A stretch of 64,000 nucleotides of DNA from Sinomicrobium weinanense (GTDB lineage: Bacteria > Bacteroidota > Bacteroidia > Flavobacteriales > Flavobacteriaceae), in the NCBI RefSeq assembly GCF_018863395.1, contig NZ_JAHKRR010000003.1, positions 186,001-250,000 on the forward strand. The letters are read 5' to 3'. Below the pieces are notes generated by a model, which was not told the origin of the DNA, searched no databases, and saw nothing but the letters and a program-made list of their open reading frames with translations. Made by a program: the position numbers and the translations under genes. Of this stretch, positions 1-64,000 are shown piece by piece; the stretch's first letter is position 1, and each line of letters opens with the position of its first letter.

Positions 1-361
1 TGGTGGTATTGGCTTTTCCGGGCCAATTTTCAAAATGTACTTTTTTAGACCGCAGGAACTCCATAAAACCTTCCAGATCATCCGTATTTATAGCAAGGTG
101 CACTCCTTTATGCGGCTTAAAATCCTCATTGCTTTTAATAAGGTGGATCTGCACCTTGTCGTTTAGCTGAAACCACCTGAAGTTTTCACCGAGACCGGCG
201 TTATATATTTCCTCCAGTCCAAATATTTCAGCATAAAACCCGGCACTTTTATCCAGGTCCTTTACCAATATTGCATCATGGTCTTTTTTAAAATTAAAAT
301 CCTGGGATAAACTTTTCGTTATACTCATCAGAAGAACAGTTATTATTAATATTTGTTTCAT
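1..361 (-). CDS. VOC (glyoxalase-like) family exported protein, 3' end cut by window
   Basis: The minus-strand reading frame opens with ATG at 361 and runs out of the window. It starts with a hydrophobic signal-like segment (MKQILIITVLLMSITKSLSQ). This is followed by the pattern of a vicinal-oxygen-chelate fold: a DHDAILVKDLDKSAGFYAEIF block, then FRWFQLNDKVQIHLI and HKGVHLAINTDDLEGFMEFL. Members are metal-dependent lyases, dioxygenases or resistance proteins, and the substrate cannot be told from the sequence. An exported VOC protein is somewhat unusual. It may be the last gene of a small minus-strand run with the two genes upstream (gaps of 70 and 85 bases). Confidence 0.75.
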   Translation of the reverse strand, partial: MKQILIITVLLMSITKSLSQDFNFKKDHDAILVKDLDKSAGFYAEIFGLEEIYNAGLGENFRWFQLNDKVQIHLIKSNEDFKPHKGVHLAINTDDLEGFMEFLRSKKVHFENWPGKANTT

Positions 362-431
362 AGTTACGGTGAAACGGCGTTGAATGTAGCATTTTTTTTC
401 AATTCACAGTATAAACCACAACAGAATTCTC

Positions 432-1154
432 CTAATTTCCTTCCGGAACGGAACTAAGTTTTTTGTTATAACTCCACAATTCTGATGTTACTTTCTTTAT
501 CATCTCCCCGTATCCTTCCTCTTTGTCTGCCGGGGGATATCGTTCTAACAAGCCGTCGCAGGACTTCAGGTCTTCTATTTTATCCAGTGCTACAAATAAC
601 AGGTAAGTATCCGGACTTCCTCCCGAAATGGTTTTCATCCATACAAACGGCCTGCCCTGCAGTCTTTTTTCCAGTAATGGCTTTATCCCGGCTAAAAAAC
701 GGGTAAATGTACGTTCCCGGCCATGGCGTACCTGTACATAATATACCTGTAAATATCGGTTCCGGTACCAATTTTTCCCGAATGTACTGAACTCTTCCAG
801 GATTTCCCTGTACGAGCCCGAAGGATTAACAACATAAGACTGCCAGTGTATCTTGTTATAACGGGCATTCTCAGCAGCATCGACTTTCCAGTGATCAAAA
901 TCCTTCCAGGCATGTGCAGGGGTGGCATCGATAAAACGCCCCCTTCTGTTACCATTCATCACAAACCACCCTATCCACGACCAGTCATCTCCCTGCAACT
1001 GGTGCCATTCCAGGTCTTTGGCATAGCCATTTATAAACGGATCTTCCATTCCACTCCTGATATCGTACTCGAAAAAGGCGAACACATTGTTTTGACTATA
1101 AGTCCGGACGTAGCATAAAAGGATCATTCCAATAAGGATCACTGACTTTTTCAT
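432..1154 (-). CDS. Exported protein of unknown function, 240 aa
   Basis: I do not recognise this protein. The chosen start is the ATG at 1154, because it begins a clean signal peptide (MKKSVILIGMILLCYVRTYSQ). The longer open frame to 1274 would run into the neighbouring gene and put 40 basic residues before the signal. The mature part seems to have two halves, each opening with a short beta-like segment (NVFAFFEYDIRSGMED and YLQVYYVQVRHGRERTF). That vaguely recalls duplicated dimeric alpha/beta-barrel proteins; this is inference only. It is rich in Trp and aromatic residues. It lies between the SnoaL-like gene and the VOC gene on the same strand. Confidence 0.6.
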   Translation of the reverse strand: MKKSVILIGMILLCYVRTYSQNNVFAFFEYDIRSGMEDPFINGYAKDLEWHQLQGDDWSWIGWFVMNGNRRGRFIDATPAHAWKDFDHWKVDAAENARYNKIHWQSYVVNPSGSYREILEEFSTFGKNWYRNRYLQVYYVQVRHGRERTFTRFLAGIKPLLEKRLQGRPFVWMKTISGGSPDTYLLFVALDKIEDLKSCDGLLERYPPADKEEGYGEMIKKVTSELWSYNKKLSSVPEGN

Positions 1155-1239
1155 ATGTTTTGTAATTGCGGTAAACGAGAATCTCCTCTCCTTAATAACA
1201 CGTATAAGCTCCATCTGTTTATACACCTGTTTTATTGTC

Positions 1240-1674
1240 TTACCCTTCTTTTTTATAGAATATTTTGCCGACAATTTTCCATTCTCCTTCTATTTTCAAA
1301 AGGTTTATATAGTCTATATACGTAAAATCCGTATATTCCGCTTCGAGCCGGGCATTTGCCGTATTCCCGGAAATACTTACAGACACGATCCTGGTTATCC
1401 TGTCTTGCGGTGGCCCCGGCTTGACCTTTTCCTTAAAAATCTCAAGAGCGTTCCCCTCCTTATACCCTTCTGCGTTTACGGATTTCATCGTTGCATTGGC
1501 ATGAAATGCTTTTTGCAGAACCTCGAAATCATTATTCGTCCCCCCTTCCAGATAGTAATTCAGGGTTTTACATACTTCGGGATATTCTTCGCTTGTAGAT
1601 TGTGCAAAGGTCATAGCAAACGACCCCATCACGAACACGAGAAACGTTATCCCGGATAAACAATTGACTTTCAT
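1240..1674 (-). CDS. SnoaL/NTF2-like (DUF4440-type) exported protein
   Basis: A 144-residue protein with a signal peptide (residues 1-25, ending MTFAQ). The mature domain has the size and layout of the SnoaL/NTF2-like cone: an N-terminal helix (EEYPEVCKTLNYYLEGG), a segment with a KSVNAEGYKEGNALEIFKEK loop, and C-terminal strands ending in YTDFTYIDYINLLKIEGEWKIV, a typical finish for the fold. Such small exported proteins are common in Bacteroidota; some bind or turn over small molecules, most have no known role. A second protein of this kind lies inside the polysaccharide locus at 48482. Confidence 0.7.
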   Translation of the reverse strand: MKVNCLSGITFLVFVMGSFAMTFAQSTSEEYPEVCKTLNYYLEGGTNNDFEVLQKAFHANATMKSVNAEGYKEGNALEIFKEKVKPGPPQDRITRIVSVSISGNTANARLEAEYTDFTYIDYINLLKIEGEWKIVGKIFYKKEG

Positions 1675-1839
1675 TTTTTTTTGAATTTAAAAGGTTATTC
1701 TATGAAACTGTTTTAATGTCCAGATCTTATTTTTCCATGACGGTCTTCTTTCTCTTCAAAGAAAAAGAAAAACAGCTGCAAAAAAAGGGGGAAACTTCCG
1801 AAGTGTATTATAGGCTTCCGTATGGTATCGCAAATCGCA

Positions 1840-2544
1840 TCAGTGCCGGGACAGGAGTTCCAGTATTTCCTTTTTCCTGTTCCTGCTCAACGGAATGGTT
1901 TCGCCGGAACTGAGAACAAGCTCAAAGCTGTTGGGTTTGATTTTCCGTACCGACCGCACCTCTGCCATGTTGGCCACATATGATTTATGTACCCTGAAAA
2001 ATACTTCCGGTAATATCTTAATCAGTTGGTTCAGGGGTTTATCATAGAGTTTCTTTGTTCCGTCAAAGAGATGCAATTCGGCATAGATACCTGCGGCCTG
2101 TATAAACTTTATATTTTCTATGGCCACGAATCCAAGGCCTTTTTTACCTTTTAAGGCCAGGCGCTTTACATTTCTTTCCTGAGGGGGTATTCCTTCCACG
2201 TAGCGGTTCAGGGCTTTGGCTATCCGTTCTTTTTTAAAGGGTTTACCTACAAAGTCCATCACCCCGTGTTCAAAAGCCTCTATGGCGCGGTCGGTATAGG
2301 CCGAGACCACAATGGTATGGAAAGACCCGGCCACAAAGCTCCTGAGAAGTTCATATCCGTCCCTGCCATGCAGGTTCAGGTCCAGGAAAAGCAGATCGGT
2401 GTTCCGGTTTTCCAGATAGGTTTGAGCTTCGCGGAAAGTATATACACGGTCTATATGCACGGGGGCTGCAACAACTTCCTTTATAAACCGCATCAAACGG
2501 TTGGAAATGAGTTCTTCGTCTTCACAGATCAGAATGCGTATCAT
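1840..2544 (-). CDS. LytTR-family response regulator
   Basis: A 234-residue regulator with a receiver domain (about 1-120) and a LytTR DNA-binding domain (about 135-234). The acidic pocket is ICEDEE at 7-11, the phosphoacceptor is Asp55 in LLFLDLNLHG, and the conserved Lys lies in DFVGKPFKKERI. The C-terminal FFRVHKSYVANMAEV and SGETIPLSRNRKKEI are classic LytTR motifs. I start at the ATG at 2544, nine codons inside the open frame, because MIRILICEDEE is the usual receiver start and its ATGA overlaps the kinase stop by four bases. Translational coupling with the kinase gene is therefore expected. The regulated genes are unknown. Confidence 0.9.
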   Translation of the reverse strand: MIRILICEDEELISNRLMRFIKEVVAAPVHIDRVYTFREAQTYLENRNTDLLFLDLNLHGRDGYELLRSFVAGSFHTIVVSAYTDRAIEAFEHGVMDFVGKPFKKERIAKALNRYVEGIPPQERNVKRLALKGKKGLGFVAIENIKFIQAAGIYAELHLFDGTKKLYDKPLNQLIKILPEVFFRVHKSYVANMAEVRSVRKIKPNSFELVLSSGETIPLSRNRKKEILELLSRH

Positions 2545-3707
2545 AAAAATATCTTTATCACGGACAACCATCCACCGGTACAGGGAGAAGAAGAGAAATC
2601 ATACTTCCGGCCATAGGATTCCTCCAGCCGGGAAAGGACATATTGGTGCCCCATTCCTTGATCGGTGCCGGGCCGGGTATTTTCCCCATCATTGAACACT
2701 TCATACCGGCAGCAGGACTTGCTTTCCTTTTTGGTTATCCTGAAATTTCCAGCCTTTCCATTTTCATACCCATGCGTTATGCCATTCTCTACCAGGGTTA
2801 AAAAGACCCCGGGTGGAATCCGGTCGGCCTCGTTCAGGTTTGCGGTTTCCAGGTTGAACTTTATACTTTTCCGGACAGCCATAATATCCAGATAATGCCT
2901 TATAAGTTCCAGTTCGTCCTTTACCGGGATAAGTTTCTCATGGCTAATCTTTGAAAACAATTCAAATTCTTTGGACAGGTTGTCCACAAAATTTCCGGCC
3001 TTTTCCGGATCCGTATCGATGAGTTCCTGCAGTGAGGTCAGTGAATTGAACAAAAAATGGGGCTGTATGCTTTTTTTGAGCAACTGGTTTTCCAGCCAGG
3101 ACGACCTTAGCAGTGCCTGTTGATACCCCCGGTTCTGCCTGGCGAGCTCCAGCCCTACGGACAGGAACATACAAAAGATAAAGAAAATGATCCCTACAAA
3201 ATAGCCATAAGGCATATACCCAAAGACCCTGAGCAATACACATGCAGAAAAACCGATAACCCCCAGGAGTATGATCCCGACATCCTTTTTATTTTTCCAT
3301 GCCCACAGGGTTTGTAAAAGTGCAATACCAAGCCCTATAAAAATATAAGTATACTCGTCCAGCAGGAAAAAGGAAAGGATGGAAATACCGATCAATGACG
3401 GGATGATGTATTTTTTAAATGGCAGGGCAAAATGGTATAACAGGAATATCTGCAATGAGCTCATTCCCAGCAGGACCGAAAGATAAATATAATCGTAAGT
3501 GGTAAGCGGAAGCAGGGGGATGATCCTTTCTTCTGCGGGAAGGCCTTTCAGATAGACCTTAAAAATATGAAAGAGGCAGTAAAGGGCAAAAAAGAGATAG
3601 GCTGCCCTCTTGTGATAGCCAAAATACAGGGCCAGGTTAAAACAGATCGTAGTACCAAGAATGGATACTATGATCAAAAAACTTTCGTAAGGATCAAGAA
3701 ACATCAT
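2541..3707 (-). CDS. LytS-type (His_kinase family) sensor histidine kinase
   Basis: A 388-residue membrane kinase. The first ~185 residues hold six or seven hydrophobic helices with no large extracytoplasmic domain. The catalytic half carries the His_kinase-family phosphoacceptor block SIQPHFLFNSLTSLQELID (His217). An ATP-binding domain follows with the N-box FLTLVENGITHGYENG and a GMGHQYVLSRLEESYG segment. It pairs with the LytTR regulator through the 4-base overlap. The stimulus is not evident. A TAtcTTTG element stands about 45 bases upstream of the start on the coding strand. Confidence 0.9.
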   Translation of the reverse strand: MMFLDPYESFLIIVSILGTTICFNLALYFGYHKRAAYLFFALYCLFHIFKVYLKGLPAEERIIPLLPLTTYDYIYLSVLLGMSSLQIFLLYHFALPFKKYIIPSLIGISILSFFLLDEYTYIFIGLGIALLQTLWAWKNKKDVGIILLGVIGFSACVLLRVFGYMPYGYFVGIIFFIFCMFLSVGLELARQNRGYQQALLRSSWLENQLLKKSIQPHFLFNSLTSLQELIDTDPEKAGNFVDNLSKEFELFSKISHEKLIPVKDELELIRHYLDIMAVRKSIKFNLETANLNEADRIPPGVFLTLVENGITHGYENGKAGNFRITKKESKSCCRYEVFNDGENTRPGTDQGMGHQYVLSRLEESYGRKYDFSSSPCTGGWLSVIKIFL

Positions 3708-3749
3708 GGTTTTGCAATTATCCGGCTATTTTAGAGACCGCTGGTCTTT

Positions 3750-3757
3750 CAAAGATA
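3750..3757 (-). promoter_or_regulatory. Candidate -7 element (TAnnTTTG) for the kinase/LytTR pair
   Basis: On the minus strand the octamer TATCTTTG matches the Bacteroidota -7 consensus TAnnTTTG exactly and lies 43 bases before the kinase ATG. No clear -33 TTTG sits at the usual 19-21 base spacing, so the call rests on one element. Confidence 0.4.
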
Positions 3758-3833
3758 AGTGAAATATCAACTTGCAGCACACAAGGGGGGGGCAAACGGA
3801 ACCTGGTTTCCTACACAGGCATAAAAGACAAAA

Positions 3834-3856
3834 GCCCCCCGAAATTTCCGGAAGGC
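3834..3856 (-). terminator. Likely terminator downstream of the distal tonB gene
   Basis: On the minus strand an 8-base stem (GCCTTCCG with CGGGGGGC, two G-U pairs) encloses a 7-base loop and is followed by TTTTGTCTTTT. It lies about 155 bases past the stop at 4012. The rest of the 304-base gap 3708-4011 holds no gene that I can support. Confidence 0.5.
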
Positions 3857-4011
3857 CCTATCTGATTATGAAAAATATTTATCACTACTACTCAACCAGG
3901 GTAGTCATGCGAGGGTAAATGTAATGATTTCTTTTTCATTTCGAAAATTTTTAACAAAACATATTTTTTTGTACAAAAAATGACACTTTTCGCTGCTTAT
4001 TTTACTATGTT

Positions 4012-4722
4012 CTATTTCAATCTGAAAGTAATGGGAAGACTAAAAGGAACGCGAACGGCCCTGTTTCCCTGTTTTCCAGGAGTCATTTTGGGCAACTTGT
4101 CTATGATACGTGCGGCTTCTTTCTCAAGGCTCTTATCGGGGCCGCGCATATTCACCCCTGTAATGTTACCGTCTTTATCTATAATGAAGGTTACATAGAC
4201 CTTACCCTCCACTCCTCTTTCTCTGGCCCATTCGGGATAACTGAAATTTTTTTGCACGTGGCGGATCATACTTTCCTGAAAACATTTCAGTTTGTCCTCG
4301 GCATCCTCGCATCCGGGGAATACCGGCACGCTTTCTACCAGATTAATGGAAACAGGTTCGTCAGAAACAGTTTCCGTTTCAGGTATATCGTCCACATCTA
4401 TGGGCTCATCAAAGAGGTCTTCCGTAGGAAAGATCCGGGATTCCTCCTTTTCCGTGTCGTTATCTTCAGGTTCAAAATCCGGAGGGATCACATCAGGAGA
4501 TGGTGGTGGCGGTGGCGGTGGAGTGTTCAGATCAATAACAGGGACATTTATTTCATCGGGAATATCATCTGCCTCAGATCCCTGGGCAATGAATGATGTT
4601 TTATCGTACTTCTTCCATTCCAGGCCTTTCCAGGAAAGGAATAATACCAGGGCCAGGCCAAGGGCAAAAAACAGCCCGCTGTTCCGGACCAGGTCGGCTT
4701 TTGGATTCTTTTTTGGTATCAT
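4012..4722 (-). CDS. tonB: TonB energy transducer (copy 1)
   Basis: A 236-residue TonB-type protein. It has a short cytoplasmic N-terminus (MIPKKNPKADLVRNSG), one membrane anchor (about 15-32), and an acidic linker with an NTPPPPPPPSPD run. The C-terminal TonB domain is marked by VFPGCEDAEDKLKCFQ, YPEWARERGVEGKVYVTFII, GPDKSLEKEAARIIDKLPKMTPGKQ and PFSLPITFRLK. It would couple inner-membrane ExbBD energy to outer-membrane receptors such as the SusC protein in this window. It is a tandem paralogue of the gene at 4945-5649, with the same start and end motifs but a diverged linker. A strong terminator separates the two. Confidence 0.93.
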   Translation of the reverse strand: MIPKKNPKADLVRNSGLFFALGLALVLFLSWKGLEWKKYDKTSFIAQGSEADDIPDEINVPVIDLNTPPPPPPPSPDVIPPDFEPEDNDTEKEESRIFPTEDLFDEPIDVDDIPETETVSDEPVSINLVESVPVFPGCEDAEDKLKCFQESMIRHVQKNFSYPEWARERGVEGKVYVTFIIDKDGNITGVNMRGPDKSLEKEAARIIDKLPKMTPGKQGNRAVRVPFSLPITFRLK

Positions 4723-4892
4723 ATACTAAAGTTTAAGGTTAATTACTACACAGATGAAGTGCCATTCTTCGTAGTGTATAACTCACCTGTTCAACAACCA
4801 TACCAGGCCCCTCTTGTCGAATACTTTAACATATGACCGCAGTCCGTATCTCTCTCCGGGCTTCCTATAAACCGATAGAGAAAAGGACATAA

Positions 4893-4926
4893 AAAAACCT
4901 GTCCGGAAAGATCCGGACAGGTTTTT
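4893..4926. terminator. Strong bidirectional-looking terminator between the tonB copies
   Basis: A perfect 15-base inverted repeat (AAAAACCTGTCCGGA and its complement) surrounds a 4-base loop at 4908-4911. The A and T runs at the ends give a U-run on either strand. It lies 19 bases past the upstream tonB stop, so each tonB is probably its own transcription unit. Confidence 0.85.
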
Positions 4927-4944
4927 ATGTATTTTGAGATTATT

Positions 4945-5649
4945 TTATTGCAATTTGAAGGTAATCGGAATACTAAACGGAACCCTTACCGGCCTACCCC
5001 TCTGTTTTCCAGGGGTCATTTTCGGCAGTTTACTAATAATCCGCTGCGCTTCTTTCTCCAGGTTTTTATCCGGTCCACGCATTCTTACATTGGTAATACT
5101 TCCGTCTTTATCAATGGTAAACATTACGCTTACTCTTCCCTGTATCCCCATTTCCTGGGCAACTTCAGGATATCGGAAGTTTTTACGGATGTGCTTCAGC
5201 ATCATTTCCTGGAAGCACGCTCTTTTATCCTTGGCATTTTCACAACCCGGGAATACCGGTACATCTTCAATCACGGCAAAAGGAACGTCCACATCTACCG
5301 GCTCTTCCACCTCGACTACATCTTCTACCTCGATCACCTCATCCTGGCTTGTTTCGGTAGACTCTATAACGGTTTCTTCAACTTCCTCTTCGTCTTCCAC
5401 TACTTCGATGATTTCCGGAGCTGCGGGGGGCGGCGGAGGCGGCGGAGGTGTCTTCAGCATTTCGGTTATCGGAATTTCTTCCTCCAGTTCTTCATCTACA
5501 TCCATTTTATAATTGAATGCCTCGTCCTTCTCATAATTTTTCCACTCCAGACCCTGCCAGGCAAGAAACATGACTAAAGCCAACCCTATCGCAAAATAGA
5601 GGCCACTATTCCTGGTGAGATCGGCTTTTGGATTCTTTTTAGGTTCCAT
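4945..5649 (-). CDS. tonB: TonB energy transducer (copy 2)
   Basis: A 234-residue TonB protein with an N-terminal anchor (LYFAIGLALVMFLAWQGLEW, about 17-36). The linker has a KTPPPPPPPPAAPE run followed by a very acidic EVVEDEEEVEETVIEST stretch. The C-terminal domain is marked by VPVFPGCENAKDKRACFQEM, IRKNFRYPEVAQEMGIQGRV, KMTPGKQRGRPVRVPFSIPI and a final TFKLQ. The first 20 residues and the C-terminal half closely match the neighbouring copy, showing tandem duplication. The linker is more acidic and longer in repeats than in copy 1, which may tune reach across the periplasm or receptor choice (inference). Confidence 0.93.
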   Translation of the reverse strand: MEPKKNPKADLTRNSGLYFAIGLALVMFLAWQGLEWKNYEKDEAFNYKMDVDEELEEEIPITEMLKTPPPPPPPPAAPEIIEVVEDEEEVEETVIESTETSQDEVIEVEDVVEVEEPVDVDVPFAVIEDVPVFPGCENAKDKRACFQEMMLKHIRKNFRYPEVAQEMGIQGRVSVMFTIDKDGSITNVRMRGPDKNLEKEAQRIISKLPKMTPGKQRGRPVRVPFSIPITFKLQ

Positions 5650-5790
5650 TGATTCAAATTTTATCGTTTGGTTTACTTATACTTGTCCGTCACACTTTAA
5701 CATCTTTATCCGGATGTTTTAACAGCTGTGTGGGTATTCCCGATTCTTTTACCGGTCGCTAATTTAATTATTTATTTGAATTGAAAGCAA

Positions 5791-6216
5791 CTAATTTGCC
5801 CTTTTTGTCGTTTTATTTATGGCTTTTATTAGAATAACCGTAAAAATGCCACATATTACTCCTGTCGTGTTAGCCAATGCATCCTTAACATCTCCTGCAC
5901 GGCCGTAAGCCATCTTATATTGTAATACCTCAACAATCATACCATAAACGATTGCAAAAGTAAGAGACAGGACCATTGCTCTGTTATCAAGTGAAGACAG
6001 GGGGGGAGTCTCTTTACTCAAAGCATAGTAACACAATATAAAGAAAACATAGTAAAATACAAAGTGGACGATCTTATCCAGATGCGGAAAGCCTATTCCG
6101 GGCAGCCCGGACGGAGGCATGAGGCTCAGGACCGTAATGGTGATAATCCAACCTACGGTCAATACCAGCAATATGATCTTTCTGTTATGCGCCAACCAGC
6201 TCCTTATATGCTTCAC
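5791..6216 (-). CDS. VanZ-like membrane protein
   Basis: A 141-residue integral membrane protein with four predicted helices. It shows the VanZ-family layout: an N-terminal helix ending [23 protein letters not shown], a middle helix ([12 protein letters not shown]), and the conserved [37 protein letters not shown] block. Function of these short VanZ-like proteins is not established. The start at 6216 overlaps the end of gcvH by 32 bases, so the two are probably co-transcribed. No later Met gives a complete first helix. Confidence 0.85.
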
Positions 6217-6565
6217 TGCTCAATAACTCCTCTACTTCAGAAGGATTGCTTATTTTTATTTTTATCATCCAGCCATCGTTATAGGGATCAGTGTTCACCT
6301 TTTCCGGCTCTTCTTCCAGGGCAGAGTTGAACTCAATGACCTCTCCGGAAAGGGGCAAAAACAGGTCAGACACTGTTTTTACGGCCTCTACCGTACCAAA
6401 AACCTCTTCCTTTTCCAGGGTTTCGTCCAAAGTCTCTACTTCTACATAAACGATATCTCCCAGTTCGCCTTGTGCGAAATCGGTGATCCCTACGGTAGCA
6501 ATATCACCTTCAATCCTGATCCATTCGTGGTCTTTGGTGTACTTTAATTCAGATGGTATGTTCAT
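6185..6565 (-). CDS. gcvH: Glycine cleavage system H protein
   Basis: A 126-residue lipoyl carrier of the glycine cleavage complex. It shuttles the aminomethyl group between the P and T proteins. The family pattern is complete: [34 protein letters not shown], then the lipoyl site Lys63 in [20 protein letters not shown], then the C-terminal [10 protein letters not shown]. Length is normal for GcvH. It lies between sprA and the vanZ-like gene, an order I know from other flavobacteria. The other gcv genes are not in this window. Confidence 0.97.
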
Positions 6566-6662
6566 TTGGTTACGTATTATATATTATTTTGCGACAAATG
6601 TAACTTTTAAAGTATTTTAATCCAAAACTTAAATGCGTTAAAAGTTCAATGTTGCAGGTCGC

Positions 6663-6694
6663 AGGTTGAAGGTCAGGATTTCTACCTTCAACCT
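6663..6694. repeat. Intergenic palindrome between sprA and gcvH, possible sprA terminator
   Basis: A perfect 11-base inverted repeat (AGGTTGAAGGT with ACCTTCAACCT) encloses a 10-base loop. It lies just past the sprA stop. The flank (TGCAGGTCGCAGGTTGAAGG) resembles the repeat at 42111-42175, so it could be a copy of a dispersed repeat as well as a transcript end. There is no good U-run. Confidence 0.55.
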
Positions 6695-6704
6695 CTAACC
6701 CTTT

Positions 6705-9700
6705 CTAATTTCCGAAATTATAACGCAGTGTTACGCCAGATCGTATGGTGGTCTGCGGATATGCGGTAGAAACTGCATATTCCGAAAACGTATGATCGTA
6801 GAAGAACAGTGCCGTAAAGTTTTTGGTCAGAGCATAATCGGCCGTAAACCTTATGCTCCAGATAGTCTGTCCGGATGTCACCTGGTTGTTGTCCAGGTCG
6901 AGGTTCCTTATGATGGTAATATTGTCGCGCAGGGAGAGATCGGCCTTCAGGTTGATATCTCCTTTCAGGGTTTGGCGGGTTCCGCTGATGCCGGTGGTAA
7001 AGGGCACTTCCTTAAACCGATACCCCAGGCCCAGGATGTATTCCTTCCCGGTGGTCTCGGTAAGCAAATTGTTGTCGAAGCTGAGCGACAGTGCCCGGTC
7101 TTTCTTGATCTCGGCCTGGACATTGATGGAGTTTTTCATTTCAAAATCCACACGGACCAGGGGATTGAATTGCTCCACAAGGGTAACATTGGTATAAAGC
7201 AATTCGTTCATAAAATTGCCCGATTGGTCCGCCTTGCCCGGATTTTGCTTACTGTATTCCAGGTTGGTCCGGAAAGAGTTCACACTATAACTGGCCCTGT
7301 ACCCATGCCCCAGGGAAAAGCGCCGGAACCTGTTCTTGAACCAGTCGATCCGCATCAGCCCGGTATACTTGAGCGTCCAGTTGGGAATAGGGATATCGCG
7401 GAATACCCCGGTACTGATCTTGTCTACACTTTTACCGCTATATGCCGCGAGGAAAGCGGGCAGTAACACGGCCTGATTGTTCTTTCCGTAGCCTTTGGGA
7501 TAACCTTCTTCGTCCAGGTTCTCCGGATCGGTGATATCGATTCCCCGATTCAGGGCAAGGCGGTTGGCTACTGTACGCCGGTTTTCCCGGAACTCTTCAA
7601 AAGTCTTGGAATTGACCTCATCACTTTTACTGAAGGCTGTTTTTATCAGTACGGTCGATATGGAAAAGTCCCCGTATTTGTTCCCGAGCAGACTGTTGTA
7701 CTCCAGGTCCTTCGTCACTTCAAAATTTTCGGTATAACTGTCGGCATACTGACGGTTGGCCACCAGATCTATGGTAAGGTCCGGTGTTGGTTCCAGGTTA
7801 GCGGTAATGTTCAGCTGGTTGCTGTTTCGCTCCATATATTGCTGGTTGAGTTCCGGGAACTGTGTAAGCCATCCTTTTCGCGCTGCTTCGTAACGTACGT
7901 CGGCCTGACTTCCGAAGACAAAGCCCCATGAGGGCCGCAACGTACCTATAAAACCTACGGATTCGGTATATCCGGGCAATACTTTACCCCTGTTGTTCGT
8001 ATAGTTCACATCGATACGCTTTATCATAGTAAGCAGGTCTATGCCTGCATCGGTCAGGCCGGAACCTTTTTGTTCCGGTTCTTCTTCTGTATTCTCCCCA
8101 TCGGGGCGCAGCTTTACTTCCCGTCTTCTTACTGGGCCCTGCTTTTCTTTCGTGAGCCCCAGGTAATTGTAAAAACGATCCATTCCCATAGAAGCCTGGA
8201 GCACATGGGTAGAAGCATTTTGAACGGTGTTAACATTGCCCCCTGCAATTTCGTTTATAACATCGTTTCCACGCTGCCAGTCAAAATCGCCGGTGTAGGT
8301 GTAGTTGGCTTCTATAAAATTGAGGAAAGGTATCTTGCTGAACGGCAGTTCGTAATTGATCTGTAACTGCTGGGTATGCCTGTTGGGGTCCCCGGTATTC
8401 CAGAAACCGTCCCATATGTTAAGGTCATCACGAATGATGTTATTATTATCTTCGTCCTTATCGTAATAATTCCTGACGATGTTGTAATTGGAAGCGGTAA
8501 AATTCATCCGCAGCGACTTGGTGAGGTTATAGTTGACAGTGTATTGCCAGTCGAAAAGGAAATTCCGTTGTTGCAAAGTGGGCAGGCCGAGCTGATTGTC
8601 GGAGTCCACTCCTTGTACATCCACGGCCCGAAACTGCTGCTGGTTAAAGCTCCTGCTGATATTGGAATTTACCGAAATACTGGTAGGAAGCGGGTTAAAA
8701 TTAAAATCCTTGAGCCATTGCCAATACCTGCTGCGGAGTATGGAATCTGATTTTTTGAGGGGTTCTACCTGTATGGGCTTAAAATTATAGTTGTAGGTAA
8801 AACCGGTACGGATACTCTGATCGCGCCGGTTTTCAACTTCAAAATCCCTGTGGTTCGTCTCGTTATAGGAATAATTAAAGGTAAAGTTTTCGATATCATA
8901 CACCCGCTGTTTTTGTTCTTCGCTCCTGTTCTTTCGCACTCCTATGAGGTTAATACCCCTTCTTTTGGTGTAGTCTTCGGCCCGTGTTCTTATCGCATTC
9001 TTTTCTGCCCGGGTACCTGCAGCATCTATCCTGTCCTGCAATTTGAGGTCTTCGTAGACCGGATCGAACTCGGGGGTGATGAGCTCCTCTGAAATGGTAT
9101 AATTGAACGGTATCTGTACGCCCCATTTCTTTGGCAGGAGCTGCCCAACATTTACATTGGTGTTTACGCCGTATTGTATAACATCTTCCCTGCTTCTTTC
9201 GTTTGGTCGTTGGTCTATGGCGCCAAAACCGGAGGTGCTCATACTTCCGGTAGCGGAAATATTGGCAAAATCGGCCACATTGGCATCGACCTGGGCTATG
9301 GCTGCCCATCCGCCCTTATTGTCCAGTTCGGCCAGGCGAAGCTCATTGAACCACACTTCACCGCATACCCTGTTTCCGGAAACATTTTTCACCCCTACCA
9401 TGATCGCCCGTACGCTTCCCAGTGAGGGGTTTCCTTTAATCCCAAGCCTGAGCTCACCGGATTCCCTGGGAGCGAACTCTTCTACCTGGTTACCTTCCTC
9501 ATCGTAGAACACGAGTTCCGAAAGCGTGGAATTGGCAATTCCGGCCGATTTTATTTTGGAAAACAGGCTGAGTGGTACATCCAGGTTGTTAATATCGGGC
9601 CACACTTCCTCAGAAGTCGATGCTCCGGGCCTGGTAACGTCCAGGGGAATTTCTACCTGGTAGTAATTTCCCGAAAAATCGGTCCCCAACCTCAGGAATG

Positions 9701-12700
9701 CCACAAGTTCACCATCTCTCAACGGGTTGTTCTTATAGGCCTCGGCATGAAGGAACATTTTTATGCGCTTGTATTGCCGCATATCCATTTCCACGTTTTT
9801 GTAAACGCCTCTCGAGTCTTCAGATTCCAATCCACATACGGCAAAAGACAGGGACTGTTCGTTTTCTCGCACCACCATATTGTTATTGGTAAGCTGCTCG
9901 CGCACAACTCCCGGAGGAAGCCTGTACGGAATGGGCGTACGCTGTTCGTTCTCCTCTATGTTCACAGTATTCACCACTACGGTAGTATTGTCGTCATCGG
10001 GATTATTGTCGATATCTTCCTGCAACGTCCTGGTATAAGCCCTCCAGTCGCCCCTTACAAGGTCCAGGGTCCCGAAACGGAGGACCACATCATCCCTGAA
10101 ACCGGTAAGGTACATCCGCATAAAGCTCATAGACCGGAAATCGGTGATACCTCCAACGGCATTATCGAATTCCTTTACGGGGATCTTAAACTGTATCCAC
10201 CTGGCTTTCACCGTCCTGTTATTCGGCACTTTGCGCTCTACTTCCTTGATATCGGAAACATATTTGTCGGACCGCTGGATATTGGGCTTTATGGGGATCC
10301 TGTATTCGAAATAGCTGTTTATGGTATTCATGGTACCATCGCCGTTGACGTCTTCCACATCGGGTTCCGTGGTGGAGCCGCGGTTATTGTTACCCACATT
10401 GACGGGTGAATTACCCTGTGGATTGTTGTAATTGAGGTAGCGGTCCAGAATACTACCACTGGCACTGATGTAATATTCGTAATTGTCGAGCGCCGGGTCT
10501 GGTCCGGAGTTATTGGTAAAGACGGCTGCCTCGGCCGCATCGTCCAGGCCGTCGAAACCTATATCCTGCAGTTCCCGGTTTTGTGTTTCCGCATCAAAGG
10601 CATAGACCAGCGATTGTGCAGAAGGCACTTTTCCCCAGGATGTCTCGGACACCAGGTCGGAGCTTCCCACGCCGGGGAGGCCGTTCTCGTATTGCTTTTT
10701 ACCGTCTTTCAGTATATCTTCGGAAATATTCCCCAGGTTGAATACCAGTTCTCCTTCCCCGGTTCCTTCCACGCCTTCCACATAGGGGTCCATGACCCAG
10801 AACTGTATGTATTCTACATTGCCCTGCTCGAAGTTGGTACTGGAGATGGACCGCATGATACCACTCCAGCGTTCTTCCGGAGGCAGGTTCTCAAAATCGG
10901 CAGCGGGACTGTTGTTATACGGCCCTTTTCTCGTAGGATAATAGGCCAGATCGAGGGTAGATTGTACTGTGGTCTCCCCTTGTGACAGGTCTACCTCGGG
11001 AAATATTTCATCGATATAGATCCTCCGGGTCTGGTTGGTAGAAACATCGTCATTGCTTATACCGGAAGGTTTCTGGGAGGTGTAAAATATGGGATCTATG
11101 GTATACCAGGCCATTTTGGATCGCCCGTACCCGTTCTTCAGGTTTTCCGGATCGTCCGGAGAACTTCCGTACAACTGTTCTCCCGGCACAAACTCCAGGG
11201 GTGTACTGGCCAGGGACCAGGCCAGCGGGGCACGCATATCGATAAGGGTTTGTGCTCCTTCGAAATCATCTACATATACGGTGGCCTCCCCGTCAAAATT
11301 ATCGTTTTTGGGAGAACCGGGGAGCAAATAGGCCACTTCTCCCCTTACGGACAGGCTGGACGGGGCATCGGTATCTATGTTTGGCAGTTTATTTACCCAG
11401 CGGGTGAGGAAAGGGAGCTCGGTGGAAAAGTTTCCGTTAACACCGAATATGGTGTTGTTTACGGGCTCCAGTCCATAACTGGCTTTTTGGGTAAGCGGTT
11501 TTTCGCTCATGTTGAGCAATGTAGCCCCGAGCATAAAGTTCTTGCTGAACTGATGTTCAATGTTCACCCCTGCAAACCTCCGGGTCTGCCTTCCGAATAT
11601 GGCGTTGTTTTCCACGGAGACCTCGATGGGAACATTGGACGCCTTGAGGCTTTCGTCCAGTATCTGTACGGTACCGGTCTGATAATTGACCGTAAAATCG
11701 ATACCTTCCTGTAATCTTCGCCCTCCCGCGGTGACCTTTACAGACCCCTGGGGCACGTTAAAGGCCCCGATGGGAATACCATCCCCACCCTCGGATTTAT
11801 ACCTTCCTTTTAACTGAAACTTGTTCTTATCGCTGTCTTCCAGTGCAGCCGCCTTGGTGAGGTTATACATGTTCCGGAACACGTATTTCTTCTGGTTGGG
11901 GTTATAGGAATCGGGCTGGTTGTAATTACCGCCCCCCAGCACATTGTGCAGGAATTCCCCGAAAGGCTCCACTTTGGTAAAGATAATACGCCCGGTCTGC
12001 GGTGCTATGGTCACCCCCGGAAGGTAATCGAAAAAACCGTCACCGCCGCTTTGCGGGTCGTTATATGCATTGAGCCGGTCGAAATTAAAAACATCGAGCA
12101 GTATTCTGTCCTGTAACCCGGAAGGCCATGACGATTCTTCTACCGGTTTTATGTAGTTTATGGGCGAAGGATCGGTATACAGTATATTGAGCTTAAAATC
12201 TTCCTGGCTGAGCTGGTAGGCTCCGGTGGCGTAGATATTTTTCATCATCAGGTCCCATATCGGGTCGGAAACATTGGTGATGTTACTCTTCAGCAGTTTC
12301 ACTATAAGGCTCTGGTTGTTTACGGCAATAACCTGGCCGTTGGGCCCGGTTTCGTATTCGGTAGCATTGACCCCGTCATTGGCAAATTCCCCGACCTGGT
12401 AGGCCTGTCCGCGATAGGTATACTGGTAGGCTACGGCGAGAACCTCATCATTGCTGAGCCGCTGGTTAAGGGAAATATATCCCAGTTGGGCATTCAGGGT
12501 AAAATCGGTTCCCTGCACCAGTTTCTGGGCATTTTCGAGAATGGCATAGTCATAACCCTGGTTAACAATATTGCTTACGGACCCGAAACCGGATTTTACG
12601 GTAGCCACATCGCGTATCTGCGGGGTAAGCACGGCTGTGCCTCCTATTTCCCTAGGATCATAATCGTTGGCCCCGTTCCTGGGCAGCAGCCCTCCGGTAC

Positions 12701-13838
12701 CGGCATTGAAAAATCCCGTCGGGGCATTGGTATTGATCCTGGTGTTTTGCGGGTCGACCTCCCCGAGATCCTGTATCCCCACAATATTCCTGATATTTTC
12801 TGTACGCTGGCCCCGGTTGGTTACCCAGACCTCTATCCTGGTGATCTGTACCTGGCTGTTGATGAAGGGGTAATTTTTAAGGGCATCATCATACTGGTCC
12901 CTGAAAAAATGCGAGAGGAAAAAGTGGCGGTCTTCATCATAATCGAGGGCAAAAAGTTCAAAATCCTCTACGGTCCCTCCTCCTTGTGCCACTACGGACC
13001 TGGTCTCTGAACGTTGTTCGGAAAACACCCCGGTGACCCTGGTCTTCCCAAACTGCAATTCGGTCTTGACCCCAAACAGGCTTTGAGCCCCGGTGATCAG
13101 CGAACTGTTGAGGGGCATGCTTACGTTACCCACTTCGATCTTGCGGATGATATCGTCTTCGGTAGGGGTGTATTCGAGTTTTATGAGATTCTGAAAATCA
13201 TAGGTGGCCTGGGTATCGTAATTGGCCGTAACAGACAGTTTTTCGCCAACTTTACCCAAAAGGCTCATGCTTATCCTCTGGTCGAAATCAAAGGTAATGG
13301 TACTTCTGTTCCTCGGAGAGAAGGAAGGGTTGTCATTTCTATTATACAGTATACCGAGGTCCACGGCTACGGATCCCTGGGGAATAATATCGATATTGGA
13401 ACCGCCGAAAATGGATTCGAAAAAGCCGGAATTGACATAGAAATCGGGCAAAAGGTCTTTCTGTGCTTCTTCACTGCCTTCTTTTTGCCCGGAAATGGCA
13501 TCCATTTTTTGCTTGAAGTAGCGCTTCATGCTCTCTTTCCGTTCGAGTTCCCTGAATTCTTCCGGGGTAAGGATAATAGGATGGTCTATATCGAACCCGT
13601 CTATGGATTGTGAGTAGACATACATATCCATGACCGGGTCGTAGGTGTATTTGGAAGAAATACTTTCCGGGTCTTTCAACCTTATTTCTCCCGGGACACT
13701 CCCGGCCTGTACAGAGTCCTGTGATTGGGTTCCTGTTTCTTCCTGTGCAAAAGCAGCCGTCGCACAGAGTAAGAAAAGGGGCCATAAAAAAACTCTTAAC
13801 GGTGTATATGTTTTTTGTAGGTTGGTAATTGTTTTCAA
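6705..13838 (-). CDS. sprA: SprA, T9SS outer-membrane translocon / gliding motility protein
   Basis: A 2377-residue protein with a signal peptide (ending CATAAFAQE), close to the roughly 2400 residues of characterised SprA. SprA forms the very large outer-membrane barrel through which type 9 substrates leave the cell and is needed for gliding in Flavobacterium. Recognisable pieces are the N-terminal LPDFYVNSGFFESIFGGSNIDI region, DYDPREIGGTAVLTPQIRDV, GEVAYLLPGSPKNDNFDGEATVYVDDFEGAQ, and a C-terminus rich in alternating beta segments ending VTLRYNFGN. It is one uninterrupted frame. It follows ruvA by six bases, so both probably share a promoter. The GH74 enzyme at 34267 carries a sorting domain for this pathway. 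Confidence 0.97.
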   Translation of the reverse strand: MKTITNLQKTYTPLRVFLWPLFLLCATAAFAQEETGTQSQDSVQAGSVPGEIRLKDPESISSKYTYDPVMDMYVYSQSIDGFDIDHPIILTPEEFRELERKESMKRYFKQKMDAISGQKEGSEEAQKDLLPDFYVNSGFFESIFGGSNIDIIPQGSVAVDLGILYNRNDNPSFSPRNRSTITFDFDQRISMSLLGKVGEKLSVTANYDTQATYDFQNLIKLEYTPTEDDIIRKIEVGNVSMPLNSSLITGAQSLFGVKTELQFGKTRVTGVFSEQRSETRSVVAQGGGTVEDFELFALDYDEDRHFFLSHFFRDQYDDALKNYPFINSQVQITRIEVWVTNRGQRTENIRNIVGIQDLGEVDPQNTRINTNAPTGFFNAGTGGLLPRNGANDYDPREIGGTAVLTPQIRDVATVKSGFGSVSNIVNQGYDYAILENAQKLVQGTDFTLNAQLGYISLNQRLSNDEVLAVAYQYTYRGQAYQVGEFANDGVNATEYETGPNGQVIAVNNQSLIVKLLKSNITNVSDPIWDLMMKNIYATGAYQLSQEDFKLNILYTDPSPINYIKPVEESSWPSGLQDRILLDVFNFDRLNAYNDPQSGGDGFFDYLPGVTIAPQTGRIIFTKVEPFGEFLHNVLGGGNYNQPDSYNPNQKKYVFRNMYNLTKAAALEDSDKNKFQLKGRYKSEGGDGIPIGAFNVPQGSVKVTAGGRRLQEGIDFTVNYQTGTVQILDESLKASNVPIEVSVENNAIFGRQTRRFAGVNIEHQFSKNFMLGATLLNMSEKPLTQKASYGLEPVNNTIFGVNGNFSTELPFLTRWVNKLPNIDTDAPSSLSVRGEVAYLLPGSPKNDNFDGEATVYVDDFEGAQTLIDMRAPLAWSLASTPLEFVPGEQLYGSSPDDPENLKNGYGRSKMAWYTIDPIFYTSQKPSGISNDDVSTNQTRRIYIDEIFPEVDLSQGETTVQSTLDLAYYPTRKGPYNNSPAADFENLPPEERWSGIMRSISSTNFEQGNVEYIQFWVMDPYVEGVEGTGEGELVFNLGNISEDILKDGKKQYENGLPGVGSSDLVSETSWGKVPSAQSLVYAFDAETQNRELQDIGFDGLDDAAEAAVFTNNSGPDPALDNYEYYISASGSILDRYLNYNNPQGNSPVNVGNNNRGSTTEPDVEDVNGDGTMNTINSYFEYRIPIKPNIQRSDKYVSDIKEVERKVPNNRTVKARWIQFKIPVKEFDNAVGGITDFRSMSFMRMYLTGFRDDVVLRFGTLDLVRGDWRAYTRTLQEDIDNNPDDDNTTVVVNTVNIEENEQRTPIPYRLPPGVVREQLTNNNMVVRENEQSLSFAVCGLESEDSRGVYKNVEMDMRQYKRIKMFLHAEAYKNNPLRDGELVAFLRLGTDFSGNYYQVEIPLDVTRPGASTSEEVWPDINNLDVPLSLFSKIKSAGIANSTLSELVFYDEEGNQVEEFAPRESGELRLGIKGNPSLGSVRAIMVGVKNVSGNRVCGEVWFNELRLAELDNKGGWAAIAQVDANVADFANISATGSMSTSGFGAIDQRPNERSREDVIQYGVNTNVNVGQLLPKKWGVQIPFNYTISEELITPEFDPVYEDLKLQDRIDAAGTRAEKNAIRTRAEDYTKRRGINLIGVRKNRSEEQKQRVYDIENFTFNYSYNETNHRDFEVENRRDQSIRTGFTYNYNFKPIQVEPLKKSDSILRSRYWQWLKDFNFNPLPTSISVNSNISRSFNQQQFRAVDVQGVDSDNQLGLPTLQQRNFLFDWQYTVNYNLTKSLRMNFTASNYNIVRNYYDKDEDNNNIIRDDLNIWDGFWNTGDPNRHTQQLQINYELPFSKIPFLNFIEANYTYTGDFDWQRGNDVINEIAGGNVNTVQNASTHVLQASMGMDRFYNYLGLTKEKQGPVRRREVKLRPDGENTEEEPEQKGSGLTDAGIDLLTMIKRIDVNYTNNRGKVLPGYTESVGFIGTLRPSWGFVFGSQADVRYEAARKGWLTQFPELNQQYMERNSNQLNITANLEPTPDLTIDLVANRQYADSYTENFEVTKDLEYNSLLGNKYGDFSISTVLIKTAFSKSDEVNSKTFEEFRENRRTVANRLALNRGIDITDPENLDEEGYPKGYGKNNQAVLLPAFLAAYSGKSVDKISTGVFRDIPIPNWTLKYTGLMRIDWFKNRFRRFSLGHGYRASYSVNSFRTNLEYSKQNPGKADQSGNFMNELLYTNVTLVEQFNPLVRVDFEMKNSINVQAEIKKDRALSLSFDNNLLTETTGKEYILGLGYRFKEVPFTTGISGTRQTLKGDINLKADLSLRDNITIIRNLDLDNNQVTSGQTIWSIRFTADYALTKNFTALFFYDHTFSEYAVSTAYPQTTIRSGVTLRYNFGN

Positions 13839-13844
13839 AATTTA

Positions 13845-14426
13845 CTATAGCATTTTAAGCGCGTTTTTGATGATGTCTTCTACACTTAAATCTTGTGATC
13901 CCTTGACAATTTTATCAACAACTTTCTCGGATTGTTTCCGGGCAAAGCCCAGGACTTCCAATGCCGATAATGCCTCTTCCCTGCCTGTACCACCCTGGCC
14001 TACTGAGGTTTCTTCCATTCCGTATATTTTCAGCACCTTGTCTTTAAGGTCCAGTATAACACGCTGTGCGGTCTTGGCCCCTATACCTTTAACACTCTGT
14101 ATAGCTGCAACATCGTTGGCTGCTATGGCATCCCTGACCTGAACGGGGGTCAGGGAAGAGAGCATGGTACGGGCCGTACTGGTGCCGATCCCGGACACCG
14201 AGATCAGAAGCCGGAAGACATCGCGCTCCGCCTTATCGGCAAAGCCAAACAAGGTATGCCCATCCTCCCTGATATGGAGATGGGTATAGAGCTTTAATTG
14301 TTCCGTATCGGGTATCCTGGAATAGGTGTGCAGGGAAATATTCAAATAATAGCCCACTCCATTACAATCTATGACTACATCGGTAGGGTTCTTCTCTACT
14401 AATCTGCCTTGAATGTGTGTAATCAT
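13845..14426 (-). CDS. ruvA: Holliday junction branch-migration protein RuvA
   Basis: A 193-residue RuvA. It binds four-way junctions as a tetramer and loads the RuvB motor. The N-terminal OB domain (MITHIQGRLVEKNPTDVVIDCNGVGYYLNIS) is followed by the loop LYTHLHIREDGHTLFGFAD. Two helix-hairpin-helix motifs follow (ISVSGIGTSTARTMLSSL and IQSVKGIGAKTAQRVILDLK). The C-terminal domain III (EEALSALEVLGFARKQSEKVVDKI) contacts RuvB. Length is normal. It is the first gene of the ruvA-sprA run. Confidence 0.97.
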   Translation of the reverse strand: MITHIQGRLVEKNPTDVVIDCNGVGYYLNISLHTYSRIPDTEQLKLYTHLHIREDGHTLFGFADKAERDVFRLLISVSGIGTSTARTMLSSLTPVQVRDAIAANDVAAIQSVKGIGAKTAQRVILDLKDKVLKIYGMEETSVGQGGTGREEALSALEVLGFARKQSEKVVDKIVKGSQDLSVEDIIKNALKML

Positions 14427-14445
14427 GTAAATTAGGTTAGTAGAT

Positions 14446-14453
14446 CAAATGTA
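14446..14453 (-). promoter_or_regulatory. Candidate -7 element upstream of ruvA-sprA
   Basis: On the minus strand TACATTTG fits TAnnTTTG exactly, 19 bases before the ruvA ATG, implying a very short leader. No -33 element is visible at the usual distance. Confidence 0.4.
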
Positions 14454-14550
14454 ATAAAATATTTCTCAAAAGAGGTATTAAATACAGGGTCTGGTATGAA
14501 TATATTTACAAATCCGGAGACACAGCATCTTTAAGCCCGGAACGATTCCC

Positions 14551-14610
14551 GGTGATTTGCAGTCATTTGTAGTAATTTATAGTGATTTGCGATAACTGGT
14601 AATGATTTGA
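14551..14610. repeat. Degenerate 10-bp tandem repeat, six units
   Basis: Six consecutive decamers follow one consensus near AGTGATTTGY: GGTGATTTGC, AGTCATTTGT, AGTAATTTAT, AGTGATTTGC, GATAACTGGT, AATGATTTGA. The fifth is the most diverged. It lies in the 357-base gap between the divergent ruvA and usp genes. Nothing else clear is seen in that gap apart from the two promoter regions; TACCTTTA at about 14749 is a near-match -7 element for the usp gene. Confidence 0.7.
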
Positions 14611-14783
14611 GATGTTATATTCTCCCCGTAATCCGCGTCAATCTTCTATCAACATCTGCAAACCCCGATCCATCCGGGGGCATTTTTCACCCGGTATCAA
14701 GCCTATTCCCCGATTTGGCGATAACTTTTAATTCCACTCATTTTTTCGTACCTTTAATAGGCCAACTATAAATCTTCGCAACC

Positions 14784-15620
14784 ATGAAACGTATTTTGGT
14801 CCCCACCGATTTTTCCGACGAAGCGGAATTCGCACTGGATGCAGCAGCCCAATTTGCCAGGAAATTCGGTTCGGAGATATACCTTTTGCATATACTGGAC
14901 CTCCCCATTCCTATGGCCACCAGCGAAACGGGAGAGCTTCCGGAAGCCATATTCTTCATGAAACTGGCCCACCAGAAATTCGAATTCTTTATTGACAAAC
15001 CTTACCTCAAGGGAATTACAGTGCATGAAACCGTTGAATCTGACAGCATACCATATGGCATATCACAGGCTGTGGAGACCAATGCCATAGATATGATCGT
15101 CATGGGATCGGGCGGAGCATCGGGGCTTAAGGAAATGTTTGTCGGGTCTAATACGGAAAAGGTGGTACGCACCGCCGAAGTTCCGGTATTCACCGTAAAG
15201 TCGCGGACAGACCTTACGGATATCGAAAGCATGGTCTTCGCTTCGGATTTCTCTCCGGAAACTGCAGAACCCTACAAAAAAGCCATAAGTTTTGCCGAAA
15301 AGTTCGGAGCTACCTTGCATCTGCTTTTTGTAAATACTCCCAATAACTTTGTCACCACACGCGAAGCCGAAAACAGGATGAACCTGTTCATAAAGAACGG
15401 AACGCCTCAAAAATACACGCTAAACATCTATAATGATCAGACCATTGAACACGGCATCATCCATTTTGCCAGGGCTGCGGGAGCCCGTATCATCAGTCTC
15501 AGCACTCACGGGCGTAAAGGGCTTGCCCACTTTTTTAACGGCAGTATCAGCGAGGACCTGGTAAATCATGCCATGAGGCCTGTAATTACGTTTAAAATTC
15601 CGGAAGAACCCCAGGAATAA
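14784..15620 (+). CDS. Tandem universal stress protein (UspA domains)
   Basis: A 278-residue cytosolic protein with two Usp folds. Domain 1 (about 1-145) opens MKRILVPTDFSDEAEFALDA and ends with MGSGGASGLKEMFVGSNTEK and VVRTAEVPVFTV. Domain 2 (about 150-278) opens with MVFASDFSPETAEPYKKAI and ends with LSTHGRKGLAHFFNGSISED. The G-x2-G-x9-G(S/T) nucleotide-binding signature is recognisable in both, suggesting ATP binding. Such proteins help survival under starvation or stress. It is monocistronic by context. Confidence 0.92.
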   Translation: MKRILVPTDFSDEAEFALDAAAQFARKFGSEIYLLHILDLPIPMATSETGELPEAIFFMKLAHQKFEFFIDKPYLKGITVHETVESDSIPYGISQAVETNAIDMIVMGSGGASGLKEMFVGSNTEKVVRTAEVPVFTVKSRTDLTDIESMVFASDFSPETAEPYKKAISFAEKFGATLHLLFVNTPNNFVTTREAENRMNLFIKNGTPQKYTLNIYNDQTIEHGIIHFARAAGARIISLSTHGRKGLAHFFNGSISEDLVNHAMRPVITFKIPEEPQE

Positions 15621-16117
15621 AGCGGAACAGGCTTCAGAGATTTTCAGAAAAACAACTGAAGTCATTAACCTTGCAGCCTTACCTCAAAACGACATCCTAA
15701 AAAATCCTCACATCTATTTTGGATACAAGGACACAACTACGGCCCGATTTTACTTTAAAAAGCCCGACATCCTTGTTTAAGCCCGGTCTTTTCCTTTTCT
15801 AAATATTAAGATGTTGATTTATCAATATTTTTCCCGCTTCATATCATCTTATTTCAACTAAAAACCCCTGGTTATCCGGTCATTTACCATTTTGCAGATC
15901 ATGTATTGCCCAATATTCATAAGTCGCCTTTAGGCTTGCCTCCTGAATATTTGAATAAATCAAGGGACTGTCTAAGAAGTAAAAGGTTTTCTTTAACTAG
16001 TTTAAGTTTTTTCTGCTAAACGCAAAATACCTTTGTTATGTATTACAAACCCAAAGGATATCTGTTGAAGTATTCGGATATCTCAAATAAAATGTATAAC
16101 ACTTTAAAACAAAAACC
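15621..16117. other. Non-coding interval between usp and cupin genes
   Basis: No coding frame I can support. It holds an 8-base inverted repeat (AATATTCA with TGAATATT near 15913-15950, loop about 25) and the candidate promoter element at 16028 listed separately. Confidence 0.5.
16028..16035 (+). promoter_or_regulatory. Candidate -7 element for the cupin gene
   Basis: TACCTTTG matches TAnnTTTG exactly, 82 bases before the ATG at 16118. A T-rich stretch (AAGTTTTTTC) lies at the -33 position but is not a clean TTTG. Confidence 0.4.
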
Positions 16118-16567
16118 ATGAAAAACTTTTTTCACACTATTCCGTTCTTAGTATTTTGTATCATCAGCTGCACAACTGTTTCGGCACAGCAGGATCAAAT
16201 GGATAAAAATATGCCGATCATTAAAGTGGTATCTGCCATCGATATTGCAGAAAAAGTCGACGGAAAACTGATGAGGAGCTCTACGCTCGATGTTACTTAC
16301 GGCCCCGGAGGAGGAGCTGTTCCCCACCGGCATCCCGGGGCAGTATATGGCTATGTCCTGGAAGGGGCGCTCGAATTTAAGGTAGAAGGCAAACCATTGC
16401 AAACGCTCAGGGCAGGAGATGCGTTCTATGAGCCCACCATGATCCTGCACGAAATAGGACGCAATCTGAGCGATACATCAAAAGTTCGTTTTATTGCTGT
16501 CATCGTCCATCCCCGTGATGCCAAACAACTGGTTATTCCGGAAAACACAGACAAGACTGAAGACTAA
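16118..16567 (+). CDS. Exported cupin-domain protein
   Basis: A 149-residue protein with a signal peptide (residues 1-23, TTVSAQ). The single small cupin barrel (about 40-135) shows motif 1 as VPHRHPGAVYGYVLEGALEF and motif 2 as LRAGDAFYEPTMILHE. The two His of motif 1 and the later His of ILHE can ligate a metal, although the usual Glu of motif 1 is not obvious. Periplasmic cupins of this type are widespread and mostly unassigned; some are sugar- or thiol-related. It stands alone with its own likely promoter. Confidence 0.85.
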   Translation: MKNFFHTIPFLVFCIISCTTVSAQQDQMDKNMPIIKVVSAIDIAEKVDGKLMRSSTLDVTYGPGGGAVPHRHPGAVYGYVLEGALEFKVEGKPLQTLRAGDAFYEPTMILHEIGRNLSDTSKVRFIAVIVHPRDAKQLVIPENTDKTED

Positions 16568-16654
16568 TGCATCCAAACTACTGATCCACAAGCTGGTTTT
16601 AAACACTCATTAAGATCGTTCATATTTTTCCCTGATGGGGTAAGATCATACGGC

Positions 16655-16682
16655 CATATCAAAAGACTAAAATTTTGATATG
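16655..16682. terminator. Hairpin downstream of the cupin gene
   Basis: A perfect 10-base stem (CATATCAAAA with TTTTGATATG) with an 8-base loop, 88 bases past the cupin stop. No long U-run follows on the plus strand, so termination is only likely. Confidence 0.4.
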
Positions 16683-16758
16683 CCCTCTTTTGTACTGAAA
16701 AAGGGCCTGCAATTAAACACCTTATACCCTTTTTTGATGTTTTTGGCCCTGTTACTTA

Positions 16759-17103
16759 TCAATATAAATAAATGTAAAAATTAAACATCCTCAGGTCTGT
16801 GCTGATCAGTGTTATATTAATGTCATTTGTATGGATCGGATGTCCTTCTCTAAAACTAAAGCTCCCATTGCCGGGGCCACCGGGATGCGCAATACACCAT
16901 CTTCGCAAGTCATCCATCTCATTCCTGCTCATTTGGTTGTCTGCAAAACTACAATTAAACTGAGGCCCCTTGATGGCACACTGAATGGTCACGTCTCCAT
17001 TATCGGCAGTTTCACGAACTATATTTCCCGGAGTATTTATGATATATTGGTGATACGCCGCCGTTATGCATTCTATGACTGATCGCAAAGTTAAATGCAC
17101 CAT
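16759..17103 (-). CDS. Possible small protein of unknown function, 114 aa
   Basis: I do not recognise it. The minus-strand frame gives a protein-like sequence (VIECITAAYHQYIINTPGNI, GDVTIQCAIKGPQFNCSFAD, MSRNEMDDLRRWCIAHPGGP). It has balanced composition, unlike the opposite-strand frame over the same bases. It lies downstream of the NarL-type two-component operon on the same strand after a 167-base gap. The call is uncertain; it has no signal peptide or membrane segment and no match to a known motif. Confidence 0.4.
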   Translation of the reverse strand: MVHLTLRSVIECITAAYHQYIINTPGNIVRETADNGDVTIQCAIKGPQFNCSFADNQMSRNEMDDLRRWCIAHPGGPGNGSFSFREGHPIHTNDINITLISTDLRMFNFYIYLY

Positions 17104-17270
17104 GTCCTTATTCTTTTAATTTCCTTGTGTGGAGGATCGTTGTTGATTTTTCAGATGGCATCATGAGTTCACAATTTGATTTGAAGCTCCATCAAAATGA
17201 ACCCGCACAAAGTAATAATATGAAAATCAAGGATTTTAGAGTAGAAATTACCAAATTGTATTTTCCGTAT

Positions 17271-17957
17271 TTATACGGAACCGAAGTGTTGAGCAGGGAT
17301 ATAGATCTCGTTAGCTATGGCATAGACCACAAGCCCAACCGTGTTTTTAGCGCCGATCTTTTCCAATATCCTCTGCCTGTGGCTTTCCACAGTACGCTTA
17401 CTGATAAAGAGTTTATCGGCAATTTCCTGGTTTGTAAATTCCGAACAAATGAGCTTTATAACCTCTATTTCCCTATCGGACAGGCTATCGACAGGGCCGA
17501 GGCCAGGTTTTTTAGATTTGTTCCTCACATAATCTACAAGCATCTGATGATCTTTTGGAGTGAAGAAAACACCTGTCTTATAAACGGAATCTATAACTCT
17601 AAAAAGCTCTTCCCTGCTAGAATGTTTTGGTATAAAAGCAGAAACCCCCATCTTTATCATATGCCCGAACATGGTATTCTTATAGTGCGAAGAAAGAATT
17701 ATAATTTTCAGATCGGGATATTCTTCTTTTAATTTTTCTACCAGCTCAAACCCGTTTATGGGTTTCATCTGAATATCAACGAGTACCACTTCCGGAAAAT
17801 TCTCAGCAGAAGTATTGGACAATTGCATCAGGAATTCACTGCCGTCCTCTGCAGTTAAGACAACAGATATTTCCTTCAGGTTGGATAATAGCGCTGTTAA
17901 TCCCTCCAGGAATAAAGATTCGTCGTCTATTAAAGCAATTTTGATCGGTATACTCAT
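17271..17957 (-). CDS. NarL/FixJ-family response regulator
   Basis: A 228-residue regulator. The receiver domain (about 1-125) has acidic residues DDE at 11-13, phosphoacceptor Asp61 in VVLVDIQMKPINGFE, and the LSSHYKNTM switch strand. A LuxR-type HTH (about 155-220) follows: LSDREIEVIKLICSEFTNQE then IADKLFISKRTVESHRQRIL. The receiver Lys lies in FIPKHSSREE. The start ATG overlaps the kinase stop by four bases, so the pair is coupled. It ends a four-gene operon. Confidence 0.93.
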   Translation of the reverse strand: MSIPIKIALIDDESLFLEGLTALLSNLKEISVVLTAEDGSEFLMQLSNTSAENFPEVVLVDIQMKPINGFELVEKLKEEYPDLKIIILSSHYKNTMFGHMIKMGVSAFIPKHSSREELFRVIDSVYKTGVFFTPKDHQMLVDYVRNKSKKPGLGPVDSLSDREIEVIKLICSEFTNQEIADKLFISKRTVESHRQRILEKIGAKNTVGLVVYAIANEIYIPAQHFGSV

Positions 17958-18736
17958 GATGGTTTAGGTATTACAATTATTAGCCGGCACCCGTTGTTTT
18001 TTCTGCTTTTCCATTTGTATGAGGCGTTCAGGGCCTTTATCCGCAATGCTATATTTCTGAGTCCCATCCCCCTTTCTGAAGAATCGATCTTAAAACCAAT
18101 TCCGTTATCGGAAAGGATCACGCATAGCAGATCTGCCGAATCCCTGAGATGGATAAGCATTTCCGTGGTTTTGGAATGTTTTATGACATTGCTGGTGAAT
18201 TCCTGGATTATCCGGTAGAGCTGTAATTCAAACACAATATCTTTTTGGGTGTATTCGTGCCTGAGGATCAATCGCACAGATAAGGACAATTCTATATTGG
18301 CTATTAATTCTTCTATGGTGAGTATAAGCCCAAAGCGTTCCAGGTTTACCGGATATAAAGAATGAGAAATATTTCTTGTGGTGTCTATCAATTCAGGGAT
18401 CTGGCTACTAATGATCTTTTTTGTCCGTTCACTATCCCACGTATCAGGGTTATTTAGCCATACGGACAATATATTCAGCCTGTTACCAACATCGTCGTGT
18501 AGCAGAACAGCAATGCGTTCTCTTTCACTTTCCTGAACCTCGACCTGTTGCTTTAAAATATCTTTTTGATGTTTGATCTCCTGTTGGTATTGCAAATTCC
18601 TCTCTTTCATTATTTTCTTGACAAAGGCCCTGTAAGCAAGTAATGAAAAGGTTATGATCATTGTCAATGCAACGATCATGAGGACTATATAGGTGGTATT
18701 TAAGGTTATTTCTTTAATCGTAGAAAAATATAACAC
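17954..18736 (-). CDS. NarL-type (HisKA_3) sensor histidine kinase
   Basis: A 260-residue kinase with one N-terminal membrane helix (about 14-36), a coiled-coil linker (KIMKERNLQYQQEIKHQKDI), and the HisKA_3 dimerisation block ERERIAVLLHDDVGNRLNIL with His80. The ATP-binding domain has RIIQEFTSNVIKHSKTTEML (N-box) and DNGIGFKIDSSERGMGLRNI (G-boxes). It has essentially no extracytoplasmic sensor domain. Its start overlaps the end of the multi-TM gene by 31 bases, so that protein could supply the sensing function (inference). Confidence 0.92.
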   Translation of the reverse strand: MLYFSTIKEITLNTTYIVLMIVALTMIITFSLLAYRAFVKKIMKERNLQYQQEIKHQKDILKQQVEVQESERERIAVLLHDDVGNRLNILSVWLNNPDTWDSERTKKIISSQIPELIDTTRNISHSLYPVNLERFGLILTIEELIANIELSLSVRLILRHEYTQKDIVFELQLYRIIQEFTSNVIKHSKTTEMLIHLRDSADLLCVILSDNGIGFKIDSSERGMGLRNIALRIKALNASYKWKSRKNNGCRLIIVIPKPS

Positions 18737-19332
18737 GATACTCCATAGAGAACAGATGATAATATATTATTCATCCCCCACACCACAGATGCGCTTTGTG
18801 GGTTTAGGTCCGTCAGTTGATGCAATAATAAAAAAAGGAACAAAGAACTCAGGTAATACAGGAACAGGCACCCGTAAATGGTCAAAAACCGGTTTTCTTT
18901 TTCAAAATGCCTTAACCCTCTGATCAAAGTGTAACCGGCAAAACACGCTATGGATAAATGCGAAAATACTTTTCCGTAACCTGCCGTTACATTTTGGTTG
19001 TTAAACCATAACGTAGCCGCTTCCACAAAGATAAAAATAGTTATTAATCCGATGGGGATATACCATTTATAGCTAAGCCTTTGTGCCACCACAAACATAC
19101 TTATCAGCAGAAAAAATTCGCCCCCTGCATAAAACGGATATATAAAACCGGTGTTTTGGACATAAGCCAAGATCAGTATTTCTGTCAGTAACTCTACACC
19201 AACAATAAAGCCTAAATAACAGATATACCATTTGCCTTCTTTATGTAGCGCGGATAGTTTTGCACCCCCAAGTAAAAACGCAATGATCAATAAGCTATTG
19301 GAGAGGATCAGGGTGCCGTAATAAAAATACAT
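18706..19332 (-). CDS. Multi-pass membrane protein, possible sensory partner of the kinase
   Basis: A 208-residue protein with about six or seven hydrophobic helices (LILSNSLLIIAFLLGGAKLS, WYICYLGFIVGVELLTEILI, FLLISMFVVAQRL, IPIGLITIFIFVEAATLWF, ACFAGYTLIRGL, FLTIYGCLFLYYLSSLFLFL). It has no catalytic motif that I can see. I know similar proteins next to NarL-type kinases in flavobacteria, without an established role. The 31-base overlap with the kinase gene and 14-base gap from the gene before it make one operon. Confidence 0.8.
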   Translation of the reverse strand: MYFYYGTLILSNSLLIIAFLLGGAKLSALHKEGKWYICYLGFIVGVELLTEILILAYVQNTGFIYPFYAGGEFFLLISMFVVAQRLSYKWYIPIGLITIFIFVEAATLWFNNQNVTAGYGKVFSHLSIACFAGYTLIRGLRHFEKENRFLTIYGCLFLYYLSSLFLFLLLHQLTDLNPQSASVVWGMNNILSSVLYGVSCYIFLRLKK

Positions 19333-19346
19333 TTTAATATGTTGGG

Positions 19347-20126
19347 TTAGCTAAAAAGATCTTCGTCTGGTGGTTCCCTGCAAAATGGCGGGCAGGGCCG
19401 CGACCAATCGTACGTATTGCTAACCGTTTCGGCGCCCCGGGCATTAATTGTTGACCTCATCATCTGACCTTGCATAGTGGTACTATTAACGGCAACAAAA
19501 ATCAGAACAGGTATCAGCCTGTTATAAATGTCTGAATTTTTCAATGCAAAAAGGCATATAACCCCATGATCCTCGATACCCTCAATTAAATCGGCAAACG
19601 GAACGGTGAATGTATTGAAAATTCTTTTTCCTTTATAATCCGTACATTCATGATAAAACCAGTCCAGACACTGGTCTTTCCATTGTTCAACTTCACTCAG
19701 GGAAATACTTTCGGTAATGGCAGGTTCGTTATATACAGGTAATTCCACCTCTTCGCATACAGATTTAATTTTAAGATGTTTAGACAGCGTAATCTTTTTA
19801 ACCGATACGGTTTCCTCTTTTTCTAATAAGATCAGGTCTTTATCCAGGGGGGTCAAAGGAATTGCCAGATAAGAAGAAAGGTCTTCCTCTTTTCCCTTTT
19901 TATCCAATGGCACAACAATTAAAACAAGTTGCGCGTCATGTACTCCGATATAAGTGTAAAAACGCTTATTTTTATTGTGTTTATTTACCCAGTCACAAGA
20001 TTTACGATCAAAATGAAATACGGAGGTCGGACTAATTAAATTTTTAATTTCAGAATAATCGGCTTTGCTGAGTTTCCAGGCCTCAATAGCCTGTTTACAT
20101 TCGTTTTTTGTTAAATTTTGGTTCAT
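19347..20126 (-). CDS. Unknown protein heading the two-component operon, 259 aa
   Basis: I do not recognise this protein. It is soluble-looking and starts MNQNLTKNECKQAIEAWKLS. It has a VSVKKITLSKHLKIKSVCEE strand-rich middle and a VEQWKDQCLDWFYHECTDYK segment. A hydrophobic stretch (LIPVLIFVAVNSTTMQGQMM) precedes a C-terminal tail with CPPFCREPPDE. The tail could be a redox- or metal-active CxxxC site (inference). The 794-base gap upstream to 20921 probably contains its promoter, though I saw no clean TAnnTTTG. It is the first gene of the operon with the TM protein, kinase and regulator. Confidence 0.75.
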   Translation of the reverse strand: MNQNLTKNECKQAIEAWKLSKADYSEIKNLISPTSVFHFDRKSCDWVNKHNKNKRFYTYIGVHDAQLVLIVVPLDKKGKEEDLSSYLAIPLTPLDKDLILLEKEETVSVKKITLSKHLKIKSVCEEVELPVYNEPAITESISLSEVEQWKDQCLDWFYHECTDYKGKRIFNTFTVPFADLIEGIEDHGVICLFALKNSDIYNRLIPVLIFVAVNSTTMQGQMMRSTINARGAETVSNTYDWSRPCPPFCREPPDEDLFS

Positions 20127-20355
20127 GGTTATGGTTTGTTGGGTTTGGAGTATTGTAATTCACATCTAATATAAGTTTTTTTAACGTATTCTTTAATAAT
20201 AGAAAAAAAATTAACTTTTAATGTGTTGGTTTATAGTATTTTGCACTGGAAAGAACAGGCCGTTACCCACCATCAGACAAACGTTTAAATCCCAGCTTAA
20301 AATTAAATAAAAGGACCGGGCAGGCTTCCCTCCTTGTTAAAGTCATTCCAATAAA

Positions 20356-20387
20356 AAAATCCCGCCTTTCGAAAGAAACGGGATTTT
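20356..20387. terminator. Terminator beside a tRNA-like fragment
   Basis: A stem AAAATCCCG with CGGGATTTT encloses CTTTCGAAAG, itself self-complementary. Runs of T follow on the plus strand (to 20395) and of A on the other side, so it can work in both directions. It sits immediately 3' (minus strand) of the tRNA-like fragment at 20399, as the terminator at 54484 sits behind tRNA-Gln. Confidence 0.75.
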
Positions 20388-20398
20388 GTTTTTTTGCA

Positions 20399-20425
20399 GT
20401 TGGCCTACAGGGTCTGCAATCGAAC
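20399..20425 (-). pseudogene. Degenerate copy of the tRNA-Gln 3' end
   Basis: On the minus strand the segment ends TGTAGGCCAAC, identical over 11 bases to the acceptor end of the intact tRNA-Gln at 54522-54593. It is preceded by GTTCGA as in the T loop, but with about four extra or changed bases between (GTTCGATTGCAGACCC). No D or anticodon arm remains. It may be the displaced 3' end left by an insertion at tRNA-Gln, or an unrelated tRNA relic. Confidence 0.5.
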
Positions 20426-20819
20426 AATCCATTCCACTTTTACTGTTCTTAAACGACTTGAAAAAGGAAGAATCTCTAAAGAAAAAACCTCCTAAAAGAA
20501 AAACTGAAAACAAGATATAGAGAATCCCTTTAATCAATGAACTCGTTTAAACTTTTTCCAATTGGCTGCAAACTGGACAAATTATACAACTTTGGACTTG
20601 TCCAGTCGGGTGGACCCAACGATACAAATCTCGAACCAGTTTTTAGAGGATTTGCAGCTCTTGGCTGATTTGACTACTTGATCGCTCCTGTTTTGAGACT
20701 TGGAAAGAGTCGGATGGCCTAAATAAACTACGTATTCATCAAGGTGGCGTGCTGTTTTTTACGTTTTCTTCCCTAACCATAATGTGAATTCGATTTAAAC
20801 CTCCCTTGGTTCATAAAAT
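20426..20819. other. Non-coding stretch at the left edge of the polysaccharide locus
   Basis: About 400 bases with no convincing gene. A minus-strand frame of about 45 codons (reading NWFEICIVGSTRLDKSKVV near its end, about 20586-20722) is open but lacks a plausible start. It may be a relic. The 64-codon frame at 20343-20537 runs through the terminator and the tRNA fragment and is not credible. Confidence 0.4.
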
Positions 20820-20858
20820 TCATAACACCCCCCATTTAGAAACATAAGGACCCTGCCC
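20820..20858 (+). promoter_or_regulatory. HTCS-type operator candidate upstream of GH31
   Basis: Two half-sites of the form ACAT-N5-CCCT stand 22 bases apart. The upstream one is degenerate (TCAT-AACAC-CCCC); the downstream one is ACATAAGGACCCTGCCC (20842-20858). The same pair is better preserved before susC and before the acetylesterase gene. It lies 63 bases before the GH31 ATG. No clear -7 element follows. Confidence 0.6.
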
Positions 20859-20920
20859 ATGCATTTTTTTATCAGAGATTTGAAGCCTGAATATTTTGTT
20901 GAATCCCTTTCCGATACCAG

Positions 20921-23785
20921 ATGAAAAACCCAAAGAAACTATTGAATTTATTGGTACCGTTGATCTTTGCTGCATGTGCCGAATCTCCTTATCAAAAGAC
21001 TGATGACGGTGTAATTATCAATGTAAAACAACAACAGGAAACCGGGACCCGAAAGGTTCGTTTGCAGGTGTTGGGGGAAGAACTGATCCATGTTTCCGCT
21101 ACCCCCGAAAAGGAATTTCCCCGGGATTCCAGCCTGATCATTGTCCCGGGGCTCCGGACAGTTCCTTTCACCATAGACGATACCGGTGATTCCATCACCC
21201 TGAGCACGGCAAAACTGAAAGCAGCAGTATCCAAATCGGATGGCGGTACACGGTTCAAAGATAAAGCCGGCAAGGTAATACTGGCCGAAAAGCAAGGTGG
21301 GGGCAGGTCATTTACGCCCATTGAAGCAGGCAATACAAAAGGCTACTCGATAAGGCAGCTGTTCGAATCTCCTGACGACGAAGCCTTTTACGGCCTGGGG
21401 CAGCACCAGTCCGATGAGTTCAATTATAAGGGCAAGAGCGAAGAGCTGTTCCAGTACAACACCAAGGTATCCGTACCTTTTGTGATTTCCAACAAAAACT
21501 ACGGCCTCCTGTGGGACAGCTATTCCTTAAGCCGTTTTGGTGACAGCCGGGAGTACAGGCAATTGAATGAAACATTTACATTATATGATAAAGAAGGGCA
21601 ACAGGGCGGGTTAACAGGCACCTACGTATCCCCTGCCCCGGAAAGACCGAGACTGGAACGCAAAGAAGAGTCTCTTTACTTTGAGGACATAAAGGGCATA
21701 AGGAATTTACCTGAAAATTTCCCCTTAAAAGATGCCGATGTAACCTACGAAGGTGCCATAGAGGCACCGCATAACGGTACCTACCGGTTTATCCTGTATT
21801 ATGCCGGGTATGTCAAGGTCTATATGAACGACGAATTGGTGGTGCCCGAACGCTGGCGGACCGCCTGGAACCCGAACAGCTATAAATTTACGTTCGACCT
21901 GGAAGCCGGTAAAAAGGTACCGTTGCGCATCGAGTGGAAACCCGACGGGGGAAAATCGTACCTGGGCCTAAGGGTGCAGCCGCCCCTGGAAGAAGAAGAA
22001 CAGAACAGCCAGGTGTGGTGGAGCGAAATGAATAAGAAATTGGATTACTACTTTGTGTATGGCGAATCCATGGACGAGATCATCGAGGGTTACCGGACAC
22101 TGACCGGAAAATCCCGGATCATGCCCAAATGGGCCATGGGCTTCTGGCAAAGCCGGGAACGATATAAAACCCAGGACGAAATACTGGGTACACTCCAAGA
22201 ATTCCGGGACCGCAAAATTCCGATCGACAATATTGTCCTCGACTGGAACCACTGGCCCGAAGATGCCTGGGGAAGCCATGAATTTGATAAAAACCGTTTC
22301 CCGGACCCGAAAGCCATGGTAGATTCCATCCATGCCATGCACGGAAAAATGATGATCTCCGTATGGCCCAAGTTCTATACAACAACAGAACACTACAAGG
22401 AGTTTGACAATAAAGGTTGGATGTACCGGCAGGCCGTGAAAGACAGCATCCGGGACTGGGTAGGCCCCGGGTACGTAGGCTCATTCTACGATGCCTATGC
22501 TCCCGGTGCCCGGAAGCTGTTCTGGAACCAGATATATGAACATTACTACCCATTGGGCATAGATGCGTGGTGGATGGATGCCAGCGAACCGAATATACTC
22601 GACTGTACGGATATGGAATACCGCAAAGCCCTTTCCGGCCCTACGGCCCTGGGCTCTTCCACGGAATATTTTAACGCTTATGCACTGATGAATGCAGAAG
22701 CGATTTATGAAGGACAACGCGGTGTCGACCCCGATAAACGTGTTTTCCTGTTGACCCGTTCAGGTTTTGCCGGGTTACAAAGATATTCCACAGCTACGTG
22801 GAGTGGTGATATTGCCACCCGCTGGGAAGATATGAAAGCCCAGATCTCTGCCGGCCTCAATTTTGCCATGAGCGGCATCCCCTACTGGACCATGGATATC
22901 GGGGGCTTTTGCGTGGAAAGCCGCTATGTCGATGCACAACTCGAATACGACAGAAGCGGAAAGGAAAATGCCGACCTGAAGGAATGGCGCGAACTCAATG
23001 CCCGGTGGTATCAGTTTGGCGCTTTTGCCCCCCTGTACCGGGCACACGGGCAGTTCCCGTATCGCGAGCCCTGGCATATCGCCCCGAAGGGGCACCCGGC
23101 ATACGATGCCATTTTGTACTATACCCGTTTGCGCTACCGGTTGATGCCTTATATCTATACCCTGGCCGGAATGACCTATTTTGAAGACTATACCATAATG
23201 CGCCCATTGGTCATGGATTTCGGGCAGGACAAAAAGGTAGAAAATATAAGTGACCAGTTTATGTTTGGCCCTTCATTTATGGTATGTCCCGTTTATAAAT
23301 ACCAGGCCCGGAGCCGGGAAGTTTATTTTCCGGAAGGAACAAACTGGTACGATCTCTACACAGGGCAATCCATAGAAGGAGGACAGCGGTTAAAGGTGGA
23401 TGCACCCTATGACCGTATTCCGTTATACATCCGCGAAGGGGCTATCATCCCGGTCGGTCCTGATATACAGTACAGCGATGAGAAACCGGCAGAAACCATT
23501 GTGCTGTATGTCTACCGGGGGCAAAACGGCAATTTTACACTGTATGAAGACGAAGGGGTAAACTACAATTACGAAAAAGGAGATTATTCAACCATCTCTT
23601 TTAATTATAATGACGCAGAGGGAACCCTCACCATCGGAGAGCGAAAAGGAACATTTGACGGAATGCTCAGGGACCGGAAATTCATCATTGTTCCGGTGAG
23701 CAGGGAAGACCCCAGGCCATTTCAATACACCAATCAGGGAAAACAGGTAGATTATGACGGGAAACAGCAAACCATAAAATTGTAA
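20921..23785 (+). CDS. GH31 alpha-xylosidase with PA14 insert, lipoprotein
   Basis: A 954-residue lipoprotein (lipobox Cys19 in LIFAAC). It has an N-terminal beta-sandwich, a PA14 domain inserted at about 229-356, and a GH31 barrel with the nucleophile Asp553 in WWMDASEPN and the acid/base Asp630 in TWSGDIATRW. A C-terminal beta domain follows. The PA14 insert and layout are those of xyloglucan alpha-xylosidases such as the B. ovatus enzyme. It would remove alpha-1,6-xylose from the non-reducing end of xyloglucan oligosaccharides. It is the first gene of the locus and has the shared operator upstream; the regulator gene follows after 54 bases. GH31 specificity calls other than xylosidase remain possible but are less likely in this context. 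Confidence 0.93.
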   Translation: MKNPKKLLNLLVPLIFAACAESPYQKTDDGVIINVKQQQETGTRKVRLQVLGEELIHVSATPEKEFPRDSSLIIVPGLRTVPFTIDDTGDSITLSTAKLKAAVSKSDGGTRFKDKAGKVILAEKQGGGRSFTPIEAGNTKGYSIRQLFESPDDEAFYGLGQHQSDEFNYKGKSEELFQYNTKVSVPFVISNKNYGLLWDSYSLSRFGDSREYRQLNETFTLYDKEGQQGGLTGTYVSPAPERPRLERKEESLYFEDIKGIRNLPENFPLKDADVTYEGAIEAPHNGTYRFILYYAGYVKVYMNDELVVPERWRTAWNPNSYKFTFDLEAGKKVPLRIEWKPDGGKSYLGLRVQPPLEEEEQNSQVWWSEMNKKLDYYFVYGESMDEIIEGYRTLTGKSRIMPKWAMGFWQSRERYKTQDEILGTLQEFRDRKIPIDNIVLDWNHWPEDAWGSHEFDKNRFPDPKAMVDSIHAMHGKMMISVWPKFYTTTEHYKEFDNKGWMYRQAVKDSIRDWVGPGYVGSFYDAYAPGARKLFWNQIYEHYYPLGIDAWWMDASEPNILDCTDMEYRKALSGPTALGSSTEYFNAYALMNAEAIYEGQRGVDPDKRVFLLTRSGFAGLQRYSTATWSGDIATRWEDMKAQISAGLNFAMSGIPYWTMDIGGFCVESRYVDAQLEYDRSGKENADLKEWRELNARWYQFGAFAPLYRAHGQFPYREPWHIAPKGHPAYDAILYYTRLRYRLMPYIYTLAGMTYFEDYTIMRPLVMDFGQDKKVENISDQFMFGPSFMVCPVYKYQARSREVYFPEGTNWYDLYTGQSIEGGQRLKVDAPYDRIPLYIREGAIIPVGPDIQYSDEKPAETIVLYVYRGQNGNFTLYEDEGVNYNYEKGDYSTISFNYNDAEGTLTIGERKGTFDGMLRDRKFIIVPVSREDPRPFQYTNQGKQVDYDGKQQTIKL

Positions 23786-23839
23786 TTGTTACATTTTTTA
23801 TATCTTAGGCGGCCCCTGTTTTTTCAATGAGGCGAGGTG

Positions 23840-26800
23840 ATGAGAGCATTTGTTAAAATATTCGGCATACTTGTTCTGAGTCTGATGGTTACCATTCAGG
23901 CAACAGCACAATCTCCCTACATATTCCATCACTTGACCACCGGGGACGGACTTTCCAACAGCCATGTCAACGCTATTCTAAAAGACAGCTACGGGTTTTT
24001 ATGGGTGGGAACGGCATCGGGATTAAACCGCTATGATGGCTACGGATTTAAGACCTACACCGCAAGGCCCGATGAGCCCGGCACAATGTCCGCAAATAAC
24101 ATCTGGGAATTGCAGGAAGACGGCCTGGGTAATATCTGGGTCAGGAGTTACACCTATATGGTGTATAACCGCGACAAGGACAATTTCATTACGGATGTCC
24201 CCGGCTTTTTGAAGGATCTGGGTATTACCGTAAACCGCAATTACAAAGTTTACGTAGACAGGAAAAAGGACCTGTGGATATTGAGCGGACAAAAAGCATA
24301 CTTGTACGATACCCGTAAAAAGGCCCTGAAGACCTTCAACATCAAAGTGCGGGTGGATGAAGTGGTAACCGCCGGGTTAAGTGATAACGGGAACACTTTG
24401 TATGGCATGCTGAAACCGGGATTTTTGTGGCAGATGGATAAACACACCGGTAACCAGGCGGTATTTGAATTAAAACATATCACAAAACCGGAATGGTACA
24501 ACAAAATATATGCCGATAGCCGCGGCGGGTTATGGCTGCTGTCCGGCAGAACCGACCTGATCTACTACCGGAAAAGCCCGGATTCGGATTGGAAGGAATT
24601 GCTGTTGAGTTCCGTTAGCGGGTCCCGCCGCAATAGAGTATTAAATATGCTGGACGATGAGAACGGCCGCATCTGGATAGGTACCGACCACGACGGGTTG
24701 TTTGTATATGACCGGGCTACCGGAGCGCTGACCAATCTGTCGGAAGACCCGGCCATAAATTCTTCGGTCGCATCCAATAATATCGCGTGCCTGTATAAAG
24801 ATGACAACGGAATTATATGGACGGGCCATAACAAGAAAGGCATTTCTTATTATCACCATAGCTTTCGCAATATCTTGAATGAAGAAGACCCGGATTGCCG
24901 GAATGTCAGCGTCATATTGGAAGACCGACAAGGCAATATCTGGCTGGGCACAGACGGAAAAGGGTTGTTTCTGAAAGAGAAAACCAAAGAAGATAAGATC
25001 AGGAAACTACCGCTGCAAAGCGGTGTTATCGTTTCTTTACTGGAAGACCGTAAAGGACGGATATGGATCGGAACCTATATGGACGGCCTTTTTTGCTATG
25101 AGAACGGAAAATTCAGTCACTTCACCAAGGATAACAGCGGGCTGGCAGGCGACAATATCTGGAGTTTGGTGGAAGACCGGTATGGAAATTTATGGATAGG
25201 CTCCCTGGGCGGAGGGATACAATGCCTGCGCCATGAGGAAGGGAACATGAATGCCCTCGCCACGGTGTGCGAAGAGACGAAACACCCGATGGATATGTAT
25301 TACGACAACGGGGACAAACTGTACATCGGTACGGTCTACGGGCTCTATGTCGTCGATATCACCACCGGAAGCCATGTTATCCATACGGGAAACCACGGGG
25401 GGACGCAGCATTTCAATAAAATGCTGATATCCAATGTGTATAAAGATTCGAAAGACAATATCTGGCTGGGGCACCCGGAAGGACTGACATTATGGGATCT
25501 GAAGAAAGATACGCTCTATTTCCTGGGTAAAGACACCGGCCTTACCGATAACCTCGTCCAGGGTATTATTGAAGATAATCACCGGAATATTTGGGTAACC
25601 ACGAGTAATGGCCTGTCCGTTCTTTCCACCGAACGCGATAGCCGGGGTGTTACGAAAGTCAGTTACAGGAATTTCTCTTCCAAAGACGGGTTCAAGGACA
25701 ACCATTTTAATAATAACGCCATTTATAAACTCCGCAACGGAGATATTCTTTTGGGCGGAGTTGAAGGACTGACCGTTGTGAACCCGAACAAAATGGCCGA
25801 AAAAAACCAGCCTCCGGCCCGGGTGATCTTTACGGGGCTGAGCGTCGGGAACAGCAGCGTTAAGGTAGATTCGCTCTATAAAGGAAATAAGCTGCTGAAA
25901 CACCCTATGGAGCAAACCGACTCGTTGACCTTCCGGCACAACGATAAACAGATCTCCATACAGTTCACTACCGGTGACCTGCTCCATGCCGACAAGGTAA
26001 AATATGCCTACAAGCTGGAAGGATTTGACACACAATGGCTCTACACAAAAGACCATAAAATTGTGTTTTCCTCCCTGGCACCCGGCAGTTACAGGCTCTT
26101 CGTCAAAGCCAGTAACAGTGATGGCGTGTGGAATAACGAGGCCTCGGTACTGAATATCACGGTTATCCCGCCCTTTTACCTGTCGGGATGGGCAATTGCT
26201 TTATATGCCGTATTGGCAATCGGTTTTATCTCGTTTATTGTTTACCGGACCAGGAAACATCACCGCAACAAATTCGAACAGCAAAGGATACAATTGAGAC
26301 GTAAGCAGGAAGCCAGTCTCAACGAAATGAAGCTCAGGTTCTTTACGAACATAAGCCACGATCTTCGCACCCCGCTTACCCTTATCACCACCCCGTTACA
26401 GGCCATATTAAACCAGGAATTGGAAATGGGGTTACGCAAAAAACTGACCACGGTAAACAAAAATGCAGAACAATTGCTGTCGCTGATCAATTCTTTGCTC
26501 GATTTCCGTAAGCTCGACACAGATGCCGAATCCTTGCACTTGCGCCAAGGTAATTTCGTGGCTTTTATGGAAGAAGTATGTGCCCCCTTCCATGTTTATG
26601 CCGTTGATCGTCATATCAATTTTTCCTTTTCCGGGGAGCTAAAAAAACTTTCCATGCAGTTCGATCCGGATAAAGTGCAGAAGATAATGCTGAACCTGCT
26701 TTCCAACGCCTTCAAATTCACACAGGAAGGAGGTGAGATCGATGTCCGTGTATACTGGGAAGAAGACCATGTATGCGTCGATGTTTCGGACTCCGGCCCG

Positions 26801-27832
26801 GGTATTGGGGATAGCCATAAAGAACACATCTTTGAACGGTTTTACCAGGGGCTGCAATTGCAGGAAAGGACAGGCAGTGGTATCGGCCTTCATATCGTAA
26901 GCGAATATATCCGTATGCACGGCGGCACCATTACCGTAAAAGACAACATCCCGCAGGGCAGTACGTTCACCTTTACGCTCCCGGTAACCGAAACCGGGGA
27001 GACGGAAGAACTGAGCCCCGAAGAAGTTTCTGCCGATGACATTGCAGAACAGGTAGACATGCAAGACCGGCCCGAATGCCCGGTACTGCTGTTCGTTGAC
27101 GACAATAAGGATCTATGCGGGTTCATGGCCGACAGCCTGTCGGACGACTATACCGTACTGCTTGCCACTAACGGCAGAGAAGCAATGACACAGCTGGAAA
27201 AACACGACGTTAATGTAGTGGTAAGCGATGTGATGATGCCTGTTATGGACGGTATTGCGCTTTGCAACCGCATCAAGACGAACATACGATGGTCCCATAT
27301 TCCCGTGATCCTGCTCACCGCCCGTACAGCCGAAGAATATGAAATAAAGGGACTGGAAACGGGTGCCGATGATTACCTGACCAAACCGTTCAATTTTAAC
27401 CTGCTGAAACTGCGTATCCGCAAGTTCCTGGAGTGGACGGAAAAATGCCATCTTTCATTCAGTCAGAAGATCGATATCTCTCCCGGTGAAATTACCATCA
27501 CCTCCCTGGATCAGCAACTAATCGAAAAAGCCATAAAAGCGGTAGAAGAACATATCGCCGACCCGGAATTTTCCGTAGAGGAACTGGGCAGCGAGATCGG
27601 GCTCAGCAGAAGCCATTTATATAAAAAGCTGATGAGCATCACCGGAAAAGGACCGGCTGAGTTTATCCGCACCATTCGCCTGAAACGGGGCAGGCAGCTT
27701 CTGGAAAAAAGCCAGATGCAAATTGCCGAAGTGGCTTATAGTGTAGGCTTTAATTCACCAAAAAGGTTTACCATTAATTTCAGGAACGAATTCGGCATCT
27801 CACCTTCGGAATACCTGCGCAGCATAAAATAG
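23840..27832 (+). CDS. Hybrid two-component system regulator of the xyloglucan locus
   Basis: A 1330-residue one-protein signalling chain. It has a signal peptide (to about 25), a periplasmic sensor of two-component propeller repeats (recurring GNIWLGTDGKGLF, GRIWIGTYMDGLF, GNLWIGSLGGGIQ) and a Y_Y_Y domain. A membrane helix (about 780-800) is followed by HisKA with His840 in NISHDLRTPLTLI, the ATPase domain (NLLSNAFKFT, DSGPGIG), a receiver with Asp1130 in VVVSDVMMPVMDG, and an AraC-type HTH (about 1230-1328). I start at ATG 23840, one codon after the GTG that also opens the frame. Such regulators bind an oligosaccharide in the periplasm and activate the neighbouring susCD operon. Its likely DNA targets are the three direct-repeat elements listed here. 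Confidence 0.95.
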   Translation: MRAFVKIFGILVLSLMVTIQATAQSPYIFHHLTTGDGLSNSHVNAILKDSYGFLWVGTASGLNRYDGYGFKTYTARPDEPGTMSANNIWELQEDGLGNIWVRSYTYMVYNRDKDNFITDVPGFLKDLGITVNRNYKVYVDRKKDLWILSGQKAYLYDTRKKALKTFNIKVRVDEVVTAGLSDNGNTLYGMLKPGFLWQMDKHTGNQAVFELKHITKPEWYNKIYADSRGGLWLLSGRTDLIYYRKSPDSDWKELLLSSVSGSRRNRVLNMLDDENGRIWIGTDHDGLFVYDRATGALTNLSEDPAINSSVASNNIACLYKDDNGIIWTGHNKKGISYYHHSFRNILNEEDPDCRNVSVILEDRQGNIWLGTDGKGLFLKEKTKEDKIRKLPLQSGVIVSLLEDRKGRIWIGTYMDGLFCYENGKFSHFTKDNSGLAGDNIWSLVEDRYGNLWIGSLGGGIQCLRHEEGNMNALATVCEETKHPMDMYYDNGDKLYIGTVYGLYVVDITTGSHVIHTGNHGGTQHFNKMLISNVYKDSKDNIWLGHPEGLTLWDLKKDTLYFLGKDTGLTDNLVQGIIEDNHRNIWVTTSNGLSVLSTERDSRGVTKVSYRNFSSKDGFKDNHFNNNAIYKLRNGDILLGGVEGLTVVNPNKMAEKNQPPARVIFTGLSVGNSSVKVDSLYKGNKLLKHPMEQTDSLTFRHNDKQISIQFTTGDLLHADKVKYAYKLEGFDTQWLYTKDHKIVFSSLAPGSYRLFVKASNSDGVWNNEASVLNITVIPPFYLSGWAIALYAVLAIGFISFIVYRTRKHHRNKFEQQRIQLRRKQEASLNEMKLRFFTNISHDLRTPLTLITTPLQAILNQELEMGLRKKLTTVNKNAEQLLSLINSLLDFRKLDTDAESLHLRQGNFVAFMEEVCAPFHVYAVDRHINFSFSGELKKLSMQFDPDKVQKIMLNLLSNAFKFTQEGGEIDVRVYWEEDHVCVDVSDSGPGIGDSHKEHIFERFYQGLQLQERTGSGIGLHIVSEYIRMHGGTITVKDNIPQGSTFTFTLPVTETGETEELSPEEVSADDIAEQVDMQDRPECPVLLFVDDNKDLCGFMADSLSDDYTVLLATNGREAMTQLEKHDVNVVVSDVMMPVMDGIALCNRIKTNIRWSHIPVILLTARTAEEYEIKGLETGADDYLTKPFNFNLLKLRIRKFLEWTEKCHLSFSQKIDISPGEITITSLDQQLIEKAIKAVEEHIADPEFSVEELGSEIGLSRSHLYKKLMSITGKGPAEFIRTIRLKRGRQLLEKSQMQIAEVAYSVGFNSPKRFTINFRNEFGISPSEYLRSIK

Positions 27833-27904
27833 AACGATTTCTTAGAAACTCCCCTAATTTTTTAACAATACATCATAAAATTGGCCGGATTTTTATGGAA
27901 ATGC

Positions 27905-27958
27905 GGCAGGATAACACATTACTCTCCCTTATTAAAAACATAGCGGACCCTGCCCCGG
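27905..27958 (+). promoter_or_regulatory. HTCS-type operator candidate upstream of susC
   Basis: The best copy of the shared element. Two direct half-sites, ACAT-TACTCT-CCCT (27916-27929) and ACAT-AGCGGA-CCCT (27938-27951), are exactly 22 bases apart, two helical turns, within a conserved frame GGCAGGATAA...GCCCCGG. A TACTTTCA -7-like element (27971-27978) follows 20 bases past the second half-site. The susC ATG is at 28039. Confidence 0.65.
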
Positions 27959-28038
27959 CAACAGAAATAATACTTTCACAACTTTGAACGACCACTAAAA
28001 AGGTCACTATTAAAAACCAAACCAAAACTATTTATTGT

Positions 28039-31000
28039 ATGAAGACGTGTACGCGTATTAAATGGCCAGGTAAGAGGCTGAGGCACTCTCTTGTCCCGTT
28101 GCTGATGAATCTGTGGATAATGCCTGTTCTGGGACAGGCCATCCCGGTATCCGGAGTAGTAACCTCAGGTGAGGATAAGGAACTGCTGCCGGGGGTTAAT
28201 GTCGTTGTTAAAGGAACCAACAAGGGAACTGTTACCGACTTTGACGGGAACTATTCCATAGAAGTTCCCTCTCCCGAAGCTGTCCTGGTATTCAGTTCCA
28301 TAGGCTTTGTCTCAAAAGAAGTTGTCGTCGGGCAGAAATCGGTGATCAATGTTGCCCTGAATACCGACATGACCGCCCTGGATGAAGTGGTAGTCATCGG
28401 GTACGGAACCACAAAACGAAAGGACATTACAGGCTCTATTTCGTCGATAACCGGTGAGGACCTCCGGAAAACCAGTCCTGTTACTATGGACCAGGCTCTG
28501 CAAGGGAAAGTTCCCGGGCTTGTGATACAACAGGTTTCGGGGCAGCCGGGCGGAGCGGTATCTGTCCAGGTCAGGGGCTTATCTTCGTTCGGGTCATCCG
28601 ATCCCCTGTACGTCATAGACGGTGTTATTATAAGCAACACGGCCACTCTCGGTTCCGGTACCAATCCCCTGGCCGGGATAAACCCGTCCGAGATCGAGTC
28701 CATCGATGTTTTAAAAGATGCATCCGCTACGGCTATTTATGGTTCGCAGGCCACTAACGGAGTTATCGTGATCACTACAAAAAGAGGAAAAGATGCCCCG
28801 CCCAGTATTAATTATGAATTTTATACGGGCTTTCAGCAACTGCCCAACAGGCTGCCCCTTATGAATTTGCAGGAATATGCCACTTTCATCAATGAACGAA
28901 ATACGGGACTGGGCTGGGGCTTCGATGAAAGACCGGAGTTTGTCAATCCCGAATATCTGGGTAAGGGAACAGACTGGCAGGATGAACTGTTCAGAAACGC
29001 GCCTGTCAGCAATCACACCATTACGGTCAAAGGAGGCGATAAAAGAACGCAATACCTGCTTTCCGGTTCCTATTTCGAGCAGGAGGGCATTGCCCTGGGA
29101 TCTGATTTCAAAAGGATCTCGGTACGGCTTAACCTGGACAACCAGACAACCGATTGGTTAAAAATAGGAACAAGCCTTCAATTGGCAAACATCAAGGAAA
29201 ATGTCAACTCCACCAGTTCAAATGTGATTCAAACGGCACTCAGCCAAACACCCGATATTCCCGTGAGAAATGCTGACGGTAGCTGGGGCGGCGCTTATAA
29301 CCCGAACGGCTGGGTGAACAATACGGTAAACCCGTATGCCATAGCCCTTATCAATAAAGATCGCGCAAGGCGGAAACAAATTTTCGGCAATGCTTACGCT
29401 GAGATCACATTTACAAAAGGCCTGGTACTGAGAAATGAGATAACAGGGAGCTTTTCCATGGCTACGCGGGACAGTTTTTTTCCAAGCTACGAAATGGGGC
29501 TTGTGGAAAGGATCATCAATGAAGGGGCCTACAATTTTGTACAAAGCTATAATTCAACGATACGAAATTATCTCACCTTTTCCCGCCTGTTCGTCGACAG
29601 GTACAATATGAACATCATGGCAGGGCACGAAGCACAGTTGAACAAATCCGAGAACCTGGCTGCGGGGCGTACCAACTTCCCTTCCAATAACGTACAGGTC
29701 ATCAGCGGCGGCGACCCTAATACAGCTACCAATTCAGGGGGCAAGACCCACAGCGCACTGGAATCGTATTTCGGGCGGATAAATTTCGGAATGGACGACA
29801 AATATTTGTTGACTAGCAACGTCCGGGTAGACGGTTCTTCAAAGTTCGCTTCGGGAAACCGGTGGGTAACTACCTATTCGTGGGCCCTGGCCTGGAAAAT
29901 GAATAACGAGGCCTTCCTGAAAAATGTGGAGAAGATCAATGAATTAAAACTACGGGCCGGTTACGGGCTTACCAACAATCAGAATATAAGGGACTATGCC
30001 TATACCTCTACACTGGCTACGGTAACCACAGGCCTTTCCGGAATATCCCAGATTACCAGCAATATGGCAAACCCCTATGTAGAATGGGAAAAGACAAAGT
30101 ACACCAATATAGGCCTTGACGGAACATTCTTTAACTGGCGCCTTAACTTCTCGGTAGATTTTTACAACAGGGACACCGATGGCCTTTTGATGCAAATTCC
30201 GTTGCCAATGTACTCCGGGACAGCTACCAGCTATTCCCCCGGTTCCATAGCTTCCCCTTATATAAACGTAGGTCAGATTAATAACAAGGGGTTTGACTTC
30301 AGGATAAGTTCTAAAAATTTTACCGGGGAAGATTTTTCATGGACAACAGACCTCACCGTATCCCATAATATCAATAAGATCAAAAAACTCAATACCGAAG
30401 GGGCTTCATTAGACGGGGAGTATAGCAAAACCACCGTAGGAAGGTCCATAGGTGAATTTTATGGCTACCAGGTAGAAGGCGTCTTTGCAAAGGCAGAAGA
30501 TTTCGAAACCCATGCCATTCCTGTAAGAAACGGGGAGAAGCTCAATATCGGCCCGGAAGGAGGAAGTATCTGGTATGGCGATCTGATATTTAAGGATTTT
30601 AACGAAGACGGGATCATTGACGAACGCGATCAGACCTACCTGGGTTCGCCGATCCCCAAATACCAGGTGGGGCTTAATAATACATTTTCTTATAAGAACT
30701 TCGACCTGAATATATTTTTCAATGCCAATTACGGAAACAAGGTATTTAACCGGTTGCGTATCAACGGAGAATATCCCGGTACCAGTTTCGGTTACCTCAA
30801 AGCATTAAACAACTATGCTAAACTTGCGCTGATAGATCCGGACGGATCCGACAGCGACGTTAACAATGTTTATGTGACCAATCCCGATACCAGGATCGTG
30901 GGTATCAGAAATGATAATACCAACGATAATAACAGGACTTCGGACAAATTTATCGAAGACGGATCTTTTATCCGGTGCAAAAATATTTCCCTGGGATATA

Positions 31001-31206
31001 CCTTTCCGAAAGAACTCACGCAAAAAATACATATCAATTCCCTTCGGGTTTATGCGAATGTTACCAATGCGTTTATCATTACCAAATACAAAGGAATGGA
31101 CCCTGAGATCGGGTCCTGGGACCCGCTTAACGCCGGTGTGGACAATGGTTTCTATCCCCAGTCGCGTGTATTTTCGGTTGGTGCAAGCATTACTCTTAAC
31201 AAATAA
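28039..31206 (+). CDS. susC: SusC-like TonB-dependent outer-membrane transporter
   Basis: A 1055-residue receptor. After the signal region (about 1-34) comes a carboxypeptidase-regulatory-like domain (about 35-110, ELLPGVNVVVKGTNKGTVTD then FDGNYSIEVP), and a TonB-box region at LDEVVVIGYGT (114-123). A plug follows (KTSPVTMDQALQGKVPGLVI, VRGLSSFGSSDPLYVIDGVI, VLKDASATAIYGSQATNGVI), then the barrel ending RVFSVGASITLNK. With SusD it imports oligosaccharides across the outer membrane using TonB energy. It is co-transcribed with susD (13-base gap) and the glycan-binding protein, behind the operator at 27905. Confidence 0.96.
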   Translation: MKTCTRIKWPGKRLRHSLVPLLMNLWIMPVLGQAIPVSGVVTSGEDKELLPGVNVVVKGTNKGTVTDFDGNYSIEVPSPEAVLVFSSIGFVSKEVVVGQKSVINVALNTDMTALDEVVVIGYGTTKRKDITGSISSITGEDLRKTSPVTMDQALQGKVPGLVIQQVSGQPGGAVSVQVRGLSSFGSSDPLYVIDGVIISNTATLGSGTNPLAGINPSEIESIDVLKDASATAIYGSQATNGVIVITTKRGKDAPPSINYEFYTGFQQLPNRLPLMNLQEYATFINERNTGLGWGFDERPEFVNPEYLGKGTDWQDELFRNAPVSNHTITVKGGDKRTQYLLSGSYFEQEGIALGSDFKRISVRLNLDNQTTDWLKIGTSLQLANIKENVNSTSSNVIQTALSQTPDIPVRNADGSWGGAYNPNGWVNNTVNPYAIALINKDRARRKQIFGNAYAEITFTKGLVLRNEITGSFSMATRDSFFPSYEMGLVERIINEGAYNFVQSYNSTIRNYLTFSRLFVDRYNMNIMAGHEAQLNKSENLAAGRTNFPSNNVQVISGGDPNTATNSGGKTHSALESYFGRINFGMDDKYLLTSNVRVDGSSKFASGNRWVTTYSWALAWKMNNEAFLKNVEKINELKLRAGYGLTNNQNIRDYAYTSTLATVTTGLSGISQITSNMANPYVEWEKTKYTNIGLDGTFFNWRLNFSVDFYNRDTDGLLMQIPLPMYSGTATSYSPGSIASPYINVGQINNKGFDFRISSKNFTGEDFSWTTDLTVSHNINKIKKLNTEGASLDGEYSKTTVGRSIGEFYGYQVEGVFAKAEDFETHAIPVRNGEKLNIGPEGGSIWYGDLIFKDFNEDGIIDERDQTYLGSPIPKYQVGLNNTFSYKNFDLNIFFNANYGNKVFNRLRINGEYPGTSFGYLKALNNYAKLALIDPDGSDSDVNNVYVTNPDTRIVGIRNDNTNDNNRTSDKFIEDGSFIRCKNISLGYTFPKELTQKIHINSLRVYANVTNAFIITKYKGMDPEIGSWDPLNAGVDNGFYPQSRVFSVGASITLNK

Positions 31207-31219
31207 AAAACAGAAAACC

Positions 31220-32803
31220 ATGAAATTCAAATATATCATAGTGTATTCCCTCATCGCGGCTACAGGGCTTTTGGTGTCCTGTGGTGAGGATTTTCTTGAG
31301 CGTGCTCCTTTGTCGGAGACCAGTGCTGAAAACTTCTATCAGACCTCCGAAGACCTGAGGTTGGCAACGGCAGCTTTATACGGTGGGGGTCCCTGGGCCG
31401 ACTGGAATTACAATTGTTATTTGCCTGTTGGCGATGTGCTTAGTGGTAATATGGCCGTAGGTTATTGGGGTGATGCGGTTCAGCTGAATACATTCTCCGT
31501 AACCGGGCTGAATGAGATCATGATAGCTAACTGGAAGTCCATGTACAAGGTTATTGCCCATTGCAATATCACCATTAATGCCATACAGGAAAAAGCGCCG
31601 CCTTCCATTCCTGAAGAGGACAGGAATGCCGCCATTGCCGAAGCGAGGTTTATACGCGGGTTTGCCTATTACAACCTGGCCCTGTTATGGGGAGATGTTC
31701 CCATTATAGAGGACAACATCGGCCTTATCGGAAATCCCCTGGTTTACAGAAATAAAGTTAACGATGTATACCGGTTTGCGGTGAATGACCTCACTTTTGC
31801 CGAGAACCACCTCCCAGATTCCGACACGAAAGGGAGGCTGACCACCTGGTCTGCCCAGGGGATGTTAGCTAAAGTCTATTTGACATGGGCAGGACTGAAT
31901 TCTGAAGGCTCCGGCCAGCGCGACCAGGCATTACTGGACAAGGCCAGATCTTATGCCGGCAATGTCTGTAAAAACAGCGGGCTGATGCTGCTGGACGATT
32001 ATGCAAACCTCTTCAAAACCGGGTACAATGACAACCAGGAATCATTATTTGCCTTGCAATGGGCGCCGGGCCTCGGCTGGCTGGAGGGCAATATGCTACA
32101 GGTATATTCTCCCGGAGGCACTGAAATATCGGCCAACGGACAGGCGGGCTGGTTTAATATTGAGCCTACTATTGACATGTATGCTTTGTACACCGAACAG
32201 GATTCCATAAGGCGCAAGGCCACTTTTATGCTGAGAGGCGATTATTACCCGGAGTTAAATGCTGCGGGAGGTGGTTTTACATTTGATAGCCATACCGGTT
32301 TAAAGAAACATATTATCGGTACCAATGTGGATAACAATGCACCGACCATGACCCTGACCTCTTCTACGGAGCACAATTCTCTATTGAGGCTTGCCGATGT
32401 TTATTTACTGTATGCCGAAGCTATCCTAGGCAATAACGCCGCCACATCAGATGGCGATGCACTGTTTTACTTCAACGAAGTACGCATAAGGGCCGGACTC
32501 GATCCCGTGGCCTCCATCGATGCGGACATATTGCTGAAAGAACGAAGGGTTGAGCTCGCCGCCGAAGGCCAGTTCTGGAACGACCTCGTAAGGCTTTCCT
32601 ACTACGATCCCCAAAAGGCCATCGATATTCTCAATAACGAGCAACGTGTGCCTTTTGACTATGAAGACGGGACGGCAACCCCCCGGGACCCGTACGGGGA
32701 AATAACCCCGGCCACGGTGAATACATTTAGGTTCCCGCTGCCGTCATCCGAGATAACAGCCAATCCTAAACTGTTGGAACCACCGGTATCTTATTCATTC
32801 TAA
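31220..32803 (+). CDS. susD: SusD-like surface glycan-binding lipoprotein
   Basis: A 527-residue lipoprotein (Cys21 in GLLVSCGEDFLE) that caps SusC. The SusD/RagB pattern is clear: FLERAPLSETSAENFYQTSE, AEARFIRGFAYYNLALLWGD (TPR region), and C-terminal LRLADVYLLYAEA, LLKERRVELAAEGQFWNDLV, ending in FPLPSSEITANPKL. I start at ATG 31220, 13 bases after susC, because the longer open frame lies inside susC and lacks a signal. Ligand is expected to be xyloglucan oligosaccharide from context. Confidence 0.96.
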   Translation: MKFKYIIVYSLIAATGLLVSCGEDFLERAPLSETSAENFYQTSEDLRLATAALYGGGPWADWNYNCYLPVGDVLSGNMAVGYWGDAVQLNTFSVTGLNEIMIANWKSMYKVIAHCNITINAIQEKAPPSIPEEDRNAAIAEARFIRGFAYYNLALLWGDVPIIEDNIGLIGNPLVYRNKVNDVYRFAVNDLTFAENHLPDSDTKGRLTTWSAQGMLAKVYLTWAGLNSEGSGQRDQALLDKARSYAGNVCKNSGLMLLDDYANLFKTGYNDNQESLFALQWAPGLGWLEGNMLQVYSPGGTEISANGQAGWFNIEPTIDMYALYTEQDSIRRKATFMLRGDYYPELNAAGGGFTFDSHTGLKKHIIGTNVDNNAPTMTLTSSTEHNSLLRLADVYLLYAEAILGNNAATSDGDALFYFNEVRIRAGLDPVASIDADILLKERRVELAAEGQFWNDLVRLSYYDPQKAIDILNNEQRVPFDYEDGTATPRDPYGEITPATVNTFRFPLPSSEITANPKLLEPPVSYSF

Positions 32804-32823
32804 TCGTATAAAGAAAGTATATC

Positions 32824-34038
32824 ATGGAAAAGACTAAATATATGAATCGATTGCTGCTGGCTTGTGCGGCAGTAATCATGACCCTGATGTTTGCCTGTGA
32901 GCAGGAAGATACCATGCCGGCACCGCTTATTACGAGTATTAGAAATTATGAAGCGGCTCCCAACGACACATTGATCACTGAAATGGTTGCCGAGCAGTGG
33001 GTGGTAATACATGGAAAAAACTTAAGCCAGGTTGGCCAAGTGACTTTTGGTGGCATCCGGGCAAGCATCAACCAAACCCTTTTGACTGATGAAAATATAG
33101 TGGTTCAGATACCTTCTGTTCCGTTCCAGTCGGTGCCCCTGGATGAACTGAATAAAGTAACCGTTGTAAGCGCGGGAGGATCTTATACGTATCCGATTGA
33201 CTTTGCCATTGACCCACCCGTGATCACACGGGTATCATACGAACTCCCGGGTGAGGGAGACCCGGTGTTCATTTATGGAAGCAATTTCTTTTACGTTGAA
33301 GAGGTGACTTTTGCCGGTGCGACGATTTCGGAATACGAATTATCGGATGATGGTACATCAATTGGGTTTATGGCCCCGGCACTCGATCAAAGTGGGCCGG
33401 TAACGGTAAAAACAGGGACAGGAGCCTATACTACTTCTTTCAATGTCAATGATACCACAACAGGTATGCTTTGTAACTTCGATGATGTAAATACATTCGA
33501 CTGGGGGGCGGGTATAAGCAATAACAGCACCACCTTTCCGGGCAACAGGGGCAACTATGCAATTTTAAGCAATGAGGGCCTGAGCGCGGATAATTCCAGT
33601 TGGTGGGAAGGAGGAAGGAGTATTAATACCAAAGGAGTCCAGTGGGTCCCGGAGGATAAGCTGGACGATCCTGTTGGCGATTATGCTTTTAAATTTGAGA
33701 TCAATGTACCCGGACAATGGAACGGAACGTCTATATTCATTTTAAAAGATTTCAATTTTGACTACGTGGCGCGCTATGAACCCTGGAAACTCGGGGATGA
33801 TCAGGCCGCTCCCTTCACCACAAACGGCAATTGGGTCACAGTAACTATCCCTTTTTCACAATTCCGTAATAAACCCGATGGAGGAAAAGATGGCACAGGC
33901 GAATCAGCAGAAAGTTTAAAAGCCTTGCTGGGAGACTCTGGTAACGGAGGTATCAATATCTTCACCATCAATGATTCCAGTGAACCCGCAGCCGCTATGA
34001 ATTTTGCAATTGATAATATCAGAGTAGTGAGAAGGTAA
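32824..34038 (+). CDS. IPT/TIG surface glycan-binding lipoprotein (SGBP-B type)
   Basis: A 404-residue lipoprotein (Cys25 in LMFACEQED). Two immunoglobulin-like IPT/TIG modules follow: about 33-120, with WVVIHGKNLSQVGQVTFGG, and about 120-205, with DPPVITRVSYELPGEGDPVF and YGSNFFYVEEVTFAGATISE. The C-terminal beta-sandwich (about 210-404, CNFDDVNTFDWGAGISNN to AMNFAIDNIRVVRR) fits the xyloglucan-binding domain of B. ovatus SGBP-B. It would sit on the cell surface and hold polysaccharide near GH74/GH5 and SusCD. It follows susD by 20 bases and ends the operon, with a long palindrome just after it. Confidence 0.88.
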   Translation: MEKTKYMNRLLLACAAVIMTLMFACEQEDTMPAPLITSIRNYEAAPNDTLITEMVAEQWVVIHGKNLSQVGQVTFGGIRASINQTLLTDENIVVQIPSVPFQSVPLDELNKVTVVSAGGSYTYPIDFAIDPPVITRVSYELPGEGDPVFIYGSNFFYVEEVTFAGATISEYELSDDGTSIGFMAPALDQSGPVTVKTGTGAYTTSFNVNDTTTGMLCNFDDVNTFDWGAGISNNSTTFPGNRGNYAILSNEGLSADNSSWWEGGRSINTKGVQWVPEDKLDDPVGDYAFKFEINVPGQWNGTSIFILKDFNFDYVARYEPWKLGDDQAAPFTTNGNWVTVTIPFSQFRNKPDGGKDGTGESAESLKALLGDSGNGGINIFTINDSSEPAAAMNFAIDNIRVVRR

Positions 34039-34045
34039 CAGGTAA

Positions 34046-34196
34046 AAGAAGTTGTCTGAAAAAGTCCGTCATGCTGAACTTGTTTCAGCATCCCATCCCG
34101 ATTGTCCGATCATGCGTAATGGGCCCCTGAAATCGAAGATTCGACGAAGTCAAACAAGTTCAGGGTGACGTAAAGCTACTTTTCAGACAACTTCTT
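34046..34196. repeat. 151-bp palindromic element with ~40-bp terminal inverted repeats
   Basis: The arms 34046-34085 and 34152-34196 are inverted copies: AAGAAGTTGTCTGAAAA is identical at both ends. After a short variable stretch CGTCA and CTGAACTTGTTT match again. A small local hairpin (ATGCTGAA...TTCAGCAT) lies inside the left arm. It fills the gap between the SGBP gene and GH74 and encodes nothing. CTGAAACAAGTTCAGCATGA-type repeats are, to my knowledge, widespread in Bacteroidota genomes. Confidence 0.85.
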
Positions 34197-34266
34197 CCCA
34201 AAATGTTTTTTGCAACCAAAGCCACCAAAAATTTACACCATTTAATTACCCCCTTAAACTTAAATT

Positions 34267-36738
34267 ATGAAAAAACCCCATCATGACTATGGAGAAAACA
34301 GTTTCTGGCATAAAATACCTGCCTTTCTCTGTTTATTTGTCGCAATTCTTATGTGCCAGGGCCATAAGGTGAAGGCCCAGGCCACAGCAGATTACAACTG
34401 GAAAAATGTGGCTATCGGCGGTGGCGGATTTGTATCTGCCATTATACCGAGTAAGACCCAGCAAAACCTGGTTTATGCGCGGACCGATGTAGGAGGCGCC
34501 TACAGATGGAATGCTTCGACGAACAGCTGGATACCTCTGACGGACTGGGTATCGGAAGACCAGGTAGGGTTTCTGGGCGTTGAATCTCTGGCCATCGATC
34601 CCCAATCGCCCAACAGGGTTTATATGCTGGCAGGGATTTCATATTTCAACGGCGGGAAAACAGCCATCCTTCGCTCCAATGATTATGGCAACACGTTTAC
34701 CGTAACAGATGTCACTGATCAATTTAAGGCTCACGGTAACGGTATGGGGCGACAAACCGGCGAGAAACTTGTAGTTGACCCCAACAACAGCAATATTCTG
34801 TACTGCGGTACGCGATGGAACGGATTGTTCAGGAGTACGGATGCCGGTGCAACATGGAGCAGGCTCAACGCGCTCAACGTCACCACGACTCCCAATGAAA
34901 ACGGGATAAGCTTTGTGATTCTGGATGGCAGTAGTGTTTCGGGGGGAGTTACGCAACGGATCATTGTCGGGGTTTCGCGCAGCGGCAGTACAAACCTGTA
35001 CCGAAGCGATAATGGCGGCCAGTCCTTTTCGGCAGTTTCAGGGGCTACCACCACCTATATGCCCCATCGGGCGGCTTTGGCAGGTAACGGAGACCTGTAT
35101 ATAACCTATGGCAATGGAGCCGGGCCTCACGGGCACTCGGCAGTACCCGAACCCATGGATAACGGACAGGTCTGGAAATACAATATTCCTTCAGGTGCAT
35201 GGACCAACATCACACCTTCGGGTTTCAACAGGGCATTCGGAGGAATAAGTGTTGATCCGAATAATCCCGGCAGGATTGTAGCATCTACCATCAACACCTA
35301 TATGAACCAGAATGGCGCCTGGGGCGACCGGATATTCCTGAGCACCAACGGCGGATCGAGCTGGGTTGATGTGGTAGACCGGGGATTTAACATGGACCCT
35401 GACGGTGTAACCTGGATCAACGGCCATTCCATCCATTGGGCGGGTTCCATAGAATTCGACCCTTTTAATACGCAAAAAGTCTGGGTCACTTCGGGTAACG
35501 GTATTTTCGTGAATGACAACATCAATAGCAGCGGTACCTGGCGGTTTACTGTCCGGGGGCTTGAAGAAACCGTGCCACTCAGTTTGGAAAGTATCCCCAA
35601 TGGCCCTGTGATCTCAGTTATTGGCGACTATGACGGGTTCAGGCACACAAACATTGATCAATACGCCCCCATTCATAATCCGCAAATGGGAACCACCACG
35701 GGATTGGCAGTAGCGGCTCAGAATACAAGCAAAATGGTTCGGGTGGGAAATTCCATGTATTATTCCACCGATATGGGATCGACCTGGACCCAAAGCAATA
35801 TGAACGGGACGCAGGGACAGGTGGCTTTATCCGCCAATGGCAATATCGTTTTGCATTCCCCCAGGCAATCTTCTGTTACATACCGGTCCACTAATAACGG
35901 GGCTTCCTGGTCCACGGTAAGCGGCTTAAATTTTAATGAAGCGCGGCCGGTTGGCGACCCGGTCAATTCCGATAAATTTTATGCATACAACCCTGAAAAC
36001 GGAGCGGTAATGGTGAGCACCAACGGCGGGGCTTCATTTTCCCAGTCTGCTTCAGTTGCGAGCTGGGGCACAAAAGTCATCCGGCTGGCGCCCGGAAGGG
36101 AAGGCCATATCTGGATAGCATTGAATAACGGCGGCCTGGCACGTTCAACCGATTCCGGGCAATCATTTTCAACCATAAGCGGCATCGGCAATTGCGGAGC
36201 CGTTGGTTTCGGTGTAGCTGCCCCCGGGGCAAATTATCCTGCCATTTACATCTGGGGTACCATCAGCAATGTAAAAGGTGTTTATCGCTCCACAGACCAG
36301 GGGGCATCCTGGACCAGGATCAATACGGACGCGCAACAATACGGAGGTCCGGGAAACGGGCAATTTGTGCAGGGAGATATGAATGTCTTCGGAAGAGTAT
36401 ATATGAGTACGGCCGGTCGTGGTATCGTATACGGAGACCCTGCTGCCGGATCATTTGCTTCCGATGTGTCTGAAAGACCGGATGAACATGAGATTACCGA
36501 AGATGAAGTTGTTATTTACCCGAATCCTGCCCGGGCAGGGAAATTTTCAATAGTATTACCCGCCCCTTTACAAACCGCAATCATCAGTATTTATGATAAC
36601 CGGGGCAGATGGTTGTACCAGGAAGTTACAGAAGGGGATGAAATACTGGAATTCGATCAGTCTTTGAAAAGAGGGATTTACCTGGTGAATATACGTTCCG
36701 GTAAACATAACATAACGAAGAAGTTAATTGTTAATTAA
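34267..36738 (+). CDS. GH74 endo-xyloglucanase with T9SS sorting domain
   Basis: An 823-residue secreted enzyme. After a signal peptide (to about 39) come two seven-bladed propellers with many Asp-box-like turns (RSTDAGATW, STNGGSSW, STDMGSTW, RSTNNGASW, RSTDQGASW), the hallmark of GH74. Likely catalytic Asp residues are Asp74 (ARTDVGGAYRW) and Asp454 (VIGDYDGF). The last ~75 residues (YPNPARAGKFSIVLP to ITKKLIVN) are a type A T9SS sorting domain, so it should leave through SprA and be anchored or released outside. It cuts the glucan backbone of xyloglucan. It lacks a promoter that I can define; a hairpin follows it. Confidence 0.94.
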   Translation: MKKPHHDYGENSFWHKIPAFLCLFVAILMCQGHKVKAQATADYNWKNVAIGGGGFVSAIIPSKTQQNLVYARTDVGGAYRWNASTNSWIPLTDWVSEDQVGFLGVESLAIDPQSPNRVYMLAGISYFNGGKTAILRSNDYGNTFTVTDVTDQFKAHGNGMGRQTGEKLVVDPNNSNILYCGTRWNGLFRSTDAGATWSRLNALNVTTTPNENGISFVILDGSSVSGGVTQRIIVGVSRSGSTNLYRSDNGGQSFSAVSGATTTYMPHRAALAGNGDLYITYGNGAGPHGHSAVPEPMDNGQVWKYNIPSGAWTNITPSGFNRAFGGISVDPNNPGRIVASTINTYMNQNGAWGDRIFLSTNGGSSWVDVVDRGFNMDPDGVTWINGHSIHWAGSIEFDPFNTQKVWVTSGNGIFVNDNINSSGTWRFTVRGLEETVPLSLESIPNGPVISVIGDYDGFRHTNIDQYAPIHNPQMGTTTGLAVAAQNTSKMVRVGNSMYYSTDMGSTWTQSNMNGTQGQVALSANGNIVLHSPRQSSVTYRSTNNGASWSTVSGLNFNEARPVGDPVNSDKFYAYNPENGAVMVSTNGGASFSQSASVASWGTKVIRLAPGREGHIWIALNNGGLARSTDSGQSFSTISGIGNCGAVGFGVAAPGANYPAIYIWGTISNVKGVYRSTDQGASWTRINTDAQQYGGPGNGQFVQGDMNVFGRVYMSTAGRGIVYGDPAAGSFASDVSERPDEHEITEDEVVIYPNPARAGKFSIVLPAPLQTAIISIYDNRGRWLYQEVTEGDEILEFDQSLKRGIYLVNIRSGKHNITKKLIVN

Positions 36739-36753
36739 TAGGGAAGCGTGAAT

Positions 36754-36782
36754 GGTGGTATGTTGTTTTTTGGCATACCACC
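36754..36782. terminator. Hairpin after GH74
   Basis: A perfect 9-base stem (GGTGGTATG with CATACCACC) with an 11-base T-rich loop, 15 bases past the GH74 stop. No terminal U-run, so it could be a processing or stability element. A new promoter region begins right after it. Confidence 0.5.
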
Positions 36783-36800
36783 GCTCACCATTATAAACAA

Positions 36801-36852
36801 GGCAGGATAAAACATAAAACCCCTTATCAGACACATAGCATCCCTTGTCCGG
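36801..36852 (+). promoter_or_regulatory. HTCS-type operator candidate upstream of the acetylesterase
   Basis: Same composite as before susC: GGCAGGATAA at the start, half-sites ACAT-AAAAC-CCCT (36812-36824) and ACAT-AGCAT-CCCT (36833-36845) 21 bases apart, then TCCGG. A TACTTTAG -7-like element (36866-36873) stands 20 bases further on, as in the susC copy. The gene starts at 36928. Confidence 0.65.
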
Positions 36853-36927
36853 ATAAGGTTATAAATACTTTAGCCAAACTGAATGACGGATTTAGAGCCA
36901 CAATCAAAATAAATTAACCTGAAAACA

Positions 36928-38889
36928 ATGTTGAATATGAAAACAAGAATAGCGGGAAGTTTTTTCATATTGTTCCTCTTTTGCCAGGGGCTATGTTACG
37001 CCCAAATCACCATACCCAAAGTATTCGGGGATGATATGGTTTTACAAAGGGGCATAAAAATTCCGGTTTGGGGAAATTCGGACCCTGGAGCACACATAAT
37101 AGCAGAATTGGGAACCGTGCGTGCAACTGCAAAAGCCGATACCGAAGGCAAGTGGATGGTCCGGTTTTCGAAGTTCAAGGCAGGCGGTCCCTATACCCTT
37201 AAAATTTATGAAAAGGGAAAGCCAACCGAAGGTTTGGAACTAAACGGTATCCTCATCGGGGATGTATGGGTGGCTTCCGGGCAATCCAATATGGAATGGC
37301 AGGTGCAGCAGTCCGCAGATGCAGAAAATGAAATTGCAAATGCCGATTTTTCCAATATACGTTTCCTTCCGGTAGCACATAACAAGAAATTAATCCCGCA
37401 AACGGATATTTCTTCCGGAAAATGGCAGGTATGCGACAGCGCCAATGTAAAGGAGTTTTCGGCTGTTGCCTATTTTTTTGCGAGAAAGATACACCGGGAC
37501 CATAATGTCCCCGTAGGCATTGTCCAGAGTACCTGGGGAGGGACGCCCGTAGAATCCTGGACAAGCCGGGAAATGCTGCTTTCTTCCCCGATATCCAGGC
37601 GAGCCGTGCTGGCCAACGATACGCTCAGGGACCCCTATGACTTTGTACAGGACAGCCTGAATGTCTTACGCTTTTGGGATATCGTATTGAATCCTCAGGA
37701 TAAGGCAGACAAGATAGTACCTTTGACGGAATACGACGACTCCGGCTGGACCGAAACAGAAATGCCCCGGTTGATCAAAGATTTCGGGATCGGGCCCTAC
37801 GAAGGGGTGATGTGGCTGCGCAAAAAGGTATTATTGCCGGAGCGTTTTGAGGGCAAAGACCTGGTAGTGAATGTGGGACATCCGGAGTTTAACTATTCTT
37901 TGTACTTCAACGGTGAGGAGATCTGTAAGGCGGTCTGGAACTCAAATCCAACCCATCAGTATACCATTCCGGCGCATCTCGTTAAAGAAGGGGAGAACGT
38001 AGTTTCCATCCGCCTGGCCATGATCTGGAACGGCGGAGGCATCTATCCCCCGGCCGACAGCCTCTATATCACGGACGGTTCTTCAAAAATATCTTTAGCC
38101 GGAAAGTGGCTGTACAAAAAGGATATTGAACCTCCCCTTCCCAGGATCATGGACTATCATTACAGGCCCGCGGTATTGTTCAACGCCATGATCAACCCGG
38201 TCATCCCTTACGGCATCAAAGGATTTATATGGTACCAGGGAGAAGCAAATGCCCCGGAAGCCTATCACTACAGAAAGCTTTTCCCCATGCTGATTACTGA
38301 CTGGCGGGAACGCTGGGGCCAGGGCAACCTCCCCTTTTTGTATGTACAACTGGCAAATTTCAAAAAAAGAAAAGATACCCCTTCGGAAAGTGACTGGGCT
38401 GAGCTCAGGGAAGCCCAGACGCTGACGTTGTCACAACCGAATACGGGAATGGCCTGTATCATCGACATAGGCGAAGCGGATAATATCCACCCCCCAAACA
38501 AGCAGGAAGTAGGCCGGCGACTGGCTCTGATCGCCGATAAAATGGTATATGGACGGAACGACCGTATCGCATCCGGTCCCGTGTACAAAAGCGCTAAAAC
38601 AGAAGGAAACCGGGTCCGCATCAGCTTTACCGGTACCGGTTCGGGATTATCCGCAAAAGACGGCAGGGAAGTAACAGGTTTTGCCATTGCGGGAAATGAC
38701 CGGAAATTCCATTGGGCCAAAGCTCTGATCGAGGGAAATGAGGTGGTCGTTTATTCCGATAAGGTGGTCAGTCCGGAAGCGGTACGCTATGCCTGGGCCG
38801 ACAACCCCGAATGCAACCTGGTAAATTCCGAAGGATTGCCAGCAGTCCCTTTCAGGACAGATGATTGGAAAGGGATCACTCAGAAATAG
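36928..38889 (+). CDS. CE20-type (SGNH/sialate-O-acetylesterase-like) xyloglucan acetylesterase
   Basis: A 653-residue exported esterase (signal to about 25). The SGNH catalytic Ser is Ser120 in VASGQSNMEW. The GIKGFIWYQGEANAPEAYHY block gives the oxyanion Asn/Gly elements, and DIGEADNIHPPNKQEVG supplies the Asp-x-x-His. A carbohydrate-binding-like sandwich (about 270-400, MWLRKKVLLPERFEGKDLVV) is inserted in the catalytic fold, as described for CE20 xyloglucan acetylesterases. It would take acetyl groups off galactosyl residues of xyloglucan so that glycosidases can act. It starts a unit with its own operator. A Met three codons in is an alternative start. Confidence 0.88.
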   Translation: MLNMKTRIAGSFFILFLFCQGLCYAQITIPKVFGDDMVLQRGIKIPVWGNSDPGAHIIAELGTVRATAKADTEGKWMVRFSKFKAGGPYTLKIYEKGKPTEGLELNGILIGDVWVASGQSNMEWQVQQSADAENEIANADFSNIRFLPVAHNKKLIPQTDISSGKWQVCDSANVKEFSAVAYFFARKIHRDHNVPVGIVQSTWGGTPVESWTSREMLLSSPISRRAVLANDTLRDPYDFVQDSLNVLRFWDIVLNPQDKADKIVPLTEYDDSGWTETEMPRLIKDFGIGPYEGVMWLRKKVLLPERFEGKDLVVNVGHPEFNYSLYFNGEEICKAVWNSNPTHQYTIPAHLVKEGENVVSIRLAMIWNGGGIYPPADSLYITDGSSKISLAGKWLYKKDIEPPLPRIMDYHYRPAVLFNAMINPVIPYGIKGFIWYQGEANAPEAYHYRKLFPMLITDWRERWGQGNLPFLYVQLANFKKRKDTPSESDWAELREAQTLTLSQPNTGMACIIDIGEADNIHPPNKQEVGRRLALIADKMVYGRNDRIASGPVYKSAKTEGNRVRISFTGTGSGLSAKDGREVTGFAIAGNDRKFHWAKALIEGNEVVVYSDKVVSPEAVRYAWADNPECNLVNSEGLPAVPFRTDDWKGITQK

Positions 38890-38926
38890 AACCTATACAA
38901 AACATAAAAACGAATACTAACGTCGA

Positions 38927-39140
38927 TTTAGTACATGACAAAAAATGCATCAGCTTAACAAGAATAGGGCTTATGAGTGCTTCTTCATGATCAGCCTGGC
39001 TAAAAAAGTCCTCCCCCAGCCCCTCCCAAGGAGGGGAGCTTATAACTCCTTCCCTTTGGGGAGGTTGGGAGGGGACAAATCTCAAAAAAAACCATTCGAT
39101 TGATTTTTAATTAATTATGTGGTTTTGTCATGTGCTAAAA
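38927..39140. repeat. Nested palindromic element upstream of GH5
   Basis: The outer arms TTTAGTACATGACAAAA (38927-38943) and TTTTGTCATGTGCTAAAA (39123-39140) are inverted copies. Between them lies a GC-rich hairpin with arms 39008-39038 and 39046-39076 (22 of 31 positions paired, more with G-U) and a 7-base loop. The gap between the acetylesterase and GH5 genes (276 bases) holds no gene. The outer motif occurs again before GH97 at 42224. Confidence 0.75.
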
Positions 39141-39165
39141 ACATCGATAACAAAAACAACCCGAA

Positions 39166-40422
39166 ATGAAAAAAATAAACCTGGCCGGGATTCTGGCTAT
39201 ACTTTTTGGAATAATATCACTTGCCTCTTGCAGTAGTAAAGAAGGAGAAATAGACCCTGTACTTGACGTTTCCGTGAATAAGGACGATTTTGAAGCGGAA
39301 GGTGAAGAGGCCGAACAGGGTTCGATGATCTACCCTTCTTATAATATTTCTCCGCTGCCGCCCGATGCCACAGGGATGAGTAGCAATGCCGCGGAGCTGG
39401 CGGCCAAAATGAAACTGGGCTGGAATATCGGCAATACCCTGGAAGCCACGGGCGGTGAAAATGCCTGGGGTAACCCGAATATCACAAAAGAATATGTCGA
39501 GGCTGTTAAAAAACTGGGATTCAACGCTATTCGTCTTCCCTGTGCCTGGGATCAGTATTCAGACCAGGCGACGGCAAAAATAGGACAAGAGTGGATGAAC
39601 AGGGTCAAAGAAGTGGTAGGATACTGTGTAGACAATGAGATGTATGTGCTGCTCAATATCCACTGGGATGGTGGCTGGCTGGAAAAAAACTGCACCCCCG
39701 AAAAGAAAGATTCGGTAAATGCCAAGCAAAAGGCCTACTGGGAACAGATCGCCACGACGATGAGGGATTTTGATGAGCACCTGATGTTCGCAAGCGCCAA
39801 CGAGCCGGAAGTCCATGATGCCGAAGAGATGGCGGTACTTCACTCCTATCACCAAACTTTTATCAATACTGTTCGTGCCACAGGTGGTAAGAACAGTTAT
39901 AGGGTACTTGTGGTCCAGGGGCCCGGTACGAATATCGAAAGGAGTGCTGAGCTCATGGATATGCCCACAGATGAGATAGAGGGACGTTTAATGGCCGAGG
40001 TGCATTACTACACCCCTTCCCAATTCTGCATTTTGTCTAAAGATGAGAGTTGGGGTAATATGGCTTATTATTGGGGGGAAGGTTATCATTCGGAAATAGA
40101 GCCCGAGCGTAATGCCACCTATGGGGAAGAAGATGAAGTAGATGCATCTATGGCTTTGGCAAAAACGAAATTCGTCGACAAAGGAATCCCGGTAATCCTC
40201 GGCGAATATGGTGCCTATCGACGTCACGAAAGTGAACATATCCCCCAGGACCTGGAGACACACCACAATGCGGTAGATCATTGGGTGGAGTATGTAACAA
40301 GGAAGGCCCTGGCGAATGGTTTGATCCCTTTTTGGTGGGATACGGGAGTTGCGGTGGATAGAAACAACGGTTCCGTAAAAGACCAACGTACCATCGATAA
40401 ACTTTTTGAGGCAATAGAATAA
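39166..40422 (+). CDS. GH5 endo-glucanase / endo-xyloglucanase, lipoprotein
   Basis: A 418-residue surface or periplasmic lipoprotein (Cys22 in ISLASCSSKE) with an acidic spacer to about 75 and one GH5 barrel. The pattern LGWNIGNTLEATGGENAWGN, FNAIRLPCAWDQYSD and LLNIHWDGGW resembles subfamily 4. The acid/base is Glu213 in FASANEPEV and the nucleophile Glu347 in IPVILGEYGAYRR. It probably cuts xyloglucan near the membrane or the cell surface, beside the secreted GH74. Its 35-base spacing to GH43 makes one transcript likely. No T9SS tail is present. Confidence 0.92.
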   Translation: MKKINLAGILAILFGIISLASCSSKEGEIDPVLDVSVNKDDFEAEGEEAEQGSMIYPSYNISPLPPDATGMSSNAAELAAKMKLGWNIGNTLEATGGENAWGNPNITKEYVEAVKKLGFNAIRLPCAWDQYSDQATAKIGQEWMNRVKEVVGYCVDNEMYVLLNIHWDGGWLEKNCTPEKKDSVNAKQKAYWEQIATTMRDFDEHLMFASANEPEVHDAEEMAVLHSYHQTFINTVRATGGKNSYRVLVVQGPGTNIERSAELMDMPTDEIEGRLMAEVHYYTPSQFCILSKDESWGNMAYYWGEGYHSEIEPERNATYGEEDEVDASMALAKTKFVDKGIPVILGEYGAYRRHESEHIPQDLETHHNAVDHWVEYVTRKALANGLIPFWWDTGVAVDRNNGSVKDQRTIDKLFEAIE

Positions 40423-40454
40423 TAAAAACCTGCCCGTATTTCAATTAAAAATAA

Positions 40455-42044
<1,590 letters not shown>

Positions 42045-42110
42045 AATTATCGTGTTACAGTTGTAGAGTTTTAGAGTTTTGGAGTTGAAGGTATTATTTT
42101 TTTGTTACAG

Positions 42111-42175
42111 GTTACATATTGCAGGTTATATGTTTGGGTAATAGCTTAACAAACCTGCAACCTGCAACATGTAAC
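42111..42175. repeat. Intergenic hairpin repeat between GH43 and GH97
   Basis: The 25-base arms at 42111-42135 and 42151-42175 are complementary at 21 positions, with a 15-base loop. They are made of GTTACA/TGCAGGTT units. The gap (210 bases) has no gene. Units of this type also flank the palindrome at 6663. Confidence 0.8.
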
Positions 42176-42223
42176 TTGAAATTTGCCCTGGTGTTACCCG
42201 CTCCAATCAGAATAGCGTCATTT

Positions 42224-42241
42224 TTTTGTCATGTATTAAAA
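42224..42241 (+). promoter_or_regulatory. TTTTGTCATGTnnTAAAA motif upstream of GH97
   Basis: This 18-base motif ends 13 bases before the GH97 ATG. It matches the motif ending 25 bases before GH5 (39123-39140) in all but two central positions. A third, inverted copy is at 38927. It may be a regulatory site or a piece of a repeat. Confidence 0.4.
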
Positions 42242-42254
42242 ATCAATATATCAA

Positions 42255-44240
42255 ATGAATAGAATTTTCTTATATGTAGTCTCTATCGTGTTTTTATCAA
42301 CCGGTATTGGTATGGCGCAGGTCATCCATGTAAAGTCGCCCGACGGGAAGATCAACATGGCTTTGGAAAGCGGAGATAAAATTTTGTGGTCTGTCAAACA
42401 TGAAAATACGGAAGTTATAGCTCCTTCCACAATTTCATTGACACTTGGCAGCGGAGAGGTTTTAGGAAACAATGTAAAAGTTATCAGCGTTAAAAATTCA
42501 AAAGTCAGCAACACCTTTGCCACACCTGTTTATAAAAAGGCAACGGTAATTGACGAGTACAACCAGGCCGTAGTAAAGTTTAAAGGTGGTTTCGGTTTGA
42601 TTTTAAGAGCCTATAATGACGGGGTAGCCTACCGCTTTTTTATTAGTAAGAAGGGACAGGTCATTATTGAATCTGAAGAAGCCAATTTTAACTTTAACAA
42701 GGATTATAAGGCCTTTGTTCCCTACGTACGCGATCTGAGGGAAAACGATATGTATACATCAGCTTTTGAATGCAACTATGCAGAGATTGCCCTTTCCGAA
42801 TTTGTGAAAGATTCACTGGCTATTTCCCCGCTCCTTGTTGATCTGGAAAATGGGAAAAAGGCGGCTATCATAGAGGCTGACCTTGAGGATTATCCCGGTA
42901 TGTTCTTAACACGCAATGATCAAACGCAGCAAGGCTTGAAGGGGGTGTTTGCCCATTATCCGAAGGAAGAACGCCTGGGAGGCTTTAACAATATGAACTA
43001 CATGGTGGTGAAGCGGGAACCTTATATGGCCAAAACAAACGGTAACCGCAATTTCCCATGGAGAGCAATAATAATAAGTGAAAGCGATAAAGACCTGTTG
43101 AATAATGACATGGTCCAAAAACTTTCAGCACCTTCACAAATTGCTGATGTAAGCTGGATAAAACCGGGTAAAGTAGCATGGGATTGGTGGAATGACTGGA
43201 GTATATCGAAGGTTGACTTTAAGGCAGGAATCAATACGGAAACCTATAAGTATTATATTGATTTTGCCGCTGAAAACCATATCGAGTATGTGGTGCTGGA
43301 CGAAGGCTGGAGTGAAGAAAACGATATGCTGGAAATTTCACCGGGTATGGACATCGAAGAAATCATCAGCTATGCAAATCAGAAAAATGTCGGGATTATC
43401 TTATGGGCCACCTGGTATGCCATAAATCGGGATTTGGATAATACCTTTTCTCACTATTCAAAATTGGGGGTTAAGGGCTTTAAGATCGATTTTTTAGATC
43501 GTGATGATCAGAAAATGGTAAAATCTGTTTATGACATTTCCAAAAAGGCGGCCTCTTATAAACTCCTGATCGATTTCCACGGCATTTATAAACCTACCGG
43601 TATTCAGCGAACCTACCCTAATGTTGTCAATTTTGAAGGGGTCAAAGGTCTGGAGAACGTGAAATGGACGCCGAATGATGATATGCCGTATTATGCGACC
43701 TGTATTCCCTTCATCAGAATGCTGGCGGGGCCTATGGATTATACACCGGGAGCAATGCGCAATGCGACAAGAGCAGATTTTCGTCCAAGCAATTCCATGC
43801 CGATGAGTCAGGGGACCAGGTGTCACCAATTAGGGATGTATATTATTTATGAAGCACCGTTGCAAATGATGGCAGATAGCCCTACGGCCTATATGAAAGA
43901 ACAGGAAAGCACTACCTTTATTTCCAGGATCCCTACCACTTTTGACGAAACAGTTGCTCTCGATGGAAAAGTTGGCGAATATGTTGCTCTGGCCAGGCGA
44001 AAGGATGAAAGATGGTTTGTAGGCGGTTTAACCAATTGGTCGGCAAGAGAAATATCGGTAGACCTGTCTTTCCTGGGAGAGGGAACCTATTCGGCAGAGA
44101 TTTTTAAAGACGGGGTTAACGCAGATAAAGATCCCACAGACTATAAACGCGAGATAATTAAAGTAGTAAGTACCGATAAACCGGTAATAAATATGGCTAA
44201 TGGTGGTGGCTTTGCAATCATAATCAGACCGGAAAAGTAA
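42255..44240 (+). CDS. GH97 glycoside hydrolase, retaining (alpha-galactosidase-like) type
   Basis: A 661-residue exported enzyme (signal to about 21). It has the GH97 layout: N-terminal beta-supersandwich (about 25-285), (beta/alpha)8 barrel (about 290-560), C-terminal beta domain ending GGGFAIIIRPEK. The barrel has Asp412 in GFKIDFLDRDDQ and Glu461 in VVNFEGVKGLE, placed like the nucleophile and acid/base of the retaining B. thetaiotaomicron alpha-galactosidase. The inverting SusB-type base is not evident. Substrate is open: alpha-galactoside, or another alpha-linked sugar or L-arabinopyranoside, since xyloglucan galactose is beta-linked. It may have its own promoter, as a 210-base gap precedes it. 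Confidence 0.9.
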   Translation: MNRIFLYVVSIVFLSTGIGMAQVIHVKSPDGKINMALESGDKILWSVKHENTEVIAPSTISLTLGSGEVLGNNVKVISVKNSKVSNTFATPVYKKATVIDEYNQAVVKFKGGFGLILRAYNDGVAYRFFISKKGQVIIESEEANFNFNKDYKAFVPYVRDLRENDMYTSAFECNYAEIALSEFVKDSLAISPLLVDLENGKKAAIIEADLEDYPGMFLTRNDQTQQGLKGVFAHYPKEERLGGFNNMNYMVVKREPYMAKTNGNRNFPWRAIIISESDKDLLNNDMVQKLSAPSQIADVSWIKPGKVAWDWWNDWSISKVDFKAGINTETYKYYIDFAAENHIEYVVLDEGWSEENDMLEISPGMDIEEIISYANQKNVGIILWATWYAINRDLDNTFSHYSKLGVKGFKIDFLDRDDQKMVKSVYDISKKAASYKLLIDFHGIYKPTGIQRTYPNVVNFEGVKGLENVKWTPNDDMPYYATCIPFIRMLAGPMDYTPGAMRNATRADFRPSNSMPMSQGTRCHQLGMYIIYEAPLQMMADSPTAYMKEQESTTFISRIPTTFDETVALDGKVGEYVALARRKDERWFVGGLTNWSAREISVDLSFLGEGTYSAEIFKDGVNADKDPTDYKREIIKVVSTDKPVINMANGGGFAIIIRPEK

Positions 44241-44351
44241 TATGTGTTTGCACAGCTAATCTACCTTGCCAATACTCAGTCCCCGGTATATTACGTGGTG
44301 GGAGAAGGAAGTGTAAAGTTTAAGAATTTCGATTATAAGCCATTAAAATAA
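44241..44351 (+). pseudogene. 3' remnant of a lost gene after GH97
   Basis: Directly after the GH97 stop, and in the same frame, 36 codons stay open and read VFAQLIYLANTQSPVYYVVG then EGSVKFKNFDYKPLK before TAA. The ending resembles the last strands of exported beta-sandwich domains (compare [13 protein letters not shown] in GH43 here). GH97 already has its normal end, so this is more likely the tail of a deleted neighbour than a GH97 extension. There is no start codon. Confidence 0.4.
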
Positions 44352-44355
44352 ATAA

Positions 44356-45897
44356 ATGATGAGAAATATAATATCGTCTGTCTGCATGCTGTGCTGTTAT
44401 TTACTGATAGCCCAGGAATCATCCGTTCGAAACGGCAAAGAGCCTGTTGCTGAAGGAAAATTCGAACCCACGTGGGAATCCTTGTCTGATATCGAGAGAG
44501 AACCCGAATGGTTCAAAGACGCCAAATTCGGGATCTATTTTCATTGGGGGGTTTACAGTGTACCGGCTTATAGTTCCGAATGGTATCCCCGGTGGATGTA
44601 TGTTCCCGGCAGGGAAGACTGGGGAGGTGACATTTTTGAACATCACCGGAAAACATACGGCCCGCTATCCGAATTCAATTATCACGATTTTATACCTATG
44701 TTCACCGCAGAGCACTTCGATGCGAAGGAATGGGCCGCGCTGTTTAAAAAAACCGGGGCCAGGTTTGCAGGTCCTGTCGCACAGCACCATGACGGATTTG
44801 CCATGTGGGACAGCAAGGTAAACCCCTGGAATGCCAAAGACATGGGGCCGAAAAAGGATATCCTCGGGGAGTTGTTTGCAGAACTCAAAAAGAATGACAT
44901 GAAAACGATCGCTACCTTTCATCATGCCAGGCTTCTCCAGAGATATGCAAAGGATACTTCCAACTGGGCGGGTAATAGGCCGGACCCCGGCTGGAACAGC
45001 CACTACCCTTACCATCCGGATTATGTCACCTCCACTATCGATCCGAAGCTCAGGATGCTGTACGGGAACATTCCGGCAGACGAATTCCACGAGTACTGGT
45101 TGAACCAGGTAAATGAAGTAGTCGATGTGTATGCTCCCGACATCATCTGGTTTGATTCCTGGCTGGATAAGATACCGGAAAACTATCGTCAGAAAATGGT
45201 CGCCCACCACTTTAACACAGCCGTTTCAAGGGGACAGGCTCCCATCGTGGCTTATAAACAGGAGGACCTGCCGGCCAATGTGGGAATACTGGATATCGAA
45301 CAGGGTGGGAAAACCGAAATTTCCGACGATTACTGGCTCACGGATATTACCCTGAGTAACGACAGTTGGTCTTATATCCATGGACAAACCTACAAACCGG
45401 CAGCCCTGGTCATCAGGAATATGGTCGACGTCTGGAGTAAAAAAGGTATCGTGTTACTGAATATTTCTCCTAAGGCCAATGGAACTATACCCGCAGAACA
45501 AAGGAGCGTCCTGGCCGCTATCGGAAAATGGATCGATAAGCACAAAGAGGCTGTTTACGGGACCAGGGCACATTCCACCTATGGCTACGGGGATGCCGAA
45601 TTCGAAAAGGGGCATTTCGGGGGGCAGTCCGCAACGATTGCCTACTCTGAAAAGGATATCCGGTTTACGGTGTCAAAAGACAAAAAGTACCTGTATGTAT
45701 TTTCATTAGGGCTTCCGGCACCTGGTTCGGATCTTGTAATTCGTACTCCAATCGAATCCGGGATTAAAAAAGTATCCGTACTGGGAAGCGGAAAGGAGTT
45801 GAGGTGGACGGTGACGGATAATTTGTTAACGCTTACAACACCCGGTCCTTCCGACATGAACGAGTTGGCGACGGTATTTAAAGTGGAACTGGAATAA
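44356..45897 (+). CDS. GH29 alpha-L-fucosidase
   Basis: A 513-residue exported enzyme (signal to about 20). The barrel shows the family blocks WFKDAKFGIYFHWGVYSVPA, the KTGARFAGPVAQHHDGFAMW block, and the nucleophile Asp267 in PDIIWFDSWLD. GIVLLNISPKANGTIP and a C-terminal beta-sandwich follow. It should release terminal alpha-1,2-L-fucose from fucosylated xyloglucan; L-galactose in the same position is also possible. The frame can start at the first or second ATG (44356 or 44359). A 115-base gap from GH97 contains only the remnant above. Confidence 0.94.
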   Translation: MMRNIISSVCMLCCYLLIAQESSVRNGKEPVAEGKFEPTWESLSDIEREPEWFKDAKFGIYFHWGVYSVPAYSSEWYPRWMYVPGREDWGGDIFEHHRKTYGPLSEFNYHDFIPMFTAEHFDAKEWAALFKKTGARFAGPVAQHHDGFAMWDSKVNPWNAKDMGPKKDILGELFAELKKNDMKTIATFHHARLLQRYAKDTSNWAGNRPDPGWNSHYPYHPDYVTSTIDPKLRMLYGNIPADEFHEYWLNQVNEVVDVYAPDIIWFDSWLDKIPENYRQKMVAHHFNTAVSRGQAPIVAYKQEDLPANVGILDIEQGGKTEISDDYWLTDITLSNDSWSYIHGQTYKPAALVIRNMVDVWSKKGIVLLNISPKANGTIPAEQRSVLAAIGKWIDKHKEAVYGTRAHSTYGYGDAEFEKGHFGGQSATIAYSEKDIRFTVSKDKKYLYVFSLGLPAPGSDLVIRTPIESGIKKVSVLGSGKELRWTVTDNLLTLTTPGPSDMNELATVFKVELE

Positions 45898-45970
45898 TAA
45901 AAGAAGTATATGAACCGGAAAAGTGTCATTTTTCAGCGAATTAAACAAATTTAAACAAGCTCAATATAAA

Positions 45971-48397
45971 GTGAAAAGAATTCGATTAATTTCATCATTG
46001 TTCCTTCTATTCGTGGTGCTTGCATCATGCAACAAAGAACAGCCCGATGATAATACCAAGATCCCTTTCGATTTCGACTGGAAATTTGCCCTGGAAGATC
46101 ACCAGGGCGCAGAACAACCCGGGTTCGACGATTCCGGCTGGCGTATACTGGATGTACCGCACGATTTCAGTATCGAACATCCTTTTGACTCGACCTACGC
46201 CACTGGCGCAGGTGGTGGCTATACGTACAGTGGTATCGGCTGGTACAGAAAAGCCTTCAGGACAGCGCCCGGGTTTTCAAATAAAAAGATCGGGATACTG
46301 TTCGATGGCGTGTATCGCAACAGCGAGGTCTGGATCAACGGGCAGTACCTGGGGATCAGGCCTTATGGTTATTCATCTTTTTATTACGATCTGACCCCTC
46401 ACCTGAATCCGGAGGGTGAGGAGAATGTCATTGCCGTAAAAGTAAATACCAGCGAACAGCCCAATTCAAGATGGTACACCGGTTCGGGTATCTACCGGCA
46501 TGTCTGGCTTCTTGCCAGAAACAGGCTGCATATCGATCAATGGGGCGTCTTTGCCCGCACGGTCGATGCCAGTGAAGATGAAGCAAGTATCGATATTTCC
46601 ATAGAACTGCGCAATGAGAACGACACCGACCGGCCCTGCACGGTCATCACCAGGCTTATAGATATTGAAGGAAAAGAAGCCGGAAAGGCCGGGTCGGAAA
46701 TCGAAGTCAAAGCCGGTCAGCCGCTGAAAATCGACCAGAACATCCGGATCGTTAAGCCTTCATTATGGTCTGTTGAACAACCTGATTTATATCGTTTAGA
46801 GGTGGAAGTCCGGTCGGATGGCACCTTAACGGATAGCTACACGACCTCCTTCGGGATCAGGACCTTCGATTTCGATCCGGACAAAGGCTTTTCCCTTAAT
46901 GGAAAACACTTAAAACTAAAAGGGGTGAACAATCATCACGATGGCGGACCGTTGGGCGCGGCCGTACTGGACCATACCCATAAGCGGCAGTTGGAGATTT
47001 TGAAGGAAATGGGTTGCAATGCCCTTAGGATGAGCCATAACCCTCCCGCGCCCGAATTGCTTGCCTATGCCGACAGCTTGGGGTTTGTGGTGATCAATGA
47101 GATATTCGACGAATGGATGGACGGGAAAACGCCTGCGGGATATGCACCACATTTTGAGGAATGGCATGAGAGGGATATAGAAAACTGGATTAAGCGTGAT
47201 CGTAATCATCCGTCTGTTATTGCCTGGAGCATAGGCAATGAGCTTAGGGAGCAGTATAACAAGGACAATGCGCTGAAAATTATACCCATGCTGCTCGATG
47301 CGGGGCGCATACACGACAACACTCGTCCCTTCACCCTGGCCTGTAACGAAATCGTAAACTTCAATGACTTTGGAGCCCTGGAATTGCTGGACATCGTAGG
47401 TTACAACTACCAGGAAGCTTTTTACAAGGAAGACCATGAAAAATACCCCGACCGGGTGATTTATGGCTCCGAAACGGTGATGTACCCTTACCACGACCAC
47501 AAGGCATGGCAAATGCGATCGTACCAACAATGGCTCGACGGCCAGTTGGAGGATTATGTGGCGGGCGAATTCCTTTGGACTGGTTTCGACTATATAGGCG
47601 AGGCGGGTATTGGCCATGTCGGTACCGGGTTCGAATTCTGGAAAACCTGGCCCGAATGGCCCTGGAGGGGAGCGGATTGCGGTGTGATCGATATGTGCGG
47701 CTTCCCCAAACCCGGGTATTGGTTCAGAAAAGCATTATGGAATGACGAACCCATGGTGTATATTGCGGTACAAACCGATGAATCGGCAAGGAACAGAGAA
47801 GTTAGTTCGTTCTGGAACTGGCCCAAAGTGGAGGCCCACTGGAACCACGACAAAACGGGCGATACACTGGCTGTCCATGTATATACCAATGTGCCCGGTG
47901 TGGAACTGAAACTGAACGGAAAGTCTTTGGGAAGCCGGAAATGGGACCTTAAGAACGAAGCCTTCCTGTTCTGGGAAGTACCTTATGAACCCGGCAAGCT
48001 GGAAGCCATCGGAAAAACGGAAGAAGGGAAGACCGTTTCCTTTGCCGTTCAGACCGCGGGAGAACCGGCAAAAATCGTGTTATCACCAGACCGGAAAACC
48101 ATAAAAGCCGACAAACAGGATTTAAGCTACGTGACCGTGCAGGTAGTGGACGCTAATGATGTGCCGGTGCCTTTTGCCGGCAACATGATCGAATTTGAAG
48201 TGGAAGGCGCGGGTAAACTCGCGGCAGTAGGCAACGGGGATCAGCAAAGCCATACCCCGTTAAAAGGAGACAAGATGGAAGCTTACCTGGGGAAATGCCT
48301 GGCCATCATACAGTCAACAGATCAAAAGGGCGAAATAATCATCACCGCAAGGAGCGGAACGCTGCCTGCGGCTACGGCTACCTTAAAGGCTGAATAG
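45971..48397 (+). CDS. GH2 beta-galactosidase-like lipoprotein
   Basis: An 808-residue lipoprotein. I choose the GTG at 45971 because it starts directly at a signal with lipobox Cys20 (SLFLLFVVLASCNKEQ); the longer frame opens at another GTG 16 codons earlier. Domains in order are a sugar-binding sandwich (about 25-195), Ig-like domain, TIM barrel (about 300-590) with acid/base Glu424 (AWSIGNEL) and nucleophile Glu501 (IYGSETVM), and two C-terminal Ig-like domains (DUF4982-type). The layout suits exo-beta-galactosidases that remove the Gal of xyloglucan side chains once fucose and acetyl are gone. It lies 73 bases after GH29. Confidence 0.9.
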   Translation: MKRIRLISSLFLLFVVLASCNKEQPDDNTKIPFDFDWKFALEDHQGAEQPGFDDSGWRILDVPHDFSIEHPFDSTYATGAGGGYTYSGIGWYRKAFRTAPGFSNKKIGILFDGVYRNSEVWINGQYLGIRPYGYSSFYYDLTPHLNPEGEENVIAVKVNTSEQPNSRWYTGSGIYRHVWLLARNRLHIDQWGVFARTVDASEDEASIDISIELRNENDTDRPCTVITRLIDIEGKEAGKAGSEIEVKAGQPLKIDQNIRIVKPSLWSVEQPDLYRLEVEVRSDGTLTDSYTTSFGIRTFDFDPDKGFSLNGKHLKLKGVNNHHDGGPLGAAVLDHTHKRQLEILKEMGCNALRMSHNPPAPELLAYADSLGFVVINEIFDEWMDGKTPAGYAPHFEEWHERDIENWIKRDRNHPSVIAWSIGNELREQYNKDNALKIIPMLLDAGRIHDNTRPFTLACNEIVNFNDFGALELLDIVGYNYQEAFYKEDHEKYPDRVIYGSETVMYPYHDHKAWQMRSYQQWLDGQLEDYVAGEFLWTGFDYIGEAGIGHVGTGFEFWKTWPEWPWRGADCGVIDMCGFPKPGYWFRKALWNDEPMVYIAVQTDESARNREVSSFWNWPKVEAHWNHDKTGDTLAVHVYTNVPGVELKLNGKSLGSRKWDLKNEAFLFWEVPYEPGKLEAIGKTEEGKTVSFAVQTAGEPAKIVLSPDRKTIKADKQDLSYVTVQVVDANDVPVPFAGNMIEFEVEGAGKLAAVGNGDQQSHTPLKGDKMEAYLGKCLAIIQSTDQKGEIIITARSGTLPAATATLKAE

Positions 48398-48481
48398 ACC
48401 GGTATTATATAACCAATGGTGTTATAGATAAAAATTCACCTGAATAGTACAACTCAAGAACAAACCTAAAAAAGCAATATC

Positions 48482-48922
48482 ATGAGAACACATTATTTCT
48501 TACTGATCGGTTTTATTTTCGTTACCACAATTTCTTTTGGACAGTCCGAAGACGAAGCAGAGATCAGGCGATTGGAAAAACACTGGACTGAACTGTTGGA
48601 TCAGGGCGATACCGCTTCACTGTTACAAATATGGTCTGAAAACTATGTGGTAAACAACCCCAATGGAAAAATTGTGACCCCGAAAGATATTATCGCACTG
48701 ATGAAGGGCGGGCATAAATTTCCCGCTGTTGAGCGGATCATTGAGAAAGTAACTTTCAATGAGAACATTGCCATAGTCATGGGCAAGGAGTTACAGCAGC
48801 CGGCCGGCATGGTCGCTGATCGGGATCAATGGATACCGAGAAGGTTCACCAATGTATGGATAAAGTCAGAAAACGGGTGGCAGCTGGCCGCACGGCAGTC
48901 CTCAAGGCAAATTGTGGAATAA
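48482..48922 (+). CDS. SnoaL-like (DUF4440-type) exported protein inside the locus
   Basis: A 146-residue protein with a signal peptide (to about 20, TTISFGQ). One SnoaL/NTF2-like cone follows: EDEAEIRRLEKHWTELLDQG, ENYVVNNPNGKIVTPKDIIA, FTNVWIKSENGWQLAARQSS. DUF4440 proteins have no fixed function. It stands between the two GH2 genes (84 bases after one, 23 before the next) on the same strand, so it is likely co-transcribed. It is related in fold, not closely in sequence, to the protein at 1240. It could be a carrier or a binding protein for a released product (inference). Confidence 0.8.
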   Translation: MRTHYFLLIGFIFVTTISFGQSEDEAEIRRLEKHWTELLDQGDTASLLQIWSENYVVNNPNGKIVTPKDIIALMKGGHKFPAVERIIEKVTFNENIAIVMGKELQQPAGMVADRDQWIPRRFTNVWIKSENGWQLAARQSSRQIVE

Positions 48923-48945
48923 TTGTCAAAATTGAAATTAAGAAA

Positions 48946-50745
48946 ATGAATACATACGAAAAGGCGGCTATGGGGAAATGGATGTTGATAGCTTTATTCA
49001 CTATGGTTTCCGTCGAATTGGTAACTGCCCAGACCGCCATGATAAACATACAGTCCAGGGACCGGACAAGCCTCAACGGCGAATGGAAAGCCCTAGTCGA
49101 TCCGGCCGGGCGCGGCGAATACCTCCGGGTATGGCTGGAGAAAAAACCGCAGAAAAAAACCGACTTTTTCGAATATTCGTTTGAAGGCGCCCCCGTATTG
49201 AAAGTGCCGGGCGACTTCAACTCCCAAATGCCTGAACTCACCTATTACGAAGGCACGGTCTGGTACAAAAAACAGTTTACCTCTTCCCTTCAGCCGGGGA
49301 AAAGGCTGTTTGTTTATTTCGGGGCGGTGAATTACCTGGCGGATGTGTACCTCAACGGGGAGAAAATAGGAAGCCACGAAGGTGGTTTTACCCCTTTCCA
49401 GTTTGAGATTACCGGCAAAGTCAGGAAAGGGGAAAATTCCCTGATCGTTAAAGCAGACAACCGGCGCCTGAAAAACGGTTTGCCCGGTACAGGCTACGAC
49501 TGGTTCAATTACGGCGGCATCACCCGGGATGTCGACCTGGTGGAAACCAGCAACACCTATATCGAAGACTATTTCATTCAGTTAAAAAAAAGCAGCCTGG
49601 ACACCGTTCGGGGATGGGTGCGGCTAAACGGGCCGGAAACAATACAAAAGATCAACATACGGATTCCCGAACTCAACCTCGCCCATAGTACAAAAACCGA
49701 CGGTAAAGGCATCGCCCGTGTTGAATTTTCTTCGGATTTTGACCTGTGGTCGCCCGAAAACCCCAAACGTTACGAAGTGATCGTTGAAAGCGAAACGGAT
49801 ACGGTTACAGGCCAGATCGGGTTCAGGAGTATCGAAGTACGTGGGGACGAAATTCTGCTCAACGGGCAGCCTGTATTCCTGAAAGCAGTGAATATCCATG
49901 AAGAAAACCCGTACGAGGGGAAGCGGACCTATTCCAAAGAGGATGCCCGGCAGCTACTTACTCCTGCAAAAGAACTGGGTTGCAACCTTGTACGGCTGGT
50001 GCATTATCCACACAGTGAGCACATGGTGAAAGAAGCCGAAAAGATGGGCCTGATGGTGTGGAATGAACTCCCCATATACCAGCATATCCAATTTTCCGAT
50101 AGTCTTATGCCACAAAAAATGGAGAACATGCTCCACGAAATGGTGCGCCGGGACCGGAACCGCTGCGGGGTGGTCATCTGGGCCCTGTCCAACGAAACCT
50201 ACCCCGGCACCCCCGGCCGGAACAAAGCCCTGGCAGAGCTGACCCGGAAATGCAGAGCAGCCGATCCCACCCGGCCGGTTACCCATGTAACGAACACCCA
50301 GAACTACGAAAACAACACCTTTGGGGTAAAGGATTCGCTTTACCTGCATTCCGATATTGTTTCGATCAATGAATATATCGGCTGGTATATCCCCTGGCAA
50401 GGCAGGCCGCCGGACACCCGGTGGAACATTGCGTTTCCTGATAAGCCCGTGTTTATTTCGGAATTCGGAGGAGAAGCCTTATACGGAAACAATGACGGCC
50501 CGGCTGACGAAGCCGCTTACTGGACGGAGGGGTACCAGGAAAAAATTTATACCGACCAGGTAAAGATGTTCGGTACCATACCCAACCTGTCCGGGGTGTG
50601 CCCCTGGCTATTGTTTGATTACAGGTCGCTCGGGCGGATGCACCCTGTCTATCAACAAGGCTATAACAGGAAAGGGTTGTTGTCCGAGAACGGCGATAAA
50701 AAGAAGGCCTGGTATATCATGAAAAAATATTTCAAAAGTAAATAA
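48946..50745 (+). CDS. GH2 beta-glucuronidase / beta-galacturonidase-like enzyme
   Basis: A 599-residue exported enzyme. I start at ATG 48946, because the longer open frame overlaps the SnoaL-like gene. The signal ends near VELVTAQ. Sugar-binding and Ig-like domains (about 45-300) precede the barrel with acid/base Glu417 (WALSNETY) and nucleophile Glu506 (FISEFGGEA). Near the end, YNRKGLLS gives an N-x-K motif (Asn574, Lys576), the signature used to tell beta-glucuronidases and galacturonidases from other GH2 members. The length also fits that group. It may remove beta-linked uronic acid from xyloglucan side chains. A plain beta-galactosidase remains possible. Confidence 0.85.
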   Translation: MNTYEKAAMGKWMLIALFTMVSVELVTAQTAMINIQSRDRTSLNGEWKALVDPAGRGEYLRVWLEKKPQKKTDFFEYSFEGAPVLKVPGDFNSQMPELTYYEGTVWYKKQFTSSLQPGKRLFVYFGAVNYLADVYLNGEKIGSHEGGFTPFQFEITGKVRKGENSLIVKADNRRLKNGLPGTGYDWFNYGGITRDVDLVETSNTYIEDYFIQLKKSSLDTVRGWVRLNGPETIQKINIRIPELNLAHSTKTDGKGIARVEFSSDFDLWSPENPKRYEVIVESETDTVTGQIGFRSIEVRGDEILLNGQPVFLKAVNIHEENPYEGKRTYSKEDARQLLTPAKELGCNLVRLVHYPHSEHMVKEAEKMGLMVWNELPIYQHIQFSDSLMPQKMENMLHEMVRRDRNRCGVVIWALSNETYPGTPGRNKALAELTRKCRAADPTRPVTHVTNTQNYENNTFGVKDSLYLHSDIVSINEYIGWYIPWQGRPPDTRWNIAFPDKPVFISEFGGEALYGNNDGPADEAAYWTEGYQEKIYTDQVKMFGTIPNLSGVCPWLLFDYRSLGRMHPVYQQGYNRKGLLSENGDKKKAWYIMKKYFKSK

Positions 50746-50795
50746 CATATACGCTTTTAGCATTCAAACCGAATGACGACTTTAAATAAAAAAAC

Positions 50796-52991
50796 ATGAA
50801 ATCAGGAATACTTTATATTATGGTATTATGGGCTATGCCAGTCATTGCACAGCATAAAATACCTGTTTACCTCGATGTTACAAAACCCATAGAAGAACGT
50901 GTGGAAAGTGCACTTTCACTGATGACCACCGAAGAGAAGGTAGCCCTGTGCCATGCCCAGTCCAAATTCAGTTCAAAAGGAGTGGCCAGGCTCGGAATAC
51001 CGGAGGTCTGGTCTACCGATGGCCCGCACGGCATACGGGAGGAGGTTTTGTGGGACGAATGGAGCGGCGCACAATGGACCAACGATTCCTGTACCGCATT
51101 CCCTGCACTTACCTGCCTTGCAGCTACATTTAACACAGACCTGTCCCGGTTATACGGGGTATCTATCGGGGAAGAAGCCCGGTACCGCAATAAGACCATA
51201 CTGTTAGGCCCGGGGGTAAATATATACCGGACGCCACTGAACGGCAGAAATTTTGAATATATGGGAGAAGACCCTTACCTGGCCTCCCGTATGGTTGTAC
51301 CGTACATCCAGGGAGTACAATCTGCGGGAGTGGCCGCCTGCGTAAAACATTTTGCCCTGAACAACCAGGAGGTATGGCGGGGGCATATCAATGTCCATGT
51401 AAGCGACCGGGCCCTTCACGAGATCTATTTACCTGCTTTTAAGGCTGCTGTTCAGGAAGGAAATGTCTGGTCTGTCATGGGAGCTTACAATCAGTTCAGG
51501 GGAGAACATTGCTGTCACAACGACTTGCTTTTGAACAAGATCCTTAAACAGGACTGGGGATTTGACGGGTTGGTGATCAGTGACTGGGGAGGAGTTCACA
51601 ATACCGACCAGGCTGTCAATAACGGGCTTGATATTGAAATGGGGACTTACACCAATGGATTGACAACAAGCGGCCACTTCCCCTATTCGTCCTATTATCT
51701 TGCCAACCCTTTCCTGAAAGGAATTGAGGAAGGCAAATACGATACGGATGTACTGGATGATAAAGCACGCCGCATTCTGCGTGTGATTTTCAGGACTACT
51801 ATGAGGGCAGATCGTCCGTTTGGAAAGTTTGTTTCACCGGAACACAGTAAGGCGGCAAGAAAAATTGCACAGGAAGGTATCGTTTTGCTAAAGAACAAAG
51901 GGCAATTTTTCCCCGTACCTGTAGATAAATACAAAAAAATAGCCGTGATCGGTGAAAATGCTTCCCGGAGCCTGGTCATAGGAGGCGGATCGTCTTCGTT
52001 AAAAGCCGCCTATGAAGTTTCCCCTTTACAGGGGCTTAAAGACAAATACGGGGAGGAGCGTATAGTCCACAGCCTCGGCTATGCCTCCGGCCCTTCGCTT
52101 TACGGGCGCGAAGAGCCGTCAGGTTTGGATACGGATTCGTTGAGAACGGCCGCAGTAGAGGTTGCCAAAAGCGCGGATATTGTGCTGTTTATCGGAGGCC
52201 TTAATAAAAATCACTATCAGGACTGTGAGGGAGGGGACAGAAGGTCTATGGACCTTCCGTTTGAACAGGACAAACTGATCCGGGATGTATTGAAAGTCAA
52301 CAAAAATACAGCCGTGATATTGCTCAGCGGAAATGCGGTAAGCATGCCCTGGGCAAACAAGGTTCCCGCGATCATGCAGGGCTGGTACCTGGGTTCGGAA
52401 GCCGGAAATGCATTAACGGATATTGTTTCCGGCGATGTAAACCCTTCGGGAAAACTGCCTTTTTCTTTTCCTGAAAAACTGGAAGATAACGGGGCACATT
52501 TTTACGGGGAACTTTCATATCCCGGCGACAGTACCGATCAATTTTATAAGGAAGATATTCTTGTTGGTTATCGTTGGTTCGATACCAAAAAGATCAAACC
52601 GCTCTTTCCCTTCGGTTACGGATTGAGCTATACCTCCTTTGCCTATGATAACCTTGCTACAGATAAAACTCAATATAGTGATAAAGAAACCGTAAAAGTA
52701 TCGTTTACCCTGACCAATTCGGGAAGATCAGACGGAGCGGAAGTACCACAATTGTATGCCGGCAAATCAAAGTCGGAGGTGCCACGGGCGGCAAAAGAAC
52801 TGAAAGCATTTAAAAAGGTCTACCTCAAAGCCGGTGAAAGGAAAGAGGTGGAACTGGAAGTACCCATCGGCAGCCTGGCATACTATGATGGGAATAGAAG
52901 CAATTGGGTTGTAGAACCCGGTACTTATACGCTTATGCTGGGCAGCTCGTCCGGTGATATAAAAGCTGAGGTGAATTTAAAAATTGAGTGA
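50796..52991 (+). CDS. GH3 beta-glucosidase
   Basis: A 731-residue exported enzyme (signal to about 20, MPVIAQ). The N-terminal barrel has the substrate loop WSTDGPHGIREEV, the CVKHFALNNQE block, and the nucleophile Asp263 in GLVISDWGGVHN. The alpha/beta sandwich domain follows, with the GDVNPSGKLPFSFPEKL block, then a fibronectin III-like domain (YTSFAYDNLATDKT to KAEVNLKIE). No PA14 domain. It would cut the glucose backbone units freed after xylose removal. It starts 51 bases after GH2; the short leader resembles that of the acetylesterase gene. Confidence 0.94.
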   Translation: MKSGILYIMVLWAMPVIAQHKIPVYLDVTKPIEERVESALSLMTTEEKVALCHAQSKFSSKGVARLGIPEVWSTDGPHGIREEVLWDEWSGAQWTNDSCTAFPALTCLAATFNTDLSRLYGVSIGEEARYRNKTILLGPGVNIYRTPLNGRNFEYMGEDPYLASRMVVPYIQGVQSAGVAACVKHFALNNQEVWRGHINVHVSDRALHEIYLPAFKAAVQEGNVWSVMGAYNQFRGEHCCHNDLLLNKILKQDWGFDGLVISDWGGVHNTDQAVNNGLDIEMGTYTNGLTTSGHFPYSSYYLANPFLKGIEEGKYDTDVLDDKARRILRVIFRTTMRADRPFGKFVSPEHSKAARKIAQEGIVLLKNKGQFFPVPVDKYKKIAVIGENASRSLVIGGGSSSLKAAYEVSPLQGLKDKYGEERIVHSLGYASGPSLYGREEPSGLDTDSLRTAAVEVAKSADIVLFIGGLNKNHYQDCEGGDRRSMDLPFEQDKLIRDVLKVNKNTAVILLSGNAVSMPWANKVPAIMQGWYLGSEAGNALTDIVSGDVNPSGKLPFSFPEKLEDNGAHFYGELSYPGDSTDQFYKEDILVGYRWFDTKKIKPLFPFGYGLSYTSFAYDNLATDKTQYSDKETVKVSFTLTNSGRSDGAEVPQLYAGKSKSEVPRAAKELKAFKKVYLKAGERKEVELEVPIGSLAYYDGNRSNWVVEPGTYTLMLGSSSGDIKAEVNLKIE

Positions 52992-53058
52992 GGCTTTCGC
53001 TATCACTGTTAGTTCCCGGAGTTGGTTGCATAATACGCTAAAAACAATAAAAACACAC

Positions 53059-54069
53059 ATGAAATATATAGTATGCAAAGAACCCTATAAACTGGAAATA
53101 AAAGAAAAAGACCCGCCTTTGGCCGGTGCTGATGAGGCATTGCTCAAAGTTCACAAGGTAGGTGTCTGCGGAACCGATCTGCACGCTTATGTGGGAAACC
53201 AGGCATTTTTTCGGTATCCCAGGATACTCGGGCATGAACTAGCCGCGGAGGTCATCCATATCGGGGACAACAATAAGGGCATAAAACCGGGAGACCGGGT
53301 TGTTGTAATGCCTTATGTAAGTTGCGGCCATTGTATCGCCTGCCGGAAAGGTAAGACCAATTGCTGCACCAATATCCGGGTGCTGGGAGTGCATACGGAT
53401 GGGGGCATGCAACAGGAAATTGCAGTGCGTAACGATCTGCTTATCCCTGTGAACAGACTTTCCTATAAAGAAATGGCGATTGTAGAACCCCTTGCCATCG
53501 GGGCACATGCCCTGAGAAGGGCCTCCCCGGAACCCGGGGAAACCGTTGTTGTGGTGGGCTGTGGTCCTATTGGCCTGGGACTGATAAAACTGGCAAAGAT
53601 TTCCGGTGCCAGGGTTATTGCTATCGATACGGTGGAATCGCGTTTGCAATTTACCAAAGAGGTCATAGGGGCGGATTTTGTACTACACGCATTTCGGGAC
53701 CCGGAAAAAACCGTGTCCGAAATTACGAATGGGGATATGGCCACAGTGGTCTTCGATGCTACGGGTAATAAAAAGGCCCTTGAAACAGGAATAAACTATA
53801 TGGCACATGGCGGAAAATATGTTCTTGTAGGACTGTCTAAAGGAGATCTGGTCTATAACCACCCGGAAATACATGCCAGAGAAACAACCCTGATGTGCAG
53901 CAGAAATGCTACATTAGAAGATTTTCAGTTCGTGATTGACCATATCCGCGAATTCCCAACGGATGCTTTTGTCACCCATGAGGTTCCTTACCTGGACATG
54001 CCTACGCATTTTGATCAATGGACAGATCCCCGCTCCGGGACCATAAAAGCGATGGTGAGCTTTGAATAA
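53059..54069 (+). CDS. Zinc-dependent sugar-acid/alcohol dehydrogenase, L-galactonate dehydrogenase (LgoD)-like
   Basis: A 336-residue medium-chain dehydrogenase. I start at ATG 53059 (MKYIVCKEPYKL), since the longer frame overlaps the GH3 end. Catalytic zinc ligands are Cys37 (VGVCGTDLHAY), His59-Glu60 (ILGHE) and Glu143 (IVEPLAIGAHALRRA). The structural zinc lobe has Cys89, 92, 95 and 102/103 (CGHCIACRKGKTNCC). The NAD site is VVGCGPIGLG. From memory it closely resembles E. coli LgoD (YjjN): GNQAFFRYPRILGHE, GVHTDGGM and CSRNATLEDF have direct counterparts. That enzyme oxidises L-galactonate to D-tagaturonate. It is cytoplasmic and ends the locus, so it should act on an imported product. 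Confidence 0.85.
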   Translation: MKYIVCKEPYKLEIKEKDPPLAGADEALLKVHKVGVCGTDLHAYVGNQAFFRYPRILGHELAAEVIHIGDNNKGIKPGDRVVVMPYVSCGHCIACRKGKTNCCTNIRVLGVHTDGGMQQEIAVRNDLLIPVNRLSYKEMAIVEPLAIGAHALRRASPEPGETVVVVGCGPIGLGLIKLAKISGARVIAIDTVESRLQFTKEVIGADFVLHAFRDPEKTVSEITNGDMATVVFDATGNKKALETGINYMAHGGKYVLVGLSKGDLVYNHPEIHARETTLMCSRNATLEDFQFVIDHIREFPTDAFVTHEVPYLDMPTHFDQWTDPRSGTIKAMVSFE

Positions 54070-54483
54070 ACGCAGAAATCCGGGATCGTAATGGAAATTC
54101 AGCATGAAACACTCACTATCGGTCCGATTTTCGGTATCTTTCCTTTAATACTAATATTAAAATTTGACCAATTGTAGTTTACCTCAAGATACATATTCAT
54201 GTACAACTCAATATTATTAAGTCAGAATCAATTGAAACAGTATTAGTAATATAGTTCATATTATGAAGTATAAAATAAAAATTCTTATCTTGAAACAAGA
54301 TTTCCAAAACAAACTCTTCGTAAAAAACCTTACAGGACTCGAACCGGGAAACAAACTATATATCAGTGGTTTACAATAATTCATGTTTTTATTAAGAAAA
54401 AACACTAAAATTATCGAACCAAACAAGTTAACGAATCTTCAAAATATATCACTGAAAAACAGACAGATAAGATAACAAAAAAA
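54070..54483. other. AT-rich non-coding interval at the right end of the locus, with a tRNA T-arm fragment
   Basis: No gene is visible. Base composition is clearly more AT-rich than in the neighbouring genes. At 54331-54345 TACAGGACTCGAACC repeats the T arm of tRNA-Gln (54528-54543, TACAAGGACTCGAACC) with one base missing, in the same orientation. Confidence 0.5.
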
Positions 54484-54514
54484 GGGACAAATCCATGTTT
54501 TTCAGATTTGTCCC
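54484..54514 (-). terminator. Terminator of tRNA-Gln
   Basis: A perfect 10-base stem (GGGACAAATC with GATTTGTCCC) with an 11-base loop. On the minus strand a run of seven T follows. It starts 7 bases past the tRNA 3' end. Confidence 0.85.
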
Positions 54515-54521
54515 CTAGAGG

Positions 54522-54593
54522 TTGGCCTACAAGGACTCGAACCTTGAACGACTGAACCAAAATCAGCTGTGTTACCAATTACACCATAGGCCA
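54522..54593 (-). tRNA. tRNA-Gln(TTG)
   Basis: A 72-nt tRNA on the minus strand without an encoded CCA. The acceptor stem TGGCCTA pairs fully with TAGGCCA, with A as discriminator. The D arm contains AATTGGTAA. The anticodon stem GCTGA/TCAGT holds the loop TTTTGGT with TTG at 34-36. The T arm is CAAGG-TTCGAGT-CCTTG. The 3' end points toward the polysaccharide locus, and a good terminator follows. Confidence 0.97.
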
Positions 54594-54957
54594 GTGCTTT
54601 ATTGCGGATGCAAATTTATAACAAACTTTTGTTTGCACAAATATTTTTTCGGGTTTTTTATCCGCCCCTATATCCAGGGCCATAACAGGTATGCCCGAAG
54701 GCTTTAATCCCTGTTTAAGAAAATACAACTTTATTATTATTTTCACTCTCCAAATATCAGAATTTCATGATATCCAACATCCTTAACGGCTGGAATATCG
54801 TCCCGAAACAGGGAAGGAACACGACAAAGAAGTACTTTTTCATTTATTTCTTATCTTAAGGCCCTCTTTTTGTGCCCCAGTGGTCCCGCTTTATAAGCCC
54901 CCGACCTTAAATAGCTTTTAAAGGATTAATGATAAAAAACGATTAAAAAATAAACAG
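54594..54957. other. Non-coding interval between tRNA-Gln and the LuxR-type gene
   Basis: I see no gene. The interval must hold the promoters of tRNA-Gln and of the LuxR-type gene; I could not fix either with confidence. Confidence 0.4.
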
Positions 54958-55800
54958 ATGAAATCAAGAATTCATTCCGTTTTGATTTTGTTTCCGTTAC
55001 TTTTTCTGCAATATGGCTATGGTAGCCACCCGGAAAATTTTACAGGTTACGGTGATGTGGAGTATCATATACATGACAGAAATGATCAAAACCATAATAA
55101 AGAGGTGTTACTCGATACGCTCAGGAAGATTGAAAAGAGCCTGGAGGAGAGGCCGGAAAACCCGGACGAGTCCGGATTTTCCGACCTGGACACGGAAGAA
55201 TGGAAAAGATACAAGCTGTTTAACCGTAAAATAGTTTCCGGATCGAAAGCAGAATACCTGGAAAAATCAAAATCGTATATAAAAGATTCCACTCAGATCC
55301 TCATCATCAAGTTAAAAGCGCTGGAGACTTTGGACCACAGCGGATTGTTAGAACAGGATATCCGTAAAAACCGGGATTATTACCTGGATCTTATAGAAGA
55401 ATTCAGGAATAGTGATCTGGACCCTAAATATTACCTGTATTTTGAAAACAAGATCAGGAAAATCAACAATAAGACCATTTCAGCAAGATATCATACCAGC
55501 CTTTTCTTTAATATTGTCGGTTTTCTGTCATTAGGCGTTTTCGGTTTTACCGCATACCGAAGACAAAGAAAAAAAACAGGCCGTAAAATAGATTTTTTAA
55601 GTGCTCAGGAAAGAAAAGTTGTCCATCTGATCCTCCTCGGCAAATCCAACAAGGAAATTGCTTCAGAGCTATTTATCAGCCTCAGTACCGTTAAGACACA
55701 TATAACAAATTCATATGGTAAACTGGAGGTATCAAACCGGAAAGAACTGGTCCGGAAATACTGCAATAAACAGGGACTAGCACCTATTTCAACCCCGTAA
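54958..55800 (+). CDS. Membrane-anchored LuxR-type transcription regulator
   Basis: A 280-residue protein. It has a signal-like N-terminus (to about 22) and an extracytoplasmic part of ~155 residues rich in charged helices (EVLLDTLRKIEKSLEERPEN). One membrane helix (about 180-200, FFNIVGFLSLGVFGF) and a basic stop (YRRQRKKTGRK) follow. A cytoplasmic LuxR HTH lies at about 214-268, reading LSAQERKVVHLILLGKSNKE then IASELFISLSTVKTHITNSY. There is no receiver, so it looks like a one-component regulator that senses outside and binds DNA while tethered. Signal and targets are unknown. It is a single gene before the DUF2723 pair. Confidence 0.85.
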   Translation: MKSRIHSVLILFPLLFLQYGYGSHPENFTGYGDVEYHIHDRNDQNHNKEVLLDTLRKIEKSLEERPENPDESGFSDLDTEEWKRYKLFNRKIVSGSKAEYLEKSKSYIKDSTQILIIKLKALETLDHSGLLEQDIRKNRDYYLDLIEEFRNSDLDPKYYLYFENKIRKINNKTISARYHTSLFFNIVGFLSLGVFGFTAYRRQRKKTGRKIDFLSAQERKVVHLILLGKSNKEIASELFISLSTVKTHITNSYGKLEVSNRKELVRKYCNKQGLAPISTP

Positions 55801-55851
55801 ACATAGGGTACTCATAAGGAATTTCATTATTTCGGGCCCAAAACGTAAATA

Positions 55852-58800
55852 ATGAAAAGTGCCTTTTTATTGAAGACCAATTTCATCACGACAGACATAT
55901 TCAAACGATGGGACTCCATACTGGGATGGACTGTATTTGCAATAGCTTTACTGACCTACGGATTAACAGCAGAACCCACCGTAAGTTTTTGGGATTGCGG
56001 CGAATATATTGCTTCGTCCTCACAGCTTGAAGTAGGCCACCCGCCCGGGGCTCCGCTGTTCCAGATGCTGGGTGCCGTATTTGCCATGTTTGCTACCGGG
56101 CCGGAAGGTATTGCCCTCACGGTAAATTACATTTCTGTCCTTTCCAGTGCTTTTACTGTGCTCTTTATGTTCTGGGTCATTACCCGTCTGGTACGAAAAA
56201 CCACGTACAAGAACGGGGAAATGCCCACTCCCTCTGCCATTGCTGTCCTTGGAAGCGGTGCCGTCGGGGCGCTGGCCTTTACTTTTTCCGACAGTTTCTG
56301 GTTCAATGCCGTGGAAGCCGAAGTCTATGCCATAGCAGCCCTGTTAATGTCCCTGTTACTATGGATGGGGCTCAAATGGACCGACGAAATGCACACCCCA
56401 CAGGGCAACCGCTGGCTCCTGCTCATTGCCCTGGTCACCGGTATGGCTTTCGGCCTTCATTTTATGGGGTTCCTCGCCATCCCATCCATAGTGCTCCTGT
56501 ACTACTTTAAAAAATACCGGAACATCACCATAAAAAACTTTGTCATAGCACAGGGGGCCGCTATTCTTTTACTCATCCTGGTCTACCGTTATTCGCTTAC
56601 CTACACCCTGAAATTTTTCGGGTGGAGTGAACTTTTCTTCGTGAATACCTTCGGATTGCCTTTTCATTCCGGCACTGTCATTGCCGGCTTCGCTTTTGTT
56701 ATATTATTTTACCTGGCCCATCGTTATACCAGGCGGAAAAACCTGTACGGAGCCAACACCGCCGTCCTGTGCCTGCTTTTTATGTTTATCGGTTTTTCTT
56801 CCTGGTTCATGCTCCCTATACGGGCCAATGCCCACACCCCCATCAATGAAAACGACCCCTCAGATGCCCGGCTGTTGCTGGCTTACTACAACAGGGAACA
56901 ATACGGGGACGCAGGCGCCCCGCTGTACGGGGCCATGTATTCCGACAGGTTCGCAGGACAGGACTCCGACAATCCCTACAAAGACGACAAACCCAAATAC
57001 GAACAGGATGAGGAAACGGGGAAATATATTATTGTAAACCCTTACAAAAATGCCATTCACAACTCCAACAGCAAGCACGTAGGTATCCTGCCCAGAATGT
57101 GGAGCAGCGAACACGCTGCCAATTACATGAAACTCTCCCGCCCCCTCGATTTCAGCATCAAACCCGAATACGCATCCAGTAAAGAACTAAAAGACGGCAT
57201 TAACCGTTTCAAGATAGATTATGCAGCCGGTAAGATCGATGAAAAAGGTTATGTGAATTTCCTAGAACAATTCAGTTCCTACATCGATGTGGAACCACCC
57301 GGGCTGCTCGATAATATCCGGTTTATGTTCCAATACCAGTTCGGCTATATGTACTGGCGGTATTTCATGTGGAATTTTGCAGGCCGCCAGGACGACATCC
57401 AGGGTAAAATGAACAATAACGGCAACTGGCTCAGCGGTATAAAAGCCATAGATGAACACCACCTGGGCCCGCAGGACAACTTACCTTCGGATGCCCTGAA
57501 CAACAGGGCCAGGAACACCTATTTCTTCCTGCCTCTGATCCTGGGGCTTATAGGATTTATCTTCCACCTGCGAAAAGACCCGAAACGGTTCTGGACCCTC
57601 CTGGTCTTCTTCCTCTTTACCGGTATAGCCATACAGTTCTACACCAACGTACGCCCGTTCGAACCCCGGGAAAGGGACTATTCGCTCATAGGCTCCTTCT
57701 ACATTTTTGCCATCTGGATAGGCATAGGAGCATTTGCCCTGTATAGCGGGCTGCAAAAGTTACTGAGCCCAAAAATACTTGCTCCTGCCGTAAAAACAGC
57801 CTGTTTGCTCGCTGTCCCGACAGTCATGGCCTATCAGAACTGGGACGATCACGACCGCTCCGAACGCTATATTGCCAGGGCCATGGCAAGAAATACACTC
57901 GACTCCATCCGGAAAAATACAGATGCCATTGTCTTCACCATGGGCGAAAACGATATTTTCGGTATGTGGTATGCCCAGGAAGTAGAAAAGCACCGTACCG
58001 ATGTACGCGTCGTCTACCCCGGCTACCTTGCCACCGACTGGTATATCGACCAGATAAAGCGAAAGGCCCATCAGAGCAGCCCTGTTCCCTCGCAGCTCTC
58101 TCACATACAATACACTTACGGAATACGGGATGTCGTCTATCACCAGCCTTTAACCGATGAAAGGTGGGATATTAAACGGTTCATGGAATGGATCGCCAAC
58201 GACCGCCATACTGTGGAAGACCTTATCCGCAAGCAGGGCGGTGACCCCGGTCAATACCCGGAAAGATACCGCAAGGCCATTTTTTATCCCACGAACAGGA
58301 TCCGTATCCCTGTGAACCGGAAAAACGTACTCCGGAGCGGACTGGTCATGGAAAAGGACAAAGCGCTTATCCGGGACCATATCGACATCGACCTTCCGGA
58401 AGGCGGTATCACCAAAAGCCAGATGATGATGCTCGACATCCTGGCCAACAACAACTGGGAACGCCCGCTCTATTTTACCGGGGGAAGTTTCAACCCGGCC
58501 GACTATCTCTGGCTCAGGGAATACATGCAACTGGACGGACTCGTCTACAAACTGGTCCCCATCAGGACCCCCATAGACAAGGACAACCCTTACGAAATGG
58601 GAAGAATAGACCCTGAACTGATGTATGACATTGTTATGAAATGGGACTGGGGCCATTCGGGTTCAGATAAGATATACTGCGATTCCATCATAAGAAGAAG
58701 GGCAATCTCATACAGGATAAACATGGCACGCCTGACAGAAACCCTGCTTGAGGAAAATAAAAAGGAAAAGGCAAAAAATGTCATGGACCTGGCCATGGAA

Positions 58801-59118
58801 AAGATGCCCCTGGAACACTACGGGTATTATGCTTTCCTGGAACCCTTTATAGACGGGTATTACCAGGCAGGAGAGTTCCGTAAAGCGAGAGACCTGTTTA
58901 CCAGGACAAGCCGTAAATACCAGGAAAAACTGGACTATTATCTCTCATCTGGAAAACATCCGCTGATCACCGGAGAAGACATCCTGTACGACCTGCAACG
59001 CTACCGGGCATTGGTAGATATCGTAGCCAGGAATGACAACGAGGAATTCGGAAGAAAAGAAACCGAAGAATTTAACCGTTACCTCGATCAAACGGAACAA
59101 CGCTACTTCAGTTTATAG
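55852..59118 (+). CDS. DUF2723 membrane protein, GT-C-like glycosyltransferase (copy 1)
   Basis: A 1088-residue protein with a dozen or so N-terminal helices (to about 640) and a large soluble C-terminal part. The DUF2723 signature is PTVSFWDCGEYIASSSQLEV then GHPPGAPLFQMLG, with an acidic Asp-Cys-Gly-Glu in the first periplasmic loop as in GT-C enzymes. NTYFFLPLILGLIGFIFHL and FYTNVRPFEPRERDYSLIGS are further conserved blocks. The family is annotated as protein-O-mannosyltransferase-like; in Bacteroidota a role in O-glycosylation of exported proteins is plausible but not shown here. A close tandem paralogue follows 209 bases on. Confidence 0.9.
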   Translation: MKSAFLLKTNFITTDIFKRWDSILGWTVFAIALLTYGLTAEPTVSFWDCGEYIASSSQLEVGHPPGAPLFQMLGAVFAMFATGPEGIALTVNYISVLSSAFTVLFMFWVITRLVRKTTYKNGEMPTPSAIAVLGSGAVGALAFTFSDSFWFNAVEAEVYAIAALLMSLLLWMGLKWTDEMHTPQGNRWLLLIALVTGMAFGLHFMGFLAIPSIVLLYYFKKYRNITIKNFVIAQGAAILLLILVYRYSLTYTLKFFGWSELFFVNTFGLPFHSGTVIAGFAFVILFYLAHRYTRRKNLYGANTAVLCLLFMFIGFSSWFMLPIRANAHTPINENDPSDARLLLAYYNREQYGDAGAPLYGAMYSDRFAGQDSDNPYKDDKPKYEQDEETGKYIIVNPYKNAIHNSNSKHVGILPRMWSSEHAANYMKLSRPLDFSIKPEYASSKELKDGINRFKIDYAAGKIDEKGYVNFLEQFSSYIDVEPPGLLDNIRFMFQYQFGYMYWRYFMWNFAGRQDDIQGKMNNNGNWLSGIKAIDEHHLGPQDNLPSDALNNRARNTYFFLPLILGLIGFIFHLRKDPKRFWTLLVFFLFTGIAIQFYTNVRPFEPRERDYSLIGSFYIFAIWIGIGAFALYSGLQKLLSPKILAPAVKTACLLAVPTVMAYQNWDDHDRSERYIARAMARNTLDSIRKNTDAIVFTMGENDIFGMWYAQEVEKHRTDVRVVYPGYLATDWYIDQIKRKAHQSSPVPSQLSHIQYTYGIRDVVYHQPLTDERWDIKRFMEWIANDRHTVEDLIRKQGGDPGQYPERYRKAIFYPTNRIRIPVNRKNVLRSGLVMEKDKALIRDHIDIDLPEGGITKSQMMMLDILANNNWERPLYFTGGSFNPADYLWLREYMQLDGLVYKLVPIRTPIDKDNPYEMGRIDPELMYDIVMKWDWGHSGSDKIYCDSIIRRRAISYRINMARLTETLLEENKKEKAKNVMDLAMEKMPLEHYGYYAFLEPFIDGYYQAGEFRKARDLFTRTSRKYQEKLDYYLSSGKHPLITGEDILYDLQRYRALVDIVARNDNEEFGRKETEEFNRYLDQTEQRYFSL

Positions 59119-59139
59119 TCGGGCTTGTAAGAAACCAGC

Positions 59140-59212
59140 GTGCCGGTATTCGGATCTATGAGTGGCCAACCTCTTTCTATCCACATATTCCCGAACACCC
59201 GAATACCGGCAC
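59140..59212. repeat. Inverted repeat between the DUF2723 genes
   Basis: The 14-base arms GTGCCGGTATTCGG (59140-59153) and CCGAATACCGGCAC (59199-59212) are perfectly complementary, 45 bases apart. It starts 21 bases past the first stop. It may be a terminator-like or mRNA-stability element; no U-run follows. Confidence 0.7.
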
Positions 59213-59327
59213 ACCCGCCCGACCTCAACTTTCTACATACGATGTACTTGCCCTGTTTAAATAGCGAAAAACCCGGATTATATAGCGAATTATTATTAAA
59301 TTCGCCTTTTCAGAGAAAACCAAGTTC

Positions 59328-62300
59328 ATGACGACAGACATATTTAAACGATGGGATACCATACTGGGATGGGCCGTATTTGCAATAGCTTTACTGACCT
59401 ATGGACTAACCGTTGAACCCACCGTAAGTTTCTGGGATTGCGGAGAATACATAGCCACTTCGGCCAGGCTCGAAGTCGGACACCCTCCGGGAGCACCGCT
59501 CTTTCAGATGCTCGGCTCCTTTTTTGCCATGTTTGCCCCGGGCACGGAATATGTCGCTTTGATGGTCAATACCATGTCTGTTCTTGCCAGTGCTTTTACC
59601 ATTCTCTTTATGTTCTGGACCATCACCAACCTGGTAAAAAAAATGGTGATCGGGGAAAAAGAAATATCCAGGCCCTCTGCCATTGCCATTTTGGGCAGCG
59701 GTGCAGTAGGTGCACTGGCCTTTACATTTTCTGACAGTTTCTGGTTCAGTGCCGTAGAAGCTGAAGTCTATGCCATGGGAAGCCTGCTTATGGCCCTGTT
59801 GCTTTGGCTTGGAATAAAATGGGTTGACGAACTGGACTCTCCAAGAGGCAACCGCTGGCTTGTTCTTATTGCACTGATCATAGGTATGGCTCCGGGGCTT
59901 CACTTTATGGGCTTCCTCGCTATCCCGTCCATAGGACTATTATACTATTTTAAAAGATATAAGACTACCACTGTAAAAAACTTCCTGGTAGCCAATGCCA
60001 TTGTAGTAGGAATACTACTGCTCACCTATAAATTCTCCCTGACCTTCGTACTGGAGCTCTTCGGGTGGAGTGAGATCTTTTTCGTCAATACCATAGGGCT
60101 TCCGTTCAATTCAGGGACCATTATTATGGGGCTCATATTTATCCTGATATTTTACTTTGCCCTTCGCTACACCAGGCAGAAACAGTTGTACAAGGCCAAT
60201 ATTATTGTCCTTTGTTTTGTCTTTATGTTTATCGGGTTCTCTTCCTGGCTCATGCTCCCCTTACGAGCTAATGCACACACCCCGATCAACGAAAACGACC
60301 CGGCAGACGCCCGTGCCCTGCTGGCCTACTACAACAGGGAACAATATCCCGGGGTGGACAGTCCCGTTTACGGAGCCATGTATTCCGATATGTTTGCCGG
60401 GCAGAACGCCGATCCCGAAAAAGCGTATAAGGACGACAAGCCCAAATATGAGCAGGATAAAAAAAGCGGAAAGTATGTTATTGTAAACCACTACAAAAGT
60501 GCCATCCCTAATTCCAACAGCAAACATGTAGGACTACTGCCACGGATGTGGAGTACCGACCACGCCTCCAATTACATGAGGTTTACCCGCCCGCTCGACT
60601 TCCGGATACGATCGGAATACCTGTCTAACAATGACCTGAAGAATGCTATTAAACAGTTCAGGACCGATTATGCCAACGGCAGGATAGACGAAGATGGCTA
60701 TGTAAACTTCCTGCGGCAGTTCGGGCAGTATATCGAGGTACAACCGCCTTCGCTTTCAGACAATATAGGATTTATGATCCGGTACCAGTTTGGCTATATG
60801 TACTGGCGGTATTTTATGTGGAATTTTGTAGGCCGGCAGGACGATATTCAGGGTAAGATGGACGATCACGGCAATTGGCTCAGCGGTATTAAGTTTATCG
60901 ATGAATGGCATTTGGGCTCTCAGGACAACCTGCCGTCGGACGTACTGAACAATAAGGCCAGGAACACCTATTTTTTCCTTCCTTTGATCCTTGGGATCAT
61001 CGGACTTATATTCCAGATACGGAGAAACCCGAAGCAATTCTGGATGTTGTTTGTGTTCTTTATGTTCACCGGCCTCGCCATACAGTTCTACACCAATGTA
61101 CGCCCGTTCGAACCCCGTGAGAGGGATTATTCCCTGGTGGGATCGTTCTATATTTTTGCGATCTGGATCGGTATAGGTGTTTTTGCCCTGTATGAAGAAT
61201 TCAAAAAACGGATAGCTCCAAAGGTACTGGCCCCTGCCGTAACTGCCTTATGCTTCCTTGCCATTCCTGTTGTTATGGCCAGCCAGAACTGGGACGACCA
61301 CGACCGTTCTAACCGCTATACGGCCGAGGCCATTGCACGGAACTACCTGAACTCTGTCCAGGAAGATGCAGGAGCCATAATATTTTCTATTGGGGACAAC
61401 GATACTTTCGGCCTGTGGTACATCCAGGAGATCGAAGGGCACCGCACCGATGTGAGGGTCATAAATTCCAGCCTTTTCGCCACCGACTGGTATATCGACC
61501 AGATGAAGCGAAAAGCCTATGAAAGCGACCCCATCCCCTCGCAACTCACCCACTCGCAGTACGCCTATGGTGTAAGGGATGCCATATATTACCAGCAACT
61601 CACGGACGAACGCTGGGACATCAAACGTTTTATGGACTGGGTGGCCAATGACGACAACACCATTGGAAACCTCATCAAAAGACAGGGAGGAGATATCCGG
61701 CAATACCCGGAGAACGCCAGGAACACCATTTTCTATCCGACAAACAAAATAAGGATCCCTGTTAACAAAGAGAATGTACTGAAAAGCGGATTGGTCAAAG
61801 ATAAAGACAGTGCGCTTATTGTAGATTACATAGACATTGACCTGCCAAAAAGCGCCATTGGCAAAAACAGGATGATGATGCTCGATATCCTCGCCAATAA
61901 CGACTGGACACGGCCCATCTATTTTACGGGAGGAAGTTTTGCCTCCGAAGAATACATCTGGATGAAGGATTACCTGCAACTGGACGGCATGGTCTATAAG
62001 CTGGTCCCGATAAAGAGCCCCGTGTCACAGGGCAGCTATGAAATGGGAAGGATAGACAGTGAATTGATGTACGATATCGTAAAGAAATGGAACTGGGGCA
62101 ATTCCAATTCTCCGAACATCTATCACGATCCGGAAACCCGGAAAAACAGCATTTCGTACCGCAGCAACATGGCAAGGCTCGTGGAAACCCTCCTTGAGGA
62201 AGGCCAGAAAGAAAAAGCCCGGGAAGTCGTGAACCTGGCCATGGATCAGTTGCCTTTTGAATATTACGGATATTACGTTTTCCTCGAACCTTATGTCGAT

Positions 62301-62585
62301 GGTTATTACAAAACCGGGCAAACCGAAAAGGCCAGGAAACTCTTCCTTGAAATAGCTCAAAAGTATCAGGAAAACCTGTCGTACTACCTCTCTTCCGGAA
62401 AAGCCTTCACCGAGCAGGATAAAATGTTATACGACATACAGAGATACCGCAGTCTCGTGGATATTGTAGTGGAAAACGACGAAGAGGACTTCGGCAAAAA
62501 ACAAACGGAGACCTTTAACCAATATCTCGATCAGTTGGAGAAATCTTACGGAGGAGAAAGTGATTCCCTCGAAATCGTGGAATGA
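59328..62585 (+). CDS. DUF2723 membrane protein, GT-C-like glycosyltransferase (copy 2)
   Basis: A 1085-residue paralogue of the preceding gene, alike over the whole length (same FWDCGEYIATSARLEVGHPP, FFVNTIGLPFNSG, FYTNVRPFEPRERDYSLVGS). The ATG at 59328 aligns with codon 12 of copy 1. The frame and the homology extend 11 codons upstream to an ATT where copy 1 has its ATG. The C-terminal part has helix-repeat-like segments (ARLVETLLEEGQKEKAREVV, KTGQTEKARKLFLEIAQKYQ). Both copies probably act at the cytoplasmic membrane with lipid-linked sugar donors (family inference). Confidence 0.9.
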   Translation: MTTDIFKRWDTILGWAVFAIALLTYGLTVEPTVSFWDCGEYIATSARLEVGHPPGAPLFQMLGSFFAMFAPGTEYVALMVNTMSVLASAFTILFMFWTITNLVKKMVIGEKEISRPSAIAILGSGAVGALAFTFSDSFWFSAVEAEVYAMGSLLMALLLWLGIKWVDELDSPRGNRWLVLIALIIGMAPGLHFMGFLAIPSIGLLYYFKRYKTTTVKNFLVANAIVVGILLLTYKFSLTFVLELFGWSEIFFVNTIGLPFNSGTIIMGLIFILIFYFALRYTRQKQLYKANIIVLCFVFMFIGFSSWLMLPLRANAHTPINENDPADARALLAYYNREQYPGVDSPVYGAMYSDMFAGQNADPEKAYKDDKPKYEQDKKSGKYVIVNHYKSAIPNSNSKHVGLLPRMWSTDHASNYMRFTRPLDFRIRSEYLSNNDLKNAIKQFRTDYANGRIDEDGYVNFLRQFGQYIEVQPPSLSDNIGFMIRYQFGYMYWRYFMWNFVGRQDDIQGKMDDHGNWLSGIKFIDEWHLGSQDNLPSDVLNNKARNTYFFLPLILGIIGLIFQIRRNPKQFWMLFVFFMFTGLAIQFYTNVRPFEPRERDYSLVGSFYIFAIWIGIGVFALYEEFKKRIAPKVLAPAVTALCFLAIPVVMASQNWDDHDRSNRYTAEAIARNYLNSVQEDAGAIIFSIGDNDTFGLWYIQEIEGHRTDVRVINSSLFATDWYIDQMKRKAYESDPIPSQLTHSQYAYGVRDAIYYQQLTDERWDIKRFMDWVANDDNTIGNLIKRQGGDIRQYPENARNTIFYPTNKIRIPVNKENVLKSGLVKDKDSALIVDYIDIDLPKSAIGKNRMMMLDILANNDWTRPIYFTGGSFASEEYIWMKDYLQLDGMVYKLVPIKSPVSQGSYEMGRIDSELMYDIVKKWNWGNSNSPNIYHDPETRKNSISYRSNMARLVETLLEEGQKEKAREVVNLAMDQLPFEYYGYYVFLEPYVDGYYKTGQTEKARKLFLEIAQKYQENLSYYLSSGKAFTEQDKMLYDIQRYRSLVDIVVENDEEDFGKKQTETFNQYLDQLEKSYGGESDSLEIVE

Positions 62586-62615
62586 TATAACACAAAAAGA
62601 TTCGGAGTATTAACA

Positions 62616-62651
62616 TTTTTTGAAAGAACATAAATTTTTTTTGTATTTTAG
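62616..62651 (+). promoter_or_regulatory. Possible promoter of mscL
   Basis: TTTTTTG (62616-62622) and TATTTTAG (62644-62651) stand 21 bases apart, near the Bacteroidota -33/-7 pattern but with an imperfect -7. The mscL ATG follows at 62704. Confidence 0.35.
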
Positions 62652-62703
62652 TCCATGTTATCGATCTATTTAATTTTTTATATACATTTTTTCTTAAAAA
62701 GAT

Positions 62704-63117
62704 ATGGGTTTCTTTAAGGATTTTAAATCGTTCCTGCTAAAGGGCGATATCGTCAACCTGGCTACGGCCGTTATCGTGGCCGGTGCTTTTGGAAAAATCG
62801 TTTCCTCATTTACCAATGACATTTTAATGCCTCCCATAGGCCTGCTTCTGGGAGATGTGGATTTTTCCGAACTGAAGTATGTACTCAAGGATGCTGTTAC
62901 CGATGCGTCAGGAGAAATTACCACGGCAGCGGTTTCGATCAATTACGGTAACTTTATACAGTTTATTATCGATTTTATTATCATCGGTTTCTGTATCTTT
63001 ATGATACTGAAAGCCTATGAAAAAAGCAAGAAAAAGGAAGAACCCGCACCCGCAGCACCTGCCGGCCCAACCCAGGAGGAACTGCTTGCAGAGATCAGGG
63101 ATTTACTGAAAAAATAG
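62704..63117 (+). CDS. mscL: Large-conductance mechanosensitive channel MscL
   Basis: A 137-residue channel subunit. It opens under membrane tension to release solutes on osmotic downshock and works as a pentamer. It shows the N-terminal amphipathic helix (MGFFKDFKSFLLKGDIVNLA), TM1 (ATAVIVAGAFGKIVSSFTND) with the ILMPPIG turn, a periplasmic loop, TM2 (FIQFIIDFIIIGFCIFMILK), and a charged C-terminal helix (TQEELLAEIRDLLKK). Length is normal. It is flanked by a promoter-like region and a clear terminator, so it is monocistronic. Confidence 0.97.
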   Translation: MGFFKDFKSFLLKGDIVNLATAVIVAGAFGKIVSSFTNDILMPPIGLLLGDVDFSELKYVLKDAVTDASGEITTAAVSINYGNFIQFIIDFIIIGFCIFMILKAYEKSKKKEEPAPAAPAGPTQEELLAEIRDLLKK

Positions 63118-63143
63118 ACCGCATCACTACATATTCTAACCAA

Positions 63144-63169
63144 ACCCTCCCTGCGGAGGGTCTTTTTTT
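63144..63169 (+). terminator. Rho-independent terminator of mscL
   Basis: A 7-base GC-rich stem (ACCCTCC with GGAGGGT) with a CTGC loop, followed by CTTTTTTT, 27 bases past the mscL stop. Confidence 0.9.
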
Positions 63170-63328
63170 AACAGCCAGGATGCTTTCGTGCTCCTAAATC
63201 CAACATTGAAATAATTCCTCGATCATAAGTCCCGAAACTTCCGGTGTTTTGTTATCAATGTGGTAGCCGAGACGTTTGTTACAAATAAAACATTTTGTTT
63301 CAAAAATATAATTCTTTTCTTTTTGCAC

Positions 63329-63358
63329 TTGTCCCTATGCTTTTTATACCTACTTTTG
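63329..63358 (+). promoter_or_regulatory. Promoter of asd
   Basis: TTG at -33 (63329-63331) and TACTTTTG at -7 (63351-63358) stand 19 bases apart, an exact fit to the Bacteroidota TTTG-N19-TAnnTTTG pattern except for the first T. The ATG lies 43 bases downstream of the -7 element. Confidence 0.6.
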
Positions 63359-63401
63359 CTAACTCAAAGTTGTTTAACAATTATATAGCTAATACAGACA
63401 A

Positions 63402-64000
63402 ATGAAAGTTGCAGTTGTAGGAGCCACCGGAATGGTTGGCGAAGTTATGTTGCAGGTGCTTGCGGAGCGCCGTTTTCCCGTAACAGAATTATTACCCGTT
63501 GCTTCGGAGAGGTCCGTAGGGAAAGAGGTAATTTTTCAAGGCAAGCCTCACAAGGTTATCGGCCTGGCCGATGCCGTAGCGGCAAAACCGGCGATTGCCC
63601 TGTTCTCTGCGGGAGGCGCCATTTCCCTGGAATGGGCACCCAAATTTGCAGCGGCGGGCACTACGGTTATCGACAATTCCTCGGCATGGCGTATGGACCC
63701 CGACAAAAAACTGGTAGTCCCTGAGATCAATGCCAGCCAGATCACCCGGGAAGACAAGATCATTGCCAATCCCAACTGCTCTACCATACAGATGGTGATG
63801 GCCCTAGCCCCGTTACATAAAAAATATACCATAAACAGGGTCGTGGTTTCCACATATCAGTCCATTACAGGCACCGGGGTCAAAGCCGTACGCCAATTGG
63901 AAAACGAATATGCAGGCCAACAGGGAGAAATGGCATATCCCTATCCTATACACAGAAATGCATTGCCACACTGCGATGTTTTCGAGGAGAACGGCTACAC
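63402..64000 (+). CDS. asd: Aspartate-semialdehyde dehydrogenase, 5' part
   Basis: The first 199 codons of a gene cut by the window end; the family is about 330 residues. It makes aspartate semialdehyde for lysine, threonine, methionine and cell-wall precursors. Visible are the NADP-binding MKVAVVGATGMVGEVMLQVL, the phosphate-loop region LFSAGGAISLEWAP, the DNSSAWRM block, and the catalytic Cys126 in IANPNCSTIQ. VVVSTYQSITGTG and the PYPIHRNALPHCD region follow. A typical promoter precedes it. Confidence 0.96.
   Translation, partial: MKVAVVGATGMVGEVMLQVLAERRFPVTELLPVASERSVGKEVIFQGKPHKVIGLADAVAAKPAIALFSAGGAISLEWAPKFAAAGTTVIDNSSAWRMDPDKKLVVPEINASQITREDKIIANPNCSTIQMVMALAPLHKKYTINRVVVSTYQSITGTGVKAVRQLENEYAGQQGEMAYPYPIHRNALPHCDVFEENGY

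Follow-up and report, generated by a model that had tools for sequence, protein, structure and literature searches.

Tandem direct repeats before three proposed units of a xyloglucan locus in Sinomicrobium weinanense as the predicted operator of a hybrid two-component regulator

Tandem direct repeats precede a GH31 gene, a susC gene and an acetylesterase gene of a predicted xyloglucan utilization locus in the genome of Sinomicrobium weinanense (5.36 Mb; handle G000), within the 64,000-nucleotide stretch of DNA that was analysed (G000:C23:186001-250000), hereafter the window. We put the probability that these three repeats serve as operator for the hybrid two-component regulator (HTCS) encoded in the same locus (Table 1) at roughly 0.85. 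This prediction from sequence agrees with the proposal of the first-pass annotation, which had assigned the sites to the regulator it placed at 23840: within the genus the sites track the locus, and in other families they recur before GH31 genes that stand beside orthologues of the HTCS, if not before all of them.

A Pfam scan of 15 locus genes identified GH31, the HTCS, a SusC-type receptor, SusD, a xyloglucan SGBP-B and a sortilin/BNR protein, which we take to be GH74-like, together with a SASA esterase, GH5, GH43, GH97, a fucosidase, two GH2, GH3 and a dehydrogenase. The combination of SusC/D, xyloglucan SGBP-B, GH31 and GH5/GH74-type enzymes is that of a xyloglucan utilization locus, with the substrate being predicted from the Pfam assignments. 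In the HTCS, a single chain comprises a propeller, Y_Y_Y, HisKA, HATPase_c, a receiver and an AraC-type HTH (Pfam), the domain set of an AraC-type hybrid two-component regulator with a propeller sensor. Among the named relatives found, Sinomicrobium pectinilyticum is closest, with a regulator that is 90% identical (locus L011).

Table 1. Predicted operator pairs, -7-like elements and genes in the window (positions of the window)
Feature	Position	Strand	Details
GH31 gene	20921..23785	+	Pfam; alpha-xylosidase-type, activity inferred
HTCS gene, proposed binder	23837..27832	+	Pfam and sequence
SusC, SusD, SGBP-B, GH74-like genes	28039..36738	+	Pfam; proposed second unit, co-transcription putative
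Acetylesterase (SASA), GH5, GH43, GH97, fucosidase, two GH2, GH3 genes	36928..52991	+	Pfam; proposed third unit, its far end and co-transcription putative
Predicted operator pair before GH31	20820..20854	+	TCAT 20820, CCCC 20829, ACAT 20842, CCCT 20851; spacing 22
Predicted operator pair before susC	27916..27951	+	ACAT-N6-CCCT twice: ACAT 27916-27919, CCCT 27926-27929, ACAT 27938-27941, CCCT 27948-27951; spacing 22 bp
Predicted operator pair before esterase	36812..36845	+	ACAT-N5-CCCT twice: ACAT 36812, CCCT 36821, ACAT 36833, CCCT 36842; spacing 21
-7-like GAGATTTG (GH31)	20875..20882	+	20 bases past second box; 5/6 consensus positions
-7-like TACTTTCA (susC)	27971..27978	+	19 bases past second box; 4/6 consensus positions
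-7-like TACTTTAG (esterase)	36866..36873	+	20 bases past second box; 5/6 consensus positions

The three sites have the form of HTCS direct-repeat operators, namely two half-sites in the same orientation about 21 bp apart (here 22, 22 and 21), upstream of PUL operons with an adjoining HTCS gene (Pfam), with start codons 101-123 bases downstream of the first half-sites. Paired ACAT-N5/6-CCCT half-sites 21-22 bp apart had been claimed before all three genes, and the pairs are indeed present at these places, except that the distal half of the GH31 pair is degenerate (TCAT-N5-CCCC, followed by a proximal ACAT-N5-CCCT). Single ACAT-N5/6-CCCT occurrences are near chance (7 in the window against a shuffle mean of 4.96); tandem [AT]CAT-N5/6-CCC pairs, a pattern picked after the sites were seen, number 3 against a mean of 0.017 and a maximum of 1 in 300 first-order Markov re-samplings, and at spacings from 12 to 45 none occurs in the window except at 21 and 22. 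A palindromic Crp-type site is out on inspection, the half-sites pointing the same way, and scans for E. coli-type promoters and terminators gave counts close to those of shuffles (33 against 30.8 and 33 against 28.7; 20 against 24.3 and 27 against 20.4).

The sites are also nearly confined to this locus. A six-site profile, to which the window and S. pectinilyticum contributed three sites each, returns the sites of the window, which belong to its training set, at E 4.4e-8 to 3.3e-7, and the next matches in the genome stand at E 2.25 and 5.14; thus the expectation of the first-pass annotation that a genome-wide matrix search would hit almost only this locus was borne out, with E of about 3e-7 or better at three places and nothing else below 2.25. 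The loose pattern has 10 matches in the genome, compared with 6 for the reversed control; six of the 10 are inside predicted genes, and four are intergenic: the three sites plus L001, a promoter on another contig that carries a similar repeat and separates a divergent HTCS gene from a gene for a SusC-type TonB-dependent receptor. A pattern relaxed a little further yields 14 matches in S. pectinilyticum, these three sites included, against 9 for the control. When the profile is trained on both species' susC and esterase sites, with the GH31 sites excluded, a search of the whole genome ranks the GH31 site (14.5 bits, E 0.225) directly after the two sites used in training, with no further match at E<=10 among the 150 candidates scored out of 1555 that passed the first look. 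The absolute strength of this match is low; in an unfiltered search of the window only, the same profile finds the GH31 site at E 0.0027, with the next match at 0.27.

Six genomes of the genus were compared, of which three have the SGBP-B family (G000, G774 and G775) and three lack it. G775 is taken as S. pectinilyticum, its matches coinciding by contig number and coordinates with those in G773, the genome to which L011 belongs. All three genomes with SGBP-B have three strong sites each by the six-site profile (worst E 0.0028), to which G775 adds two matches at about E 0.2, and the three genomes without SGBP-B have no match to this profile below E 0.16. G000 and G775 are the training genomes, so that G774 alone is independent; there, in a genome used in no model, the sites before GH31, SusC and the esterase are found at E 1.8e-8, 5.6e-7 and 0.0028, the respective proteins being 94, 96 and 96% identical.

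Footprints within the genus are clearest at the esterase promoter, where the segment from AAAACAT through TACTTTAGCCAA is kept in three species with one indel and one substitution, the DNA on either side of this block differs, and conservation returns near the start codon; the spacing of this pair is 21 in the window and 22 in both sister species. At the GH31 promoter, the block alignable with S. pectinilyticum starts at 20817, at the motif, and at both GH31 and the esterase the DNA immediately upstream of the motif has diverged in that species. The proximal GH31 half-site is kept in the two sister species, the distal half reading CAC in S. pectinilyticum. When the window is compared with S. 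pectinilyticum, neither the GH31 motif nor the susC motif is better conserved than the DNA just downstream, and because the flanks of the susC site are conserved as well, the susC footprint is uninformative.

The elements flanking the core fare less well in the same comparison. An upstream GGCAGGATAA and a downstream CCGG had been listed as shared by the susC and esterase copies, and GGCAGGATAA does precede both (at 27905 and 36801, with a further copy at 36243 on the - strand); neither, however, is a conserved part of the operator. In the sister species the position of GGCAGGATAA before susC reads GGAAGGATAA and GGAAGAATAA, and before the esterase the element is missing in both, so that we rejected it; CCGG is kept across species at the esterase only. 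TACTTT, by contrast, is kept at susC and the esterase in the three species compared, but it begins 19 and 20 bases past the end of the second CCCT, the distance of 23-24 given earlier being measured from start to start. An inverted repeat GGCAGG...CCTGCC seen by eye at susC is lost in the sister species and was likewise rejected.

Is the site traceable beyond the genus? HTCS orthologues were collected by tblastn and genome searches, and in many of the relative loci GH31 is beside or near the HTCS. With default filters, the profile had no match in 22 relative loci, so the cross-family case rests on a simpler two-box score, for which only the window and S. pectinilyticum supplied the half-sites, 12 in all. 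It was run on 30 of 40 annotated relative loci, with the window and L011 not counted; excluded were L013 and L125 (one place, close to L012), L126, L123, L124, L128 and L132 (flanks), L018 and L021 (short contigs) and L024, and L025-L032 belong to neither set. The 30 include non-independent loci, from one genus (L012, L014, L127, L122) or as repeats (L015 with L129 and L130). Controls were 373 promoters from 54 loci of other HTCSs (L035-L090 minus L037 and L066), which, as screened afterwards, contain no GH31 at least 44% identical and no SGBP-B match.

Of 13 GH31 promoters outside the genus (GH31 >=44% identical), 8 exceed the control 99th percentile of 15.9, four of these eight coming from one genus, and 12 exceed the 95th percentile of 11.0; the highest control promoter scores 18.8. 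The best two, L138 (27.2) and L134 (24.9), are from genomes of a different family (G514 and G482) with GH31 47-48% identical. Five of the 13 remain below the 99th percentile, L136 reaching only 2.5, and the GH31 promoter of L022, missed by the intergenic filter, scores 9.1 and fails both percentiles, which makes 12 of 14 above the 95th. In G308, where the AraC domain is 81% identical, there is no clear site (susC 9.5; GH31, 28% identical, -1.0), and the first half-site of L034 has ACAT and lacks CCC. The 18 excluded loci, scored later (103 promoters), contain a single GH31-promoter place, L013/L125, at 20.0, with other promoters reaching up to 17.1. Conservation before orthologous genes of related genomes, the further hallmark of HTCS direct-repeat operators, is thus found with L136, L022 and G308 as exceptions; as promoters at other HTCS loci reach 16-19 in some cases, a high two-box score is by itself no proof. 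Elsewhere in the locus the best promoter scores (SGBP-B, GH74, GH5, GH97, GH29) are 3.1-9.8, below the control 95th percentile, and the 51-base gap before the HTCS gene is under the length minimum of the promoter filter. Scores of 11.0 at GH2b, 12.7 at 47009 (inside a GH2 gene) and 14.7 at an unrelated gene at 6705 are taken as chance.

The pairs were also placed relative to possible promoter elements. The Bacteroidetes sigma-ABfr promoter has a -7 element TAnnTTTG and a -33 element TTTG (PMC7366714). Among 25 sites scoring >=12.5 before annotated genes in 18 loci (six of these sites from the window and L011), a TAnnTTTG-like element with at least 5/6 positions begins 18-21 bases past the second box at 14, against 1.3 in re-sampled downstream sequence (p 0.0005, the floor of the test), and at 9 of 19 against 1.0 when near-duplicates are removed; 11 of the 25 have no good -7 at the expected place. 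With the -7-like element often about 20 bases past the second box, the proximal CCC box would occupy the -33 position, in line with the suggestion of the first-pass annotation that the operator is placed over the -33 region. Any likeness to the sigma-ABfr promoter would lie in the -7-like element at a fixed distance, and the differences are the CCC box at -33 and the imperfect -7 elements, with 4-5 of 6 positions in the window. An imperfect -7 combined with a CCC box at -33 would be expected of activator-dependent promoters, and the proximal box at this place would fit an activator that contacts the polymerase there.

The spacing of the repeats suggests a further, rather doubtful idea. Unbiased counts of repeated 5-mers containing ACA are highest at 21 (16) and 22 (22) in xyloglucan-type loci, and in control loci at 21 (23), against 1 at 22, the next count being 14 at 16, with lesser peaks at 16 and 42. 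Merged to sites, spacings 21 and 22 stand at 11:19 in 26 xyloglucan-type loci versus 23:2 in 60 loci (Fisher 2.3e-5, on counts of non-independent sites). L131 has three half-sites, each 22 from the next, and L138 also has three, with spacings of 22 and 21. It is conceivable, though rather unlikely, that HTCSs share an AACAT core and that spacing and the second box separate lineages, the xyloglucan ones mostly at 22 with CCC and the others at 21, with the regulators of L131 and L138 binding arrays of three half-sites. The near-equal numbers of control-locus box-pair matches scoring >=11.0 at 21 (14) and 22 (10) speak against a strict spacing rule. If the idea is true, a shift of the register by a single base would belong to the specificity code of HTCSs.

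What else might the pairs be? They could be an operator that serves a different regulator, be it another AraC or HTCS protein or a sugar regulator of the cytoplasm, which would fit the exact AACAT direct repeats at 21 bp in 5 of the 373 control promoters near other HTCS genes (none at 22) and the similar repeat of L001 in the same genome, as related regulators could cross-bind; we consider this improbable, since the sites track the locus within the genus and recur in other families next to orthologues of this very HTCS. Alternatively, the pairs could be core or extended promoter elements, for instance of an ECF sigma factor, and no operator at all, which would accommodate the fixed distance to the -7-like element. 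In general, direct-repeat copies two helical turns apart are unexpected of a sigma site; moreover, the 15 locus genes scanned include no sigma factor, and elsewhere in the genome the loose pattern is intergenic at one place only and the profile lacks any other match below E 2.25, which makes this explanation very improbable.

Duplication of a promoter, such that the susC and esterase promoters would be alike by descent from one ancestor without any function of the likeness, draws on the GGCAGGATAA and TACTTT that these two share beyond the core. Yet it is the core that is kept in the sister species, GGCAGGATAA being lost, the GH31 promoter has the core alone in common with the other two, and the core recurs in other families; we give this explanation hardly any credence.

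In mechanistic terms, the operator reading could work as follows. The half-sites (A)ACAT-N5/6-CCC(T/C), being 21-22 bp or about two turns apart, would lie on one face of the DNA. Xyloglucan oligosaccharides would bind the periplasmic propeller region of the HTCS, which would then phosphorylate its own receiver; the two AraC domains of an HTCS dimer would sit on the two half-sites, and the proximal one, at the place of the -33 box, would recruit RNA polymerase to the three putative units, GH31 with the HTCS, susC-susD-SGBP-GH74, and the esterase with hydrolases. The distance from the end of GH31 to the HTCS gene is 51 bases, which makes positive autoregulation likely. The window and S. pectinilyticum agree in all 32 bases at 23778-23809, which span the last codons of GH31 and part of the gap and contain a TATCTTAG, so the HTCS may have an additional promoter of its own, which counts against simple autoregulation.

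Operators of this kind have been predicted in Bacteroides by Ravcheev et al. (2013) as direct repeats of two conserved sites, on average 21 bp apart, that precede the SusC/D and hydrolase operons of HTCS-associated loci, with a dimer proposed to bind on one face of the DNA (PMC3878776). The sites described here have in common with them the direct repeat, the spacing of about 21 bp and the location in PUL promoters, a likeness in architecture and spacing. The half-site here is ACAT-N5/6-CCC, the spacing is mostly 22 bp and the sites occur outside Bacteroides; the word xyloglucan is absent from the main text of that paper (PMC3878776). Experimentally, receiver-AraC fragments of BT4124 and BT4663 gel-shift the susC promoters bt4114 and bt4662, and a SHIP motif in the receiver is tied to repressing DNA binding without phosphorylation (PMC11253607); a gel shift of the HTCS BT0366 on a PUL promoter also exists (PMC5061871). 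The HTCS of the window has the same domain order as BT4124 and BT4663 and also carries SHIP, so by analogy phosphorylation may gate its DNA binding; binding is experimental there and predicted here, and the glycans are different (PMC11253607). In the open-licence literature, judged mostly by listings, we recognised no operator of a xyloglucan HTCS. XygS/XygR is reportedly a two-component system for xyloglucan in Ruminiclostridium cellulolyticum; the common feature would be two-component control of xyloglucan use, there in a Gram-positive system. Since architecture and spacing fit the published HTCS motifs, the predicted operator is of an already known kind (PMC3878776); it is newly mapped here and can be followed into distant relatives.

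The prediction is a sharp one: three promoters with two half-sites each, at a fixed distance to the -7 element, which could serve as a testable pair of HTCS and operator outside Bacteroides. If the HTCS belongs to the GH31 unit, the regulator would amplify itself, unlike the low constitutive expression of HTCSs that has been described as typical (PMC6874557). With 36 HTCS paralogues in B. thetaiotaomicron (PMC3878776), the cross-family footprint allows one to ask how such paralogues keep their targets apart.

In the GH31 promoters of two related loci, L131 and L138, three half-sites follow one another, spaced at 22 bp in the former and at 22 and 21 bp in the latter, which suggests that more than a dimer is bound. 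Upstream of SusC in another relative's locus, L034, a near-perfect inverted repeat, one arm of which carries one extra C, overlaps the ACAT boxes and is followed shortly downstream by a perfect TACCTTTG. A stretch of 32 bases, running from the last GH31 codons into the gap ahead of the hybrid two-component regulator (HTCS) gene, is identical between the window and S. pectinilyticum and includes TATCTTAG, so that this stretch is a possible separate promoter for the HTCS.

Elsewhere in the genome of the window, on another contig, the promoter shared by divergent genes for another HTCS and a SusC-type receptor (L001; genes identified with Pfam) contains AACATTATT(AT)CCCC as a direct repeat with a spacing of ~21 bp, probably the operator of the adjacent HTCS.

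Coordinates of the features discussed
Feature	Locus	Position
GH31 promoter, three half-sites	L131	5947-6093
GH31 promoter, three half-sites	L138	5314-5481
Inverted repeat	L034	2708-2747
Conserved 32 bases	window	23778-23809
HTCS/SusC promoter	L001	G000:C5:67434-67467
Hairpin 1	window	~34050-34190
Hairpin 2	window	~39010-39080
Hairpin 3	window	~42090-42190
Acetylesterase	window	36928-38889
SGBP-B of G774	L172	15610-17118

Three long hairpin-forming sequences lie between genes of the xyloglucan locus in the window; because the alignment with S. pectinilyticum is interrupted at the first of them, they are possibly mobile repeat elements. In the window esterase, the main SASA match is preceded by a GH2_N match that is weak and does not reach the curated cut-off, an arrangement reminiscent of CE20 esterases that carry an ancillary domain as an insertion (PMC12313940). 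The surface glycan-binding protein SGBP-B of G774, a third xyloglucan-locus genome of the genus, is only 39% identical to that of the window, whereas the flanking gene products show 91-96% identity to their counterparts, a pattern that would reflect either fast divergence or replacement of this protein.
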